Source of the DNA: Gossypium raimondii
Taxonomy: Eukaryota > Streptophyta > Magnoliopsida > Malvales > Malvaceae
Reading direction: 5' to 3'
Assembly: GCF_025698545.1 (NCBI RefSeq)
Contig: NC_068575.1
Location: 57,173,980-57,237,979, forward strand
Length of the DNA: 64,000 bases
The notes under the pieces are model-generated. The model was not told the origin of the DNA, ran no database searches, and saw nothing but the letters and a program-made list of their open reading frames with translations. Numbering within the stretch: the first letter of the stretch is position 1; every line of letters begins with the position of its first letter. Positions 1 to 64,000 of the stretch are shown piece after piece. A program made the position numbers and the translations under genes.

Positions 1-2137
1 CTTGTCTTTAACAAGAACATTTGCAAAGGCTAGTGATGGCTCTGTATATTTCGATTGACAACCCACAATGTGGCCGGTAATCGTGCCAATTGTAGGCAGC
101 TCTACACCACAGTTGGGAGCAAATACTTCAGTGAAGTCATCCGTGGGTGGTTTACAGTTTACAGCGCTGTTCCCACTGCAGTTCCCCTTGCATAACTCGA
201 CATATTGGAGGGCCATGCACCCAAGACCGGGATTATCATTTAGTCGTTCAAGTTTTTGAGCAGTTCTATTCTGGTTAATGATCTCAACAAGATCATTTGC
301 AGGGTTTCCTGAGGACAAGCAGCAAATACAGGCCAGTTTTATAGAAGTTCAGTATACCGAAGAAGACAAATATATTGCATCGGTAGGTAATGAATATAAT
401 TGCAAACTAAATACATTGGATTATGCCCTTTACACCATGTCTCATCATTCAACCATAATGGTTATGTTTCATGTTTTGGGAGATAGAACACCCTACTAAA
501 CTAATGTCCTATACAGAATCAAAAGATTAAAGTCAGGTATATCTAGCCACAGAAGCATCTAATGTAGTTTAACATGTACCATAATCATTTAAATTGAATG
601 CAGCCTTGCGTGCCAAAGAGTTGATAGATGAAATGTTACAAAGAGGAGAGCACCCATGGTTCGAATTTCTTATCTATAGCATGAGTAAGAGAGAGGGTTA
701 TAATCCTATTAACAGGCTCAATGTAGTCAAATCAATGGATGCAGGCTGCAAGTAAAAGTTTAGGAACCAAATGGCTAGCTGTTCTAGTATCTCAAAAAGG
801 CAACTTCTTCAACCCCTAATATAGCTCTTAATAAAACGAATGGACACATTAGTTTCTCCTTCTATTTAAAAAGATTGGAGATAGAGAGTAATCTAGATTC
901 ATGAGCAAAATTGATGAATGATGATAGATTGCCTAATAATAATTTGAACATAGATTGGTAAGATTGGTCGAAACTCATAGAGAATACATCTAAGAATTCA
1001 AGGTATCAGTGAACAAAGGTGAAGAAACGATTAAAACAAGTTACCAAAATAAATGATCTTATAGAAATGCGTGACCTACATGATCATTTCCCCTCTTAGC
1101 CTAACTCTTGCTTGGTCTTATCTTGTTTTTCTTTGAATCTTTCATAATGATAAGCTTAAAATATCTTCAAGGAAGTAGCCAAATTCAGCAAATACATATA
1201 CACCATTACATTGAGGTGTAGTTGCCCAAGCATTGGTAAGGCATGTAAGATATTTTAACACTGCCAATAGAGAACATTGTGGCAAAGAACGGAGATTTAT
1301 CTGCTGATAATAGAACTCATTAAGAAAAGATAGGTACACCGTGAACTGCTTAAAGATGTGCAAGTTCCAGCTAGACCCAAACAATCAAGACTAACTGTAT
1401 AACCCCAGAGTTTGGTCGTGAAGCTTGGCACAAGTTGTAATTGAATCTATACATATGGACAATGATACATGGAAGAGATTATCGGGACTGATAACAATTC
1501 CATTCCGGCTAAAATGGTTTCCGTAATGTACGTGTTGGGGTCCAGTGCATCGGTATGAGCACTCTGTCCTAGCTGAAATGCGTGCTGATTTGCTAAGGCA
1601 AGTTGTTTAGAAAATCGTACTTTTGTACCCCTTCACTCTACACCGGGTTGCTTAAAAATTCAGGGAATGTGAAAGCATAAATATTGCCTCTCAATGGAGT
1701 GAAGGTTTTGTTACTCTTGGGGATTTTTTAGTAGGAAATTGCAGCTGAATAAAACAATGTCTTCACTTTCGCAAACCCATCCGCCAAATAGAGAAAGGAC
1801 TATAATTTATAATGACTTTGAATGTCCTACCAGGCTATCAACTTTCAAAATATTTTTCAAGCATCCAACAGAAGTTGCAGATTAAAAAGAAAAGGTACAG
1901 ATAAAGGTTTAATGTTAAGTGTTAAGAAAGGTAATGTTTTTAAGTAAAACAGCTAGATATGTACAGTAAGTGTAGTTAAAAAATGAAAGAGTAGAAGATG
2001 TAATAATTAGAAGGGAGGAAAGAGAAATGTAGAAACAAGTTACCATGGTGCTTGGAACAAACAAGGGTTGGCAGATGTAGATGACATAATAATAGGAGTG
2101 GAATCCAGTCAGGGAAACAGAGCTTCTTCTTCATCAT
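1..2137 (-). CDS. Secreted Cys-rich protein, 5' part of a split gene (partial at window edge)
   Basis: Two exons are visible on the minus strand: 2137-2044 and 308 to beyond position 1. The intron (2043-309) has a GT donor and AG acceptor, and both ends are in matching phase (a Gly codon is split G|GA). Exon 1 encodes a start (MMKKK) followed by a hydrophobic Leu-rich run ending near LVCS, a good signal peptide. Exon 2 is Cys-rich and well conserved in style, with segments such as NPGLGCMALQYVELC, CKPP and APNCGVELPTIGTITGH. It resembles plant secreted or GPI-anchored proteins with an SCP-like fold, recalled only as a family and not certain. The 3' end, where a GPI signal would lie, is outside the window. 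There are no stops in the visible part. The 1.7-kb first intron holds no other gene I can support. Function unknown; probably cell wall or apoplast. Confidence 0.72.
309..2043 (-). other. Long first intron of the secreted-protein gene
   Basis: AT-rich sequence between the two exons described above. The short open frames inside it have no recognisable domain. I see no clear transposon ends. Confidence 0.6.
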
Positions 2138-2569
2138 CCCCTTTTAAGACCAGCACTTGGTTATGCCTTTCTTCACAAAGATTAAAAGGGGAAACCCTAG
2201 TAGTTCCAGTTGAAAAAGGGTGGTGGTGTTTTCAATGACAAAAGAAATTTTTAGCTTTGTAAGTGTGGAAGATAAACAAAACGGGAATGAAAAGAAATTT
2301 GCGGGAGAAAAACAAGTGAAGAAAGAAAGGGGATAAAGTGCACCGAAATCGCAGAGATTAAGGAGAAAAGATGGGAAGGGTGGGTCCCAAGTGCACCAGT
2401 AACCGTTGATTTCAAAATGTTTAGATTAGTGTGTAGATGCAGAGGAATAAAGGGGGACCCACCCACCACGAATTGAATGATAAATTAAAATTGGAAGGTG
2501 GCTCGTCAGTTCTTCGATTGAGTTGGCTGTCCTTCCCACTTTGGATACCTTACTTTTTAGTAGAAAAAA

Positions 2570-4146
2570 AGTACCAAACACAACACTATATTGCCCTAAA
2601 ATTATTGGGTCATTCCTTGCAAGATGCTACTGACTGGTTTTTCATGACCAAAAAACGAAATATTGTTTCTCTCCTTACAGATTTAGGTTGTTGTCATTTC
2701 ACTTGTTTCCAATGCAGATTCTGCTTATTTTTCCTTGTATATCTACTTCTCTTCCTACGCTTGCTTTCTTATTCAGTTGGTGTGATTTCTTGGAAGATAA
2801 TTCATTTTGCTATCCTCATATTCAGCATGGTATTCATATCGATCGTTTTCCTGAATTTTTGGATGGTCTCATTAGGGGTATATTGATGTTGTATGTTTAT
2901 TGAAAATTTTGGTTTCATTTGTTGATTCTATAGCTTCCTGATGAATTTGTTGGTGTCAGTAATACCTGTGGCTGTCAGAATGAATATGATAATATTATAG
3001 CACCCTTACCAAGTATTGAATACAGGGTATAATGATGAAACTCTTTCTCTTGTAAGCTTTATTTTTATTCCTCAATAGCATAAGTTATGTATTTTCAGAA
3101 GTATTTGATAAGAGTGGCATCTTTGATCTTTGTATGCTTAATATTTATTACAGGGATGTTGCAGGGCAGGAAAGATTCAGGAGTCTTATTCCAAGTTATA
3201 TTAGGGATTCCTCTGTGGCTGTCGTTGTCTATGTTGTTGCAAGTATGTTACCATCTCATACTTTATTTATTGTTCATTTGCTGAGTAAAATTGGCTGAAG
3301 TTTGCCTACTTTAATTTTAATGGTGTAGGCAGGCAGTCCTTCGTAAATACTTCAAAGTGGATTGAAGAGGTACGAACTGAGCGGGGTAGTGATGTAATCT
3401 AGTTTACAACTGCTTTGGCTTTTGGCTGTGGCCAATAAGTTGGTGTGAAATTGAAGGGCACTTATGGATACAAAGTTTTTCCTAGATTCTTGCGGTTAAT
3501 ATTCACTGTTTGATTTCTGTTCATTCCTTGTGCATATTGTGGCTGATTTGAAGGCAAGTCTCAAATAGAGGAAGCAGAAGCCAAGGATCGTGACTTGAAT
3601 GTTATGTTTATTGAAACTAGTGCCAAGGCTGGCTTCAATATCAAGGTAAACCATTGGTACCCTATTATCAACATTCCTAGAAGCATTAGTATAGACAGTA
3701 TGCTAGATGCCAATGAAATTATTGTGAACTCAATGTTATGTTGGCATAATATTAAGGAGTTAGACTAATCATCTAATCACACAAAGTCTGATCAGTTGTT
3801 TATTTGTCACTTCTGCATCAGTTCCTTTCTTTTTAATGGACGCAACATTTGATAAAAAAATGTTTAATTTCATCTTCAGTCCTGCATGATGATTAATGCA
3901 GCATTGGTTGATGTTATCTCCTTCACATGAGTGTCCTTTTCCACCTGCATTACTGAGCAATCTGTTAGAGTTCTCACTATCTGTCTGATGTGTTTAAAGG
4001 CTCTATTTCGGAAGATTGCAGCTGCTTTACCTGGAATGGAAACACTTTCTTCTACAACGCAAGAAGACATGGTTGATGTCAATCTTAAGTCTACCAATGC
4101 AAATGCATCTCAATCACAGCAACAGTCTGGAGGATGTGCCTGCTGA
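2570..4146 (+). pseudogene. RABH1-like: Decayed unprocessed copy of a Rab6/RABH1 small GTPase
   Basis: Rab6-type GTPases guide Golgi and ER membrane traffic. Recognisable exons lie at about 3154-3241 ([17 protein letters not shown]), 3329-3399 (RQSFVNTSKWIEEVRTERG), about 3554-3645 (EAEAK...NVMFIETSAKAGFNIK) and 4000-4146 (ALFRKIAAALPGMETLSS, ending GGCAC, a CxC double-prenylation signal). Exon 3329 has intact phase with its upstream neighbour. Lesions: the WDTAG motif reads GDVAG; YDVAS reads YVVAS; an in-frame TAG stands at 3400-3402 just before the NKxD region; one extra A in the exon at about 3564 shifts the frame; and the N-terminal P-loop exon survives only as a faint remnant near 2580-2650. 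Introns are retained, so it is a DNA duplicate and not a retrocopy. The last exon alone is still clean. Confidence 0.85.
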
Positions 4147-4935
4147 TTAGCACATCATTAACCTTGACTCTAGTTTTAGAGGTTTACATTTATGCTCCAG
4201 TGATCCTACAGAAGTGTTGTAAAAAAATTGCCCTTCCCTTTATCTGTAGCATCGGGCTTTTGAGTTTAGTTGTACATTTAAGGACATAAACCTGAGAGAG
4301 GAGATTGTGTTATGATAGTTATAGGCTAGTCCTAACCTGCCCTATATAATGTGATATATCAAACAAACATTAGTGCCAAATTTACATACTGTTAGTCATC
4401 CATTGTTAAAGAAAATGGGGAATTGAAAAATGCTTCAGATTAGGGAATTGTGTTTTGTAACTGGGTGTTGAATTGTTAAGTGATGCAGTGATACCCTTTC
4501 TTAGTTCAGAAAATTATTGTAAGTTCATACCGTTTTTAGATTTCTCCAAATGATAGCAAGAAGGGGGTTTTCTTCTCTCTTGTGGTGTGTTACTGGGCTG
4601 AATCACCATCATGGGGTGATTTCTTAAGGATAGATGGATTGATGGGCAAGATTTCTTCAACTAGTCCTTAGCATTTGATTTATTTTTTACATTACATTAC
4701 AGCTCTCTTATCTTATGTTGTGAGTTACTGAAACTGGAAGCAGAAAAATAGCATATATTTTAGCATGGTATTATTACTCCCATTCCCTAGTCTGGTAGCG
4801 AGAGAGAGATAAGTGAGAATGTGAGTGGTGGTGAATGGTGATCGAAGTCCTCTGCAGACACCACACCAACATCAACCTGTTTATTTTTCGTAGGCTTGTA
4901 TTTTATTCAGTTTTCTTTAGTTGACTTTCTCTTTT
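4147..4935. other. 3' flank of the RABH1 pseudogene; no gene seen
   Basis: AT-rich sequence, probably the former 3' UTR followed by spacer. No coding region or clear repeat end is supported. Confidence 0.5.
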
Positions 4936-4939
4936 AGGT

Positions 4940-5255
4940 TTAAATATGCCACTAGTTTCTGTACTTTTTGAAAATTTAGAATTTAATTTGTATATTTTTA
5001 TTTTCAGGAATTTAATCTCTCTACTTATCAAATTTCAAATTTTAGTTCATTTTAAAAGGAAAATATTCACTTGGTATTCATACAACTAAAAAATTGACAT
5101 TGTAATAAACTTGAATTTAACAAAAAAAAATATAGTGTTAATAGTTGGACTTGAATTTTCAAAGTAGGACTAAATTCTTGAAAAAAAAAATGTAGGGACT
5201 AAATTCTAAATTTTTGAAGATTACAGGGACTGATTAGACATTTTGACCTCTCTTT
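4940..5255. mobile_element. Small inverted-repeat element (MITE)
   Basis: The left arm (about 4942-5050) and the reverse complement of the right arm (about 5145-5250) share the order of blocks: a 'first/last copies' type run with AATTTAGAATTTA, a GGACTAAATTC-type block and a T-rich spacer. Together they fold into one imperfect long hairpin of about 310 bp with no coding capacity. Superfamily not assigned; target-site duplication not resolved. Confidence 0.6.
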
Positions 5256-5487
5256 TATTACGGTTAGGACAAAGGCACAAAGCAGATGTCAATGGAGGCT
5301 CTATTCGTCGTTTGCTTCTACTTTTTGTTTTCATTTCGCATGTGACATATGCACCCTAGTCTCCGTCTTTAGAACGAAACTACTGGTGGCTTTTACTACT
5401 TTTTGTTTTTATTTTAAGAAGTAAAAACAAACAAACTTTTTAACCTTTTGTTGTGCAGGATAAGAAAGCAAAATCTAAACCAAATAT

Positions 5488-5988
5488 TATTGGTCAAATT
5501 TGCTATTAGACCCCTGAATTTTGTGTGAGTTGTGGATTTAGTACCTATAATTTAATTTAGTCATTTTCAATCCCTGTACTTTTGGAATTTGAAAATTTTA
5601 GTCCTAACCCAATGGTAACAGTTAAATCTATTTGTTTAAGTTATAGGTTTAGTCCAAGCTCACTAATTGAATCATTCTCAATGGCTATATTTTTTTAATT
5701 TCAAAATTTTAGCCTTAATGCAAACAACAATTGTTAAATCTATTAACCAATTTTTTTGAGTAATATGCGAAAATAACAAAGAGGCGTAGCATTACGCATG
5801 TGATAATATGTTGGATACATCAGATTTTAAAAATAACGTGACTTAAAGAATTTAATAGTTATCATTTGGTTAGGACTAACATTTTAAATTCTAAAAATAT
5901 AGGAACTAAAAATAACGAAATTGAAGTACATATATTAAATCCACAACTCACACAGAATACAGGGTCTAATAGCATAATTTAACCAATA
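5488..5988. mobile_element. MITE of about 500 bp with long terminal inverted repeats
   Basis: Left end ATTGGTCAAATTTGCTATTA and the reverse complement of the right end ATTGGTTAAATTATGCTATT match, and the match continues through TTGTGTGAGTTGTGGATTTA and a TTAGTCCTAACC block for about 140 bp per arm. The middle is AT-rich with no open frame. The flanks share a short ATT-rich stretch, so the duplication cannot be read reliably. It lies 0.6 kb upstream of the purine permease gene and might affect its promoter (inference). Confidence 0.75.
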
Positions 5989-5989
5989 T

Positions 5990-6580
5990 TCTTAGACCAA
6001 TTATCCGGAATTCCTGTGCTTTTAAAATTTTATAGGGTTAAATATGTAAGTTATAATACATTTTCTGATAATTTACAAATTCAATTGTTAATATGAGTAA
6101 AATTTTTATTAAATTTAAATTTATTATACTGTTATCGTATTTTTTATTTTAAAATATTAAATAAAATAAAGATTGAAAATTATAAGAAATTGGAGCATAT
6201 TAATGGAGTGAAATTATGTGATTTGGTATCTTTCGTGTAATCTTTAAATTTTATACTAATTTTTTTTTAAGGAAAAGGGACGTGATATTTTCTTTTATTT
6301 CTTTGGGGGGAAAAAGGCCAATCAGATACCGACTCAACCAGATCAGTGTCAGATAAATTTATTTTTGTCCTTCATTTGGGACAAAAAAGGGTAGAAATGA
6401 TTTGACAAAAGCTGTAACTCATATAAAACTGAGCTTTCTCTTCCCTTCCAATAGGAATACATTACTTAGTCGGAGGGGGCGGTTGGCAGTAGCCACTTCC
6501 CCAAGAGAATTAATTCAAGGAAAGGATATTCTTCCTTTTTGTTTATTGATAGAGTTCCGCCGCGTCTTCTTCAACGCTCC
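5990..6580. other. AT-rich spacer and 5' UTR of the purine permease gene
   Basis: 5990-6300 is very AT-rich. From about 6400 the base composition becomes more balanced and pyrimidine-rich, as expected for a plant 5' UTR leading to the ATG at 6581. Confidence 0.5.
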
Positions 6581-8321
6581 ATGAACGGTAAGCCCTTTCT
6601 TTCCATCTTTTCCACTTTGTTACTCCAGTTACTTTATCGGGTTCTCCTCAGAATCAAATTTGAACGGTTAGAATTTGATTTGTATGACTCTGAACTGATA
6701 AGATTCCTTTTTTCTTATTTCCTTTCTTTTGTGGGGAGTAGACTCCATCCTCTCTTTTTTCTTTTTCTTTTGTCGATTCGTGATGATATGATTCTTTACC
6801 ACTCAAGGTTTTTTTTTTTTTTTTGGTTAGTACAAATTTGGAATATGGCACCTAAAACAAAGTTGAAATACTGTCTGATTTAGCTTGCTTTTCTGAACAT
6901 CGCTTAATTTTACCCAAATATTGGTTTATATTGCCCCTAGCAAATCAGTTAATCTCCTTTTTGCACTGATTTATTGTAGTCGATTGAGGACTAAATTAGA
7001 TAAGCAATTACTCTTTTAAAATAACATATTTTTGGGTTTTAGTTTTATGTTTGCTTGCTTGTGTTTTCCAGTATCTTATTGAAGTTTGGTAATATAATCC
7101 AGGGAGGATTAGTAGATTATTGTAACTTTTAAAATAGTTATGTTTGAGAAGGTTTTAAGAATTGGGATTAGATAAAAGTATTGCTTACAATTTGAGTTGC
7201 ATTGAATTACAGATAATCTAGAACAGATGTTGATCCAGGACGAAAATTTAACGGACCGGTCGCCGTTTCTTAAACTCAGGCGATGGCAGTGGTGGCTTTT
7301 GGTGGCAATCAACATTTTGTTCCTTATTGCAGGCCAAGCTGCTGCAGTTCTTCTTGGGAGATTTTATTATGATCAGGGTGGAAATAGTACATGGATGGCA
7401 ACTTTTGTGCAAACGGCTGGCTTCCCAATCCTTTGCATCCCTTTAATTTTTCTTCATCCATCTCAGAAACTGGAAACGTCAACTTCTTCAACCTATCCTT
7501 CCATCAAGATTGTTGCTTTGCTCTATTTTGTTCTCGGATTACTCGTAGCAGGTGACAATATGTTGTACTCTGTTGGGCTGTTGTACCTCTCAGCCTCTAC
7601 TTATTCCCTCATTTGTGCCACCCAATTAGCTTTCAATGCAGTTTTTTCGTATTTGCTTAATTCACAGAAGTTGACTGCTTTAATCCTCAACTCCGTGGTT
7701 ATCCTCTCGTTGTCCGCTGCTCTGATAGCAGTGAATGAAGATTCAGATGGACCGTCAGGAGTTTCCAAGGGAAAGTATCTGGTTGGCTTTATCTGTACCC
7801 TTGGTGCTTCTGCTCTTTACTCTCTTTTACTCTCCCTTATGCAACTTTCGTTTCAGAAGGTGTTGAGAAAGGAAACATATAATGTGGTTTTGGAAATGCA
7901 AATTTATACATCACTTGTGGCGACATGTGTTTCGACTGCGGGTATGTTTGGGAGTGGGGAATGGAAAGGATTGCAGGATGAGATGAAGGGTTTCAAAAGC
8001 GGAAGAGTTTCGTATGTGCTGACGTTGGTTTGGACAGCGGTAAGTTGGCAGGTATGTGCTGTTGGGGTGGTAGGGTTGATTTTCGCAGTGTCGTCCCTCT
8101 TCTCCAACGTGATCAGTACTCTATCATTGGCTATTACACCTCTAGCTGCTCTGCTAGTTTTTCATGACGAGATGAATGGGGTGAAGGTAATTGCTATGCT
8201 TCTGGCGCTCTGTGGTTTTTGCTCTTATATTTATCAAAATTATCTAGATGATACAAAGGCAAGGAAATCGGAATCACAATCACATACTGATGATGTTATT
8301 CAGGAAAGCCATCATGTATAG
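6581..8321 (+). CDS. PUP: Purine permease (PUP10/11-like), two exons
   Basis: CDS join(6581-6587, 7213-8321), 371 residues. Exon 1 encodes only ATG AAC G. The intron (6588-7212) is GTAAGC to TTACAG, and the spliced start reads MNDNLEQMLIQDENLTDRSP. I prefer this start because the junction is in phase and the added residues are plausible; the internal ATG at 7227 is the alternative. The protein has about ten membrane spans, starting at WWLLVAINILFLIAGQ, followed by the family signature LGRFYYDQGGNSTWMATFVQ, and later blocks SASTYSLICATQLAFNAVFS and ISTLSLAITPLAALLVFHDE. These mark the plant purine permease branch of the drug/metabolite transporter superfamily, which moves adenine, cytokinins or related bases with protons across the plasma membrane or tonoplast. 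Substrate cannot be read from sequence. Length is normal and there are no lesions. Confidence 0.93.
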
Positions 8322-9023
8322 TTCTTCCTCTTGCTAACTTGGTTCCAATGCATTCAATTTACTCTCATAGAAAATGGATTGGATAGTCTTTTATCCTTTT
8401 TTCTTTTTTCTTTTTTTATTTGGAATAGGAAATAAAAAACAAAATGCTGTAATTGCTATAGTGAAGTCAAGTCAATCTCTGTTTTTCCTTTACATTCAGA
8501 CTAGCTTGTTTACTGTGGAATTATTTCTCATGTGATTAGCAGTTTAAAGCTATTCCACCTTCAACTTAGGATTTGAATAAGACTTGTGAATTGTTTTATT
8601 ATCTATCTATTGCATAGCATTAGTTTGTGCTAAGATATTTAAAATTGAACTAATTAAAGCATATTATATATGTAAGCATTGAATAAGCAGCACATGCATA
8701 GGAGGTACTTAGAAGTTAAATCAGAATAGGAGCGACTGATCTGTGCAATGAAGAACAAAATGTTGTGAATGGCATGGGTGGATGATTTTGATATATAGCC
8801 ATGCAATATTGATCTATCAATCATAGGGAAAGTGCCTTCAAAACAGACTGGAAGAGATGCTTCTACTCGCATTGCCAAGGCATAAGTTGACGTTACAACC
8901 ATGCATTTCAAGAGACCAAACCTTTTTAAAAATAATAATAATAATGGATTCTGACAAATGTGAGATTTCAAAAAACTGTTGGCAATTGTATCAAGCAAGG
9001 GGCATTGTAGCTCATTTCCAACA
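8322..9023. other. 3' UTR of the permease and spacer; no gene seen
   Basis: T-rich 3' flank followed by AT-rich DNA with short open frames lacking domain signals. Ends at the left terminus of the Mutator-like element. Confidence 0.5.
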
Positions 9024-9081
9024 GTACTTACGAAAATTTTTTCACTAAAAATATTATTTACTGGAATAGTTTAAAAAATGT

Positions 9082-9190
9082 AAAATGCGTTTACGTAGGA
9101 GCGCTTTTTGGAGAAATCGTAGAAAAATGCGCTAACGTGGGAGCGCTTTACCCCGTATCAGTAAAAGCACGCTGATGTGGGCGTGTTTTA
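9082..9190. repeat. Modular dyad repeats in the left MULE terminus
   Basis: Three adjacent modules of similar design: 9082-9106, 9124-9150 and 9163-9190. Each has a stem (GCGC...GCGC or CACGC...GCGTG) around a core like TNACGTNGG or TGATGTGGG. The right terminus repeats the last two modules in inverted order. They may be transposase-binding sites or cruciform-forming DNA (inference). Confidence 0.6.
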
Positions 9191-9229
9191 CCCCGTGTTT
9201 AATTAGGGTTTTTTGGTTATATGTATATT

Positions 9230-9330
9230 GGGGCTTAGGGTTAGGGTTAGGATTTTTGGAAAAATAAATTAGGGTTTATGGTTTTAAAAAATAAATTAAG
9301 GTTTAGGGTCTATTGTTTTAGGGTTTAATT
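9230..9330 (+). repeat. Telomere-like TTTAGGG/TTAGGG short array in the MULE subterminal region
   Basis: Several interspersed copies of TTAGGG and TTTAGGG-like heptamers lie just inside the left terminal repeat. The related non-autonomous element at 41761-43024 has a matching CCCTAAA-rich stretch near 42710-42810, so it belongs to the element type and need not be a captured telomere. Confidence 0.55.
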
Positions 9331-9479
9331 TTTTAATTGGTAAGTATTGTTCCGAAAGAAATAAATTTGACAAGATGGGATATGAAAAAATAAATTTGAC
9401 GTGATGTGTTTTGAAAAAAATATTTTGATGAGATGAATTTTGTTTTTTTGTTTTTGTACAATCAGTAATTGTATAGAAA

Positions 9480-9890
9480 AAGCTTCCAGAAAAAATAATT
9501 TTTAGAAGATGATTCTGAAAAAATATCCCAAAATTCTCAAGAAATCTAATAGTTGAGGTTGAAAAACGTTTCAAGTAGGATGCACTGTCAGCAAAAGTAC
9601 TGAAAAAAGCTCTCAGCTGAACCCTTTTTTTGTACAGTTGATTCTGAAAAAATAATTTTTGAGAATATGGTTCTGAAAAAATATCCCATAATTCATGGGA
9701 AATATGATAGTTTGGATTGAAAAACGCTTCAAGCAGGATGCACTGTCAGCAAAAGTATTGAAAAAGCTCTCAGATGGATGCTCTTTTCAGTAGTGCTGGT
9801 GACAAACGCTTCAAGCAGGATGCACTGTCAGCAAAAGTATTGAAAAAGCTCCCAGATGGATGCTCTTTTCAGTAGTGCTGGTGACAGTGT
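9480..9890 (+). repeat. Subterminal direct repeats upstream of the MULE transposase
   Basis: A block containing TTCTGAAAAAATATCCC, AAACG(C/T)TTCAAG, AGGATGCACTGTCAGCAAAA and AAAAAGCTC occurs at about 9510-9620 and 9660-9770. Its second half, extended by GATGGATGCTCTTTTCAGTA, recurs at about 9804-9880. Spacing suggests unequal duplication of a promoter-proximal segment. Confidence 0.7.
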
Positions 9891-9909
9891 ATCCCACTAT
9901 CCCTTAGGC

Positions 9910-9916
9910 TATAAAT
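9910..9916 (+). promoter_or_regulatory. TATA box of the MULE transposase
   Basis: TATAAAT in the context GGCTATAAATGAGCC, about 190 bp before the transposase ATG. A 5'-UTR intron follows (about 10004-10087, GGTATAAG donor, TTTCGACAG acceptor). Position and intron both fit a promoter. Confidence 0.6.
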
Positions 9917-10663
9917 GAGCCAAATTTCATTCTCTTGTTGCATAAGTTACAACAAGAGAAATTGAAAAAATTCAGAAGAATAGAAATTGAAGAAGTTGAG
10001 AAGGTATAAGTTGATTTATCGTATTAATATTTATACGAATCATTATATTTTTGCATAATGTTTTTTGTTTTGAATTTCTTTCGACAGATAATTTGATTGA
10101 AAATGAGTGAACGTATTAATGTTGTTATTTACTACGACGGTGAGGTCCGTGACACCGAGAATGACGTTTTTTATCACAGAACACAATGCGACTGATTTTT
10201 AACCAGAACATAGAATTGACAGAACTTCGTAAAAGAATTAGGCGCAAAATCTTCGGAACGATGCCAATGAGAGTTTTGTCTATTAATTTGTGCTTCGGTT
10301 GATCCCATGATATATGACTCATTTGATATCAAAGGTGCTCATGGCTTGGAGGCGATGGTGCAAATTCACCTCGCTAGTGGATCACCTTATCTTGAGTTAT
10401 ATGTGGAATTTTCATCGCCAAATGAAGCACTTGCGACTTCAATATCTATTACTGTTCGAGAGGAATAAACGACCCTTGCCCGACTTCATTAGTGGATGGG
10501 ACATACACCTGGGTAGGTTGATGTTCAATACTGGAAATACTTACTGGGAATGACATCAACTTCTAATGGTTGACAATCCACATCTGATTGGGGACGTTAT
10601 GAAACGTACACGAGAAGGGATGATGTACTCCCTACGACGTCCACCGGCGAGGGGACCTCATAC

Positions 10664-11431
10664 TAGACCTGTCCATGGGCCGGGCCGGGCCCACAAAAAA
10701 ATTTTAGCCCGTTTACTAGTCCCGGGCCCGGCCCGGCCCGGAATATGGGCCTGAGATTTTGCCCAGGCACGGCCCGAAGAAAAAATATGGGCCCGACCCG
10801 GCTCGTTTTTAATTAAAATTAAAATTATTTTTTAAATAAAATTAAAACTAATTGTTAGTAAAATTATCAAATTATTAATTGTTAATTGTATTAATTGTTG
10901 TAATAAAATCTAACTTTTGATTAGTAAATTTATCAAATTATTAATTGTATTAATTGTATTAATTGTTGTAATAAAATCTAACATTTGATTAGTAAATTTA
11001 TCAAATTATTAATTGTATTAATTGTATTAATTGTTGTAATAAAATCTAACATTTGATTAGTAAATTTATCAAATTATTAATTGTATTAATTGTATTAATT
11101 GTTGTAACAAAATCTAACATTTGATTAGTAAAACAAACTTGATGTTTTATTATTATTATTTTGTAACACTAGTCAAGGAAATGAAAGTAAATAAACTTAA
11201 AATAAAAAACCATTATATTTTAAAAATAAAAAATATATATTTAATATTTTTCGGGCCGGGCCTAGCCGGGCCCGGGCCAACAAAATCTTGCCCGAGGCCC
11301 GGCCCATTTTTTAAACGGGCCTAAAATTTTGCCCAAGCCCATATTTCGGGCCTATATTTTTACCCAAACCCTCCCATATTTCGGGCGGGCCGTCGGGCCG
11401 GGCCGGGCCGCCCGGCCCATGGACAGGTCTA
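10664..11431. mobile_element. Non-autonomous hAT-type element inserted in the MULE transposase
   Basis: 768 bp, starting TAGACCTGTCCATGG and ending with its inverted copy CCATGGACAGGTCTA. It is flanked by an 8-bp duplication, CCTCATAC (10656-10663) and CCCCATAC (11432-11439), with one mismatch. The 8-bp duplication and TAG-type ends indicate the hAT superfamily. Both ends are GGGCC-rich for about 130 bp; the centre is AT-rich and holds a 68-bp tandem repeat. No transposase. Removing it restores the reading frame of the interrupted MULE gene across the site. Confidence 0.92.
10857..11132 (+). repeat. 68-bp tandem repeat, about four copies, inside the hAT element
   Basis: Unit begins AAATTTATCAAATTATTAAT and ends ACATTTGATTAGT. 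Copies 2-4 are nearly identical; copy 1 is slightly diverged. Likely recent slippage or unequal exchange. Confidence 0.85.
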
Positions 11432-11598
11432 CCCCATACGTTGTAGATGTTGGTGGGTCAAATAATGAGTCCGATGTGGATCCACCTCGAGAGCTCGGTC
11501 TCAATGGTGCAGAAGTTGCATTATTTTCTGAATCGAAGCCTATTCTAACTGAACTTGAAGACAGTGAAGGGGGTTCAGATGAAGAAGAAAATTCGTGA

Positions 11599-11699
11599 TT
11601 CACAGCATACTTGCCTCCAGCCTACATGCTATGTCGATCTATCGGCATATGATGCATTGGAGTTTCCAAATCCATCGGTAGATGATGCATACTCCCAAA
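11599..11699 (+). pseudogene. Short continuation of MULE transposase before the core deletion
   Basis: Another frame carries residues such as DLSAYDALEFPNPSVDDAY, matching the position just after the acidic segment in this transposase type. The sequence then runs directly into GGGCC-rich hAT-like DNA, so the catalytic core was lost at or near 11700. Confidence 0.6.
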
Positions 11700-11798
11700 A
11701 GCTCGCCCGAAATATGGGAGGACTTGGGCAAAAATATAGGCCCGAAAAATGGGCTTGGAAAATAAAATAATGCCCTTTTAACGGGCCTTGCCTCGGGT
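11700..11798. mobile_element. hAT-like GGGCC-rich terminus remnant, left part
   Basis: Matches the inverted right end of the 10664-11431 element (CCCGAAATATGGGAGG, AAAAATATAGGCCCGAAA) but lacks the outer 30 bp or so, including TAGACCTG. Truncated. Confidence 0.65.
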
Positions 11799-13499
11799 TG
11801 TAACAGCCCGATTTTGACCATAATCGGAACAGTGGTTTCGGGACCACACATCCGAGTCTGAAAAATATTTTAATAATTTTTTTCTGTGTTTATTATGTGT
11901 GAATTTATATGTGTGAAAGTTTCGTGAATTAATTTTATTGTTTGAGTGCTTAATTTGAGAATAGGGCTTAATCGCATAAAATAAAAATTTAGTGGTTATT
12001 TTTAGAAGGGCCAAATAGTGGTTGTTCTTTTAATATGAAGGTTTCATGTTGCAATTTTTCCATTGAATTAATGAATGGACGGCACTATGTATATATTATA
12101 TAGTTTTTATAATAATTATAAAGGTTATAATAATAAATAATATATTATAAAGTTATTATAATAAAAAAAACAAACATAAGTTCAAAGCCATTATCATTTT
12201 TTTTTTTGTTTCTACTAACCGAATGTAAAAGAAAAGAAAAAGGAAAGAACAAGCTAATGGTTCGGCCATTTTGAATTTTGATTAAGGTTAGTTCTTTGTT
12301 CGGTTTTTGATAATTTTTACGTTTTTGATATCGTTGTTTTGTGTTCTTCAAAACCCATGCTTCAATTTTTTGAATTGATGATGATTTTGAAATGTGCCAT
12401 TGATGGATGTTTGAGTTTTATGATGTTAGTTGATGAAATATGAAATATGAAATATATGTGTTAGATTAACATGTTTTGTCTTGGGATTTTTGATGAATTT
12501 GAGTATTTAGGGCTAAATTGTGAAAATAAATTTTTGAGGGACTAAAATATGAAATAAATGAAATGCATGGACTTGTATGAGTATAATGAAGTTTCAGCCT
12601 AACCATAGTATAGTCAAAATTTGAATGTTTTGTGTTTTGTGTAATTCGGACTAAATTGTGAAAAATGTAAAATGTTAGGGGCAAATTTGTAATTTTCCAT
12701 TTATGTGTTTTTGGATTAAATTGAAGTTAATAATATTTAATCTAGCTCATTTTAAATATGTTTAGATCAAGAACCAAAGAAATCGGAGCTAGATCAGGGA
12801 AAAACTAAAATCGTCGATTAATTATCCGATTTCAATTTTTCATTGTCCGAGGTAAGTCTAATAGCAATTTAAATGTTATAAAATTGGAATTTATATAAAT
12901 ATATCTATCATATATTTAGTAAGCTGGAACTAAAAGAATATAAATTGAATAAAACTTAGTGATTTTTCTATGTGATAGCCGAACATAGAAATTGATTTTG
13001 GGAGGTTGATATTAATGGTATAAATTACATGTATATTAGCTAAAGTATGCTTTAAGTTCAATGATATGAAACTAATAGTAGAATTTACCTGGATAAGTAG
13101 TTCGAATGTAAGATTTAATTTCTTGAGTTGAAATTAAAGTTATGGTATATATAAAGTTTGAATGTATGCTATAAGTTCTTTGAGTGAACATAATATTATG
13201 AATTATATATATATATATGCACATATGATTCAATATATATATTTAAAGTTCTTGAAATGAATGTAAAGTATGGACTTTACATATGCATGTGTGTGGTTCG
13301 AATAGATATAAATACATATACAAATACTTGAGTTGGATTAAAAGTATAATTTGTAAATGCTTGTATGCTTCGAACATGGATTACAAATTTTCTGGAGATA
13401 AAGTTGAGGTTGTGAATTATACATAAATGTTATGAACATGTGTTGCTATTAAGAAATGTACGAGGAATCATCTTTGTATCTGTGAAATTGAAATTTTCA

Positions 13500-13692
13500 A
13501 GCTAAGCGCCTAGCAGGCTTAATGCCGATGAATTTTTCGGAGTTTACGTCTAGCAGGCTAAGTGCCGGTGATCTAAAACAGGCTATAAGTCTAGCAGGCT
13601 AAGTGCCGGTGATCTGACTCAGGTTATAAACCTAGCAGGCTAAGTGCCGGTGATCTGAATCAGGCTATAAGCTTAGCAGGTTAAGTGCCGGT
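13500..13692 (+). repeat. Minisatellite in the first LTR
   Basis: About four to five copies of a unit of roughly 45 bp containing CTAGCAGGCTAAGTGCCGGT, each separated by AT(C)TGA(A)TCAGGCTATAAG-type sequence. Confidence 0.85.
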
Positions 13693-14684
13693 GAATATGT
13701 TAAATTAAGTGATTATATGCATTTGATATATATAAATATGTAAATGATTTTGGGTTATATAATGGATAAGTACATGAACATTTATTTATATGTATTTGAT
13801 GAGCATATAAATGTTTGGATCTATGTGTTTAGTGAATAGGCACATATATATTGGTTGTTATGAAGATTGTTGAATATACATGTAGGCATTCGGCACATAT
13901 GGATTAGAAGTATAAATGTGCATTTGGTTCATGAAGTTGATAAGTAAAATATAAGCTTTTGACATATGTATTGAAAAGATCATAGAAATGCATTCGATGA
14001 AATCCAAATGATAGGTATATTAGAAATTAGTATATGCAATTAATGATTATGTCTGTAACTTGATTATAAGCATATAATGTTTATACATATGTTCGATTAT
14101 ATGTATTTTTAATTTGCTATAAACTTACTAAGCTATAAAAGCTTACTTTGATTGTTTTTGTCCATTTGTTTTATAGATTTTGGAGTCGCGTTACGAGCTC
14201 GGGGATCATCAGCATAGTCTATCACACTATCGACTTCTTTTGGTATTTTGTTAAGTTGATCTCGATTTTATGGCATGTATAGACTTGAGTTTGTTTTTGG
14301 TTAGTTTTGGATCATAAAATATAAATAGCCATGCGAAAATGGTTTAATTTCCATGTTTGTGATCAGTTTAGTTAAAAAAAATGTTTTGTTCATGATCATT
14401 TTGTTTAAATTGGGTTTTATGTATTTTCGAATGTGTGCTTTGTTTAGTAATGCCTCGTAACTCTAATCCGGGCGACGGACGCGGGTCGGGGAGTTACAAC
14501 ATATGTGGTTCGAATATAGGTTACAAATTCTTTGAGCTGAATTTTAATGTTGTAAATTATACATATGTGGTTCGAATGTTTGTTTGCTATGAAGAATTGA
14601 ATATAATTCAATTCTTACAGAGATACGGTTATTGAGTAAGACTTATGTAAACATAAAGAATTATACGAAAGATCATCCTTGTAT

Positions 14685-14852
14685 CTGAGATTTTCAGGCT
14701 TAATGCCTAGCAGACTTGATGTCGGTGAATTACTTCAGACTTTATGTCTAGCAGACTTGATGTCGGTGAATTACTTCAGACTTTATGTCTAGCAGGCTTG
14801 GTGTCGGTGAAATGTATCGGGCTTTGTGCCTAGCAGGCTTTATGCCGGTGTT
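14685..14852 (+). repeat. Homologous minisatellite in the second, truncated LTR
   Basis: Four copies of a related unit: CTAGCAGACTTGATGTCGGTG with a TTACTTCAGACTTTATGT spacer. Diverged from the first LTR's array, so the arrays evolved after LTR divergence or belonged to different alleles. Confidence 0.8.
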
Positions 14853-16354
14853 TTATACAAGGTTCTATGTTCTATAAATCTTATGTGAGAAATAGTAAAA
14901 ACAAATAAATGTGTTAAGAAAGCTAAATTATTCAGGTATGTGTTAGCCATTTGCTTAATTAGTGTTAAGGTAATTTGATTATTTTAAATTGATAATAGTT
15001 TCAAATGAAATATAGAGTATGAGTTAACCATTTGAATATAAGCATGTTTTGGCATAATGATTTGTTGGAAATTTGGCTTTGCTAAATATTTATGTGTATT
15101 TGGCTATATGGTTTGTTTATATGAAAATACAATGTGATTTTTATTAAAGTGTTATGTGGTAAAAAATATTAGAATATTTGGTTTATTTTAACTTAATGAT
15201 GGAATAAGTATTAGTATATATACATATATGAATTTTTGCTTATGACTTACTAAGCTTTAATAGCTTACTGTGTGTGTTTTTGTTTACCTCTGTTTTATAG
15301 ACTTTGAGAGTCGCGTTACGAGCTCGGGGATCATCAACTTAGTCTATCACACTATCGACTTCTTTTGGTATTTTGTTAAAGTTGAACTCGATCTTATGGC
15401 ATGTATAGGCTTGATTATGTTTTGGTTAGTTTTGGATCATAATATATAAATAGCCATGCGAAAATGGTTTAATTTTCATGCTTGTGTTTGGTTTGGTTTA
15501 AAAATGGCTTGTTCATGACCATTTTGTTTAAATTGAGTTTTATGTGTTTTTGAATGGATGCTTGATGTGTCTAATTTTTATGCTTGAATTTGACTACATT
15601 TGATCATGATTTGAGCTTGCATTTGAATGAGATATTCAAGTTACATGTATGTGATAAATTTGGTTTATGTTAGATATTAAAATCTTGTAATAGGTTAATA
15701 AGTGTTTAATATGTACATAATGAACTAATTATGATTAGTGTATTAAGCCTACTTACATACGTACATGTTATATATATATATATTAGTGATGAGTTTGTTA
15801 TAAATTGTTAATTATGGAACAATATATTTTAGTTCGGTACTATGTAATATTAATTGCGTGCGATGTAATTTAGTTGAATGAAAATAGTTATTTACTAAAA
15901 CATATGAATTAGCAAGTTTATTTTCAGCTTTTGTATTTGGGTTTGACCATTTGAATATTGACTTGTGTTATAATAAAACTAGAAGGGTATATGTGTTTTA
16001 AGTAAATTGGTTTTGTTATTTGAATTTTAATGACTAAGTTGTATATAGAAATATAATGATAAGTCTATTAAATTCAGCCAATGTAAGTTATTGAATGTAA
16101 ACGCATGATATGCCGATTATGAAAAAGTGATTTTTGATTTATTTAATATTTTTGCTTATGATTTATGTGACTACATATCTGTTCGTTTTAAAATATGGAA
16201 TAAATTATAAAGAGTTTATGTTAGCTTTATGATTTAAAATTTGATTGATTTAAGAGACTTGTTTATGTGTACTTGTAAATTGTTCGGATGTGTGCTTTGC
16301 TTAGTAATGCCTCGTAACTCTAATCCGGCGACGGACGCTGGTCGGGGTGTTACA

Positions 16355-16848
16355 CGGGTAATACATTTTTGGCTTGGGCCTGGCCCGAATTCACTAAAGG
16401 AAAAAAAAGATTTGCTCTTTTTTTTAATGTTATTTTCTTGTTGTTTTCTCCCTATTTTGCTACCATTTTACTATTATGTTGCTACTATTTTGTTGTTATT
16501 GTTTTGATATTGTATGAAACTTATTTTATTGTTAATTTTGTTATTATTTTAAAGGCATTTTTTTGTTAAGTTGCATCTATCTTACTCTTATTTAAGTATA
16601 CATATTTTTTAAAATTTATTTTCAATTTGTTGGGAAATGTTTTTTAATATTTTTAGTATTTTTGATGTATTATATATATTTAAAAATTATATCAAAATAA
16701 TATAAAAAATTAATACAGTAGCAGTTTTATCTGGATCGGGCTTGGAAAAAATTTTAAGCCCATTTGTCAGGTCAGGTCGGGCCTAGGTGTAGCTAATGGG
16801 CCTAAATTTTTAGTTGAGCCCAGCCTGACCCAGTCAATAACACCTCTA
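16355..16848. mobile_element. hAT-like GGGCC-rich terminus remnant, right part
   Basis: GGGCCTGGCCCG near 16377 and, at the far end, blocks such as TCGGGCTTGG, CGGGCCTAGG and GTCAATAACACCTCTA, the inverse of a TAGAGGTGTTATTGAC hAT-like terminus. The sequence differs from the left remnant at 11700-11798, so at least two related elements contributed. No matching 8-bp duplication found on the left. Confidence 0.55.
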
Positions 16849-16856
16849 TAAAAGAT

Positions 16857-17705
16857 CAATAAAGATCATTTTCATGATATGTTAGGGATTTTACGGTCAA
16901 ATAACGATAAAGAAGCAAACTACCTTTGTAACATACCTTTCGATTAGTGGACACATTCATATGACAGTGGCCTACGATATGGTCAGATGACCTCAAACCT
17001 AGCCGAATACATCAATTCTGTTCTAAAAGGAACGCGTCATTTGCTGATAACCTCGGTTGTACGAGAGACATGCCGATAATCTCGGTTGTGCGGGAGACAT
17101 TCTTCCATTTGGTGACACTGTTTCCAAAGCGAGCAGTGAGTTATAAAAGCTAAATGCAGGGAGGCCATGTATGGTGTCAGAAGGTAGTGCAAGAAATTAA
17201 TAAGGTCAATGCGCGAGCCAACTCCATGTGCATAATGTGTCACGATCATGATAACCTATGGTTTCGTGTGACGGATTTCAACGAACTAAACCAATGTATT
17301 CTTAGCAGACAATATCGTGTACACCTGAGAAATAGGACTTGTGACTGTGGGAGGTTTGACGCACTTCGTTATCCATGCGCTCATGTAATTGCAGCTTGTT
17401 AGAATCTTCGTTTGGATCCCATGAGCTATGTCGACAAAGTGTACAAATTAGAATATATGTACAACATGTGGAGACACGTATTCCCACCAGTCTTAGATGA
17501 ACGTAAGTGGCCATCTGTATCGCTTGCTCCATTTAAGTTGTTATCGGATAGAGAATTACTTCGCAAACCAAAAATTCGACCGTGTTCGACTAGAATACAT
17601 GATAATATGGATATCCAGGAAAGAACGAACCAACAGAAGTTATGCAAGTGGTGTAGGAACCCGGGTCACACAATGCAAACATTTCCAAGTCGAAATAACT
17701 CCTAA
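16857..17705 (+). pseudogene. MULE transposase, C-terminal part with SWIM zinc finger, broken
   Basis: Reads as the end of a MuDR-type transposase: SNLAEYINSVLKGTRHL (about 16996), MQGGHVWCQKVVQEINK (17154 on), then the SWIM finger with CDCG, Cys and His in RTCDCGRFDALRYPCAHVIA, then LDPMSYVDKVYKLEYMYNMW and the tail CKWCRNPGHT, ending at 17705. Lesions: CAG to TAG at 17400-17402, a 29-bp tandem duplication near 17043-17100 (GATAACCTCGGTTGT / GATAATCTCGGTTGT), and frame changes upstream. With the N-terminal part at 10103 it forms one gene that has lost its catalytic middle. Confidence 0.88.
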
Positions 17706-17934
17706 TTTATTAAATGAAACAATAAAAAAATAGTTTGTATTGCCTTATTCAAAAGAACTTATATTTTATTAAATAGAGCAATATAAAAAAATTTGTACAA
17801 AAATATTCAAAACAACTTATGTTTTATTAAATGAAACAATATAAAAATAATTTGTTCAAAAATATTCAAAACAACTTCTATTTTATTCAATGAAACAATA
17901 TAAAAATAGTTTGCACAAATATATTTTAAAAAAA
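17706..17934. repeat. AT-rich tandem repeat between the two convergent MULE genes
   Basis: About four copies of a unit of roughly 60 bp containing TTTTATTAAATGAAACAATA, AAAAATAGTTTG and AATATTCAAAACAACTT. It separates the transposase stop from the stop of the opposite-strand gene and probably holds both poly(A) regions. Confidence 0.75.
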
Positions 17935-19988
17935 TTAATGCTTGTGCTGATCGAAATTAGTGTCACATGGGGGTGGTCGATGGTTACGCGTTGAATTCCT
18001 TCTTAGTTCAGCTTCCGGCCGAGGTTGTGGTTGTTCAAGATCAACTTCTGGTTGTGGGTGCTGGGAGGATGACCTACCTTGATAGAACAAAGATTGTAGA
18101 TATGTTTGCATCACCCACAGCGGAGGTGTTTGAAGCTCAAAAGGCGATGGGAATTGGAAATGAGATGAGCTCCCCAATGGTGCCTCGTGCGGTCTCTTCT
18201 GCGACAATGGCCTATATATCTTCGGTTGAGTTGAAGTCATCGGGAAATGAGATGCATCGGGCCATGTGTTCCAACCTTGCATGGGAGTGGAAAAAGGAAA
18301 CATATAAGGGTTAGGATACACACCTGGCATAATCTGAAGGGGTTGTGGTGTGGACATCGTCGATTGTTCTGTTAGGGCCAGTGATTGCGTGTGCGCTGTT
18401 GATGGGCCCGCCCCGCCAGCCATTGTTATTAGATTTAAAGAGCCCCGATGTTTCCTTTCAACTTAGAGTTACCGACGCCTCTGTTCTTCCGAGAGCAAAT
18501 ATGACTTGCCATAGATCCTAAACCATGGCATGGAATCCGACTTGCACGCTAACTCCGGAACGATAACCAGTTCACGAGTAAGTACATTATCATACCGATT
18601 TTTCCACATTTTGATATATTCTGAGTGAAAGACCAACCAATGCGTATTCGGTCACTGTAAGTCGATTTTGTGCTCATCATCGAGCACCTTATGTGCCATA
18701 GGAATCGGTTGTCAGAATCCAAATTGCCACAACACTCTATCCGTCTAGCACATTTCGACGGTAGCGTAGTTGACCAATGAGACCTTAGCGTGCCAGATGT
18801 TCGGATTCTGTAGGAATTTATCCGAAATTACTGCCCGAATTGTTGGATCCTCGTATGGTGTCCATTGAAACTATATGAACGTGATAAAAATATTAGTTAT
18901 ATACATAATATAAAATACTAAATATGAAATTGACTATGTTATTTATATATAGTTCAAAATGAAATAAATACTTACATGCGCTTTCGACCGTTGGTCTAAT
19001 AGAAGCCGTATATCTTCAAGAGCAGTAGGTATTCCCTTGTAACTTGCCGAATGGTTCCACCTATTTAAATAAAATTTTAGCATTAAATTATTTTTTAAAA
19101 CTATGTAATATTTGTAAATTTTAATATAAATTTTACATTGTTAAGAGTGGGAATGTATATGGATGGTTCACTCAATGACGTAAAAATAGAAAATGAAACC
19201 GAGCCCATGATTGTAGCAATGAGAGGCAACTTCCGATTTTGATTTTATTTGGTTGCGTTACTCGACACATCTCCCGGTATAATGTGGACAACATGGCAGA
19301 CCCCCAACTGAGTTCGCCAGCTGCTTTAAAATCGACGAGTTTTAGCAACCACATCAGATGTACGAGATTTCGTGACTTGTCCATCATTAGATAACCTCCG
19401 AGGATCTGAAGGATATATGTTCGAGCATATCATATTCTTCCTACTTTAGTCGAATCATCCTCCGGCTCTGGGAATATGTCTCGTAACTAGCCCATATCAA
19501 TCCAACCTCCGTAAATAATATCCGGAATCGCACCCAAAAGATCGTAGCATATGACTCCCCAATCAGGAAATTGAGCAGACCCAGTGAGTACGGACTCATC
19601 CACCGGAAACCCCAATTGTAATTGCACGTCCTCCAAAGTGATGATACACTTCCCGCATGGAAGATGGAATGTGTGCGTCTCGAGTTTCCACTTCTCCACG
19701 AACGCGCTAATGAGTTTCAGGTCCAACTTGCACCCCCAGCCTATATTGGCCACTTGCCAAAAACTCGCTTCCCTCAAGTAATTTTTAATTAACGGTAATG
19801 GAGGACCAGACATATTACAAATAAAACATTGTAACACTCGATCTACCGACTGTTATAAAAAATTAATTAAATTACAAAAATGAAATACAAATATTAAATA
19901 ATATTAAAAAATTGAAATTAACCCTTACCATTTTTATTTGGTCGACAGAGATATATTTATCATCGAGATGAATTAATTGTTGGGCCAT
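17935..19988 (-). pseudogene. Plant mobile domain (MAIN-like / 'phosphatase 7 long form'-type) gene carried by the MULE, broken
   Basis: The first exon (19988-19929) encodes MAQQLIHLDDKYISVDQIKM and ends at GTAAGG. The next starts at 19849 after AACAG and encodes the plant mobile domain: ASFWQVANIGWGCKLDLKL, THTFHLPCGKCIITLEDVQL, LQLGFPVDESVLTG and IYGGWIDMG. Later parts are RNLVHLMWLLKLVDFKAAGE (about 19370) and a Pro/Gln-rich C-terminus (18423-17935) ending QHKH. Lesions: TGG to TAG right after WIDMG (about 19485), a TGA soon after, and further frame breaks to 18424. Plant mobile domain proteins such as MAIN act in silencing and genome stability; the domain is also known from transposons. 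Here it sits inside the MULE, convergent to the transposase. Confidence 0.85.
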
Positions 19989-20274
19989 TGCTAATACAAT
20001 CAAATTTCTTAGAAATTATATAAATAATAATAATAATTTAGACAAAAATTAAAAATTTAGAGAGTTTTGAGAGCTTTTTTTGAGAAATTTAGATATAAAT
20101 TTGGAAGAAGTATAATTTAGAAGAAATTTTGTGTGAAAAAAATGGGGGGTTTATATTTTTTTTCCTAACCGTTGGGCCCAACGGTCAAAATTCAAATGAC
20201 CATTGAGCCCAACGAACAAATTTTTAAATAATCGTTAGAGGTGACCGTTGGGGAAAAGACAAGGGTAAAGTGCA

Positions 20275-20424
20275 CCCATGCCAGCGTGTTTTTGCTGACA
20301 CGGGGTAAAGCACTCCTACGTCAGCGCATTTTTTTATAATTTCCCCTAAAAATATTCTGCGTTTTACATTTTTTAGACCATTCTAATAAATAATGTTTTT
20401 AGTGGTCCATTTCCATAAGTAATC
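20275..20424. repeat. Right terminal inverted repeat of the MULE
   Basis: Contains GCCAGCGTGTTTTTGCTGAC, GGGGTAAAGCACTCCTACGT and CATTTTTTAGACC, the inverse of the left terminus. Confidence 0.8.
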
Positions 20425-20796
20425 ACATTTTCTTGTACAATACCGTTAAGCAAGTTTACTCGAGAAAAAAAAAAAAAGAAACGGCTTTATGGTAAAAAGG
20501 ACATGTTGAGTACTCAATGTCTAGGGAAATCTAAGGAACGCATAGCATGGTGGAGGTTGTACAGTACAGGCAATTTGGGAGCCAAAATGCCTTTCTGAAA
20601 TCTCACCCTGTAATGAAGAAATTTACTCCGATAAACAGTCAAATATCTTCTTTTTATGGTGATGCTAATACTAAGAAACATCTGTATAACATGCAGCATT
20701 TCCATTTTTTCCTCTCATTTTTACTCTAAACAGCTAATAACTGCAGACAAGCAATGGCGAATATGTAGCGTCTTCATCATCACTGTGGATCAAATG

Positions 20797-21672
20797 TCAA
20801 CGCTTGTAATTCACTCTGCCAAAATCAGCGAGCTTCTTGGACCGATTCCCACAAAACCCCGAGGCAGTAGCCAAGTGAGGCTTCATCGGCGGCCTACCTT
20901 CGCTTGCAAACCACATGTCTGCCGGCAATCCGCTCCATTGCCGGTTCGGGCTCGCCCTCACCAGCGGGCTCAAGCACAACGCTATTTTCGACATGTTCTT
21001 CGACCCGGTTTTCACTCTCCTAGCTTCCGCCGGTATCCTCTTCCACCGCGGCGAAACCTCCTGAGAGCTTCCCGGTGGCGATAAATAGCACTCGTCTCCC
21101 GGATTCGCTTCAACCGCTGGCGACATTCCCCGCTCTATGCATGACCTCCGATCACGAGGCCCGAATTGGCTAAAATATTCCACATGTGATGTCCTCGAAG
21201 ATTGCTGATTTTTTCGACCGACGGTAAAGATTGCCGAGAACCAGGACGGGGAAGATGATGACGTAAACAGCTCATCGCACGAGTCTCGACGATGGTGAAC
21301 CCCGGGATCCAAATTGAATTTATCGGACCGCGCCCTGAACAAGCTTGAAAAAAGAGAGAACCTGTGTTTCTTTTTGAAAGATGTGGCGGTACCAAACTCG
21401 GCGGCAGTTGTGGTGAGGCCCACCTGAGGAGGAGCGTAGAATCTCTTGTGATGGATCGACGTTGCACTGTTGTCGTCAGATTTCCGTCGACTAATGTAAG
21501 GAGAAACAGAGCAAGGGAAAATCAGCGGTGGTGGGCGACTATCCTCAGATGCGGCAGCGGAGGAAGCTGATTGAGCCTGGGCGGCGACGAGAACAAGAAG
21601 ACGCTCCCGGAGACACGTGGCGCAAACGCCGGCGCTGCTACTCAGGTCGGAAAGGTGTTTCTTGCACCTCAT
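20797..21672 (-). CDS. Plant protein of unknown function with N-terminal CKKH...CATCL motif
   Basis: Single open exon of 291 residues from the ATG at 21672 to the stop at 20797. The N-terminus MRCKKHLSDLSSSAGVCATC carries C, H, C and C spaced like a small metal site. This recalls the N-terminal layout of plant OCTOPUS/DUF740-like proteins, a tentative link only. Then comes a Ser/Arg-rich, probably disordered middle with a conserved-looking basic patch (SFKKKHRFSLFSSLFRARS) and a C-terminal stretch MSKIALCLSPLVRASPNR. No signal peptide or membrane span. GC content is higher than the surroundings, typical of a real coding exon. It lies just outside the MULE right end. Function not known. Confidence 0.75.
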   Translation of the reverse strand: MRCKKHLSDLSSSAGVCATCLRERLLVLVAAQAQSASSAAASEDSRPPPLIFPCSVSPYISRRKSDDNSATSIHHKRFYAPPQVGLTTTAAEFGTATSFKKKHRFSLFSSLFRARSDKFNLDPGVHHRRDSCDELFTSSSSPSWFSAIFTVGRKNQQSSRTSHVEYFSQFGPRDRRSCIERGMSPAVEANPGDECYLSPPGSSQEVSPRWKRIPAEARRVKTGSKNMSKIALCLSPLVRASPNRQWSGLPADMWFASEGRPPMKPHLATASGFCGNRSKKLADFGRVNYKR

Positions 21673-21719
21673 CTAGTCGTTGTTGTGTAAGAAAGCAGAA
21701 GATTTTGTTGGGGGATTGA

Positions 21720-22790
21720 GGCCTAAGGACAATAATATATACTGGGTTATCTCATTTCGTATCTTCATTCATTACGTTTAGTAAGAGAGAGCCAATGCTT
21801 AAAAGGAGGCCACGCTGTATAACAAGAAAACAACAGGGTGGAGGAGGAGGGCATTCATTTACTGACATTTGCAGCTTTGTAATTTTATAGTTGGGTAGCA
21901 GTCTTATTACCAAATATATATATATCAGGGACACGACGACAACAAGACAAGCTTTGTCTCATTAAAACTGCAAGCAATATTTGAATAATTATTTTAACAA
22001 ACTCTTTTTTTTTCTTTTCCACTAATGCTATTAATTAGCATTTATAGGCTATTAGGTGAAGTGTAGTCATTAGCTCATCCAAATCTTTTGGTCATTAGAT
22101 TACCCGATTTCTTGCCTTTTCAGCCTTATTTTGAATCTGGAATTCCTCTTTCCGGTTCCCATTGTCTTCAAGTGGAAATAAATTTCATCCTTTTATTTTA
22201 CTTCAATTCAAAACTTGATTTTTGTTAATTAATTATATATAAATTATTAAACCGTTAATTTTTCTAAGTTAGTGATTTAATTATAAGATTTAATAATGTT
22301 AGTAGGCTGGAAAAAACATGTTATCCATATGTCCAAAGCCCACCTCACTGGGAGGGGATCGGAATTTAGCTGTCGTCTCATGAGGTCAAAGATCCAGCAA
22401 GACAGGCATGGCATGACGTCCATTTGTTGTTGTTGGGATTTAGAGCATATTAGTTGCATGTCGATGATATAAAAGCAGAAAAAGGGAAATTGTAGTTGTA
22501 TAATCCAAAATGCAATGTTACTAATTCTCAGGAAAAACAGATGTAATAAAAAATTTAGGGTTATCTGATGATAGCTAATTCAATCAATGTAACCACTGCA
22601 CTTTTCCTCCTTTTTTAGGATGCTGCAACTCAATCCCTCATTGCTGCTTTAGAAGATCCAACTACCACCAGAAAGGAATTAGTGCTTTTTATAAATATAA
22701 CTTACATTATACTCTTTCTTTAAAAAAAAAACACAGTGCAAAGTCACAATTAATGTGGTAAGTTGAAAAATAATTAGGGTTAATTAGGTA
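21720..22790. other. Spacer upstream of the unknown-protein gene; no gene seen
   Basis: Contains the probable promoter and 5' UTR of the minus-strand gene near 21680-21800. The rest is AT-rich with no supported coding region. Confidence 0.45.
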
Positions 22791-22794
22791 AAAA

Positions 22795-23263
22795 TATCAT
22801 GGAGATACTTATATTAGGAGTTAAATTACATTTTATCTTTTTATTTAAAAGGTGAGTAAATTAGTCTATATACATTCGATCAAAAATAAAGTGGTTATTC
22901 ATTAAAATTTTCATCTATTTTAATTGTTAAGTGATGACATATTATTATCCGGTAGCATGAATTAGTCCCTCTATGTCAAAAATTTCATCCATTTTATTGT
23001 CTATTAAAATTTCATCTATTTTTTGCTAAAAGTTTAATTCATTTTGGTTGAATTAGTCCTTACATATTAGCACATGAAATGCTAAGTGTCACTATTTGGT
23101 TACTCCATTAATCATGTAAACCCTTAATAGTAATAATGAATAGAAATTTTTACAAAATGAGAGATTTACTTTTTTTTTTATCTAAACATATAAAAATTAA
23201 ATTTTTATTTATTTTTTGAATAAAAAGAACAAAATGTACTATAACTCTTAGTATAGAATTCTC
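22795..23263. mobile_element. MITE with long inverted arms
   Basis: Left arm: TATTAGGAGTTAAATTACAT, then TTTATCTTTTTATTTAAAAGG. Right arm, inverted: ACTAAGAGTTATAGTACATT, TTTGTTCTTTTTATTCAAAA. The interior carries the 'TTAGTCTATATAC...' and 'CTAAGTGTCAC' blocks seen in related copies such as 24545-24890. No open frame. Confidence 0.6.
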
Positions 23264-23399
23264 GATCCATAATATTTTTAAGGTGTTAATTAATTACAAG
23301 TTGGCAAACTTTGAAATGAAGAGTAAAAGCAAGCAAAGAGGGCCGAGGGGGGACTAGAGGCGGGGCAAGCATCAACAGCTAATCTCCGTTGTGTAATAT

Positions 23400-24345
23400 G
23401 AGTAGAGGGTGCGATCTGATATCCACTAATTCAACCTCTCCAACTGTTCCACTACTGTCAGTTAGGGTTTGAGGTCTTGTTTGTTGATTGTCATCAAACA
23501 GCCGACTTGTGATGAGAAGATAAATAGGATGGGTTGGGTTCTCTCTTAAATTTGCTTTCGTTTTGAGGGTTAGGCTCGGCTAGCCATTAGAATCCATCCA
23601 CTCCAAACAACTTGGAAAGTAGGGAGTTACGGACTAACAGGGTCATGCCTAATTAATCCTCATCCTTACATACTGTTACTGTATAAGATAGATCTCGTTG
23701 TGAAAGATCTATTACTGGAAAATTTATGAGTAGAGCCGAAGAATGTGAATTGTAAAAGTTACCAATTAAATGAAAGAATGAGCTCCGGTGTATAGAGAGG
23801 ACCTCACTGTTTAAGAAGTAACCATAGAAACGATGGAACCCACTATTTATTTATCCATTTCTATACTTCAACCGATATGCCCTTAGCCACGGCTATACAT
23901 AACATAGAAATCACACTTGGAAGGGGTGGACAATTAACTAGAGCAATGGTCTTGATGCGAAACTTATTGCAAAGGAGGGAAATCGCCACATTAAAATTAC
24001 CTTCCGGGAGGTCCGTTTGATATCCAAAACCGCCAAAGAACAATGGACAGTGGGGAATGTTGGGGTGAACCAGAAAAGTCTGGGTAGAGCCGAATCTAAA
24101 TGTTGGCTAGGTAAGCGTCATGTAGTAAGAAGAGTAGTTATGAACCTTGTAGACCATCCCCATAGGGGTGGTGAAGGGAGGGCTCCAATTGGTAGAAAAA
24201 AACCCGCAACCCTTTGGGGTTATCCTGCATTTGGAAGAAGAAGTAGAAAAAGGAATAAATATAATGATAATTTGATTATTTGTTGACAGAGTAAATAGGA
24301 GAGATTATTTCTTTCTTCGTCTTTACAAAAACAAAAATATATATT
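23400..24345 (+). pseudogene. rpl2: Nuclear copy of plastid DNA carrying rpl2 (intron 3' part, exon 2 and downstream)
   Basis: From about 23690 the sequence matches my recollection of the plastid rpl2 group II intron (GAAAGATCTATTACTGGAAA, GAGCTCCGGTGTATAGAGAG), running into exon 2 at about 23871 (CCGATATGCCC). Exon 2 gives [14 protein letters not shown], then after frame changes [42 protein letters not shown] and RRSRKRNKY. Ribosomal protein L2 is an essential plastid 50S subunit protein, but this copy has small deletions that shift the frame, so it is dead. Its downstream spacer toward rps19 (TAAATAGGAGAGA) is also present, showing DNA-level transfer with the intron kept. The left limit is uncertain (23400-23690). 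Confidence 0.85.
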
Positions 24346-24544
24346 TTTAAGCCCAATAGGAAGTTGATTGGAACTATTGGGTCTTTTAAGGTATAGACCA
24401 ATAAGAGTTCAACATCTGTCAGATAGAGATATCAAAATTCTATGAAATGTTGAATCTACTTTATCTGCCAATCCAGCGCTTGGCCCAAATTACAAAAGAA
24501 AAGAAGCAAAGCAAATAACAATGTTAAAAGCATTATAGAAGCCT

Positions 24545-24890
24545 CTATATTAGAAGTTAAATTGTATTTTAACTTATCTACTCAAAAAATGGGCAAATTA
24601 ATCCCTGTACTTTAGATTAAAGAGCAAATTGGTCATTTCTTTTAAAAATTTCATTCTTTTATACTACTAAAAACTGGCATGGCTGACAAAATAGCTAGAT
24701 AGCGACACATGATATGCCACGTGTAACTCCTGTTGACGTTCAGTGACTAGTTTTTAACCGTAAAATAGATAAAATATTTAATAAAAAGACCAGTTTGCTC
24801 TTTGATCTAATATAGAAGGATTAGTTTACTCATTTTTTTAAGTATATAGACCAAAATGTAATTTGACTTCTAATACTAGGACTTTCATAA
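24545..24890. mobile_element. MITE related to the 22795-23263 element
   Basis: Left arm CTATATTAGAAGTTAAATTG and AAGAGCAAATTGGTC; right arm, inverted, AGTATTAGAAGTCAAATTAC and AAGAGCAAACTGGTC. About 345 bp, with about 100 bp per arm. Core contains GATAGCGACACATGATATGC and GCCACGTGTAACTCC. Confidence 0.7.
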
Positions 24891-25315
24891 CGATAACAAC
24901 AAAATTTAACTTCTCCAACAGAATTTGCCTCCAACGAGTACATATACAAGAACAAGCAGACAAGGTTTCCACCTTCTTACCACAATTCAACAAGAAAGAA
25001 CAACAGTTGGATATATGTACCCTGCACAAGAAGTGTTTGCCTAAAATAAATCCCCCCAATACTGCCAATGTCTGTCTCATGGTCGAGATTTTAGATCTAT
25101 CCATGACATTGAAAATCAATACAAATCAGTTATAGCCATCTACAATTCTGGGAAAGGAAATCTCGTGAATTCTTCCATCCATCATTCCTGCTTTAAGTTT
25201 CAGAAATGAATAATAATAAACAAATTTGAAACATTAATTACGACCAAGCTTTTAATGTGAAGGAAGCAACTCCCCAACTTTGTCCTCTTCAACATGTCTC
25301 TGTACTTTAGATACT

Positions 25316-25359
<44 letters not shown>

Positions 25360-26555
25360 CAAAGAATTAAACAGTGGGTAGGATAGGTTTGTATCATTTA
25401 TTTCTCCATGCCCCATTAGGTAATGAGTTGGAGTCTGCTGTTTCGACTTTCGTGTATGTTAGGGCAACATGAAAACGCTATTCCCTTTCCTAGTGGCCTA
25501 CAATTGCTGGGTGGATGCACTGCATTTTCACATTTGCAACTTGCACTTGCTTCTAAATTGCTAATTCAATTTCAGTTTTGTTTGTTAACCGCAAAAGATG
25601 AAAAGGAACACTGATATGAAATGTAGTACAATGTGATGTAATGCCAAAATTTAGAGCTTGAAGGCAGTTCATCATACTGATGAAATGAAGTCAACTCCGC
25701 AGAGCAAAGTGAGCGGGGTGCGCTGCGCCTTTCAAATATGGTTGGTGTTGGTCCAAACATGGAGTGATTTAGCAGCCATAGGAAAACAACCTCAGGTTAT
25801 TTATAATAGAGCTTGGATGGTAAGTAGGTTAACTAATTTTTTTGTAAGAACAGAAACAGTAAGAAGGAAAAAAGACAATGAACGGTAGAAATTGAATAAT
25901 TTATTTAGTTAGCTCAAAAGCTATGCACATCTTATCTAACCTTCAGTGTCAATCAAGCAAACATGTTTTTTGTTGTGTGTGTTGTCCATTTGCAAACTTA
26001 TATTGAAAGGTAAACCACAAAAGGAGAGTGAATGTAAACCACATCAATCATATATCATCCAAATTAGTAGAGATTAGTTGATTTTAGCAAAATGAGTTGC
26101 AAGATTGTGATGTGTTGGTGTTGGAGGGTGAATACTTTTTAGTTACACATTTCATGGCACAATTGATGTGTTCAAAACCCCTCGGGATTCCAATTGGGTG
26201 GGCCTCTCTCTCCGATGATCAGCTGTAGACCTAGGCTTGATGCCATTGCCATATCCCTAAATGTAACCTCCCCTTTCCAACCCAACATGAAAATGAAAAA
26301 GTAAACAATAAAGAAACACTGCCACTTCATATATTTCCAAAAGCCCCTTTCCTTTCCTCTCCAAGATAGAAAGACAGGAAAAGAAAAAAATAAAAACTTC
26401 AATTTTCCCTCTTCAGTCTTTGATGCATTTGCAGCCCAGTAATGAAATGATATAATTGTTCATTCCTGATTCATATTTCCTGTAGCCTGTCAAAATTCCC
26501 GTTTCACAAACAAGACTCAGAAAGAAAGAAGTAACTTTTCGTGGTTTGTTTTTTG
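24891..26555. other. Spacer and promoter region of the kinase gene; no gene seen
   Basis: Includes a (TA)n microsatellite. Short open frames (for example 24863-25135) lack domain signals. The 3' part, 26160-26555, is the probable promoter and 5' UTR of the kinase. Confidence 0.45.
25319..25351. repeat. (TA)n microsatellite
   Basis: Uninterrupted run of about 16 TA units; likely polymorphic. Confidence 0.95.
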
Positions 26556-27875
26556 ATGGGTTACCTTTCTTGCAAAGCAGACTCAGCAGTGTCCATAATC
26601 TCCACCTCCACAACCAAAGGTGTCACCAACAAGCAGGAAAAACCCATCAAGATCCAACAGTTCGAATACTCTGACCTTGAAGCCGCCACCAATGGGTTCT
26701 CCGACCAAAGGCTTCTAGGCAAAGGTAGCCACGGCTCCGTCTACAAGGCTGTTCTCAGGGGACGCCACGTTGCCATCAAGAAACCATCTTTAAGAAACCA
26801 AGAAACCAACCCGGAAGCTGATAACGAGATCGAAATCTTGTCCAACATTCAAAGTCCCGGGTTGGTGAATCTTCTTGGCTTTAGTAATGACGCTAAAGAT
26901 CGTTTATTGGTGGTAGAATTTATGAGTAATGGCACCTTATATGATGTTCTTCACACTTCCTCTTCTTCAAGGCCTTTGAATTGGGGTCGAAGAATTCGAT
27001 TAGCCTTGCAAGTTGCCAAAGCCTTAGAGACACTTCACTCACAAAAACCCCCCATTATTCATAGAGATGTTAAATCTGCAAATGTGTTAATCGATAGGAA
27101 TTCCAATGCCAGGTTGGGTGATTTTGGGTTGGCACTCAGGTGTGGTGTTGATGATTATAGGCTTAGATCAACCCCTCCAGCTGGAACCATTGGGTATCTT
27201 GATCCATGTTATGTGACCCCTGATAATCTTAGTACAAAAACTGATGTTTTTAGCTTTGGGATCTTGTTGTTAGAGATTATTAGTGGTAGAAAAGCTATTG
27301 ACATTGCACATTCACCACCTTCCATTGTGGATTGGGCAATTCCTCTTATAAAGAAAGGGAAGATTGTTGCAGTATATGATCAAAGGATTGCACCTCCTGC
27401 GGATCCTATTGTTAGGAAGCAGTTGGCTGTCATAGCAGCTAAATGTGTGAGGTCCTGCAGGGAGCGGCGGCCGGCAATGAAAGAGGTGGTTGGTTGGTTA
27501 ACAGGGTTGAGCAAATTGGTTCCTCTACATCTATGGAATGGTTTTAACAATCCATGTATGATGGTGGAAACAATGGGGCGTCCTGTTGAGTGTAGGAACG
27601 CCGAGGATGCCATGGATGGTAAATTTGGGAGGCAAAACTTAAGGGACTCGCGCAGAGTCTTTTCAGATTTGGGGTTCAGAAGCAACCTGATGGAACTAAT
27701 GGGCATGAGCATGAGTGGTGTTGAGGGAGAGTGTGGCTCTGACCTTGTTGGAATTGGAACAAAATCAGGGAGCAGCAAAAGATATGGTGAAGATAAGAAC
27801 GGTGGTTTCGGTTTGAGGAGGAATCGATCAGCCGGAGAAACTTCTCAAGGTGATGTATTTGCTCGATTGCTGTAG
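26556..27875 (+). CDS. Receptor-like cytoplasmic Ser/Thr kinase (At5g23170-like)
   Basis: Single-exon gene, 439 residues from the ATG at 26556. The open frame extends 15 bp upstream only through a GTG, so ATG 26556 is the proper start. There is no ectodomain or membrane span. The N-terminus MGYLSC fits Gly2 myristoylation plus Cys6 palmitoylation, predicting plasma-membrane attachment. The kinase domain is complete: Gly-loop LGKGSHGSVYK (about 54-64), VAIKK with Lys75, HRDVKSANVL (169-178, Asp171), DFGLA (189-193), activation segment GTIGYLDPCYV and DVFSFG. Residues 311-439 form a low-complexity basic tail. It closely resembles plant kinases annotated as At5g23170/At3g51990-like. Targets unknown; probably signalling at the membrane. 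All catalytic residues are present and no lesions are seen. Confidence 0.92.
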   Translation: MGYLSCKADSAVSIISTSTTKGVTNKQEKPIKIQQFEYSDLEAATNGFSDQRLLGKGSHGSVYKAVLRGRHVAIKKPSLRNQETNPEADNEIEILSNIQSPGLVNLLGFSNDAKDRLLVVEFMSNGTLYDVLHTSSSSRPLNWGRRIRLALQVAKALETLHSQKPPIIHRDVKSANVLIDRNSNARLGDFGLALRCGVDDYRLRSTPPAGTIGYLDPCYVTPDNLSTKTDVFSFGILLLEIISGRKAIDIAHSPPSIVDWAIPLIKKGKIVAVYDQRIAPPADPIVRKQLAVIAAKCVRSCRERRPAMKEVVGWLTGLSKLVPLHLWNGFNNPCMMVETMGRPVECRNAEDAMDGKFGRQNLRDSRRVFSDLGFRSNLMELMGMSMSGVEGECGSDLVGIGTKSGSSKRYGEDKNGGFGLRRNRSAGETSQGDVFARLL

Positions 27876-30287
27876 GTGACATTCAGTAGTATATCATGAA
27901 CATTGAAATGGTTGGCAATGAAGCAAAGTCGAGGCTTCCAAGTTTCAGTTGCTTGCACCCCACCCCAAATCCATGTGTATTTTACTTGTTGGTAACTTGT
28001 TTTTGGTGATTTCAACCATATCCAAAGCTTCTTTGAATTGTTAAAGTTGTGTTCATTTTGTATGTAAGATGAGGACATGGCTAATGTCCATTTCTTAGGT
28101 TGTTAATCTTGTTTTTGCTGCAAAGCATACAATTGACGAATCCATGCATGATGAGGTGATTCAAAATATATGGGTTTCTTCTTCTTCTTTTTTTGTAATT
28201 TGAACCTGCATTCGCAATAACTGAATAACGTATTACTTCGTTTCATTCTCACGCAAGGTTTGGGAAAGTAGATGGATTTTATGTAATTTAAAGGCTAAAC
28301 CCAGTAGTTTAGTTTGATCAAAGTCCAAAACATACATAAATAATTGAGATGAGAGGGGTCTGCTTTGCTTTGCTTTTACTTCGTCATATTTTGTAGGGTA
28401 GAGGGTAGAGGGTGGAGAGAGAGATTATCGTATCTTATTTCTGGAAATCCAAAGGTATTATTGATATTCGGCACATCATCATGTCAATGGAATAATTAAT
28501 TCATCAAACCTGGATTTTTGTTTGTTTGTATGGAAATTTCTTATTGGAATGTGAATTTTCTTCTAACGGTTTCCAGAATAATCCCAGCACTTCCCTGTGA
28601 AAATGGACAGCTTTTAATGATTCATCTCTTTTTTTGTCATCTTCATTTTAATGATATATTTATATTTTACTGCCTTGCAAATTGCAATGTTGGTTCAATT
28701 CACATTACTTATTATTGCCAAATAAGAACTCAAATGAACAAAGAATTCTGGCAGTATGGATTTTGCTGGCCATGCCTTAAGGACAGATAATTAATTTATA
28801 ATTTATACAATAACAGCATTGAATGTCAACACTTGTTCATAATTCTGAATGTATTGGTTGAATATGTTAAATACTACACAGCTTGGCCAATATCTTTAAA
28901 AGATTTGCGGAAAGTAAAGGTGGTTTTGATCCAATTATACTCAATTTTGGGATTTAATTTCACATAATTTTTATTAAAATGGTTAATGATGTTAACTATT
29001 AGGACCAACCTATGATACTACAGATGAAAACCAAAATTTGACTGGTGGTAAAATCACACATGATGTGTTTAAAACCAGATATTGGGGGTTGAGCCAAAGA
29101 TAATTTCTGTGGCGATAGGATCGATTGTGGTTAGAACCAAAAGAATGAAACCAAGTAGGATCTCATCTTCATGTCTTGCCAAGTGAGGTCCTAGTATATT
29201 TGTGTTTGGTTGAAAAGAAATTAAGGATAAGATGTGGAGGAAGAGTGATTTGGAAGGCACGCAATGGACAATATATGAATCTGCTTTCACTTCCCCACCC
29301 ACTGTGCTTCAAGTTAAAAAACAGGACTTGAGTTGGCGCTGCATTTGGAGCATTAGGTCAGATTTTGCTGTTCAGAAAAGGACTGAACAAAGATAATAAC
29401 TAACCCAACTTCATCAATCCATTCTGTTAGTGCTCATTTGGTAACCCTTTCCTTATTATTCCTCACCATGTCTTTTTCATTTTTTTTTTAAAAAAAAGAA
29501 GAAGTCGATTAATAATAAAGACAAGAAGATGAAGATGAGGAAGACCCAAAGTTTCAAACGGAGATGCGTCTTTAGTTATTTATCAGGAAGCAAGAAAATA
29601 TGTATTCCTTGTTTGTTTTTTTGTTTTTCCAAATATCAAGGCTTTACAGCTCAGGTACTTCCAGTTTCATGTGCTTCTCCTTTCCTTGGTGAATGTGCCC
29701 CCCCTCAACCTCCCTCATTATTGCTCAACTATGGCAATTTTCTTTTTTCATGTTTTTTATATTTTTTTAGACAAAATTAATATTATATTACTATTTTTAT
29801 AATATAAAGTTCTTAAATCTATTTTTGTTTTATATTTTTATTAATATGAACTTTTTTAATTTATTATTAATATTAAATAATATCTTTTAGATTCATTGTT
29901 TAAATCTAATTTTGTAACTTCTCTTAAATTGTTTAATTGTTGTTCTATTTTATTTGCTTTGTTATATAATTTATAAAATATAAAGAAGTAATATCTATTA
30001 AACTATTAAAACTTTTACTGAGGGCCGAAATATTAGCATGATTGCAAATTTTATCTTCACATAGACAATCTGTTTCTTCCATCAAATTTATCTTTGTTAC
30101 TAAAAGCTTCTGATATCTTTTTATGTATTTTCTCTCAAATGCCTAAAGTCTCACATAGATAACATATATATGGGTTTGAAGATAAATAACCATGAAATAA
30201 ATTGAATTGTAAATACATTTTCTTTGCTTTTATTGGGGCAATAGAAACATACGAAAATCCGAGAAGAATGATGATGAATTTCAAAAG
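27876..30287. other. Spacer after the kinase; no gene seen
   Basis: 3' UTR followed by AT-rich sequence, strongly so at 29770-30010. Short open frames only. Confidence 0.45.
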
Positions 30288-30554
30288 ATGAAACTAAAAT
30301 GGGTTGTGCTGTGTTTGATTTTCTGGATCCAAGTATTGAAGTTTTTTTTTCTTCTATCAGTTATTGCAAACAGTAAAGATGAAAAATTTGAAGTTAAGAC
30401 CCTTAATGATGCTTTTAGTTCCGTCCAGACTATCGAGTGTGAGTTTGTGAGAAAGAGAAAACTGAAAGCATCAAGGAATGATCAATCAATATCTATGGTG
30501 GAAAAGGCACCTTATTCTTTTTTTGGTGGTTACCAAATTGTGCAAAATGTCTAA
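30288..30554 (+). CDS. Possible small secreted protein, 88 residues
   Basis: Open frame beginning MKLKWVVLCLIFWIQVLKFF with a convincing hydrophobic signal peptide and a likely cleavage after VIANS. The mature part is charged (DEKFEVKTL, VRKRKLKASR) and has one Cys. This layout is like plant signalling-peptide precursors, but I cannot match a known peptide motif at the C-terminus (YSFFGGYQIVQNV). No homologue recognised. It could be a chance open frame in AT-rich DNA. Confidence 0.3.
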   Translation: MKLKWVVLCLIFWIQVLKFFFLLSVIANSKDEKFEVKTLNDAFSSVQTIECEFVRKRKLKASRNDQSISMVEKAPYSFFGGYQIVQNV

Positions 30555-31323
30555 AGATGGCGGTGCTTCTTTTCAAAAAAAATTTTTAAAGAGAACTTCC
30601 ATTTCTGCTTGCCTTTTTAGTTTAAGTCCTGAGCGATGGGTCTGAGCATTTCAGATATTAACGCCCACTTGAAAGCTGGATGGAACCAACCAGAACCAAA
30701 TTCCGTTGACTGTCATTCCTATTATAACATTATGAAGACATGCGTTTAAGCGCAAACCCAAGACAACATGACCAAAGCAATAATTGATTTTTTGCATCAA
30801 ATTTCTTGTAATTTTGGTACATGATTTGTTTTTACCCACATCTACCAGAATCTAGAAATAATAATAAATCTTTCTTTGTAATTTTCTGTTTTGATAATAA
30901 AAAAGCTAAAGGGTTTTACATCTAACTACCACGCACAAACCAAACATTGGAAAAGCATGTCAGATCCAATTCGCTCCGTCCTCCCCAAAAGAAACAGAAC
31001 TGAACTAAATAAGCCAACTCAACTCTACTTATAAATACCACTAATAACAAAATGTGTAATAAACAAAAAATATCCTCTGCATCGCAACTATTCCCACTAA
31101 CTTGCTTTGACAACGGACTAGTATATGAGAGGCAAAGTCGTCAATATATAGCAGTGAAGTAACCAAGAATATCCTCTGCACCGCAATCAAAGAGATGCCC
31201 TATTTCTTGTGTACATCAAAGGACTCATCAGTACCCTGCCCCCAAGTATGTTGAGGAAAAAATAAAAGCAGACCCCGGGGGTTCCATAATTGCAGATTTT
31301 ATGCCCTCCCTTATACATCTACC
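30555..31323. other. Spacer and former 3' UTR of the SEC31 pseudogene
   Basis: No coding signal; 3' flank of the minus-strand locus that ends at 31324. Confidence 0.45.
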
Positions 31324-34300
31324 TCATCTTACATTCTGCCTCGTCTTAATCATCCGCTTCAGAGTTCCAACCCAAAAGTTGCACTCATCCCACTCGCTAG
31401 TGGTAAGAAGAACCTGTTCCAGGAAATATATGTTAAAATGAAAAACAACTTTTTACTTATGAAAACTACTTTCAGTTGCCAAAATTCATGATGAAATCAC
31501 CATAAACAACACTCTTCCCCCACCATACCTGGACTTGCAGAGCTGTACCAAAATCATTATTGTCCAAAGCCTGGCAAAGCTGAATGAGCTTATCAGAAGC
31601 ATTTTTTGAAATGTCTCCACTGTTGAGTTTGGCAAATAAGGCACCTATTTTCCTTGAATTGTCCTTCTATTTCACGCTTCTTTGCTGGGTTTGCACGTGA
31701 GCCACCCAGTGCTTGAGATGTCTCGTTAAAAAGTCCAGTTAAGGTTGTGATTACAGGCTTCTGGTGAGCTGAAAAACAAACAAGATGAAGCCATCACCAA
31801 AAGTATCCCATATCATCTTTAAGTTGAAGAAATCCAAGAACAGAGATTTATCATATTTCATAAAGGTTCTTCAGATGAAGAATAATAATGTCAAGATAAA
31901 CTTTGCTCAATTCTTTTGGATGGTAAACCCTGCTGGAATAAACTTATACAGTGACGAGAACATACCACATGACCAGAATATCTCCATAATCCAATAAACA
32001 TGCATGACATTAGCATCCAAGAAACTAGCAATTACCAGGAAAATTTGAAGTATCGACGGTCTGCACAGTTGGTGGAGGGGCAGCAGGTGCTGCAGCTGGT
32101 TGTACTGGTCTCGGTTGTGTAGGGCTGGGTGGTTGCATTGGGCCCATCCCTGGTCTTTGAACAACAGGTGGGTTAGTTGCTGGCATAAATCCCCTAGGTG
32201 TTGAGGTGGGAGCTACAACTTGGGACACTTTTGGGCCAGGAACAGATCCCATTGGTGATGGGACAGATGCAAGTGAACCGGCCCCATGGGGTAAAGGATA
32301 CGTAGGGTAGGCACCACCCTGAAAGCATGCAAAAGTATTTCAGTATACCAGTCTCAGAAACTTTGGCATCAAATATGAAAATAATGTAGCTATACAGATA
32401 GGATATAACTGAGAACCCAGGGTAGTTGGCTGCTGATATTTATCAGCATTTCTTAGAACAGGAGGATTTGAAGGAACAAAGGGTCTAACAGAAGGCTAAG
32501 TGGTGCCAGGTGAAGGAGCAAAATTTGCCTGGAATGTCAAGAAACTATTTAGTCAAGCATCAAAATGATATAAAAATGCAAAAAACATCATGCACATAAG
32601 AAACTGAAAAGGCTGGAAGAACTAGAAAGTCAAAACAGAGTGCTCATCTAGGACATCTAAGAGCCTTCTACCAAGTATCTAATCTTCTTTCTACATTTTG
32701 TGTATACAGATTTTCACGTTGTTCGATCAAACCAAGGTATATAAAAAATCAACTCCAATCAAACAAATGAAGCTGGTTTTGTTCTGATTTTCAGTTGTAC
32801 AGTTTTATTATCCCTAGTGGATCTCAAGAAAAAATAGTCGCAATCAATTTTTAGATAGAAGCAATGGAAGGCAGTTTGTGAATTGAAAAACAGTCAAGTC
32901 AATGAAGATCAATCACGGATTAAAAAAAAACCCCCAAGGCCAAGACTTCCAAACACATACCAATTCCACGCTGTCAATTAAATGCAATCTTTCACTCCAA
33001 AAACTCTAAACAAGCATTCTCCTTTTCTTTTCCCATGGATACATCCAATAGAATGGTAATTCATAGAAAGCACCTACAAATACCAATTCAACCAAATAGT
33101 TCTAGGTGTTGAGATAACATGACAAATTAATAGCAAAATCAACAAAATGGAATGCTATGCACAAAAAGCAAAGCAGTACAGCATACCGAGGAAAAATGAG
33201 GAGCTGTGGTAGGAACAAAAGTATTAGCAGGTGGTGGTTGAGGTTGATACAAGGCAGGAGGTGCATACCCTCCATATGAAGAAAAAGAGTGTTGATAATT
33301 TTCATCATAAGCACTATCAGGAACACTTGCATGAATTTGCGATGTAGCTAACTCCTAAGCAATGAGTAAAAGTAGAAGAAAAGAAAAGGCTACTCACAGC
33401 ATCACAACAGATTCTCAAGGAACTTTCACTCAAAAACAACTCTTATAAAACAAAAGTGCAAGACATAGCACCATGATATACCTGTTGTGAAGGCTCAAAG
33501 ACTGGTCCACTTGCGGGATGAGAGTTACCAAAAACAGAAGCACTGGTTTCTTTCTCTGCAAGAATAAAAGTAAATATCCTCAATAGGCACATTTCAAGTC
33601 TACAAAGCTAACAGCAACCTAATTTCATGTTAGGCCACATAAATATTGCTATTACATGCAAGTAAAAAAAACTGTAAGATAAATTGAAAGAAATTGAGAG
33701 ACCAGAAAATGTTGCTAACAGTTCTTTAGTTTAAATCTAAAGCATCACTGTTTAAGCAATCCAAATTGGAAGAGCTCAATCGTGTTTCCTACCAAGTTCA
33801 ACTGGTGGACATTTTCAGTTACCAGCATGAACTTTTCATGTGAATTATTTGCACAAATATAAATTAGCAGTGGTAGATACAAAATCCAATGCAACAGCAC
33901 TATAGCAGTTACCAGAGATATATCCTAAACCACGTACCATGTCCTGTAGAAAATGCAATACGATCTTTTAAGATCACAAGTTCAGGAGAAAGCTCATCAG
34001 ACCCGAAGAGTTTCAAATACCCCATTGCTGTCGTTAGGAGTCCTTGACTAGCCAAATTTTCAGCATAATTCTCAACAAGCTTGCATAGAGATGCACTAAA
34101 TCGCTTCTGGCCAGTTGCCAAAGCAAGAACAATCGTTTTTTCCATCAAATCCTAGAAAACAAAGTCTATCGTCAGATTGGTGGACTAGACAATCAGAAAT
34201 GTGTTGTTCTACCGATTGCCAACTTACCTGAAGAAGATCAACATAAGATTTCCCATCATTTTCAGTTGTCAAGCAACTTGACCAAATCTCTACGGTTTTA

Positions 34301-37300
34301 TCAATATTTCTGCACATATATAACAGAGAGTTGCTGCCAGAGTTTTACCCGCAACCATTAGTTTTGTAGCAAGGATATCACAGAGTACAGCCCATTCCTC
34401 TCCCTGGGCAAACTGCTCATCAAATATGATAAATAAGCCCATGATAATGGCAACAACAAGTTCAGTTATACAATTTGTGGCTACACCAGTACATTATCTA
34501 CTTCCAAATTGGAAACTTACCGTACAGAGGAGTGCCAATGTTTCTTTCCAAAAATTCAAAGGCTTAGAGTTTACAAGGTTTGTGAGATCATTGTTCACCA
34601 TTGCAGAGACAACCTAAAGAAATAATGAAGAAATATGATTAAATCAATCAGTGCTAATCAAAAATAAAAATTTAATTTACCTTGAGGTATGGTAAACGGC
34701 TCATCTTAAGATATTGATCACGTGTACTCTCCCATAAGGAAGAACCACCAACATGAGCAATAACTAAAGCATCAGAGATTTTATTCGCAGCAATGCACTG
34801 CTCGACTGCCCCTTTGTAGTCACCCACCACCAAAGCACGTTGAACAGCATCATCAAATGATGCATCTGCACTTTCCTCCAGTCCGTCTGATTCTTGAGGT
34901 ATTAGATCTGCACTAGGAACTGTGCTCTCAACAGCAAAACTATTTTCGGAAGTTGAAACAGGTGTATAAGCTTTGGGACTTGGAAGATTATTGAAGAAAT
35001 CTTCCCCATTATCAGCTGCAAAGAGGGTAGCTTCTTTCTCTCCCCCATAGCCCATTTTTTCTTCCACTTTATCCTCATGTGTAGTCTCATTCACACTCCA
35101 AGAGAGGTCATCTTGTACAGTATCTTTTTCTTCTGCAGGTAAACTAAAACCAAGATGCATGAGCAACTTTGTCCTCGCAGACCCGTCATCTTCAAACATC
35201 ACCTTAAGAAGCCCCATGTTTCTCGATCATCCTGAGATCTGTGCAGAATTATTCAAAATGAACCATCAAAAATATTAATTGGTGGAGGTAACCAAATTTT
35301 TTGACAACAGAAAAAAGAAGAAAATAACTACACTTTCTTAATTCAGGCAACATACTCAGACTCATGGGATTTCTTCTCACATAAAACCCTTAGTGAGACC
35401 TCTCCCCATTCAGTATTGCAGATTCAAATTCAGATGAACGGCTGACAAGACTTTCTTCAGTAACTAAGTTATGCATGAAAACCTGAAAAATAATATACAA
35501 GACCATAAGATAACAGAAGAATGTGGGTGGCATTTAAATAAAACAGAACAAAACAAACCTCACCAACATACTTACCTCTGATGATGCACAACTACCTAAA
35601 CCAGATAAACAAGGGCGAAAAGAGACAACTTTTCCTCCAAAACCAAAAGATGCTCCAACAGGACGTTTATACCATTTTGGAGCTCTCAAAGACGCTGCAT
35701 AAAGAAAACATCAAAACTAGTTAGAGAAACTGAAGTACCAATAAATATATATTGTCTCAGAAACAATGAATTTATAGGAGATAAACAGTGAAGATTATTT
35801 AAACAGATCTGGCCCATATCTGCTTATCTTCCCCAACTTTTGACAGTCATCATTATGTTTCTTCTTGACTGCCAAAGCTTAATACTAATAAGGTCAAATT
35901 ATAATAGGAGGGGGAAAAGAACGGGAAAAGCTAAAGCTCAACCTAAGCCTATCCAACCCAGTCTACAATGATTCATATTTGATCACTGCTAAACCAACTG
36001 ACACAGTAAAACATACGGTTATATTTGATAATCACCTGCACCAAAATCAAGCTCCCCAACACTGTATCGGCTGCAACCCTTATTACCTGAAAGAAGTGCT
36101 AAATCTAGGGTTCCAAGAAAATATTCTGAGGCAAAAATTGTTTGCAGATCAGACAAGTATCTTTTTTATAGACAAACCAGCAAAAATAATAAGCTTCAAA
36201 CATTTGCCAATTAAATTACAAAAGAAACAGTTTCTCGAAACAAATATAAATCCCATCCACATGTGTATAATAATCACAGGCAGATTGCAACTGATCTGTG
36301 ATATAAAAAGTCAAACTGTCATGAAACGTTTGTTTAACAAAAAGGTTAACTGTGATAGAAAATATAATTTAAACAAGGTCGCACCTCAATATTGTAAATG
36401 CCAATTTTGCCATCAAAGGAAGATGCTGATATAATTCCAGGCATCTTCGGATACCAGTGCACATCAAAGTTCCAGTTGTTACCAGCAGGCAATTCACAGA
36501 CAATCTATGCCCCAAAAGAGGGAAAAAAATCAAAATTGAGAATATACTTGTTTGATAAAAGGGACAGGCAAAATCAGCAGAAGAAAGCTGAAGCATATAA
36601 ATAATCAACTCATCCCCCCCCCCACCTCTCCAGTAACCATATCCCAACAAATAGCATGATTATCTTTTGCACAAGTGAGCAAATAAGAGCTGTCAGAGGG
36701 ACACCATGCCATTGTAATTACACAAGCAACAGCGTATGCTGTCAAATATAAGAGCAAAAATAATACAACTCCACTTTAACTTACAACAACTAAAAGAACC
36801 AGAAAAAAAAAATATAAAACCACTACAAGAATGGAAGACAGATAACTACCAGAAAAAATAACAGATGACCTATACCAGGAAAGAGACAAAGACCTAAGTT
36901 TATCATGGAGCCCTAAAGCAAATGGTTCCGACAGAAGGGCAACCAACTCAGTCTTAAAATTCCTCTCACACCAACTTTAAGAATTAAATTAAATGCATCT
37001 CACATTAAATGATCTAGTAAAAGGTCAAACCGAAAGAGTTATTTGGACCTTCCATTGTCATTGCCATTCTTATTGATAAAAATATTCAGGCTGCTGATTT
37101 TTAATTTTAGAAAGAGTGAAAAAAGTGATATAGCAAATACTCAATTGCATAAAATGGTCAGATCGAGGGCAGAAGAAAATATCTAAAAGCAAAGAAGGTA
37201 GTTATCACCAAGTTATGAACAAGAATCAACTTGTCAAGCATGCTTACCTTTTGTATGCCCTAGAAACTCCTTCACTGGTGACATCATGTTCCGCATATCC

Positions 37301-39862
37301 CAAAGCTACTTGCAAAACTTAAAGATATTAACATATTCCCTACAAATAGTAATCCTCAAGAGAAGCAATATCAACAACAAGATTGTTACCCTAAGGGTAG
37401 GTGAACCATCATCATCGGATGCAACAACAAGTTGAGTGGCAACATCAGGATGCCACTGCAGAACAGAACATCGCCTTCTTACTGAATCTGCAAAACTGTC
37501 AATATATATTTACTTATATAAAAGATTAGGTCAAATGAAGTAACAGGTCACATATATTTTCGCTTGGTAGATAACATATATTTATCTTATAACTGGTTTT
37601 TGCTTCTTCAAGTCCCAAACAACTGGAAAAATAAAAACATACATATTATCTTCCCTACTAAACATATATGACAAGACAATAAAATCCATTCATTTCCTCA
37701 CCGGTAGTTCCATCATATGAAGTTGATGCCAATATATGTTGAACCTTGCTATTCCAAGACAGAAATGAGATTTCACCTTGAGAGGCAGAACCACTACCCT
37801 GCATCATTACCAAAAAAACTATGTAGATCAGGTAATCTTGTAGTCTACTTTCCAACTAAACCATTAATTAATATATTTAAAAAAGGTATGCTTGCAACAT
37901 TAATGATGCAATAAATACGCAGAAGTTAAAGGCATTTAGTAGATCACAAACGGCATAACAGAACTTACAAGATTATTATCAATGACATAATAGACGCACG
38001 AGGATTCCAATTCAAAAAGTTATGGATAATTGGTACATACCTTAAGAGGTGGAAAATGGGTGGGTTGTGCAGGTGCTGCCAAATCCCAAATGCAGATTTC
38101 ACCATCATCTGCCCCAGATGCTAGTAAATTTGGAGCAATGGCATTGAACTCAAGACCACGAACCTGAAATATGGGGAGAGGAAAAAAACTAAACACACCA
38201 CACAATCTTCAAATGCTTGATGAAAAATATCACAGATGTAAGAAAGATCGCGCATTTATTACAGAAAAAGAAAACTCACAGGCCCTCTGTGCCTTGAAAG
38301 ATGTCCAACCAGAGCTTGTTCACTTGCCTCAGAGCTAAGGAAGTAAAGAAAAGGTAAATTACAGCCACATTAACCATATATGCAAAATATCTATGGTGGA
38401 GATCAGTTAAATTTTTCTTCACCATCATTTCTTTTGTTACAAACAAAAATAAAACGATGATATTAACAAAAATAAATATCCCAAAACAGAGGTAGGTTGT
38501 TATATCTAGTAATAGTTAGCAAAAAACTTCTCAAAAGTGAAATGTGAGAGAGTAACCCAATTTGATCGCTAGAAACAAAAACCATACAAGAACAGATAAA
38601 AGAACATTACCACTTCCCTAAAGAGGGTCTAAGTCATGAACCATTTTGTAAAAAGAAATTTCTCCCCAAAGATAAAGATCATCTTTTCTTTTCTAACAAA
38701 ATACAGCAAGGCCGAAATGCATCCAGCAGGCAAATACAAGGAAAATAAAATAGTTTCCCGCCCTTTGAAAACAAGCTTTTCCATAATCATCAAGTAATTA
38801 CCCAGCACAAAAGAATCAACACAACTTATTCAAATACCAAACAAACAAGTGAAGAAAACACCACAAAAATGCAAACATCATATTTTTCTCTAAATTATGA
38901 ACCTCCAATTGAATTCACTTTCACTCCTAATTTCTAACATAAAACAATACCATCGACGCATCAGACAAAATGAAATTAAGCATGCAGCATGCTCAAAGGC
39001 AATGCAAATATAGGGCACAAAAAATTACGGTAAATTTTGTCTAACTGACTCCAGCTAAAAAAAAAGCATTAAAAAAAATATCAAAATATTTTACTTTTTG
39101 AGGAAAAAAAAAAAAAAAGACAACACATCTCTTCCAGATTTTAATTTCAACTAACCACATATCATATGCAGTTAAAATAAGTAATCTAGAATCATGGGCA
39201 AAACATCATTCAATCCAACCACTAAAAACTCTAGGCTCAAATAAAACATGTTCGGCCTAGAAGTCACTTGTTATCCACTCCAAACAACCAGGCAATTCAA
39301 TGCACATAAAAAAACAATAGAAAGCCCACATCAGAAATGTGTCAAAGTAGATAGCAATATAGTGTAATCACAAGATGCTAGAAAACAGTCACCATTTACA
39401 CAAACATAATACACTTAAAAGCCGCAACATATCCACTTAACTTGCAGATTAAGAAAATTCCTTACTAATTCTCCTTATTTGCAATTCAACCGAAAAATAA
39501 AGTGAATTAGATAAATAAAACACAATGCATAAAAAACTAAATTTACAGGATCAAGGTCAACGGATTCCAAATATGGATGCTGCCATCAACGAGGCCACCA
39601 GCAATGAGCCCGAGTGAAAACTCGTCGGAGCCGGATACGTTCTTCCCCCAAGCAAGGCGGTTAAAACGCTCTGAGCTGGGGCATTGACCTACCACGGGAA
39701 GCTCCCGATCTTCACTCTGGAAATCAAGCTTGAAGATCTCGAGATTAGCCGATGAGCTGAAGGAAAGATCGACCGCCCCAGCCATTGTCCCCGCCGCCAT
39801 GTACGGCGCGTCCGGGGCCAGTGCCGCTGAGGCCGATCTATTGACCCATTTTATACACGCCA
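31324..39862 (-). pseudogene. SEC31: SEC31 (COPII outer coat) gene copy, multi-exon, inactivated
   Basis: SEC31 forms the outer COPII cage that buds vesicles from the ER. Exon order is complete from the ATG at 39862 ([20 protein letters not shown]) through WD40 exons (39862-39547, 38334-38280, 38163-38041, 37798-37702 and others; e.g. [16 protein letters not shown]), the alpha-solenoid (ADNGEDFFNN, VGDYKGAVEQCIAANKISDA), a Pro-rich region and the end [15 protein letters not shown], stop 31324-31326. Lesions: donor GT changed to AT at 37585-37584; one-base deletion near 35396 giving TAA at 35392-35390; deletions near 35212 and 34310; in-frame TAG at 32498-32496; one-base insertion near 31663. 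One WD40 exon also lacks its expected acceptor near 36700; an upstream AG would keep the frame. Introns remain, so it is an unprocessed duplicate. Some indels could be assembly errors; the stop and donor loss are harder to explain so. Confidence 0.88.
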
Positions 39863-39899
39863 TATGACTAAAATGCAAAAATTACGGTTTCTTATCCTC

Positions 39900-41760
39900 C
39901 AAAAATGCCCCTGTCAATATATCTGTCGATACAGTGAAAAAGAAACAAAGATGGGTAATAATTATTCGGGCGTAAGTGATTGGAGCGTAATAACTACAAA
40001 GAAAAAAACTGATTTCGATTAAGATGGAGAGAACTCGAAGAAATAGGTTTTGATATGTTTTGTGGATTCAGAGAGATGGAGGACGAGGACTAACACTAGG
40101 AGGCGGGAGGGAGACTAGACTTTGGGTTTTTCATTGTACGGAATCAGATCCACTTGAAAGTCTGAGAGGAAAAGACTTTTTTTGTTTTTGTTTTAATTAA
40201 AATTTAAAGTAAAAGGTAAAACTTGAACATTTATTCTTGTTGCTAATTTGTCCTGACATGATATTATTAACCAATCCGATGATAGTAGGAGACAATTTCT
40301 CAATACGTCACATAGCAAATATCAATTAATATTAAAAGTATATATAAATAAACTTATTACCAATTAGGTTACATTAAAATTAAAAATACCGGTCATGACA
40401 TTAAATACTATAACAATAGAATTAAAATTAGTAGTCTAATCCTAACTATAATAATAAGGTGAGAATAAAAATAATTATTAAAGACATTAAATTAATAATA
40501 ATATATAATAGAAATGATAAATTATTTTATTTTTATGAATTTATTAAAAATATGTTTAATTGTAATTTTATGTAATAAAATAATATGTATCATAATATTT
40601 TTATAATATTTAAATTGTTGATTATAATAAATAATTATTAACCACATTAGTTGAAAATGAATTCATAATTTAATAAATAATTATTTAAAATCATTTTATA
40701 TTAAAAATATATTATGTTTTTGCTAAATTAATTATTAAAAGTATTAAAACCACGTGTATGTTAAAAATTAAATCATTTAACATGATTTTATTTTAATAAT
40801 ATTTTATATTATATTTACTATAATAAAATATCTATTTATTAAATTATTGTATAAATTTATTTTTATAATTTTATATTATAATTCACTTTGAATAGTCATT
40901 ACATTTACATTTATATATATTATATAGTGATCTTTTACTTTCTATAGTGTAATACCTTACTCTCAACCTGAACATTAGCTTTAAGATATGAAATGTCATA
41001 TTTTTTGTTGAAGCAATTATACTTTCATTTCAAAATTCAATAAGTCGGTTCATACAAGATAGTCGTCATTTAATACTTCTAAACACATCATTTATTCAAT
41101 TCCGGGTCATAAGTAGGCTTATGAAAGCTCTCGTGATATTCCGGTAACATTTGAGGGACTAAAATGTAAAAAACTATTAAAACAATAGGTATTATTCTGA
41201 CATCATTGAGTAAGTGTCGCGATATTTCAGACAATAATTTTATGTCACAACTTCAAAAGTGCTGAGTATGACCATGAAAACAGTAATTCAATATCGTGAC
41301 TATCGCAAAAAAGATTTCGTGACATTGATAACAATAAACTTAATATCGCGACTTCACTAGATGCAAGTTGCAACTCAAACAGGGAACATGAGGTTACCAA
41401 GGCGTATGAAGAAGAGTCGTTAACTAAGTTGAATGAATATGTGAAAATGAATTGCGAAAGTGGTGACGATGAAATAATTCCATTAGGAAGATTGCTAGCT
41501 TCATTGGACACAGCATTTGGGGAGTTTCGAGTTTTTGCATCATCAATATGTAATCTAGCTTTTCCACTTTATTTCTGATTGAATCTGTTACAATCTATGT
41601 AACGTCTTTCTAATTTGTAACATAACTCTTGCCTTTTCTTTGATTTTCCACCTATAGAACCATACTTGCTCGGTGACGGAGGGAGAGGAACCATGGGGGT
41701 TAAAAATATTATTAAAAAAACGAAAATTAAAATGTTTTAGTTATAATGTTAGGGTTTAAT
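39900..41760. other. Spacer upstream of the SEC31 copy; no gene seen
   Basis: Former promoter and 5' UTR near 39870-40130, then a very AT-rich kilobase (40190-40960) with no supported feature. Confidence 0.45.
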
Positions 41761-43024
41761 ACCAATAGATATTCATTTTTTAAATTATTTACTAAAATAG
41801 GTTGTTTCTAAAAATAATAACGGGTATGGACCAAAAATCTAAAAACGCGTTGATGTGGACACGTTTTCAAGTGATAACCTAGAAAAACGCTTCCATATCA
41901 GTGTTTTTTCCTTGTGTCAGGCAAAAGTGCGCTCATGTGGACATGTTTTTGGCTGTGTAATCCCCACTGAATTTGTTTTTCTTGAACTTATCGATGTTAT
42001 TCGGGATTTGGATTTGTTCATTGTTCATCGTTGAATCACCATTTGAAGCATTGTAACACTTTAGATATTGCATGTCATTGATGCCATTCTTGCTCTCTAT
42101 TTGTTGAACCTTTCCTTCCCTACATGATTTGGATTTAAAATTTTCTATGGAATTGTTCTGAGAAGAATAAGGGAATTGAATTTTGAATACCTTTGTTCTT
42201 TTTACGGGAGCATTTAACTTTTATTTTTCATTTTTAGTTTTTATTTGACTAGAGCCGTGTGATCTAATATGCCTAATAAAATGAGTGGATTTTTGTGGTT
42301 TGGAGCCTTGTGTGTACGGAGTTAAGTTAAATTATAGTTTTAGTCCCTTTTATTATATCAAATTTTGAAATTTTAATATATATTTTTAATTTGGTATGAT
42401 ATTATTAGTAAGTTCAAATTGATATGATCATTGTTTACTATCACTTTTTTTATAAAGTTATCTTAAGCATTTTATTAAAATATATTTTTTATTACTTAAA
42501 AATAATTAACTAAATTTTCAAGTGCTTTTGGTTGTGGCTGAATAAAAAAAATCATGTGTCTAATTATGAAAATTTTCTATTTATTATGTTAAAAAGCAAA
42601 ATTCATCTTATCAAAATAATTTTTAGAACACATCACGTTAAATTTATTTTTCAAAACTCATATTGTCAAAAATATTTTTTCCAGAATAATACTTAGCAAT
42701 TAAAAAAAGTAAACCCTAAAACTCTAAACAATTGAAAACCTAACACCCTAATTTAAATTTTACTAAACCCTAACCATACCTAAAACTCTAAACATAAAAC
42801 CTAATTTACAAATAACCCAATGAAGATTACACGGTCAAAAATAAATCCATGTCAACGCACTTTTACCTGACACAATAAAAAAATGTTGACAAAGAAACGT
42901 TTTTTTAGTTTATCCTTAAAAATACATCTACGTCAACGCATTTTTAAATTTTTGATCATACTCATTATTATTTTTAAAAAGTGCCTATATCTATAAATAA
43001 TTTTAGAAATGGAACTTTATTGGT
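41761..43024. mobile_element. Non-autonomous MULE-related element, about 1.26 kb
   Basis: Left (41761-41970) and inverted right (42830-43024) ends align for about 200 bp: ACCAATA, TTTTTAAATTATTTA, TAAAAATAATAA, AAAAACGCGTTGATGTGG / AAAATGCGTTGACGTAG, GTGTCAGGCAAAAGTGCGCT / GTGTCAGGTAAAAGTGCGTT. The modular dyads and the CCCTAAA-rich interior match the design of the 11.4-kb MULE, so that family could have mobilised it. No coding capacity. It ends about 280 bp before the first reductase gene. Confidence 0.75.
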
Positions 43025-43303
43025 ACCAAAACCCAAGTCGGAGTGGTAAATATTTCATTATGCCAAAAAAAAAAAAATCAGATCGACTCCAAATAAACTC
43101 CATCACTCCCTGTTATTAAAAGGAAAAAGAAGCTGTAAACTGCGTTTTGCTTGTTAGTAAAGTGAAGTAGTCAACCCTAGGTCTGCGTCTTCCTTGGAGA
43201 CGCCTCATTCAGATTCTGGCAATAGCATACTAGAAGATACAGAAATTTCCAAAACCCCAACTACTTAAAGCGATACTACTCTTGAGTCGGGTGCTGATTA
43301 GAG

Positions 43304-45840
43304 ATGAGTGGAGCAGAAAAGGTTGTGTGCGTAACTGGAGCGTCTGGTTACGTAGCTTCGTGGCTCGTTAAGCTCTTATTACAACGCGGCTACACTGTTA
43401 AAGCCACTGTTCGTGACCCAAGTCTGTAATTTTCTCTTTTTCTTTTACAGGAAAGAAATTTTCCTGCCCCTCCGTTTCAGTTTGACCACAAAATGGTATG
43501 TTTGAACATGCAACAGATGATCCAAAAAAGACACAGCACTTGCTTGCCCTTGATGGGGCTAAGGAAAGGCTTCATTTGTTGAAAGCAGAGTTGTTGGAGG
43601 AAGGATGCTTTGACTCTATAGTGGATGGATGCCACGGTGTTTTCCATACAGCCTCCCCTGTCATCTTTTCAGCTGCCGACCCACAGGTCTATCCTTCCAT
43701 TTGTAATGTCTTTGATTTTCTTTTGTATTGCACTTAGTTGAACCGCTAGGATGTGGGACTGGGAACCTAGTTAAGGGGGCAAAAGACCACTAAGATTGTT
43801 TTCAAACTGTTGTGGGAAAGGATCAAAGGCTAAAAAATAGAAGCTAAATTTCACTTATATATACAATTTTGGGGGCAAGCATGCACATTTCAATTGCAGG
43901 CTAATTGAACTTTGGGCTCCAACACAACTACTATAGATTTATGTTCTAATGATGATGAGTTATTGTATTGTAAGCTGTATGGTTGCATTATATGTGATTT
44001 GACCCTCTCTCGTAAGATAATGGCCAGGCCACCCTGTTTAACTTATTGTCATTGAATTTTATGCAAATTTTATCTTTCCCATTTTCAGGCAGAAATAATT
44101 GATCCAGCAATTAAGGGTACGCTTAATGTTCTTAAATCATGTGCAAAAGTTCCGTCCATCAAGAGAGTTGTCATGACAGCTTCTGTCGCCTCAGTTCTGT
44201 ACAATGGAAAACCTTTGACTCCCGATGTGGTGGTCGATGAGACTTGGTTTTCAGATGCACGTTTTTGCAAGGAGAATAAGGTAACTTTTTATAATATGTC
44301 TTGGAAATGAGTTTTTGTTGTTGTTGTTGTTTATAGTGTCATAGCTAATATAGTAGCATATATGCTTCTCGAAATTCCATGAGTGACCAGTAATCTCAGT
44401 TATACCCTCTTCTTTAATTAATCTATGTATAAAAAATGTTAATAGAGGTGAGGGTTCTAACTAAATTGCACTTTGATCAAAAGTCCTTGTAAATCTTATG
44501 CTGTCAAAGTTATGTCAAGTCTGATTTTTATCGCCTTTCATCTAAAGGGTTCTATATTTTATCTTTTCTCAACCTTATGTGCTACTGGAATAGGTTTATT
44601 AGTTTATGATAAATCAACATTCTCAAATGACTAAAGAAAGTATACATAATGTCAAAGTACTTACTTCTTGATCTTTGGTTTTTCCAGCTTTGGTACATGG
44701 CCTCTAAAACTTTAGCTGAGGAAGCTGCTTGGAGGTTTGCAGAAGACAATATGATCAACTTGGTTGTACTTAATCCAGGATTCGTGATTGGTCCTCTTTT
44801 ACAGCCAGCTCTAAATAGCACTTCAGATATTATTCTAGCCCTCACAAAAGGTAACTTTTTTTAACCTATTGAGGATGATGTACCTAAATATTCTTTCTCA
44901 TTTTAATTGTTTGGAAGAAAAGTTCTTCATCTGTTTCATTTTTGTTCCAAAAACATTTTAAATCTTTTGAATTCAGGAGAATACACTACTCCTGGTTTTA
45001 GGTTTGTTGATGTTCGAGATGTTGCATATGCACATATTCAAGCATTTGAGATCCCTTCAGCTACTGGCAGATATTGCCTAGTCCAGAGACATGCACAGTT
45101 TCCGGAAATTCTGAAGACCTTGAATGAACTTTATCCTACTTTGGGCCTTAAAGAAAAGTAAGCAATTGGATTATCTTGCTATTTAGTATCACTCTTTGCA
45201 AGTTGCCAAATGCAACTTATTATTCTTTCACTGGATTCTTGTGTTCCATCGTTGTTTCACTCGACTGTCCTCACTTGGTAGAATGGTAAGAGAGTCTGGG
45301 GTAGTTGGATTATGTTAGTTGGCTCTGATGCAAAAACCACTCAATCTAGGTCATAGGGAACTTTTAGACTGTACTCAATTGCAAAGCAATGGCGTGAAAT
45401 TTACATGAATGAACTGCTGCCTGCATTTTAGAAGGTTAGAGGGCTAAAAAGAGTCTCATCATGTATTCATATGGATTAGAATTGACATTGTTGGGAAGTT
45501 GTTTAGCAATAAAGTTCTTTTAGAGTGTAAATTAGCGCTTTTCTTTTTTCTATTAAACTTTTAATTGGATAGGATTATGATCACTCGTTCCACAGCAAGT
45601 AAAGTTTCAAAAGCCCCCATTGCATGCATGATTGAGACTTGAGATCTTACTTCTCTACCTAAAATTGTGATGTATTGTTTAATTAACAACAGGTGTGAAG
45701 ATCATGAGAAGCCTCTTGAGCGTGTTTTCCAGATATCCCAGGAGAAATCAAAAAGTTTGGGTCTCAGCTTCATTCCTTGGGAGGTGAGTCTGAGGGAAAC
45801 TATTGAAAGCTTTAAGGAGAAAGGCTTCTTAAGCATCTGA
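43304..45840 (+). CDS. NADPH-dependent SDR reductase, phenylacetaldehyde/cinnamoyl-CoA-reductase-like, copy 1
   Basis: Six exons: 43304-43421, 43517-43686, 44089-44280, 44688-44850, 44977-45157, 45693-45840; 323 residues. All junctions are GT-AG and in phase; the first donor is the weak GTCTGT. Extended SDR fold with the NADPH loop [11 protein letters not shown] (10-20), then KATVRDPNDPKK. Catalytic Ser128 lies in VVMTASVAS, and Tyr163 and Lys167 in [12 protein letters not shown]. The signature KNWYCYGK of true lignin cinnamoyl-CoA reductases is replaced, so the relatives are the phenylacetaldehyde reductase / At5g19440-type enzymes, which reduce aldehydes or ketones in the cytosol. Substrate unproven. 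An intact paralogue lies 16 kb downstream in the same orientation. Confidence 0.92.
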
Positions 45841-47854
45841 AGAAGTGTTGGTTTTAATGTTCCATCTCGTTGGAACATGTTATTATTTCCAGTATGTACC
45901 TGTGACCATCTGCCACTGCCGCCCCCAGGACTGTATTTCAAGCATTTGGGTCTTGGTTGATAATGTTAGGTTTGCTGTCTAGAAGTGAATAATTAATTAT
46001 ATTGACTATTAATATGGCAAGTCAAATTGTTAAATGCTTTAATTAACTTCTGAAGATAACCACGTGTTATAATAAAAGTAATATTTGCTTGAAGCATGGT
46101 TGATTAATTATATAAAAATAATAAATAATACAGGTACTCCGAATAAAAACTCAGCTTCAGGTTGCTGCAAATAAAAATAATAAGAATAGAGAGATCTGAA
46201 TGAGTTATCTGACTTTGGAGAAACAAAAATGGAATCAAAATGAAAGAGTTGTTTGATAACATTTATGGTAAAATGATAAAAGGGAAGGACTTTGTGCCTA
46301 AATCTATGGAGTAATGTAGCCAGAAATGATTTTCTAAGATGTGAGGTTTTTTGACGATTAAAGAAAGCATCTAAAAGTGTAAAACCAACAAAATAGAAAT
46401 GAGTAGTTTTTATGGGACATAAATCAAGTTTTCAAAACTTGGTGATATTAATTATGAAAATATATAATATTTTTTATGGTGAATATAGTCACTTTTAGAT
46501 GTCTTATTAATCTAGCAGTTAATGAATCATTATATGGTAAAATTTGACATGTGTTTAATAGTTGTTAATTATTGCTTTTATATGAATCACTATATGGTCA
46601 AATTTATATGAAAACCCCAAAAATTTTAAAATGTTGGAAGCATAATGAAAATTCTCGAGAAAATAATTTAATACACTTGCATAAATATTCATAATGATGA
46701 AAACAATCTGGATGTATGTGGTATAACCGACTTAGTTAATAATAATTTCAATCCTCAATTTTTACCAAGTAGTTTAGGTTTCATTAAGGGCAAGATTTTG
46801 GTACGTTTTGGCTATTTTGGTGTGTTTTAACCTGTTTCGACCAATACTGGCTTATATCAATGCTTAACGACTCGTACATTTGGTAAAAAAAAAATTGTCA
46901 TAATCAAAGTATCCACCACTTGTAGCAGTGACTAATCCCTCACCACAGACGCTATCCAAAGAGAAAAACAGTCAACCATAAAATGTGTCCTATGAGGTGG
47001 GATCCAACCCCTGACCACATGGTTAAAGAATGACGTGAATTTTTTTTGATACTTTAAACTTAACTTTTTAGTTTTTGTTAAATCTTAATCAATTTTTTAT
47101 AGTTACATTTAAAATTAAAATATAATTATCAAATTAAATTATTAAACCAATTAATAATTTTAAAGCTTATATTTGCATATAAATATATTTATGTGGATGC
47201 AATTGAGATAAATTTACATTTATATTTAATATATAATTTAGTAAGAAATTAACATTAGACAATAAATATACATGTAAAAAATTAAAAATATCGATAAATC
47301 TGAAATGTTACACTAAAACACATTGGTATTGGTATGTACTAATATCAGGACTAGAACAGTGCACTCATCAATACAGTATTATAGTTACAATTCATACAGT
47401 ATTATAGTTACAAAGCTTATTTTAAGATTTTGGGTAGTCTAACATTGTTACTGAGTTACTGAAAATTTATTGTAATGATTTCACAACATTATTTTCTCCA
47501 AGAATCACAAATACTCTAAAACTGCAAAATATATGAAATTAAAATAATTTTTTGTTAAGGAGGAAGTTTAGAAACAAATAATATCAACAAAGCACATTTT
47601 AATTGATCTCTTTATTGTAGATCTGGTGGCTAAAGACTTACAAAATAAAACTTTTAAAGAATAAGTATACGAAATGTGTCTTAGTTGTATTGATAGATGA
47701 TATCTTATGGTAACGTGACACTTTATCTAAATTATCGTGTTTCTAATATAAAATTAACGTTTTTTTTTATTGTGTGCATGTAATTTATATGAAATTATTT
47801 AAAACAAGAAATCTTTATAAGATATTTTGTGATGGTGATGTGGTATATATGTTA
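45841..47854. other. 3' flank of reductase copy 1 and AT-rich spacer
   Basis: 45841-45960 resembles the 3' flank of copy 2 (63801-63940), as expected for a segmental duplication. The rest has no supported feature. Confidence 0.5.
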
Positions 47855-48034
47855 CTTAATGAAGAGAAATAGAAAAATAAAAGGTAAATCTAATCTTCTT
47901 TCAAAAATGAATTTAGACTACATTATCTTCTTAATACAAACAAGTCTTTGTATTTATAGTAATAGAATTAGTTGCTTACTCTAACTATCTGCTAACAACC
48001 TTAGCTACTACTAACTGCCTCTCTAATTGATTCA

Positions 48035-51000
48035 TTAACATTTACCCATCTTCCTCACCCGAAGAAAATTCCTGAAACGAGTGACTTGATCAGACGCAGG
48101 AACTTCACCAACTTGAATTGAACCATCAACAACCCTCTCATGAACAAAAAATAAATCTAACTCCACATGTTTAAATTTGGAGTGTAAGACGGGATTGGCA
48201 GCAACAGCAACTGCACTGGAACTATCACACCAAATATTAGGTGTAGTAGCAGACTTAACATGTAATTCTTGAAGCAACGATGATAACCATAGGTTATCAC
48301 TGGTGACAGCAGCAAGACTTCGATATTCAGCTTCAGCTGAGGATCTAGAAACCACTGGTTGTTTCTTAGATGACCATGACACTTGATTCGAACCAAAGAA
48401 TACACAATATCCTGATGTGGAGCGACGATCATCGAAGTTCAACCCCCAATTAGCATCGGCATACCCAACCAGGGACAGTTCTTTGGACGGACGAAAAACT
48501 ACCCCAAAATCAAGAGTACCAGACAAATATCGTAAGATTCTTTTAAGAGCAACCAGATGAACCGTAATGGGGCTATGCATGAACTGACAAACCCTGTTTA
48601 CTGCATACGCAATATCAGGCCTAGTAAGAACAATATACTGTAATGCACCAGCAAGACTCCTATACTCCGTTAGATCTGATAAAAGATCACCGTCATCTTT
48701 AGAAAGATTCGACGAACTATTCATTGGCGTATGAACACTTTTAGCAGTGGACATACCACTTCGCGCAATAATATCACGAATATATTTCTTTTGACACAGA
48801 TGAAGACATCCAGAGGAAGACCAAGTGGCCTCAATCCCAAGGAAATAATGAAAAGCACCCATATCTTTCAACGAGAACTCATCATTTAACAACTGCACAA
48901 ACCAGTCAATAGAATGAGGTGAATTACCAGTCACGATAATGTCGTCCACATATATAAGAACGTATAGTGTGGAATCAGGTCAGACACGAATAAACAATGA
49001 AGCATCCGATTTTGACCCAACAAAGCCAATGGTCGCAAGAAAGGCCTTCAGCTTCACAAACCATGCCCGAGGAGCCTGACGAAAACCATACAAAGCCTTT
49101 CTTAGGCGACACACCAGAGGCTTCCCATCAAAACTTAACTGAACATAACCTGGAGGTTGTTGCATGAATACCTCACTATCAATATCGCCGTTGAGAAACG
49201 CATTATTCACATCAACCTGACGAAGAGGCCAGCCTCTAGAGACAGCAATCGACAAAATGACCCTGATTGTGGCAGGTTTCACTACTGGACTGAACATTTC
49301 CTGAAAATCACAACTCGAAACTTGAGAACAACCTTTTGCTACGAGACGCGCTTTATGACGAATAGGGGTGAGCATTCGATCGAATCGAATCGAAAATTTT
49401 TGAGTTAATCGAGTTTTTGAATCTCGTTTTATCATCCTAACTTTATTTGAAGTTTTCTCGAATCGAGTCGAGTGAGATGGAATCCGAATCGAATCGAATC
49501 GAATATATTTGTTCGAGTTAAATTTTAAAAAATAATTTTGGGTCCTTGTAACCATTGTCACCCATCGTAATAAAATTTGACCACCTTAATCAATTTTTTT
49601 ATTAACTTTCATCACCTCATAATTTATTTATTAATTTTTTATATACTGGTTAGCTTCTTTGCTTGCTTAGTTGTTTCAATTATCTTGATTCTTGTCACTA
49701 TGTATTTTGGAATTAAAAATATATTAAATGTAAAAATATGAATTTTTAATAAAAGTTATTTTAAAAATAAAATGTGAAATTGATATCAATATAAAATTTT
49801 AACATGAATATTTTATGGCATAATTAATAATTCAATTTTAATATAAATAGTCAAGATGACTAAACAATTCAATAATATAAATAATATAAAATGTGAAATT
49901 TAATTTAATAATATAAATAGTAGATATAAATAAAATTATTACTATTTATGCTTAGTGCTTTTTTTTTGGATAATTTTGATTTTTTCTTTGAGAGTAAATG
50001 GTGAGAAGTAAAAGTTTAGGAGGAAAATAAAAAGTTTTGGAGAATAAAAGTTTGAGGGAAAGTAAATAGGGGGAGTAAAATTTTGGAGGGAAAATATTAA
50101 AAAAAAATTGGAGGGGTGAGGGTTTAGGGTAGATGGGAGGTGGGATGGAAAGAGAATAAAATTTTTAGGGGAAAAGTGGGAGGGAGTAAAAATTTTGGGG
50201 GAAAATAAAAGGTTTTGAGGGTTTTTGGGAGTAAAATTTTGAGAAAAAGTAAATGAGAGAGTAAAATTTTGGTGGGAAATGGATTTTGGGTAGATTGGGG
50301 GGTTGGGAGGGGAGGGGAGTAAAAGTTTTGAGGGAAAGTGGGAAGAACTAAAAATTTTGAGAGAAAAATAAAAAGGTTTGGGAGTTTAGGGTAAAAATGT
50401 AAAATATTATAGTTTGATATTCGAATTATTCGTGTTATTCGAATTCGAAAACTCAACTTGATACGAACTCGAAATTCGAAAAAAAAATTCGAGTTGATTC
50501 GATTAACTCGAATAACTCGATTCGTTTAACTCGAAATTCGAATTTTTTTCAATTTTTTCGAGTCGAATCGAGTTTTGCTCACCCCTAATGACGAACAACA
50601 GTACCATCCGGATTCCGTTTGACTTTGAATAACCACTTACACCCAATAATTTTATGATTTGACGGTAGAGGGACAAGGTCCCAGGTGGCATTGCGAATCA
50701 GCGCATTATACTCAGCCTGAGCTGCAACCTGCCACTCAGGGCGAGCACAAGCCTCCTCAATCGTAGATGGTTCCACAACTTCAGCAGTCATGACCTTTGG
50801 CTTGAAAATACCAGCCTTTGATCGAGTTGTCATTGGATGAACATTCGTATTAGGCACACAAATCTCTGGTCCTGTAGGATCAGACGGAACTCCAACAACT
50901 GGCGTAAGAGACTGAACACCTGGAGATTCAGTATTTGAGGAGTTAAAACTAGCATGTATTGAATTACCAGCATCTCTATTTTGAGGAACCGAAGTCCTAT

Positions 51001-53875
51001 CCGAGGAACTGAAACATGCACGAACAGGCAACACGTCCTCCGAAAAAGAAGAAACAGGTTTGACTATTGGAATGCATGTGAGTACAGTTACTACCGTACG
51101 ACCAGATCCCAAGAGAGATGACGGAGACAGAAAATGCAACTCATCAAACTCCACATGACGAGAAATTATAAGCTTCCCATTAGGCAGAAGACACTGATAA
51201 CCATTGTGACGGGAACTATACCCCAGAAAAGTGCAAGGCTATGATAAAAAATCTACCTTGTGTCGCTGAAATGGTCGCAAATACGGATAACAACAACATC
51301 CAAAAACACGTAAATGATCATAATTGGGATCACGCTCGTAAAGAGCTTTAAACGGAGATTGGCCATCTAGTACTGGTGTGGGAAGGCGATTAACCAGGTG
51401 AACGGCACACGTAAACGTAAAAGCCCAGAATGCCATAGAAAGACCCGCTTGAGCCAAAAGAGTAATTCTCATATCCACAATGTGACGATGTTTACGCTCA
51501 GCGACACCATTTTGTTCAGACGTATGCGGACATGTTAGGAGATGAACGATACCTTAAGAAGCCAGAACTGAAGTAAACACTTGAAACTCACCACCCTAGT
51601 CACTCTGAAACTGTTTGATAGATTTACCAAACTGAGTCTGAATCAATTTCTGAAATTGACCAAAGCAATCCACAGCCTGAGACTTTTGGCGAATCAAATA
51701 TACCCAAGTGAACCTTGTATACATATCGATAAACGACACATAATACCAGTTGTTAACGGAAGCAACAGAAGCAAGACCCCAGAGATTAGAAACAACCAAA
51801 GAAAACGGATCAGTATATTCAATAACTGAAACAGAAAACGGTAACTTATGAAACTTTCCTTTTTTACAAGTAGTACAAATACTATCAATAGAACTTTTAT
51901 TAAAATTGATATGACAGTTATTGAGAACAGTCTTGACAACAGATGAAGACGGATGTTCAAGACGCTTATGCCATAACCAAAAGACCTCACTGCTTTCAGC
52001 ACTAGTCCGAAGTTCAACTTGAGCCGTAGACGGAACAGGCGTGTCGGATAGAGAGAAATAATATAGCCCATTATGAATACGGCCCGTCAGCAAAACCTCA
52101 TGTGTCACGCTGTCCTTAATAATACAATAAGTGGGATGAAACTCAAAAAATACACCATTATCAGTAGCAAATTGAGACACCGACAATAAATTTTTTCGAA
52201 TGGCCAGAACACACAAAACATTAGATAATCGAAGTAACCTAGAATGCGTAGACAACACACCTTGACCAATTGACGAAATTACAGAAGGCGTACCATCACC
52301 CATTAAAAGAGAGGACTTACCTGAGTACGGGGTCGCATTATTCAGCGTTGAAGAATCCCGACAAATATGGTTACTGGCACCAGAATCAGGGTCCCAAGAG
52401 GTGCCAACTGGCCCAGGAACTGGTGAGTCAGTGTCATCACCAGTAATCTCATGTGGCGTGGAGTTTATATGCGAGCCGGAAATAGAAGGATCACAATAAT
52501 CAGAGGCATGAATGTCACCTAATCGAGGGAGCCCAACGCACGAATTTGTTCCCAAAAACATGTGAGTCCGCGGTTTAGTACGCCATGGGACTCCTACAGG
52601 GCTGAACTCTTGACAAGGTGACCTAAAATTAGCAGTCGAATCAACCTGCACATTGTTAGTGACGGGCTAATGGGCCATTGTAGGAGCGGAGGGCCCATTA
52701 CCATAAGGAGGCCCAAAATCACAATGTACATCATTATTATTTCCTAAACCATACGGCCCAGAGTTGGGACCAAACGAGGATGGCCCATTAGTTTGCGGCC
52801 TAAACTCATGGTGAGTGGAATTTGGACCAAAACCATGACCAGCCCACCAATTTTGACCATAAGGCATAGTTGGATTAGCACACCAATTTTGACCGTCCTT
52901 ATGCACGGTTTGACCATAAAAAGAAACCCTTGGTCGAGTGTTTTGCTGTGGAGGCCAACCATGAGAACCACACTCATCCGGATTTGTCACCGGAGCGCTG
53001 AACGGAGACATTTCATCACGGTGGTAACGATAGAAGCAGCATTGGGTGATGTGGCCAAAACGAGAGCAGATCTGAAATTGAAGCCGTTGCCGAAAAGTTC
53101 TGCCACGACCACGCGAGATTGGCCAACCACCATGCGACGAACCTTCAATTGCCGACGGTGTAGAGTTTTCCACCAGATTTGAGGCAAACAGAATTTTCTG
53201 AACCGTCTGAATGTTCCGATTCTCACACTCGATTAGAGCATCCACCAAACTCTGAAACGGCAGAGGAGACGACGAAGGAGAAGCAGATGAGACGACACCT
53301 TCAAACTCATACGGAAGACCTGTAAGAAGCACAGTCGTTTGCTCCGTCACTGAAATGAAAGATCCAGATGCTTCTAGAAGAGCACAGAGACTTTTCAACT
53401 TTGCCACGTACTTTCTGATCATTAGATTCCCCTTATTGATTGAGTGAAGTTCATGACGCAACCTTGACTGTTTCAGATCTGTATCGGCCGTAATCATCGC
53501 CAAAGTTGTAGTCCAAACATCAGAGGCCGATTGTACATCCATAAAAAAAGACAAAATTGTCGAGCTTATGGTGGAAAGAAGCCACGAGGTAAGGAGATTA
53601 TCCTGTTGTTGATACGCCGACGCCGCCAGATTAAGCTCAAGAGTACCATCCTGTGCTTGTACAAATCTCGACGGCACAGTAACAGAACCATCAAGAAAAC
53701 CATATAAACCATAACCATTAACAATGAACCGAACCTGTTGCTTCCACTAAAGGAAGGTGCCTTCATCGAGCTTGACAACGTCATGCCGAGGAAAGGAATT
53801 AACAACACGATCAGCAGTAAAAATAGTGCCATGAGGTTCGACAGAGTCTAATGCAGCAGAGTGTGTGGTTGCCAT
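48035..53875 (-). pseudogene. Copia gag-pol polyprotein, several stops
   Basis: Starts at the ATG at 53875 (MATTHSAALDSVEPHG). The gag UBN2-type region is followed by a zinc knuckle (QICSRFGHITQCC) that has lost its first Cys. Protease DSGASNH (about 52380), GAG-pre-integrase HKRLEHPS, integrase with FIDMYTRF, FQSD and SEQNGVAERKH, RT with CKWLFKVKRNPDGT, DVNNAFLNGD and YVDDI (about 48950), and RNase H ending in the chromo-less tail VRKMGKC that runs into the LTR at 48035. In-frame stops: TAG 53749-53747, TAG at 52669-52667, TAG 51598-51596 (in FQSD*GGEF, TGG to TAG), TAA about 51556, TAG 51241-51239, TGA 48982-48980. Not able to move by itself. Confidence 0.92.
49363..50587. mobile_element. 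Non-autonomous hAT-type element nested in the copia RT
   Basis: 1225 bp, beginning TAGGGGTGAGCATTCGATCG and ending with the inverse (GCTCACCCCTA), flanked by a perfect 8-bp duplication ATGACGAA (49355-49362, 50588-50595). The ends are rich in TCGAATCGA repeats. The interior (49980-50390) is a purine-rich imperfect tandem repeat around GGAGTAAAATTTTG. It splits the RT between NPDGTVVR and HKARLVAKG, so it inserted after the copia element. Confidence 0.95.
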
Positions 53876-54726
53876 AACCGAGGATCAGCTAGCGACTGAT
53901 ACCATGAAGAGAAATAGGAAAAATAAAAGGTAAATCTAATCTTCTTTCAGAAATGAATTTAGACTACATTATCTTCTTAATACAAACAAGTCATTGTATT
54001 TATAGTAATAGAATTAGCTGTTTACTCTAACTATCTGCTAACAACCTTAGCTACTACTAACTGCCTCTCTAACTGATTCATTAACACTTAAAGATCTATT
54101 ATATTGATTGTAATGTTGTAGTACATAGAATGGCATATCACGATGTGATATGTATGTTACTAACTTGCATTTGTAATTCACTATAATGAATATTATATTT
54201 TATTACGTGAGCTCTACATTTGTGCTATTAAAGATTATATTTTATCGCATTTGTTCAAATAGAAAATGTAAGATTTTAGCTCAAATTTATGGCCTAATGA
54301 AGTTTCAAATCAAGTGGTCTAATTTAAAGTGGTTAAATTATTTACTTTAATAGAAATTAAATTTTATCTGTTAATTTGGTTACTTGATGGGTGTCTTGAA
54401 ATAAATGTTGATTATTATAAATTGATTCTACATCTACTTATTAGAGTTGCACATAAAAATAAAAAACTAATAGAAAGTTTATAACCTCCATCATTAGGAT
54501 TTTTGTAACAAAAGAAAAATGTCAAGAGTAAGAATTTGGTTTATTGTGTTGCTTTTCTTCGTGAAATCTAAATATCTAATGATGGACTTGAATTCTACAT
54601 TAGGTAATTCTCTATATTCATGTAAATCATATTATTTTGAAGATTCTATAATTATTGTTTATACCATCTTAAGTTTACACGTGTAATTCTGTCCACCATT
54701 GATAGTCTCCTTGCATCCCATCCGTT

Positions 54727-57515
54727 AAGTTTACACGTTTCAGTCACTTAATTTTAAAAAGTTACAAAATTGTAATATCCTAAAAATTACTATTGTAATA
54801 CCCCGAAAATTACTACAGTAAGAAAGTAGGTATCCTTGATATAGCAAAATAAGGAAATAAATTGACAAAAAGGGAAATTTTGAGTTATGGCTACATTGGG
54901 AAGTATATTATGATATATTAATTCAAGAAAGGATTAAATCGCAAAAGTGAGAAAAGTTTTGTTGGTCAAGAGTAAATACTCAAAAATAAAGTGTAAATAT
55001 GAAAAATTTAAAGGACCAATAGTGCAAATATTTTAAGGGTGGAATAATCTAGAAACTAAGGAAAATGGATGAATTAGGACCAAATTGAAAAAGGTTAAGA
55101 ATTTTGAGGGCTAAATCACAATTTTACCAAATTAAGTGATGACTCAATGATGAAATTTTAAATATTATAAAGGGTAAAATGGTCAATTAAAGAGAGAAAT
55201 CTAGAAGGCAATGATGATATTGGTGATATTTTAGATTATTTAATTAAATAAATATTAGTTTATTGATATTTTAATGAGATATTTTATTATTTTATTATTA
55301 TTGTATTTAATATATAAGGAGAGAAAGATGAAGAATTATCATCATCTTTCTCATGAACCAATGTGAGAAGAAGAAGAAAGAAAGAATTTTTTTCTTTACA
55401 ATTTGGTCCTTTCACCAAATATTCACCATTTTCACTTAGAAATCAAAAGAATTTTCATATCCATCAAGAGGAAAGATAACAAGGAGACTATAAGGAGCTA
55501 GAATATCAAGTTAGATTCAAGAAATAGAAGCTGGAGGATAGAGAAAATCAAGTTAAAGTTTGAAACTAATAGGACAAGGTAAGAATATCAAGATTTCAAT
55601 ATATTTTAAGTTTGATATTATTGAAAAGTATGGAAATAATATTATAGTAGATTTTTCTTATATAAGGTCTTATATTCTTGATATATTAGTGAAGGAAATA
55701 AGTGAAAGTGATGGGAAATATTATAGAGAAAGGGAATAAGGGAGTTATAAATTTAGTAATCAACATTTTGCACTAAAACAGTTTTAGACAGCATCAATAG
55801 GTTAACTTTAAAAAATTACCATAAATTGTGGAAATCAAATTAGAGGATGAAAAAAATATGGAATTAAAGCTTATTGAGTCTAGTTTCTCATAGAAGAAAC
55901 GGTGTAAGTAATGGAATTGTAAATCATGAGATATAATAAATTTTGTGAGACAAAGTCAGAATGAATTCGGGTTCCCCTATTCTGAATTTGGAAAATCATT
56001 AATAATTGTGGGTTAGAATTTATATGTTTAAAATTCTTAATGAGTGTATTTTCAATAGAAACAAACAGGAACACCATCTGAATCCCATACGAGAAGATAA
56101 TTAATTTTTAGTGAAGAAGGGTCAAAACTGTCAGACAACAGAATATGGATGACTTCAAGGAATAAACTGTACTTATTGGCTAAACCATAAGTTCTAAAAA
56201 TTTTATGATAAGAAGATATGTGAGTCTAGTTGTAGATAAGTTTAGCGGATCTTAATTTAGAGTTTCGTAGCTCAAGATATAAATAATTTATTAACTATGA
56301 CTCGCGTGGATAGTTTTGATATGAACATAAGTAAAGAGTAGAATTATAGATAATATTACACATAAGCATGTTATATGCATTAAGGATGTGGAATGCAGAG
56401 GAGGAGGAGAAAATATATGATTATTCAACTAGCATGAGTTTTCATTAAAATGGTTAATTTGCATTTTTAGGTTTAGGGACTAAATTGAATAAAAGTAAAA
56501 TTTTAAGGGTAAATTTGTAAAAATTTCAAAAAGTGACCAAATTGCATGAAATGAATTTTTATTATTTAAATTAATAAATTGAATGAAATATTAATTTAGA
56601 TTAAAATTGGGTGGAAATTTGAGGAAAATAGAAAATTACCAAAATATCCCAATTTTGGTATTTACGCAATTTAGCCCGGTAAGTTCGTATGAACTATATT
56701 TTGTATAATTTTAATTATAGTGAATGTTATTTGGTGATGAATATTATATAAATATGTGTTTTATTATTGGAATTGAATTATTATTGGTAATATGTATAAT
56801 TATTAGATGCATTGAAATGATTATCTAAGCTCGATTGGGTTGGAAGCTTTATGAGAGATATATCACACTATCCATTGGTTCTATTGGTAATTTTGGATGA
56901 TTTGATTTTGGTTATAATGGCATGTATAAGTTAAATTGGCCAATGTTAGCTCATTAATGTTTTGATTTTGATTGGTTATAAATATGAATGCTTGATGAAA
57001 TGAAATGTCTGTAAATTAATTTGTAAACTCCGGTAATGCTCTATAACCCTATTCTAGCGATGGATACGGGTTAGGGGTGTTACAAAAATGATCACTGAAC
57101 TATTCGAAATTTTTTATTTAAGTCGTTGATTTGTTAAATTTCTTTATAAAAAGTCTGGCTAGAGCGCTCCAAGTGGCAATTCAACGGTCGATATGGTGGA
57201 TCAATACCCATCAATGATTAGAAAAACTCACCTTAAGTCTAAGTCAAGCTAATGGTCAGTGCTAAAGATCGAAGAAAAAAATTGCTTAAATTTTGATTAG
57301 CAGATTCATGACTTTCAATGCTATTTCATAAAATAAAATAAAAATTGAATTGTAGAAGAAAATGGAAAAGTGAGCTTTCAATTGATGCAAGTGATGCAAA
57401 TAGAGGTCATACAACAATAATTTTAATAACTTAGTGACTTAAATGAAAACTTTCATATAGTTTAGTGACTGTTTTGTAACTTTTTAAAATTAATTGACTA
57501 AAACGTAAACTTAAT
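54727..57515. mobile_element. MITE split by a solo LTR
   Basis: Outer arms: left 54727-54770 (GTTTACACGTTTCAGTCACT, AAAAAGTTACAAAAT), continued at 57085 (AATGATCACTGAACTATTCG). Right end about 57440-57515 (TAGTGACTGTTTTGTAACTT, GACTAAAACGTAAACTTAAT), inverted. Without the LTR it would be about 470 bp. A second copy lies inverted at 61125-61465. Confidence 0.75.
54771..57084. mobile_element. Solo LTR, 2.3 kb, related to the 11799-16354 element
   Basis: Begins TGTAATATCC, ends GGGGTGTTACA, flanked by a perfect 5-bp duplication AAAAT (54766-54770, 57085-57089). The first 23 bp are tandemly repeated (54771 and 54794, the second reading TGTAATACCCCG). The 3' part (ATCACACTATCC, GGCATGTATAAG, CTCTATAACCCTATTCTAGC) resembles the other LTR's 3' part. 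No coding region, so it is a product of LTR-LTR recombination. Confidence 0.85.
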
Positions 57516-57559
57516 AATAATATGTGACATTTAGTGTAGTTTACCCAAAAAATTTTAAT

Positions 57560-58027
57560 TTTAAGGTGTTCGAGAATGTTGCTGCAGGTGGTCTGATCTA
57601 CGATCAACATGGGATGTGGATTTTTCGTTTCTCAAGGAATATTGGCCATTGCCCAATTATCGATGCTGAACCTTGGGGAGCTCCAAAAGGTCTCCAACCC
57701 GCCTGGAACCTCGGGCTAAAACGAATAATTCTTGAGCTGGATAGCATTGAAGCTATTCAAGTGATTCAAGAAAATGTAGTTGATCAACATTACTCAGCTA
57801 TGACACGTACTATTAAGAACATGTTGCAAATTCCTTGAATGGTTAAAGTTACTCATACCTTCAGAGAGGGTAACAAAATAGTTGATGGATTAACAATAAT
57901 CACGTTCTCAAGACTGGGTAGTAAATATTTTTTTATGCAATCATCAGATGAAATCTTACAATCAACTATTTTTCTTCACACCACGTATTGTACATATTAT
58001 CAAGAAAAACCTTTGATAACATGTTAA
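57560..58027 (+). pseudogene. RNase H-like domain fragment (plant LINE-type reverse-transcriptase tail)
   Basis: Two consecutive frames: AAGGLIYDQHGMWIFRFSRN, IGHCPIIDAEPWGAPKGLQ and LKRIILELDSIEAIQ (to 57835), then after a TGA at 57836-57838 (a Trp codon in the family) VKVTHTFREGNKIVDGL to 58027. Catalytic-type Glu (DAE), Asp (ELDS) and the last Asp (VDG) are visible; the first Asp is missing with the N-terminus. This is the RVT_3 RNase H found in plant non-LTR retrotransposon remnants. Dead fragment. Confidence 0.8.
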
Positions 58028-58099
58028 TTTATAAATTTCATTACTACTTTTTTTAAAACATTTTGTAAGTTATAAAAAATAACAAACCACGGATAATTT

Positions 58100-58424
58100 T
58101 ATTCCCAATAGCTAGACATCTTTCCAACTCCAACATTGACATTAGTTATAATATATATTTACCCTCGTGCATCCTGCTCGCATGCTCAGTAATAAATACA
58201 ATAAATAAAACAAAAATAGTTGATTTACTGTAGTATTTTTGACAACTCAATGTTTCCATTGATTCTCCAACAATCACTTGATTTCGCAACTCAATGTTCC
58301 AACAATCACCGTAGTATTTGTGACAACTCAAGGTTTCAATAATTCACCTTTTGAATTAATTCTCCAACAATCACTTGATTTCGCAACCCAACAAAAAATT
58401 AATCTCAAAATTACATATAAATTT
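58100..58424. repeat. Short direct repeats around TCTCCAACAATCACTTGATT
   Basis: The block ATTCTCCAACAATCACTTGA followed by TTTCGCAAC(T/C)CAA occurs at about 58259 and 58360, with partial copies of GTAGTATTTGTGACAACTCA between. A local duplication. Confidence 0.7.
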
Positions 58425-60796
58425 TGTTGACACCATTTTTTTTGACGAAACAGGGTCAACTTGGGTTTTGAAAAATGAAATCAAATGTAGAAGTCGCCAC
58501 CAATCTTTTTTTTGATGAGGTGTGATCGGGTCACCTCGAAAAGTGGTTGTTTTTAATAAACGATTTAATTTTTATTAAAACAACGATTTTGGTCTACGAA
58601 ATTCAGAAAAACGGGTTCGGGAGTCGGTTACGCATGAGGAAGGATTAGCACCCTCGATACGCCCAAAATTGGTACCTAGTTAATTACTTAATGTCTTGGT
58701 GTCGAAAATTGAGAATTTTAAAGAATTTAAAAATACGATCCTTCTTTATGTGTATTATTTTAAAATTACTCGAATAAATCAAAATGGAAAAATGCCTTCT
58801 TATCTCGAAGTAACAAGATGTCAAATCTAGTAAGTTAGGACCCGACACCTCGTATTTTCGAGAGTAAGCTTGGATATATTTTTTGTTTAAACCTCATTTA
58901 TTTTAATTTTAAAAGGGTATTCAATTACTTAGAATCAACGAGAAAAAATCGAAGCCCAGTAAGTTAGGGTACGATTTTTCGAATTTTCTAAATATAAAAT
59001 ATTACCTTTATTTTTGAAATTTTATGTGTTTGGAAATTTAAAAGGATATTTTGCTATTTAGGTTTAACGAGAAAATCAAAACCCAATAAGTTAGGGTACA
59101 ATTTCCCGAATTTCTAAAATGCAAAATATTGCCTTATTATTGAGATATGTTACGAATTTAGGTAAAAGAATAGTGAAAGGTTAAAAACGCATTTAATTTA
59201 TTAGGTTTTTAGAGAAATCATTTAATACGCAAAAGGAATTGTACATAGCTATTAATAATAATACAACATGCATTTGAAACAAAGGCCTATCATACATCGT
59301 AAAATACAAATGTTTTAATATTTAAAATTTCTAGTATCAACGTGCGTGAATAATAATAATAATGCAAATAACAATCTAACAATAGCAATAATAGCAACAA
59401 AAATGAACTAATGTATCTACATTTTAGAAACATTTTAAAATTAACAAATATAATATTAGTGAGATGACAATAATAATAGTAAAAGCAAAGCAAATAATCA
59501 TAAGTATACATAAAAAGGAATAATAAATAAAACAAATAAAAGTATGAAATTAATCAAAATTAAGAAAAGTATGAGTAAACAAACAGTAATTGAAAACTTT
59601 ATTGAAACCTTCTTTTAAAAAAAATATAAATAGAAATAATAATAAAATAAACAAAATGGAAAAAGATAAAAATAAAAAAATAAAAACAAGTCATGGACCG
59701 AATTGAAATCAGGCCAAAAATCGGAGTTTAAAGTGCAAACAAGTAAAACAGGTTGCTAGGGGACTGAGACAAAATGCGCTGAAAGCATGGGGGACCGACG
59801 GCACAAAATTCCCATTCACCGCAAAAACACGCGGATCCTGTGGGCTGCTGGGTCGGGTCACGGTTCTTAAGGCAAAACGACGCCGTTTTGCCACTGGTGA
59901 CTTTGGCTCAAAACGACGTCGTTTAATGTTCCTATAAAGCCCAATTTTTTTCAAAATTTTTCATTTTTCCTTCTTTCTCAAAAAATAAAAAGTTGAGATA
60001 CTCTCAAACTCTTAGCCCCCTCCCCGCATCCGGGCAAAGATCCGGCCGTTGACCACCGTCATAGCCGCCGGTCACCGGCGACGGCGCCGCCGTACACGGT
60101 AGCCGGAGAACCAATTTTTTTTTATTTTTAGCCCGTTTTAAACCTAGGTTTTAGATCTACAAGGCAAATGCCTGAAAAGTAAAAAAATGAAAAAGATTCG
60201 ACCTTTGCCTCCCTTTTTGCCGATTCCAACGCCGGGGAAAAAGACCACCGACGGAGGAGCCACGGGCCGATTCTGGTAAGTTTGTTTTCCTTTTTATTTG
60301 TTAAAACACTTGTAAAGAAAATAAATAAATAAAAGATGAATAAAAAAAGAAAACGAAAAAAAACAATAGAATCTCAACCCTTTTTAACTTCTATTCTGTT
60401 TTTTATTTTTATATGTGCGTTTGTAAAAAAAGTTACAACGAGAACACTTTGGCTTTTATAGCCATATTACAACCGTTTGATTTCTATTTTCTTTGTCGTT
60501 TTGTTGTTTGGCTCTTGCAGGTGTCAGATGCGTTGGTGCAGACGATGGCAGAGGCGTGCGAGTAGGCCGGCGTGCGCTGGAGGCGTGGCAGACGAGGAGG
60601 CCACGCATGGAAGCTTGCGGCGCCAGGGCTTAGGGGAGGCAACTAGGGTTTGCTGAAAATCTTTAAGTTTGTGGGCTTAGGGTTTCTGATTTTTGGGCCT
60701 ATTGGGTTTGGGCTTGTAGTTCTGATGGACTGTAATTTTTTTTATTTTTGGGTTGGTTGGTTTTGCTAGTGGGCCAGGCAGAAAATGGGTCTTACA
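58425..60796. mobile_element. Solo LTR, 2.4 kb, of a second retrotransposon family
   Basis: Begins TGTTGACACCATTTTTTTTG, ends GGGTCTTACA, flanked by a perfect 5-bp duplication AATTT (58420-58424, 60797-60801). Near the start are GTAGAAGTCGCCACCAAT and GGGAGTCGGTTACGCATGAG, recalled from large plant gypsy-type LTRs. A TATAAAG (59933) and a GC-rich leader (60010-60110) probably mark the old promoter. No coding region. Confidence 0.87.
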
Positions 60797-61124
60797 AATT
60801 TTAATTATAATTTAAATATATATTTAAAATTTTAATTTTAATTTAATTATAGAAATAAATATATGTAATCATTTCATGACAATTCATCATATATGGTAAG
60901 CCATTTGAATATCAAAACTCAAATTTTGTAATCAATGGGATTGAATTTTATGACTGCATGCTGTTGGATTATTATTTGTATATATACCTCATCTAGTAAG
61001 GAACTGAGCCTTGAATTCTTGACACGATGTTGAATTCTATCACCGCATGCTATGGGATTATTATCATCATGATCAGATCTTAAATTATATAATCCTTTCA
61101 TCAATTGAAAGTTTATTTTTCTAT

Positions 61125-61465
61125 TTTTTCTATAATTTAATTTTTTTATTATTTATGAAATAGTATTAAAAGTCATGAATCTGCGAATTAAAATTTAAGC
61201 AATTTTTTCTTCGATCTTCAGCACTGGCCATTAGATTGACTTAGATTTAAGGTAAGTTCTTCTAATCATCGATGAGTATTGATCAACTATATCGATAGTT
61301 GAATTGCCCTTGAAGCGCTATAGCCAGACTTTTTATAAAGAAATTTAACAAATCAATGACTTGAATAAAAAATTTTGAATAGTTCAATGATTATTTTGTA
61401 ATTTTTTAAAATAAACTTAAAAATCCTCTGATTAAAACGTTCATTAAAAAATAAAATTTAAATTC
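61125..61465. mobile_element. Second copy of the 54727 MITE, inverted
   Basis: Its reverse complement matches the other copy through CATTGAACTATTC, AAATTTCTTTATAAAAAGTC, TCTAATGGCCAGTGCTGAAG and GCAGATTCATGACTTT. It lies about 120 bp before reductase copy 2, in its promoter region. Confidence 0.75.
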
Positions 61466-61588
61466 GGAAAACCTTGAATAATTTTCTTATATATACACAC
61501 ACACCCATATATCTCAAACGGCTTATCTCCAACATAACTAACGGCTCATTCAGATCCTAGCTAACGCCGACGCAACTACTGATTAGAG

Positions 61589-63800
61589 ATGAATACAGCA
61601 GAGAAGGTGGTGTGTGTAACCGGAGCCTCTGGTTACGTAGCTTCATGGCTCGTTAAGCTTTTACTACAACGCGGCTACACTGTTAAAGCCACTGTTCGTG
61701 ACCCAAGTCTGTAATTTTCTCTTTTTCTTTTACAAGAAAAGAAATTTCCTTGCCTCTCCGTTTCAGTTTGACATCAACATTGGTATGTTTGAATATACAA
61801 CAGGTGATCCAAAAAAGACACAGCACTTGCTTGCCCTTGATGGGGCTAAGGAAAGGCTTCATTTGTTGAAGGCAGAGTTGTTGGAGGAAGGATGCTTTGA
61901 CTCTATAGTGGATGGATGCCATGGTGTTTTCCATACAGCCTCCCCTGTCATCTTTTCAGCTACAGACCCACAGGTCTATCATCCCTTCCGTTTTTATTTT
62001 CTGTCCTTTTAGCTCTTAGTTGGATGCAGGAACCTAGTTAATAAAAAATATTAACTTACGAAAAAAATGATTAAAATTTGTAAAAGAAGAAAATACATTT
62101 GTTTATAATTTAAAAAATTGTTTATTTTAAGTAATTTAATTAAAGTTAAACTAAGTTGGAGAAAATATTAGATATAGATGAGTGTATAATAATACTTTAT
62201 TCCCAATAAATAAATATATAAAACAACCGATTGATTCTTAGCTCGGTTGACATTGACATTATTGCTGGTGAAGTAGAACGTAAATTCGAATGTTATGAAG
62301 CACATTTATTTTCCTATTTAAGGGTTAGGATGAGATATGAATAATTTTTAGAAACTTTAAGATATAGGATTTGGTCACCCATATAGGTGTAAGGTAATTT
62401 AGTTTTATATTCTTTATTTAATATTAACCAAAACTGAAAAAAGAGTTTTTTATTAAAACAATATAAAAAATTTAATTACGAAAATGATATAAGATGTAAA
62501 TTAATTACGAAAATGATATAAAAGGTATAAAATGAATTTAAATCATTTTCGAAATTAATTTTTTTATTCTTTTAATAAAAAGCCTCATAAAAAATCCTCA
62601 TAATTTTCAAAAATATTTTTAGGAAAACAATTTATATGACAAAAAATGGACCTAAATGACACTTACAATATACAATTTTAGGGGAAATCATGCACGTTTC
62701 AGTGGCAGGCTAGAACTTTGGATTCCATCACAACTACAACAGTAGACTTATGCGCTACTGAAGGAAAATGAATTCATGTACTGTAGAATGATGGCCACTT
62801 TGTTTAGCTTACTGTCTCTGAATTTAATGCAAACAATTCCAACTTTTCCCATTTTCAGGCAGAACTAATTGATCCAGCAATCAAGGGTACACTGAATGTT
62901 CTTAAATCATGTGCCAAAGTTCCTTCCATCAAGAGAGTTGTCATAACAGCTTCTATCGTCTCAGTCGTATACAACGGAAAACCTTTGACTTCTGATGTGG
63001 TGGTCGATGAGACTTGGTTTTCAGATTCACGTTTTTGTGAGAAAAATAAGGTATTGATGTCCACACTAGTTCTATCCTTTTACGATGTCTTGCAAATGAG
63101 TAATTATTTACATGGTTTTTCCAGCTTTGGTATATGGCCTCAAAAACTTTAGCAGAGGAAGCTGCTTGGAGGTTTGCAGAAGAGAAGAAGATGGACTTGG
63201 TTGTACTTAATCCAGGATTTGTGGTTGGTCCTCTTTTACAGCCATCTCTAAATTACACTTCAGAGGTGGTTCTAGCCCACACAAGAGGTACTGTTTTTAC
63301 CCATTATAGAGTTGTTCATCTGTGCCATTTTTGCAGTAAAAACCTTTGAAAATCTTGTGGATACAGGAGAAAACATTTTTCCTAGTTCAATCTATTGGCT
63401 TGTTGATGTTCAAGATGTTGCATATGCACATATTCAAGCATTTGAGATTCCTTCAGCTACTGGCAGATATTGCTTAGTGGAAAGAGTTGTAGAGTTTCCG
63501 GAGATTCTGAAGACCTTGAATGAGCTTTATCCTACTTTGGGCCTCGAAAGAAAGTAAGCAATTGTGCTATCTTGCTTATTTTGTACCAACAATTGTTTGA
63601 TTGATGATGGAATTGGTGATAAGAGTCATAGTTTTCCTTTAATTAATGACAGATGTGAAGAACTTCACAAGCCTCTTAAGCGTACATACCAGGTGTCCCA
63701 GGAGAAAGCAAAAAGTTTGGGTCTCAGCTTCACTACTTGGGAGAGGAGTCTCCGGGAAACTGTTGAAAGCTTGAAGGAGAAAGGATTCTTAAGCATTTGA
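61589..63800 (+). CDS. NADPH-dependent SDR reductase, phenylacetaldehyde/cinnamoyl-CoA-reductase-like, copy 2
   Basis: Six exons: 61589-61706, 61804-61973, 62859-63050, 63125-63287, 63367-63553, 63653-63800; 325 residues. Exon lengths equal copy 1 except exon 5, which is 6 bp longer. The NADPH loop [11 protein letters not shown], catalytic Ser128 (VVITASIVS), and Tyr163/Lys167 ([12 protein letters not shown]) are all present, and there are no stops. Differences cluster in exon 4-5: EEKKMDLVV against EDNMINLVV, and [14 protein letters not shown] against [12 protein letters not shown]. The latter region may shape substrate choice. Intron 2 is about 480 bp longer than in copy 1 through AT-rich insertion. 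Both copies look functional; expression and substrate could differ. Confidence 0.92.
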
Positions 63801-64000
63801 ATTAATTGTTACTTCATTTTAATGCTCCATGAACATGTTATTTCTAGTTTATGTTTGCGATCGTTCGCTGCTGCCGTTTGTTGAATAATTAGCGTCTTGA
63901 GGACTTGGTTTTAAGCATTTGTGTCTTGGGTTCCGTTTTCTTATCAGCTTAAACCAACTTATATGACGTAAAGAATTTGGCCATTATATATGGTTGATAA
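63801..64000. other. 3' flank of reductase copy 2
   Basis: Resembles the 3' flank of copy 1 (AACATGTTATT, AAGCATTTG(G/T)GTCTTGG), marking the extent of the duplicated segment on this side. Confidence 0.6.

Follow-up and report, generated by a model that had tools for sequence, protein, structure and literature searches.

A Mutator-like element family of Gossypium raimondii with a PMD gene convergent to the transposase gene

In the maize MuDR element, the genes mudrA and mudrB are convergent. MULEs that carry a PMD (plant mobile domain) gene are already in print: Dupeyron et al. 2019 (PMC6446971) give an antisense PMD for most members of MUDR group 50, which takes in Gossypium raimondii elements, and a PMD, often antisense, for most members of MUDRAVI2 group 49. 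In the accessible parts of that source, the MUDRAVI sub-group of group 50 stands without a PMD entry, the VANDAL group is tabulated with PMD and/or DUF in half of its members, and the main text does not spell out the abbreviation PMD. Ikeda et al. 2017 (PMC5418596) described MULE-encoded PMD-C in grasses and Amborella, for which capture by MULEs was inferred, and the suggestion of an anti-silencing role for MULE PMDs was already printed there. The second gene of MuDR, mudrB, is stated to occur in Zea alone, and the function of its product is given as unknown (PMC3276141).

The element described here lies in a window of 64,000 nucleotides of the G. raimondii genome (NC_068575.1, positions 57,173,980 to 57,237,979) and is a real case of this known kind, with a candidate function for the PMD of its family. 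A sequence-only reading had called it the nearest approach to an unusual system in the window; that the arrangement is unusual is not supported, given the MULE groups above. The family and the MUDR and MUDRAVI2 groups have in common terminal inverted repeats (TIRs), a 9-bp target duplication (where indicated there), a SWIM transposase and a separate antisense PMD, in a comparison made by description and with no named element; selection, intactness and subterminal repeats are given here and are not reported for these groups in the accessible text of PMC6446971. The PMD-C of Ikeda et al. (PMC5418596) is also MULE-borne, but in grasses and Amborella it is fused with the transposase, whereas the PMD of our family is a separate convergent gene. 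Like MuDR (PMC3276141), the family has two genes. Arabidopsis VANDAL elements (PMC5735166, PMC10398659) are likewise MULEs with extra genes beside the transposase; VANDAL21 has three genes and the window family two, and VANC is a demonstrated anti-silencer, whereas the family PMD is a candidate only.

Table 1 Features of the MULE copy, in window positions.
Feature	Position	Strand	Basis
Left 9-bp target duplication, TCAAGCAAG	8991..8999	.	Identical at 8/9 bases to 20446-20454
Whole MULE, with nested insertions	9000..20445	.	Comparison of its ends with 8 other TIR pairs; duplicated 9-bp target; relatives match most of own length
Left TIR, outer part weakly kept	9000..9193	+	End comparison
Subterminal repeats spaced by 158 and 82 bp; three copies of motif CGCTTCAAGCAGGATGC in one orientation	9489..9882	+	Upstream of transposase
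Transposase gene, N-terminal piece, frame-broken	10103..10663	+	Reading frames; comparison with relatives
Nested insertion, inverted ends TAGACCTGTCCATGG / CCATGGACAGGTCTA; hAT-like by reading	10664..11430	.	Absent from L021, L022, L028, L033 and L034
Transposase gene, second piece	11431..11672	+	Comparison with relatives
Nested sequence replacing ~1.2 kb of transposase including the DDE region	11673..16852	.	Comparison with relatives
LTR-like stretch inside 11673..16852, CGGGT at both sides	about 11799-16354	.	Read by eye
Transposase gene, C-terminal piece: SWIM finger and CCHC-like knuckle (knuckle by reading)	16853..17702	+	Profile match; comparison with relatives
Stop-broken PMD gene of about four exons, with boundaries deduced from the frames	17938..19988	-	Frames; PF10536 at 19517-19729 and 19178-19423
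Right TIR	20263..20445	-	End comparison
Right 9-bp target duplication, TTAAGCAAG	20446..20454	.	Pairs with TCAAGCAAG

Comparison with relatives moved the ends of the element outward from the 9024 and 20424 of the sequence-only reading to 9000 and 20445. Its central claims were borne out: the inverted ends, the target duplication (8/9) and the profile matches agree on one TIR pair enclosing both the transposase and the PMD gene, and the transposase (+) and PMD (-) genes converge tail to tail within it. The outer TIR arms (9043-9088 and 20359-20404, ~11 kb apart) are 87% complementary and the inner arms (9105-9193 and 20263-20351) 80%. A target duplication of at least 8/9 was found in seven of nine elements tested, against 0.1 expected by chance, a figure that may be somewhat low since the anchors were chosen by eye after the end comparison; E_C6a and E_C9 failed among these nine, and three of 12 end pairs (E_C5, E_C13a and E_C10) had been removed before the count. 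An earlier search for target duplications, with the ends placed too far in, found nothing convincing. A loose first alignment of the ends, which extended into AT-rich flank, was discarded, and an 8/8 repeat, CATTTCCA, at 9013-9020/20408-20415 was judged to be due to chance once the true ends were known. Long TIRs, a target duplication of ~9 bp and a MURA-type SWIM finger in the window all mark the element as a MULE.

The SWIM finger of the MURA-like transposase was identified by profile search (PF04434, 17313-17399, plus strand, E 1.7e-8), and the C-terminal part of the gene has one in-frame stop. The DDE core (PF10551) is missing from the window copy, where nested sequence takes its place. 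Since the matching part of the relative L022 retains this core (PF10551 MULE, E 4e-7), the window copy is a broken member rather than another family. The PMD profile PF10536 matches two stretches of the minus strand within 19849-19172 (E 5e-16 and 5.9e-18), and the main PMD exon contains two in-frame stops. With its catalytic core replaced and stops in both genes, the window copy is dead, and the idea that this copy does anything is not supported. When one PMD exon was searched against solved structures, no relative in sequence came up with E values as high as 1.

The window element is one copy of a large, abundant MULE family, the sampled coding members of which have two convergent genes. At least 150 scored PMD matches of the family type occur in the genome; the larger figures of 4803 (PMD), 2868 (transposase) and 6035 (PF10536) count loose candidates from a first look and are not copy numbers. 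Transposase and PMD matches lie within 7 kb of each other in 28 pairs, including that of the window, against a chance expectation of 0.7 in any orientation, and 26 of these pairs are convergent, so that 26 of 150 scored transposase matches, again with the window's own, have a convergent PMD match within 7 kb. This count covers the PMD matches listed and excludes second-half-domain rows and the first five PF10536 rows (the L065 locus and four long genes that are host-like or broken). Around matching ends, both genes are present and convergent in 7/17 neighbourhoods and neither is present in 9/17; the gene-less neighbourhoods are either deletion derivatives, lone ends or members of other families. 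Sampled relatives keep both genes, a point that the sequence-only reading had set as a check: PMD adjoins all eight sampled transposases with no stop, and intact members lacking PMD, sought as a refutation, were absent from these eight. Conversely, transposase adjoins 6/6 sampled no-stop PMD copies with flanks retrieved, as its N-terminus only in L041.

As nested insertions abound in the window copy, the two genes might have come together by chance, through insertion of a separate PMD-bearing element into a MULE. However, a single block of 2481 columns (79%) aligns L037 with window positions 16853-19315, from the end of the transposase through PMD, L022 aligns in two overlapping blocks (17219-17871 and 17749-20423), and relatives are colinear with the window from transposase via PMD to the right end. 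An inverted pair around the PMD gene alone, which separate element ends would have left, was looked for and none was found. These observations refute a separate PMD element and make chance overlap exceedingly improbable. In a second PMD lineage (L071/L073), with 41-50% PMD identity and 40-43% transposase identity to the family, a convergent transposase was found in one of the two cases examined, and the pairing therefore looks old. The pairing in this MULE family is real, seemingly old and of a kind already in print.

The PMD exon shows past purifying selection, for which the sequence-only reading had suggested a test inside elements. A codon model of 18 exons, taken from the 25 matches without a stop and chosen for that property, gave an omega of 0.683 (lnL -3892.93, compared with -3902.48 at omega 1), and omega was 0.28 between the two most distant PMD groups. 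In two close PMD pairs the ratio exceeded 1 and reached at most 1.46, which is what the death of copies would produce, and end branches account for 79% of the length of the exon tree. Such constraint shows use, not anti-silencing. In a further tree, the 21 PMD rows of the family fall into a single group (95/93), which includes none of the four host-like genes and nothing of the second lineage. In this tree, built without a named MAIN or MAIL sequence, the family PMD is nearer to L065 than to L066-L068, and L065, which we take to be MAIL-like, joins the second lineage (88/86). L065 is the nearest clearly host-like gene found, at 34-40% identity over the exon; the label 'MAIN-like' therefore fits in a loose sense only. 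MULEs capture gene fragments, and capture of PMD-C was inferred by Ikeda et al. (PMC5418596), so that the PMD might be a functionless piece of a host gene, captured by Pack-MULE-type transduplication and riding with the transposase. The omega below 1, the PMD beside every sampled no-stop transposase, the recurrence of this layout in one case from a diverged lineage, and the low identity to L065, which argues against recent capture, make this explanation improbable and largely refute it.

Upstream of the transposase, tandem units of 82-156 bp in the same orientation were found in six of eight elements scanned, while L021 and L028 among these eight had one motif copy and no array. The motif lies on the transposase side, in the same direction, in all nine coding elements for which that side was covered, and also in L041. 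The VANC targets (PMC5735166, PMC10398659) are described as arrays in a single orientation, found upstream of the transposase VANA too, and the family repeats may be their counterparts; the repeats could instead be transposase sites.

We propose a two-gene MULE family in which the transposase and PMD genes would each be read inward from their own terminal repeat, as are mudrA and mudrB, and in which the PMD protein would be a lasting component rather than a passing captured fragment. The protein may aid transposition or persistence of the element, most likely by blunting or borrowing host PMD/PP7L-type or related transcriptional silencing, and possibly as a VANC-like factor acting on the repeat region. 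Judged from the sequence comparisons, this proposal seems to us about as probable as its negation. A plain transposition helper, acting in nuclear import, target choice or insertion and unrelated to silencing, as might be suspected for MURB, is a possible but rather unlikely alternative: the PMD accompanies the transposase as a second gene, as mudrB does in MuDR (PMC3276141), and is constrained and linked to the transposase in the samples, but PMD proteins of the host have roles in silencing and gene regulation, and the family PMD bears a weak likeness to a VANC domain. PMD is a domain that occurs both in transposon-silencing plant proteins and in transposons. The abundance of PMD matches in one genome, the tail-to-tail position of those sampled, the constraint on the exon and the candidate target arrays of many elements would make the printed idea of MULE-PMD anti-silencing testable in one plant.

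The faint likeness to VANC concerns DUF1985, a VANC domain; the match of PMD to it stays below the Pfam cut-off in every protein scanned. The host-like genes L066-L068 had no DUF1985 match at E 0.01, and a profile search of the whole genome found no place over the cut-off. PMD might be distantly related to the DUF1985 region of VANC, and MULE PMDs might be a broad class of VANC-like anti-silencers, each acting on a fast-changing array upstream of its own transposase; we consider this wider reading of the profile matches unlikely. If it were true, host MAIN/MAIL proteins and an anti-silencing factor would belong to one superfamily on opposite sides, and MAIN/MAIL silencing and VANC anti-silencing would be tied to a single protein superfamily. 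In the genome, 24 of 148 DUF1985-profile matches fall on listed PMD matches, against 0.02 expected, in copies that are not independent; the count excludes four of the five top PF10536 rows, and nearby transposases were sought among 13 of the 150 scored transposase matches.

The Mutator-like element (MULE) in the window encloses a MURA-type transposase and a convergent plant-mobile-domain (PMD) gene within one pair of ends, as the sequence-only reading had proposed; its limits, placed there at 9024-20424, are corrected to 9000-20445 from the ends of relatives. The genome searched (G000) comprises 750.8 Mb and includes 13 long contigs, with the window at G000:C11:57173980-57237979. Comparison with relatives shows that full ends start GGG(C)ATTGTAC or similar. 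Among nine elements with anchors chosen by eye, 9-mers within 2 bases of the anchors gave target duplications of 8/9 or 9/9 in seven (0.1 expected), and the inverted-end pairs E_C6a and E_C9 showed no 8/9 duplication in this test. A 9-bp-type target duplication at the element flanks is a hallmark of MULEs.

Features of the MULE (window coordinates)
Feature	Position	Strand	Basis
MULE limits	9000-20445		anchors from relatives; flanks TCAAGCAAG / TTAAGCAAG
Inverted arms	near 9043-9193 and 20263-20404		parts of longer ends
MURA-type transposase pieces	10103-10663, 11431-11672, 16853-17702	+	SWIM finger, E 1.7e-8
Second nested insertion	10664-11430		comparison with relatives
Nested sequence standing in for missing transposase part	11673-16852		comparison with L022
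PMD gene		-	PF10536 matches, E 5e-16 and 5.9e-18

In a family scan of ten window pieces, eight were short or broken; three gave SWIM or PMD matches only, and the rest were uninformative. Alignment to the relative L022 shows that bases 1943-3138 of that element are missing from the window copy, and the L022 part matching this gap carries PF10551 (E 4e-7). The main PMD exon of the window contains two in-frame stops. The window copy is dead and incapable of acting. Inside the MULE, an LTR-like stretch (window 11799-16354) starts TGTAACAGCCC, ends TGTTACA and is flanked on both sides by CGGGT, as judged by eye; it has internal direct repeats (14113-14498 versus 15235-15563 and 16283-16354) and is perhaps a solo or rearranged LTR.

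The left end of the element has 39 matches in the genome, and 18 stretches around some of them, forming 17 neighbourhoods, were examined. Transposase and PMD pieces occur together in seven, convergent in every case (L021, L022, L023 with L024, L028, L033, L034 and L037); L035 has transposase pieces only within the stretch examined, and nine neighbourhoods have neither. The seven two-gene neighbourhoods look decayed, with frames broken in both genes. In the PMD search of the genome (150 scored of 4803 candidates), 25 of the best 150 are stop-free by our own count, and the other 125 have at least one stop. Convergent transposase pieces lie beside all six of the 25 that were examined with flanks; five show the transposase C-terminus and L041 the N-terminus only. 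In the transposase search (150 scored of 2868 candidates), transposase-bearing members without PMD were not found among the sampled elements: all eight stop-free transposases near the top of the list whose PMD side was examined have a convergent PMD beside them. Four further near-top transposases (C13:7487345, C6:4763137, C11:46913084 and C10:26032873) have a listed convergent PMD 1.6-5.8 kb away. Using two PMD match lists (243 distinct places), we found a convergent PMD match within 7 kb of at least 26 of the 150 scored transposase matches, the window's own included; two pairs within this distance are otherwise oriented, and 0.7 pairs are expected in total. Since each family was scored only in part, 26 is a lower bound. 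Overall, the observation is confirmed, and the interpretation given in the sequence-only reading is supported in part. The PF10536 profile gave 6035 first-look candidates in the genome.

Selection was estimated on the main PMD exon of 18 of the 25 stop-free copies (153 pairs), a stop-free choice that tilts the sample somewhat toward constraint. The pairwise means are dN 0.107, dS 0.293 and ratio 0.365; dN/dS exceeds 1 in two pairs, both very close. When three groups were drawn by hand from the tree, the ratio between the two furthest apart was 0.28. A codon model over the whole tree gave omega 0.683, a gain in fit of 9.55 log units over omega 1. Both measures place the dN/dS of the element's PMD gene, which the sequence-only reading had left to be checked, below 1. 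The higher ratio in close pairs and the low ratio in distant pairs form the pattern of an element gene whose copies die once inserted and whose transmitting lineage stays under constraint.

The region upstream of the transposase contains repeats that share a motif derived from the window, CGCTTCAAGCAGGATGC (up to 3 mismatches). One to three copies in the transposase direction occur in all nine coding elements with that side covered (window, L021, L022, L023, L028, L033, L034, L035 and L037). The same holds for L041, and for L029 and L038, neither of which shows coding pieces. It is absent from L024 (the PMD half), L025, L026, L027, L030, L031, L032 and L036, and from L039, L040 and L042-L044, which stop short of the transposase side. 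Tandem repeats are present in six of eight elements scanned, with a unit length of 82 bp in the window, 156 bp in L022, L033 and L034, and 124-125 bp in L037 and L041; L021 and L028, with one motif each, have no such array. The targets of VANC21, from the anti-silencing VANC proteins of VANDAL MULEs, are described as same-orientation motif arrays forming tandem repeats, upstream of VANA too (Hosaka et al. 2017, PMC5735166), and VANC targets diverge fast (Sasaki et al. 2023, PMC10398659). L025, L026, L027, L030 and L036 have shared inverted ends 0.4-4.6 kb apart and no match to either gene; we propose them as non-autonomous kin or related families.

VANC has been shown to carry DUF1985 (Hosaka et al. 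2017, PMC5735166), which is, apart from PMD, by far the commonest Pfam match of the PMD exons. Nine of the 18 family members tested match it at E ≤1 (best 0.017), as do 7 of 12 in a wider, overlapping PMD set, below the curated cut-off in both; DUF2806 matched two of these twelve (best 0.03). The host-like gene L065 and a second PMD lineage (L070, L071) match at E 0.0016, 0.00045 and 0.0022, respectively, all below the cut-off, and the host-like L066-L068 have no match at E 0.01. Among the rows listed, the second half of DUF1985 aligns with PMD residues ~128-198. A DUF1985 profile search of the genome found no place at E 0.001. With the limit loosened to E 10, there are at least 148 sub-threshold places (150 of 389 candidates were scored), covering profile positions 64-140 among the matches listed. 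Twenty-four of the 148 coincide with a listed PMD match on the same strand (0.02 expected) and none on the opposite strand; the remaining 124 overlap no PMD match among those listed. Because the PMD copies are kin, one chance likeness could have been counted many times. Chance is mildly disfavoured, since diverged PMDs and L065 match at the same place. In the literature searched, no paper mentions DUF1985 together with the plant mobile domain, and by their term counts the papers listed for PF10536 and PF09331 do not join the two families.

The arrangement and the anti-silencing idea are already known from Dupeyron 2019, Ikeda 2017 and a 2021 review. Dupeyron 2019 (PMC6446971) reports PMD, which we read as plant mobile domain (the letters are not spelled out in the main text), in MULE groups 42 (antisense), 46, 47, 48 ('in most, sometimes antisense'), 49 ('in most, often antisense') and 50 ('in antisense for most of them'), the last including Gossypium raimondii; VANDAL group 45 has 'PMD and/or DUF in half the members'. 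According to Ikeda 2017 (PMC5418596), MULEs took up PMD-C on two occasions, giving fusion proteins in grasses and Amborella; an anti-silencing role is called a tempting speculation there, and the 2021 review (PMC8616336) shares the idea. The present analysis adds the linkage test, the PMD constraint and two leads, namely the upstream repeat array and the sub-threshold DUF1985 likeness, which offer a direct test of the anti-silencing idea. A term search of a 2026 gene-capture review (PMC13317346) found no mention of PMD. Genic PMD-C is described as predominant in eudicots (Nicolau 2020); the Gossypium raimondii genome, as that of a eudicot, would be an exception if these element PMD copies count as PMD-C.

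In the tree, the 21 element-family PMD rows cluster together (support 95/93), separate from the second lineage and from L065-L068. L065, which looks MAIL-like, clusters with the second lineage (support 88/86). Over the exon it shares 34-40% identity with the family and, by our reading, its ...LTLLQ is apparently followed by an intron, a point at which the element gene continues uninterrupted. This low identity and the apparent intron absent from the element gene argue that capture of a host gene was not recent. The second lineage is 45-50% identical to L041. L073, adjoining L071, carries a MULE transposase that has diverged to 40-43% identity and lies in convergent orientation with the L071 PMD, and L072, 2.8 kb adjoining L070, has no transposase match of weight. 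L066 (G000:C1:9061012), L067 (C3:61786254) and L068 (C13:44826323) have long PMD open frames of 651-887 aa with the PMD contained in one exon, and appear to be host genes from a different PMD branch.

Immediately left of the element, window 7206-8321 holds a purine permease-type open frame (PF16913 PUNUT, E 1.4e-131). Large open frames in several pieces on the minus strand at window 48035-53746 presumably belong to a Copia-type retrotransposon.
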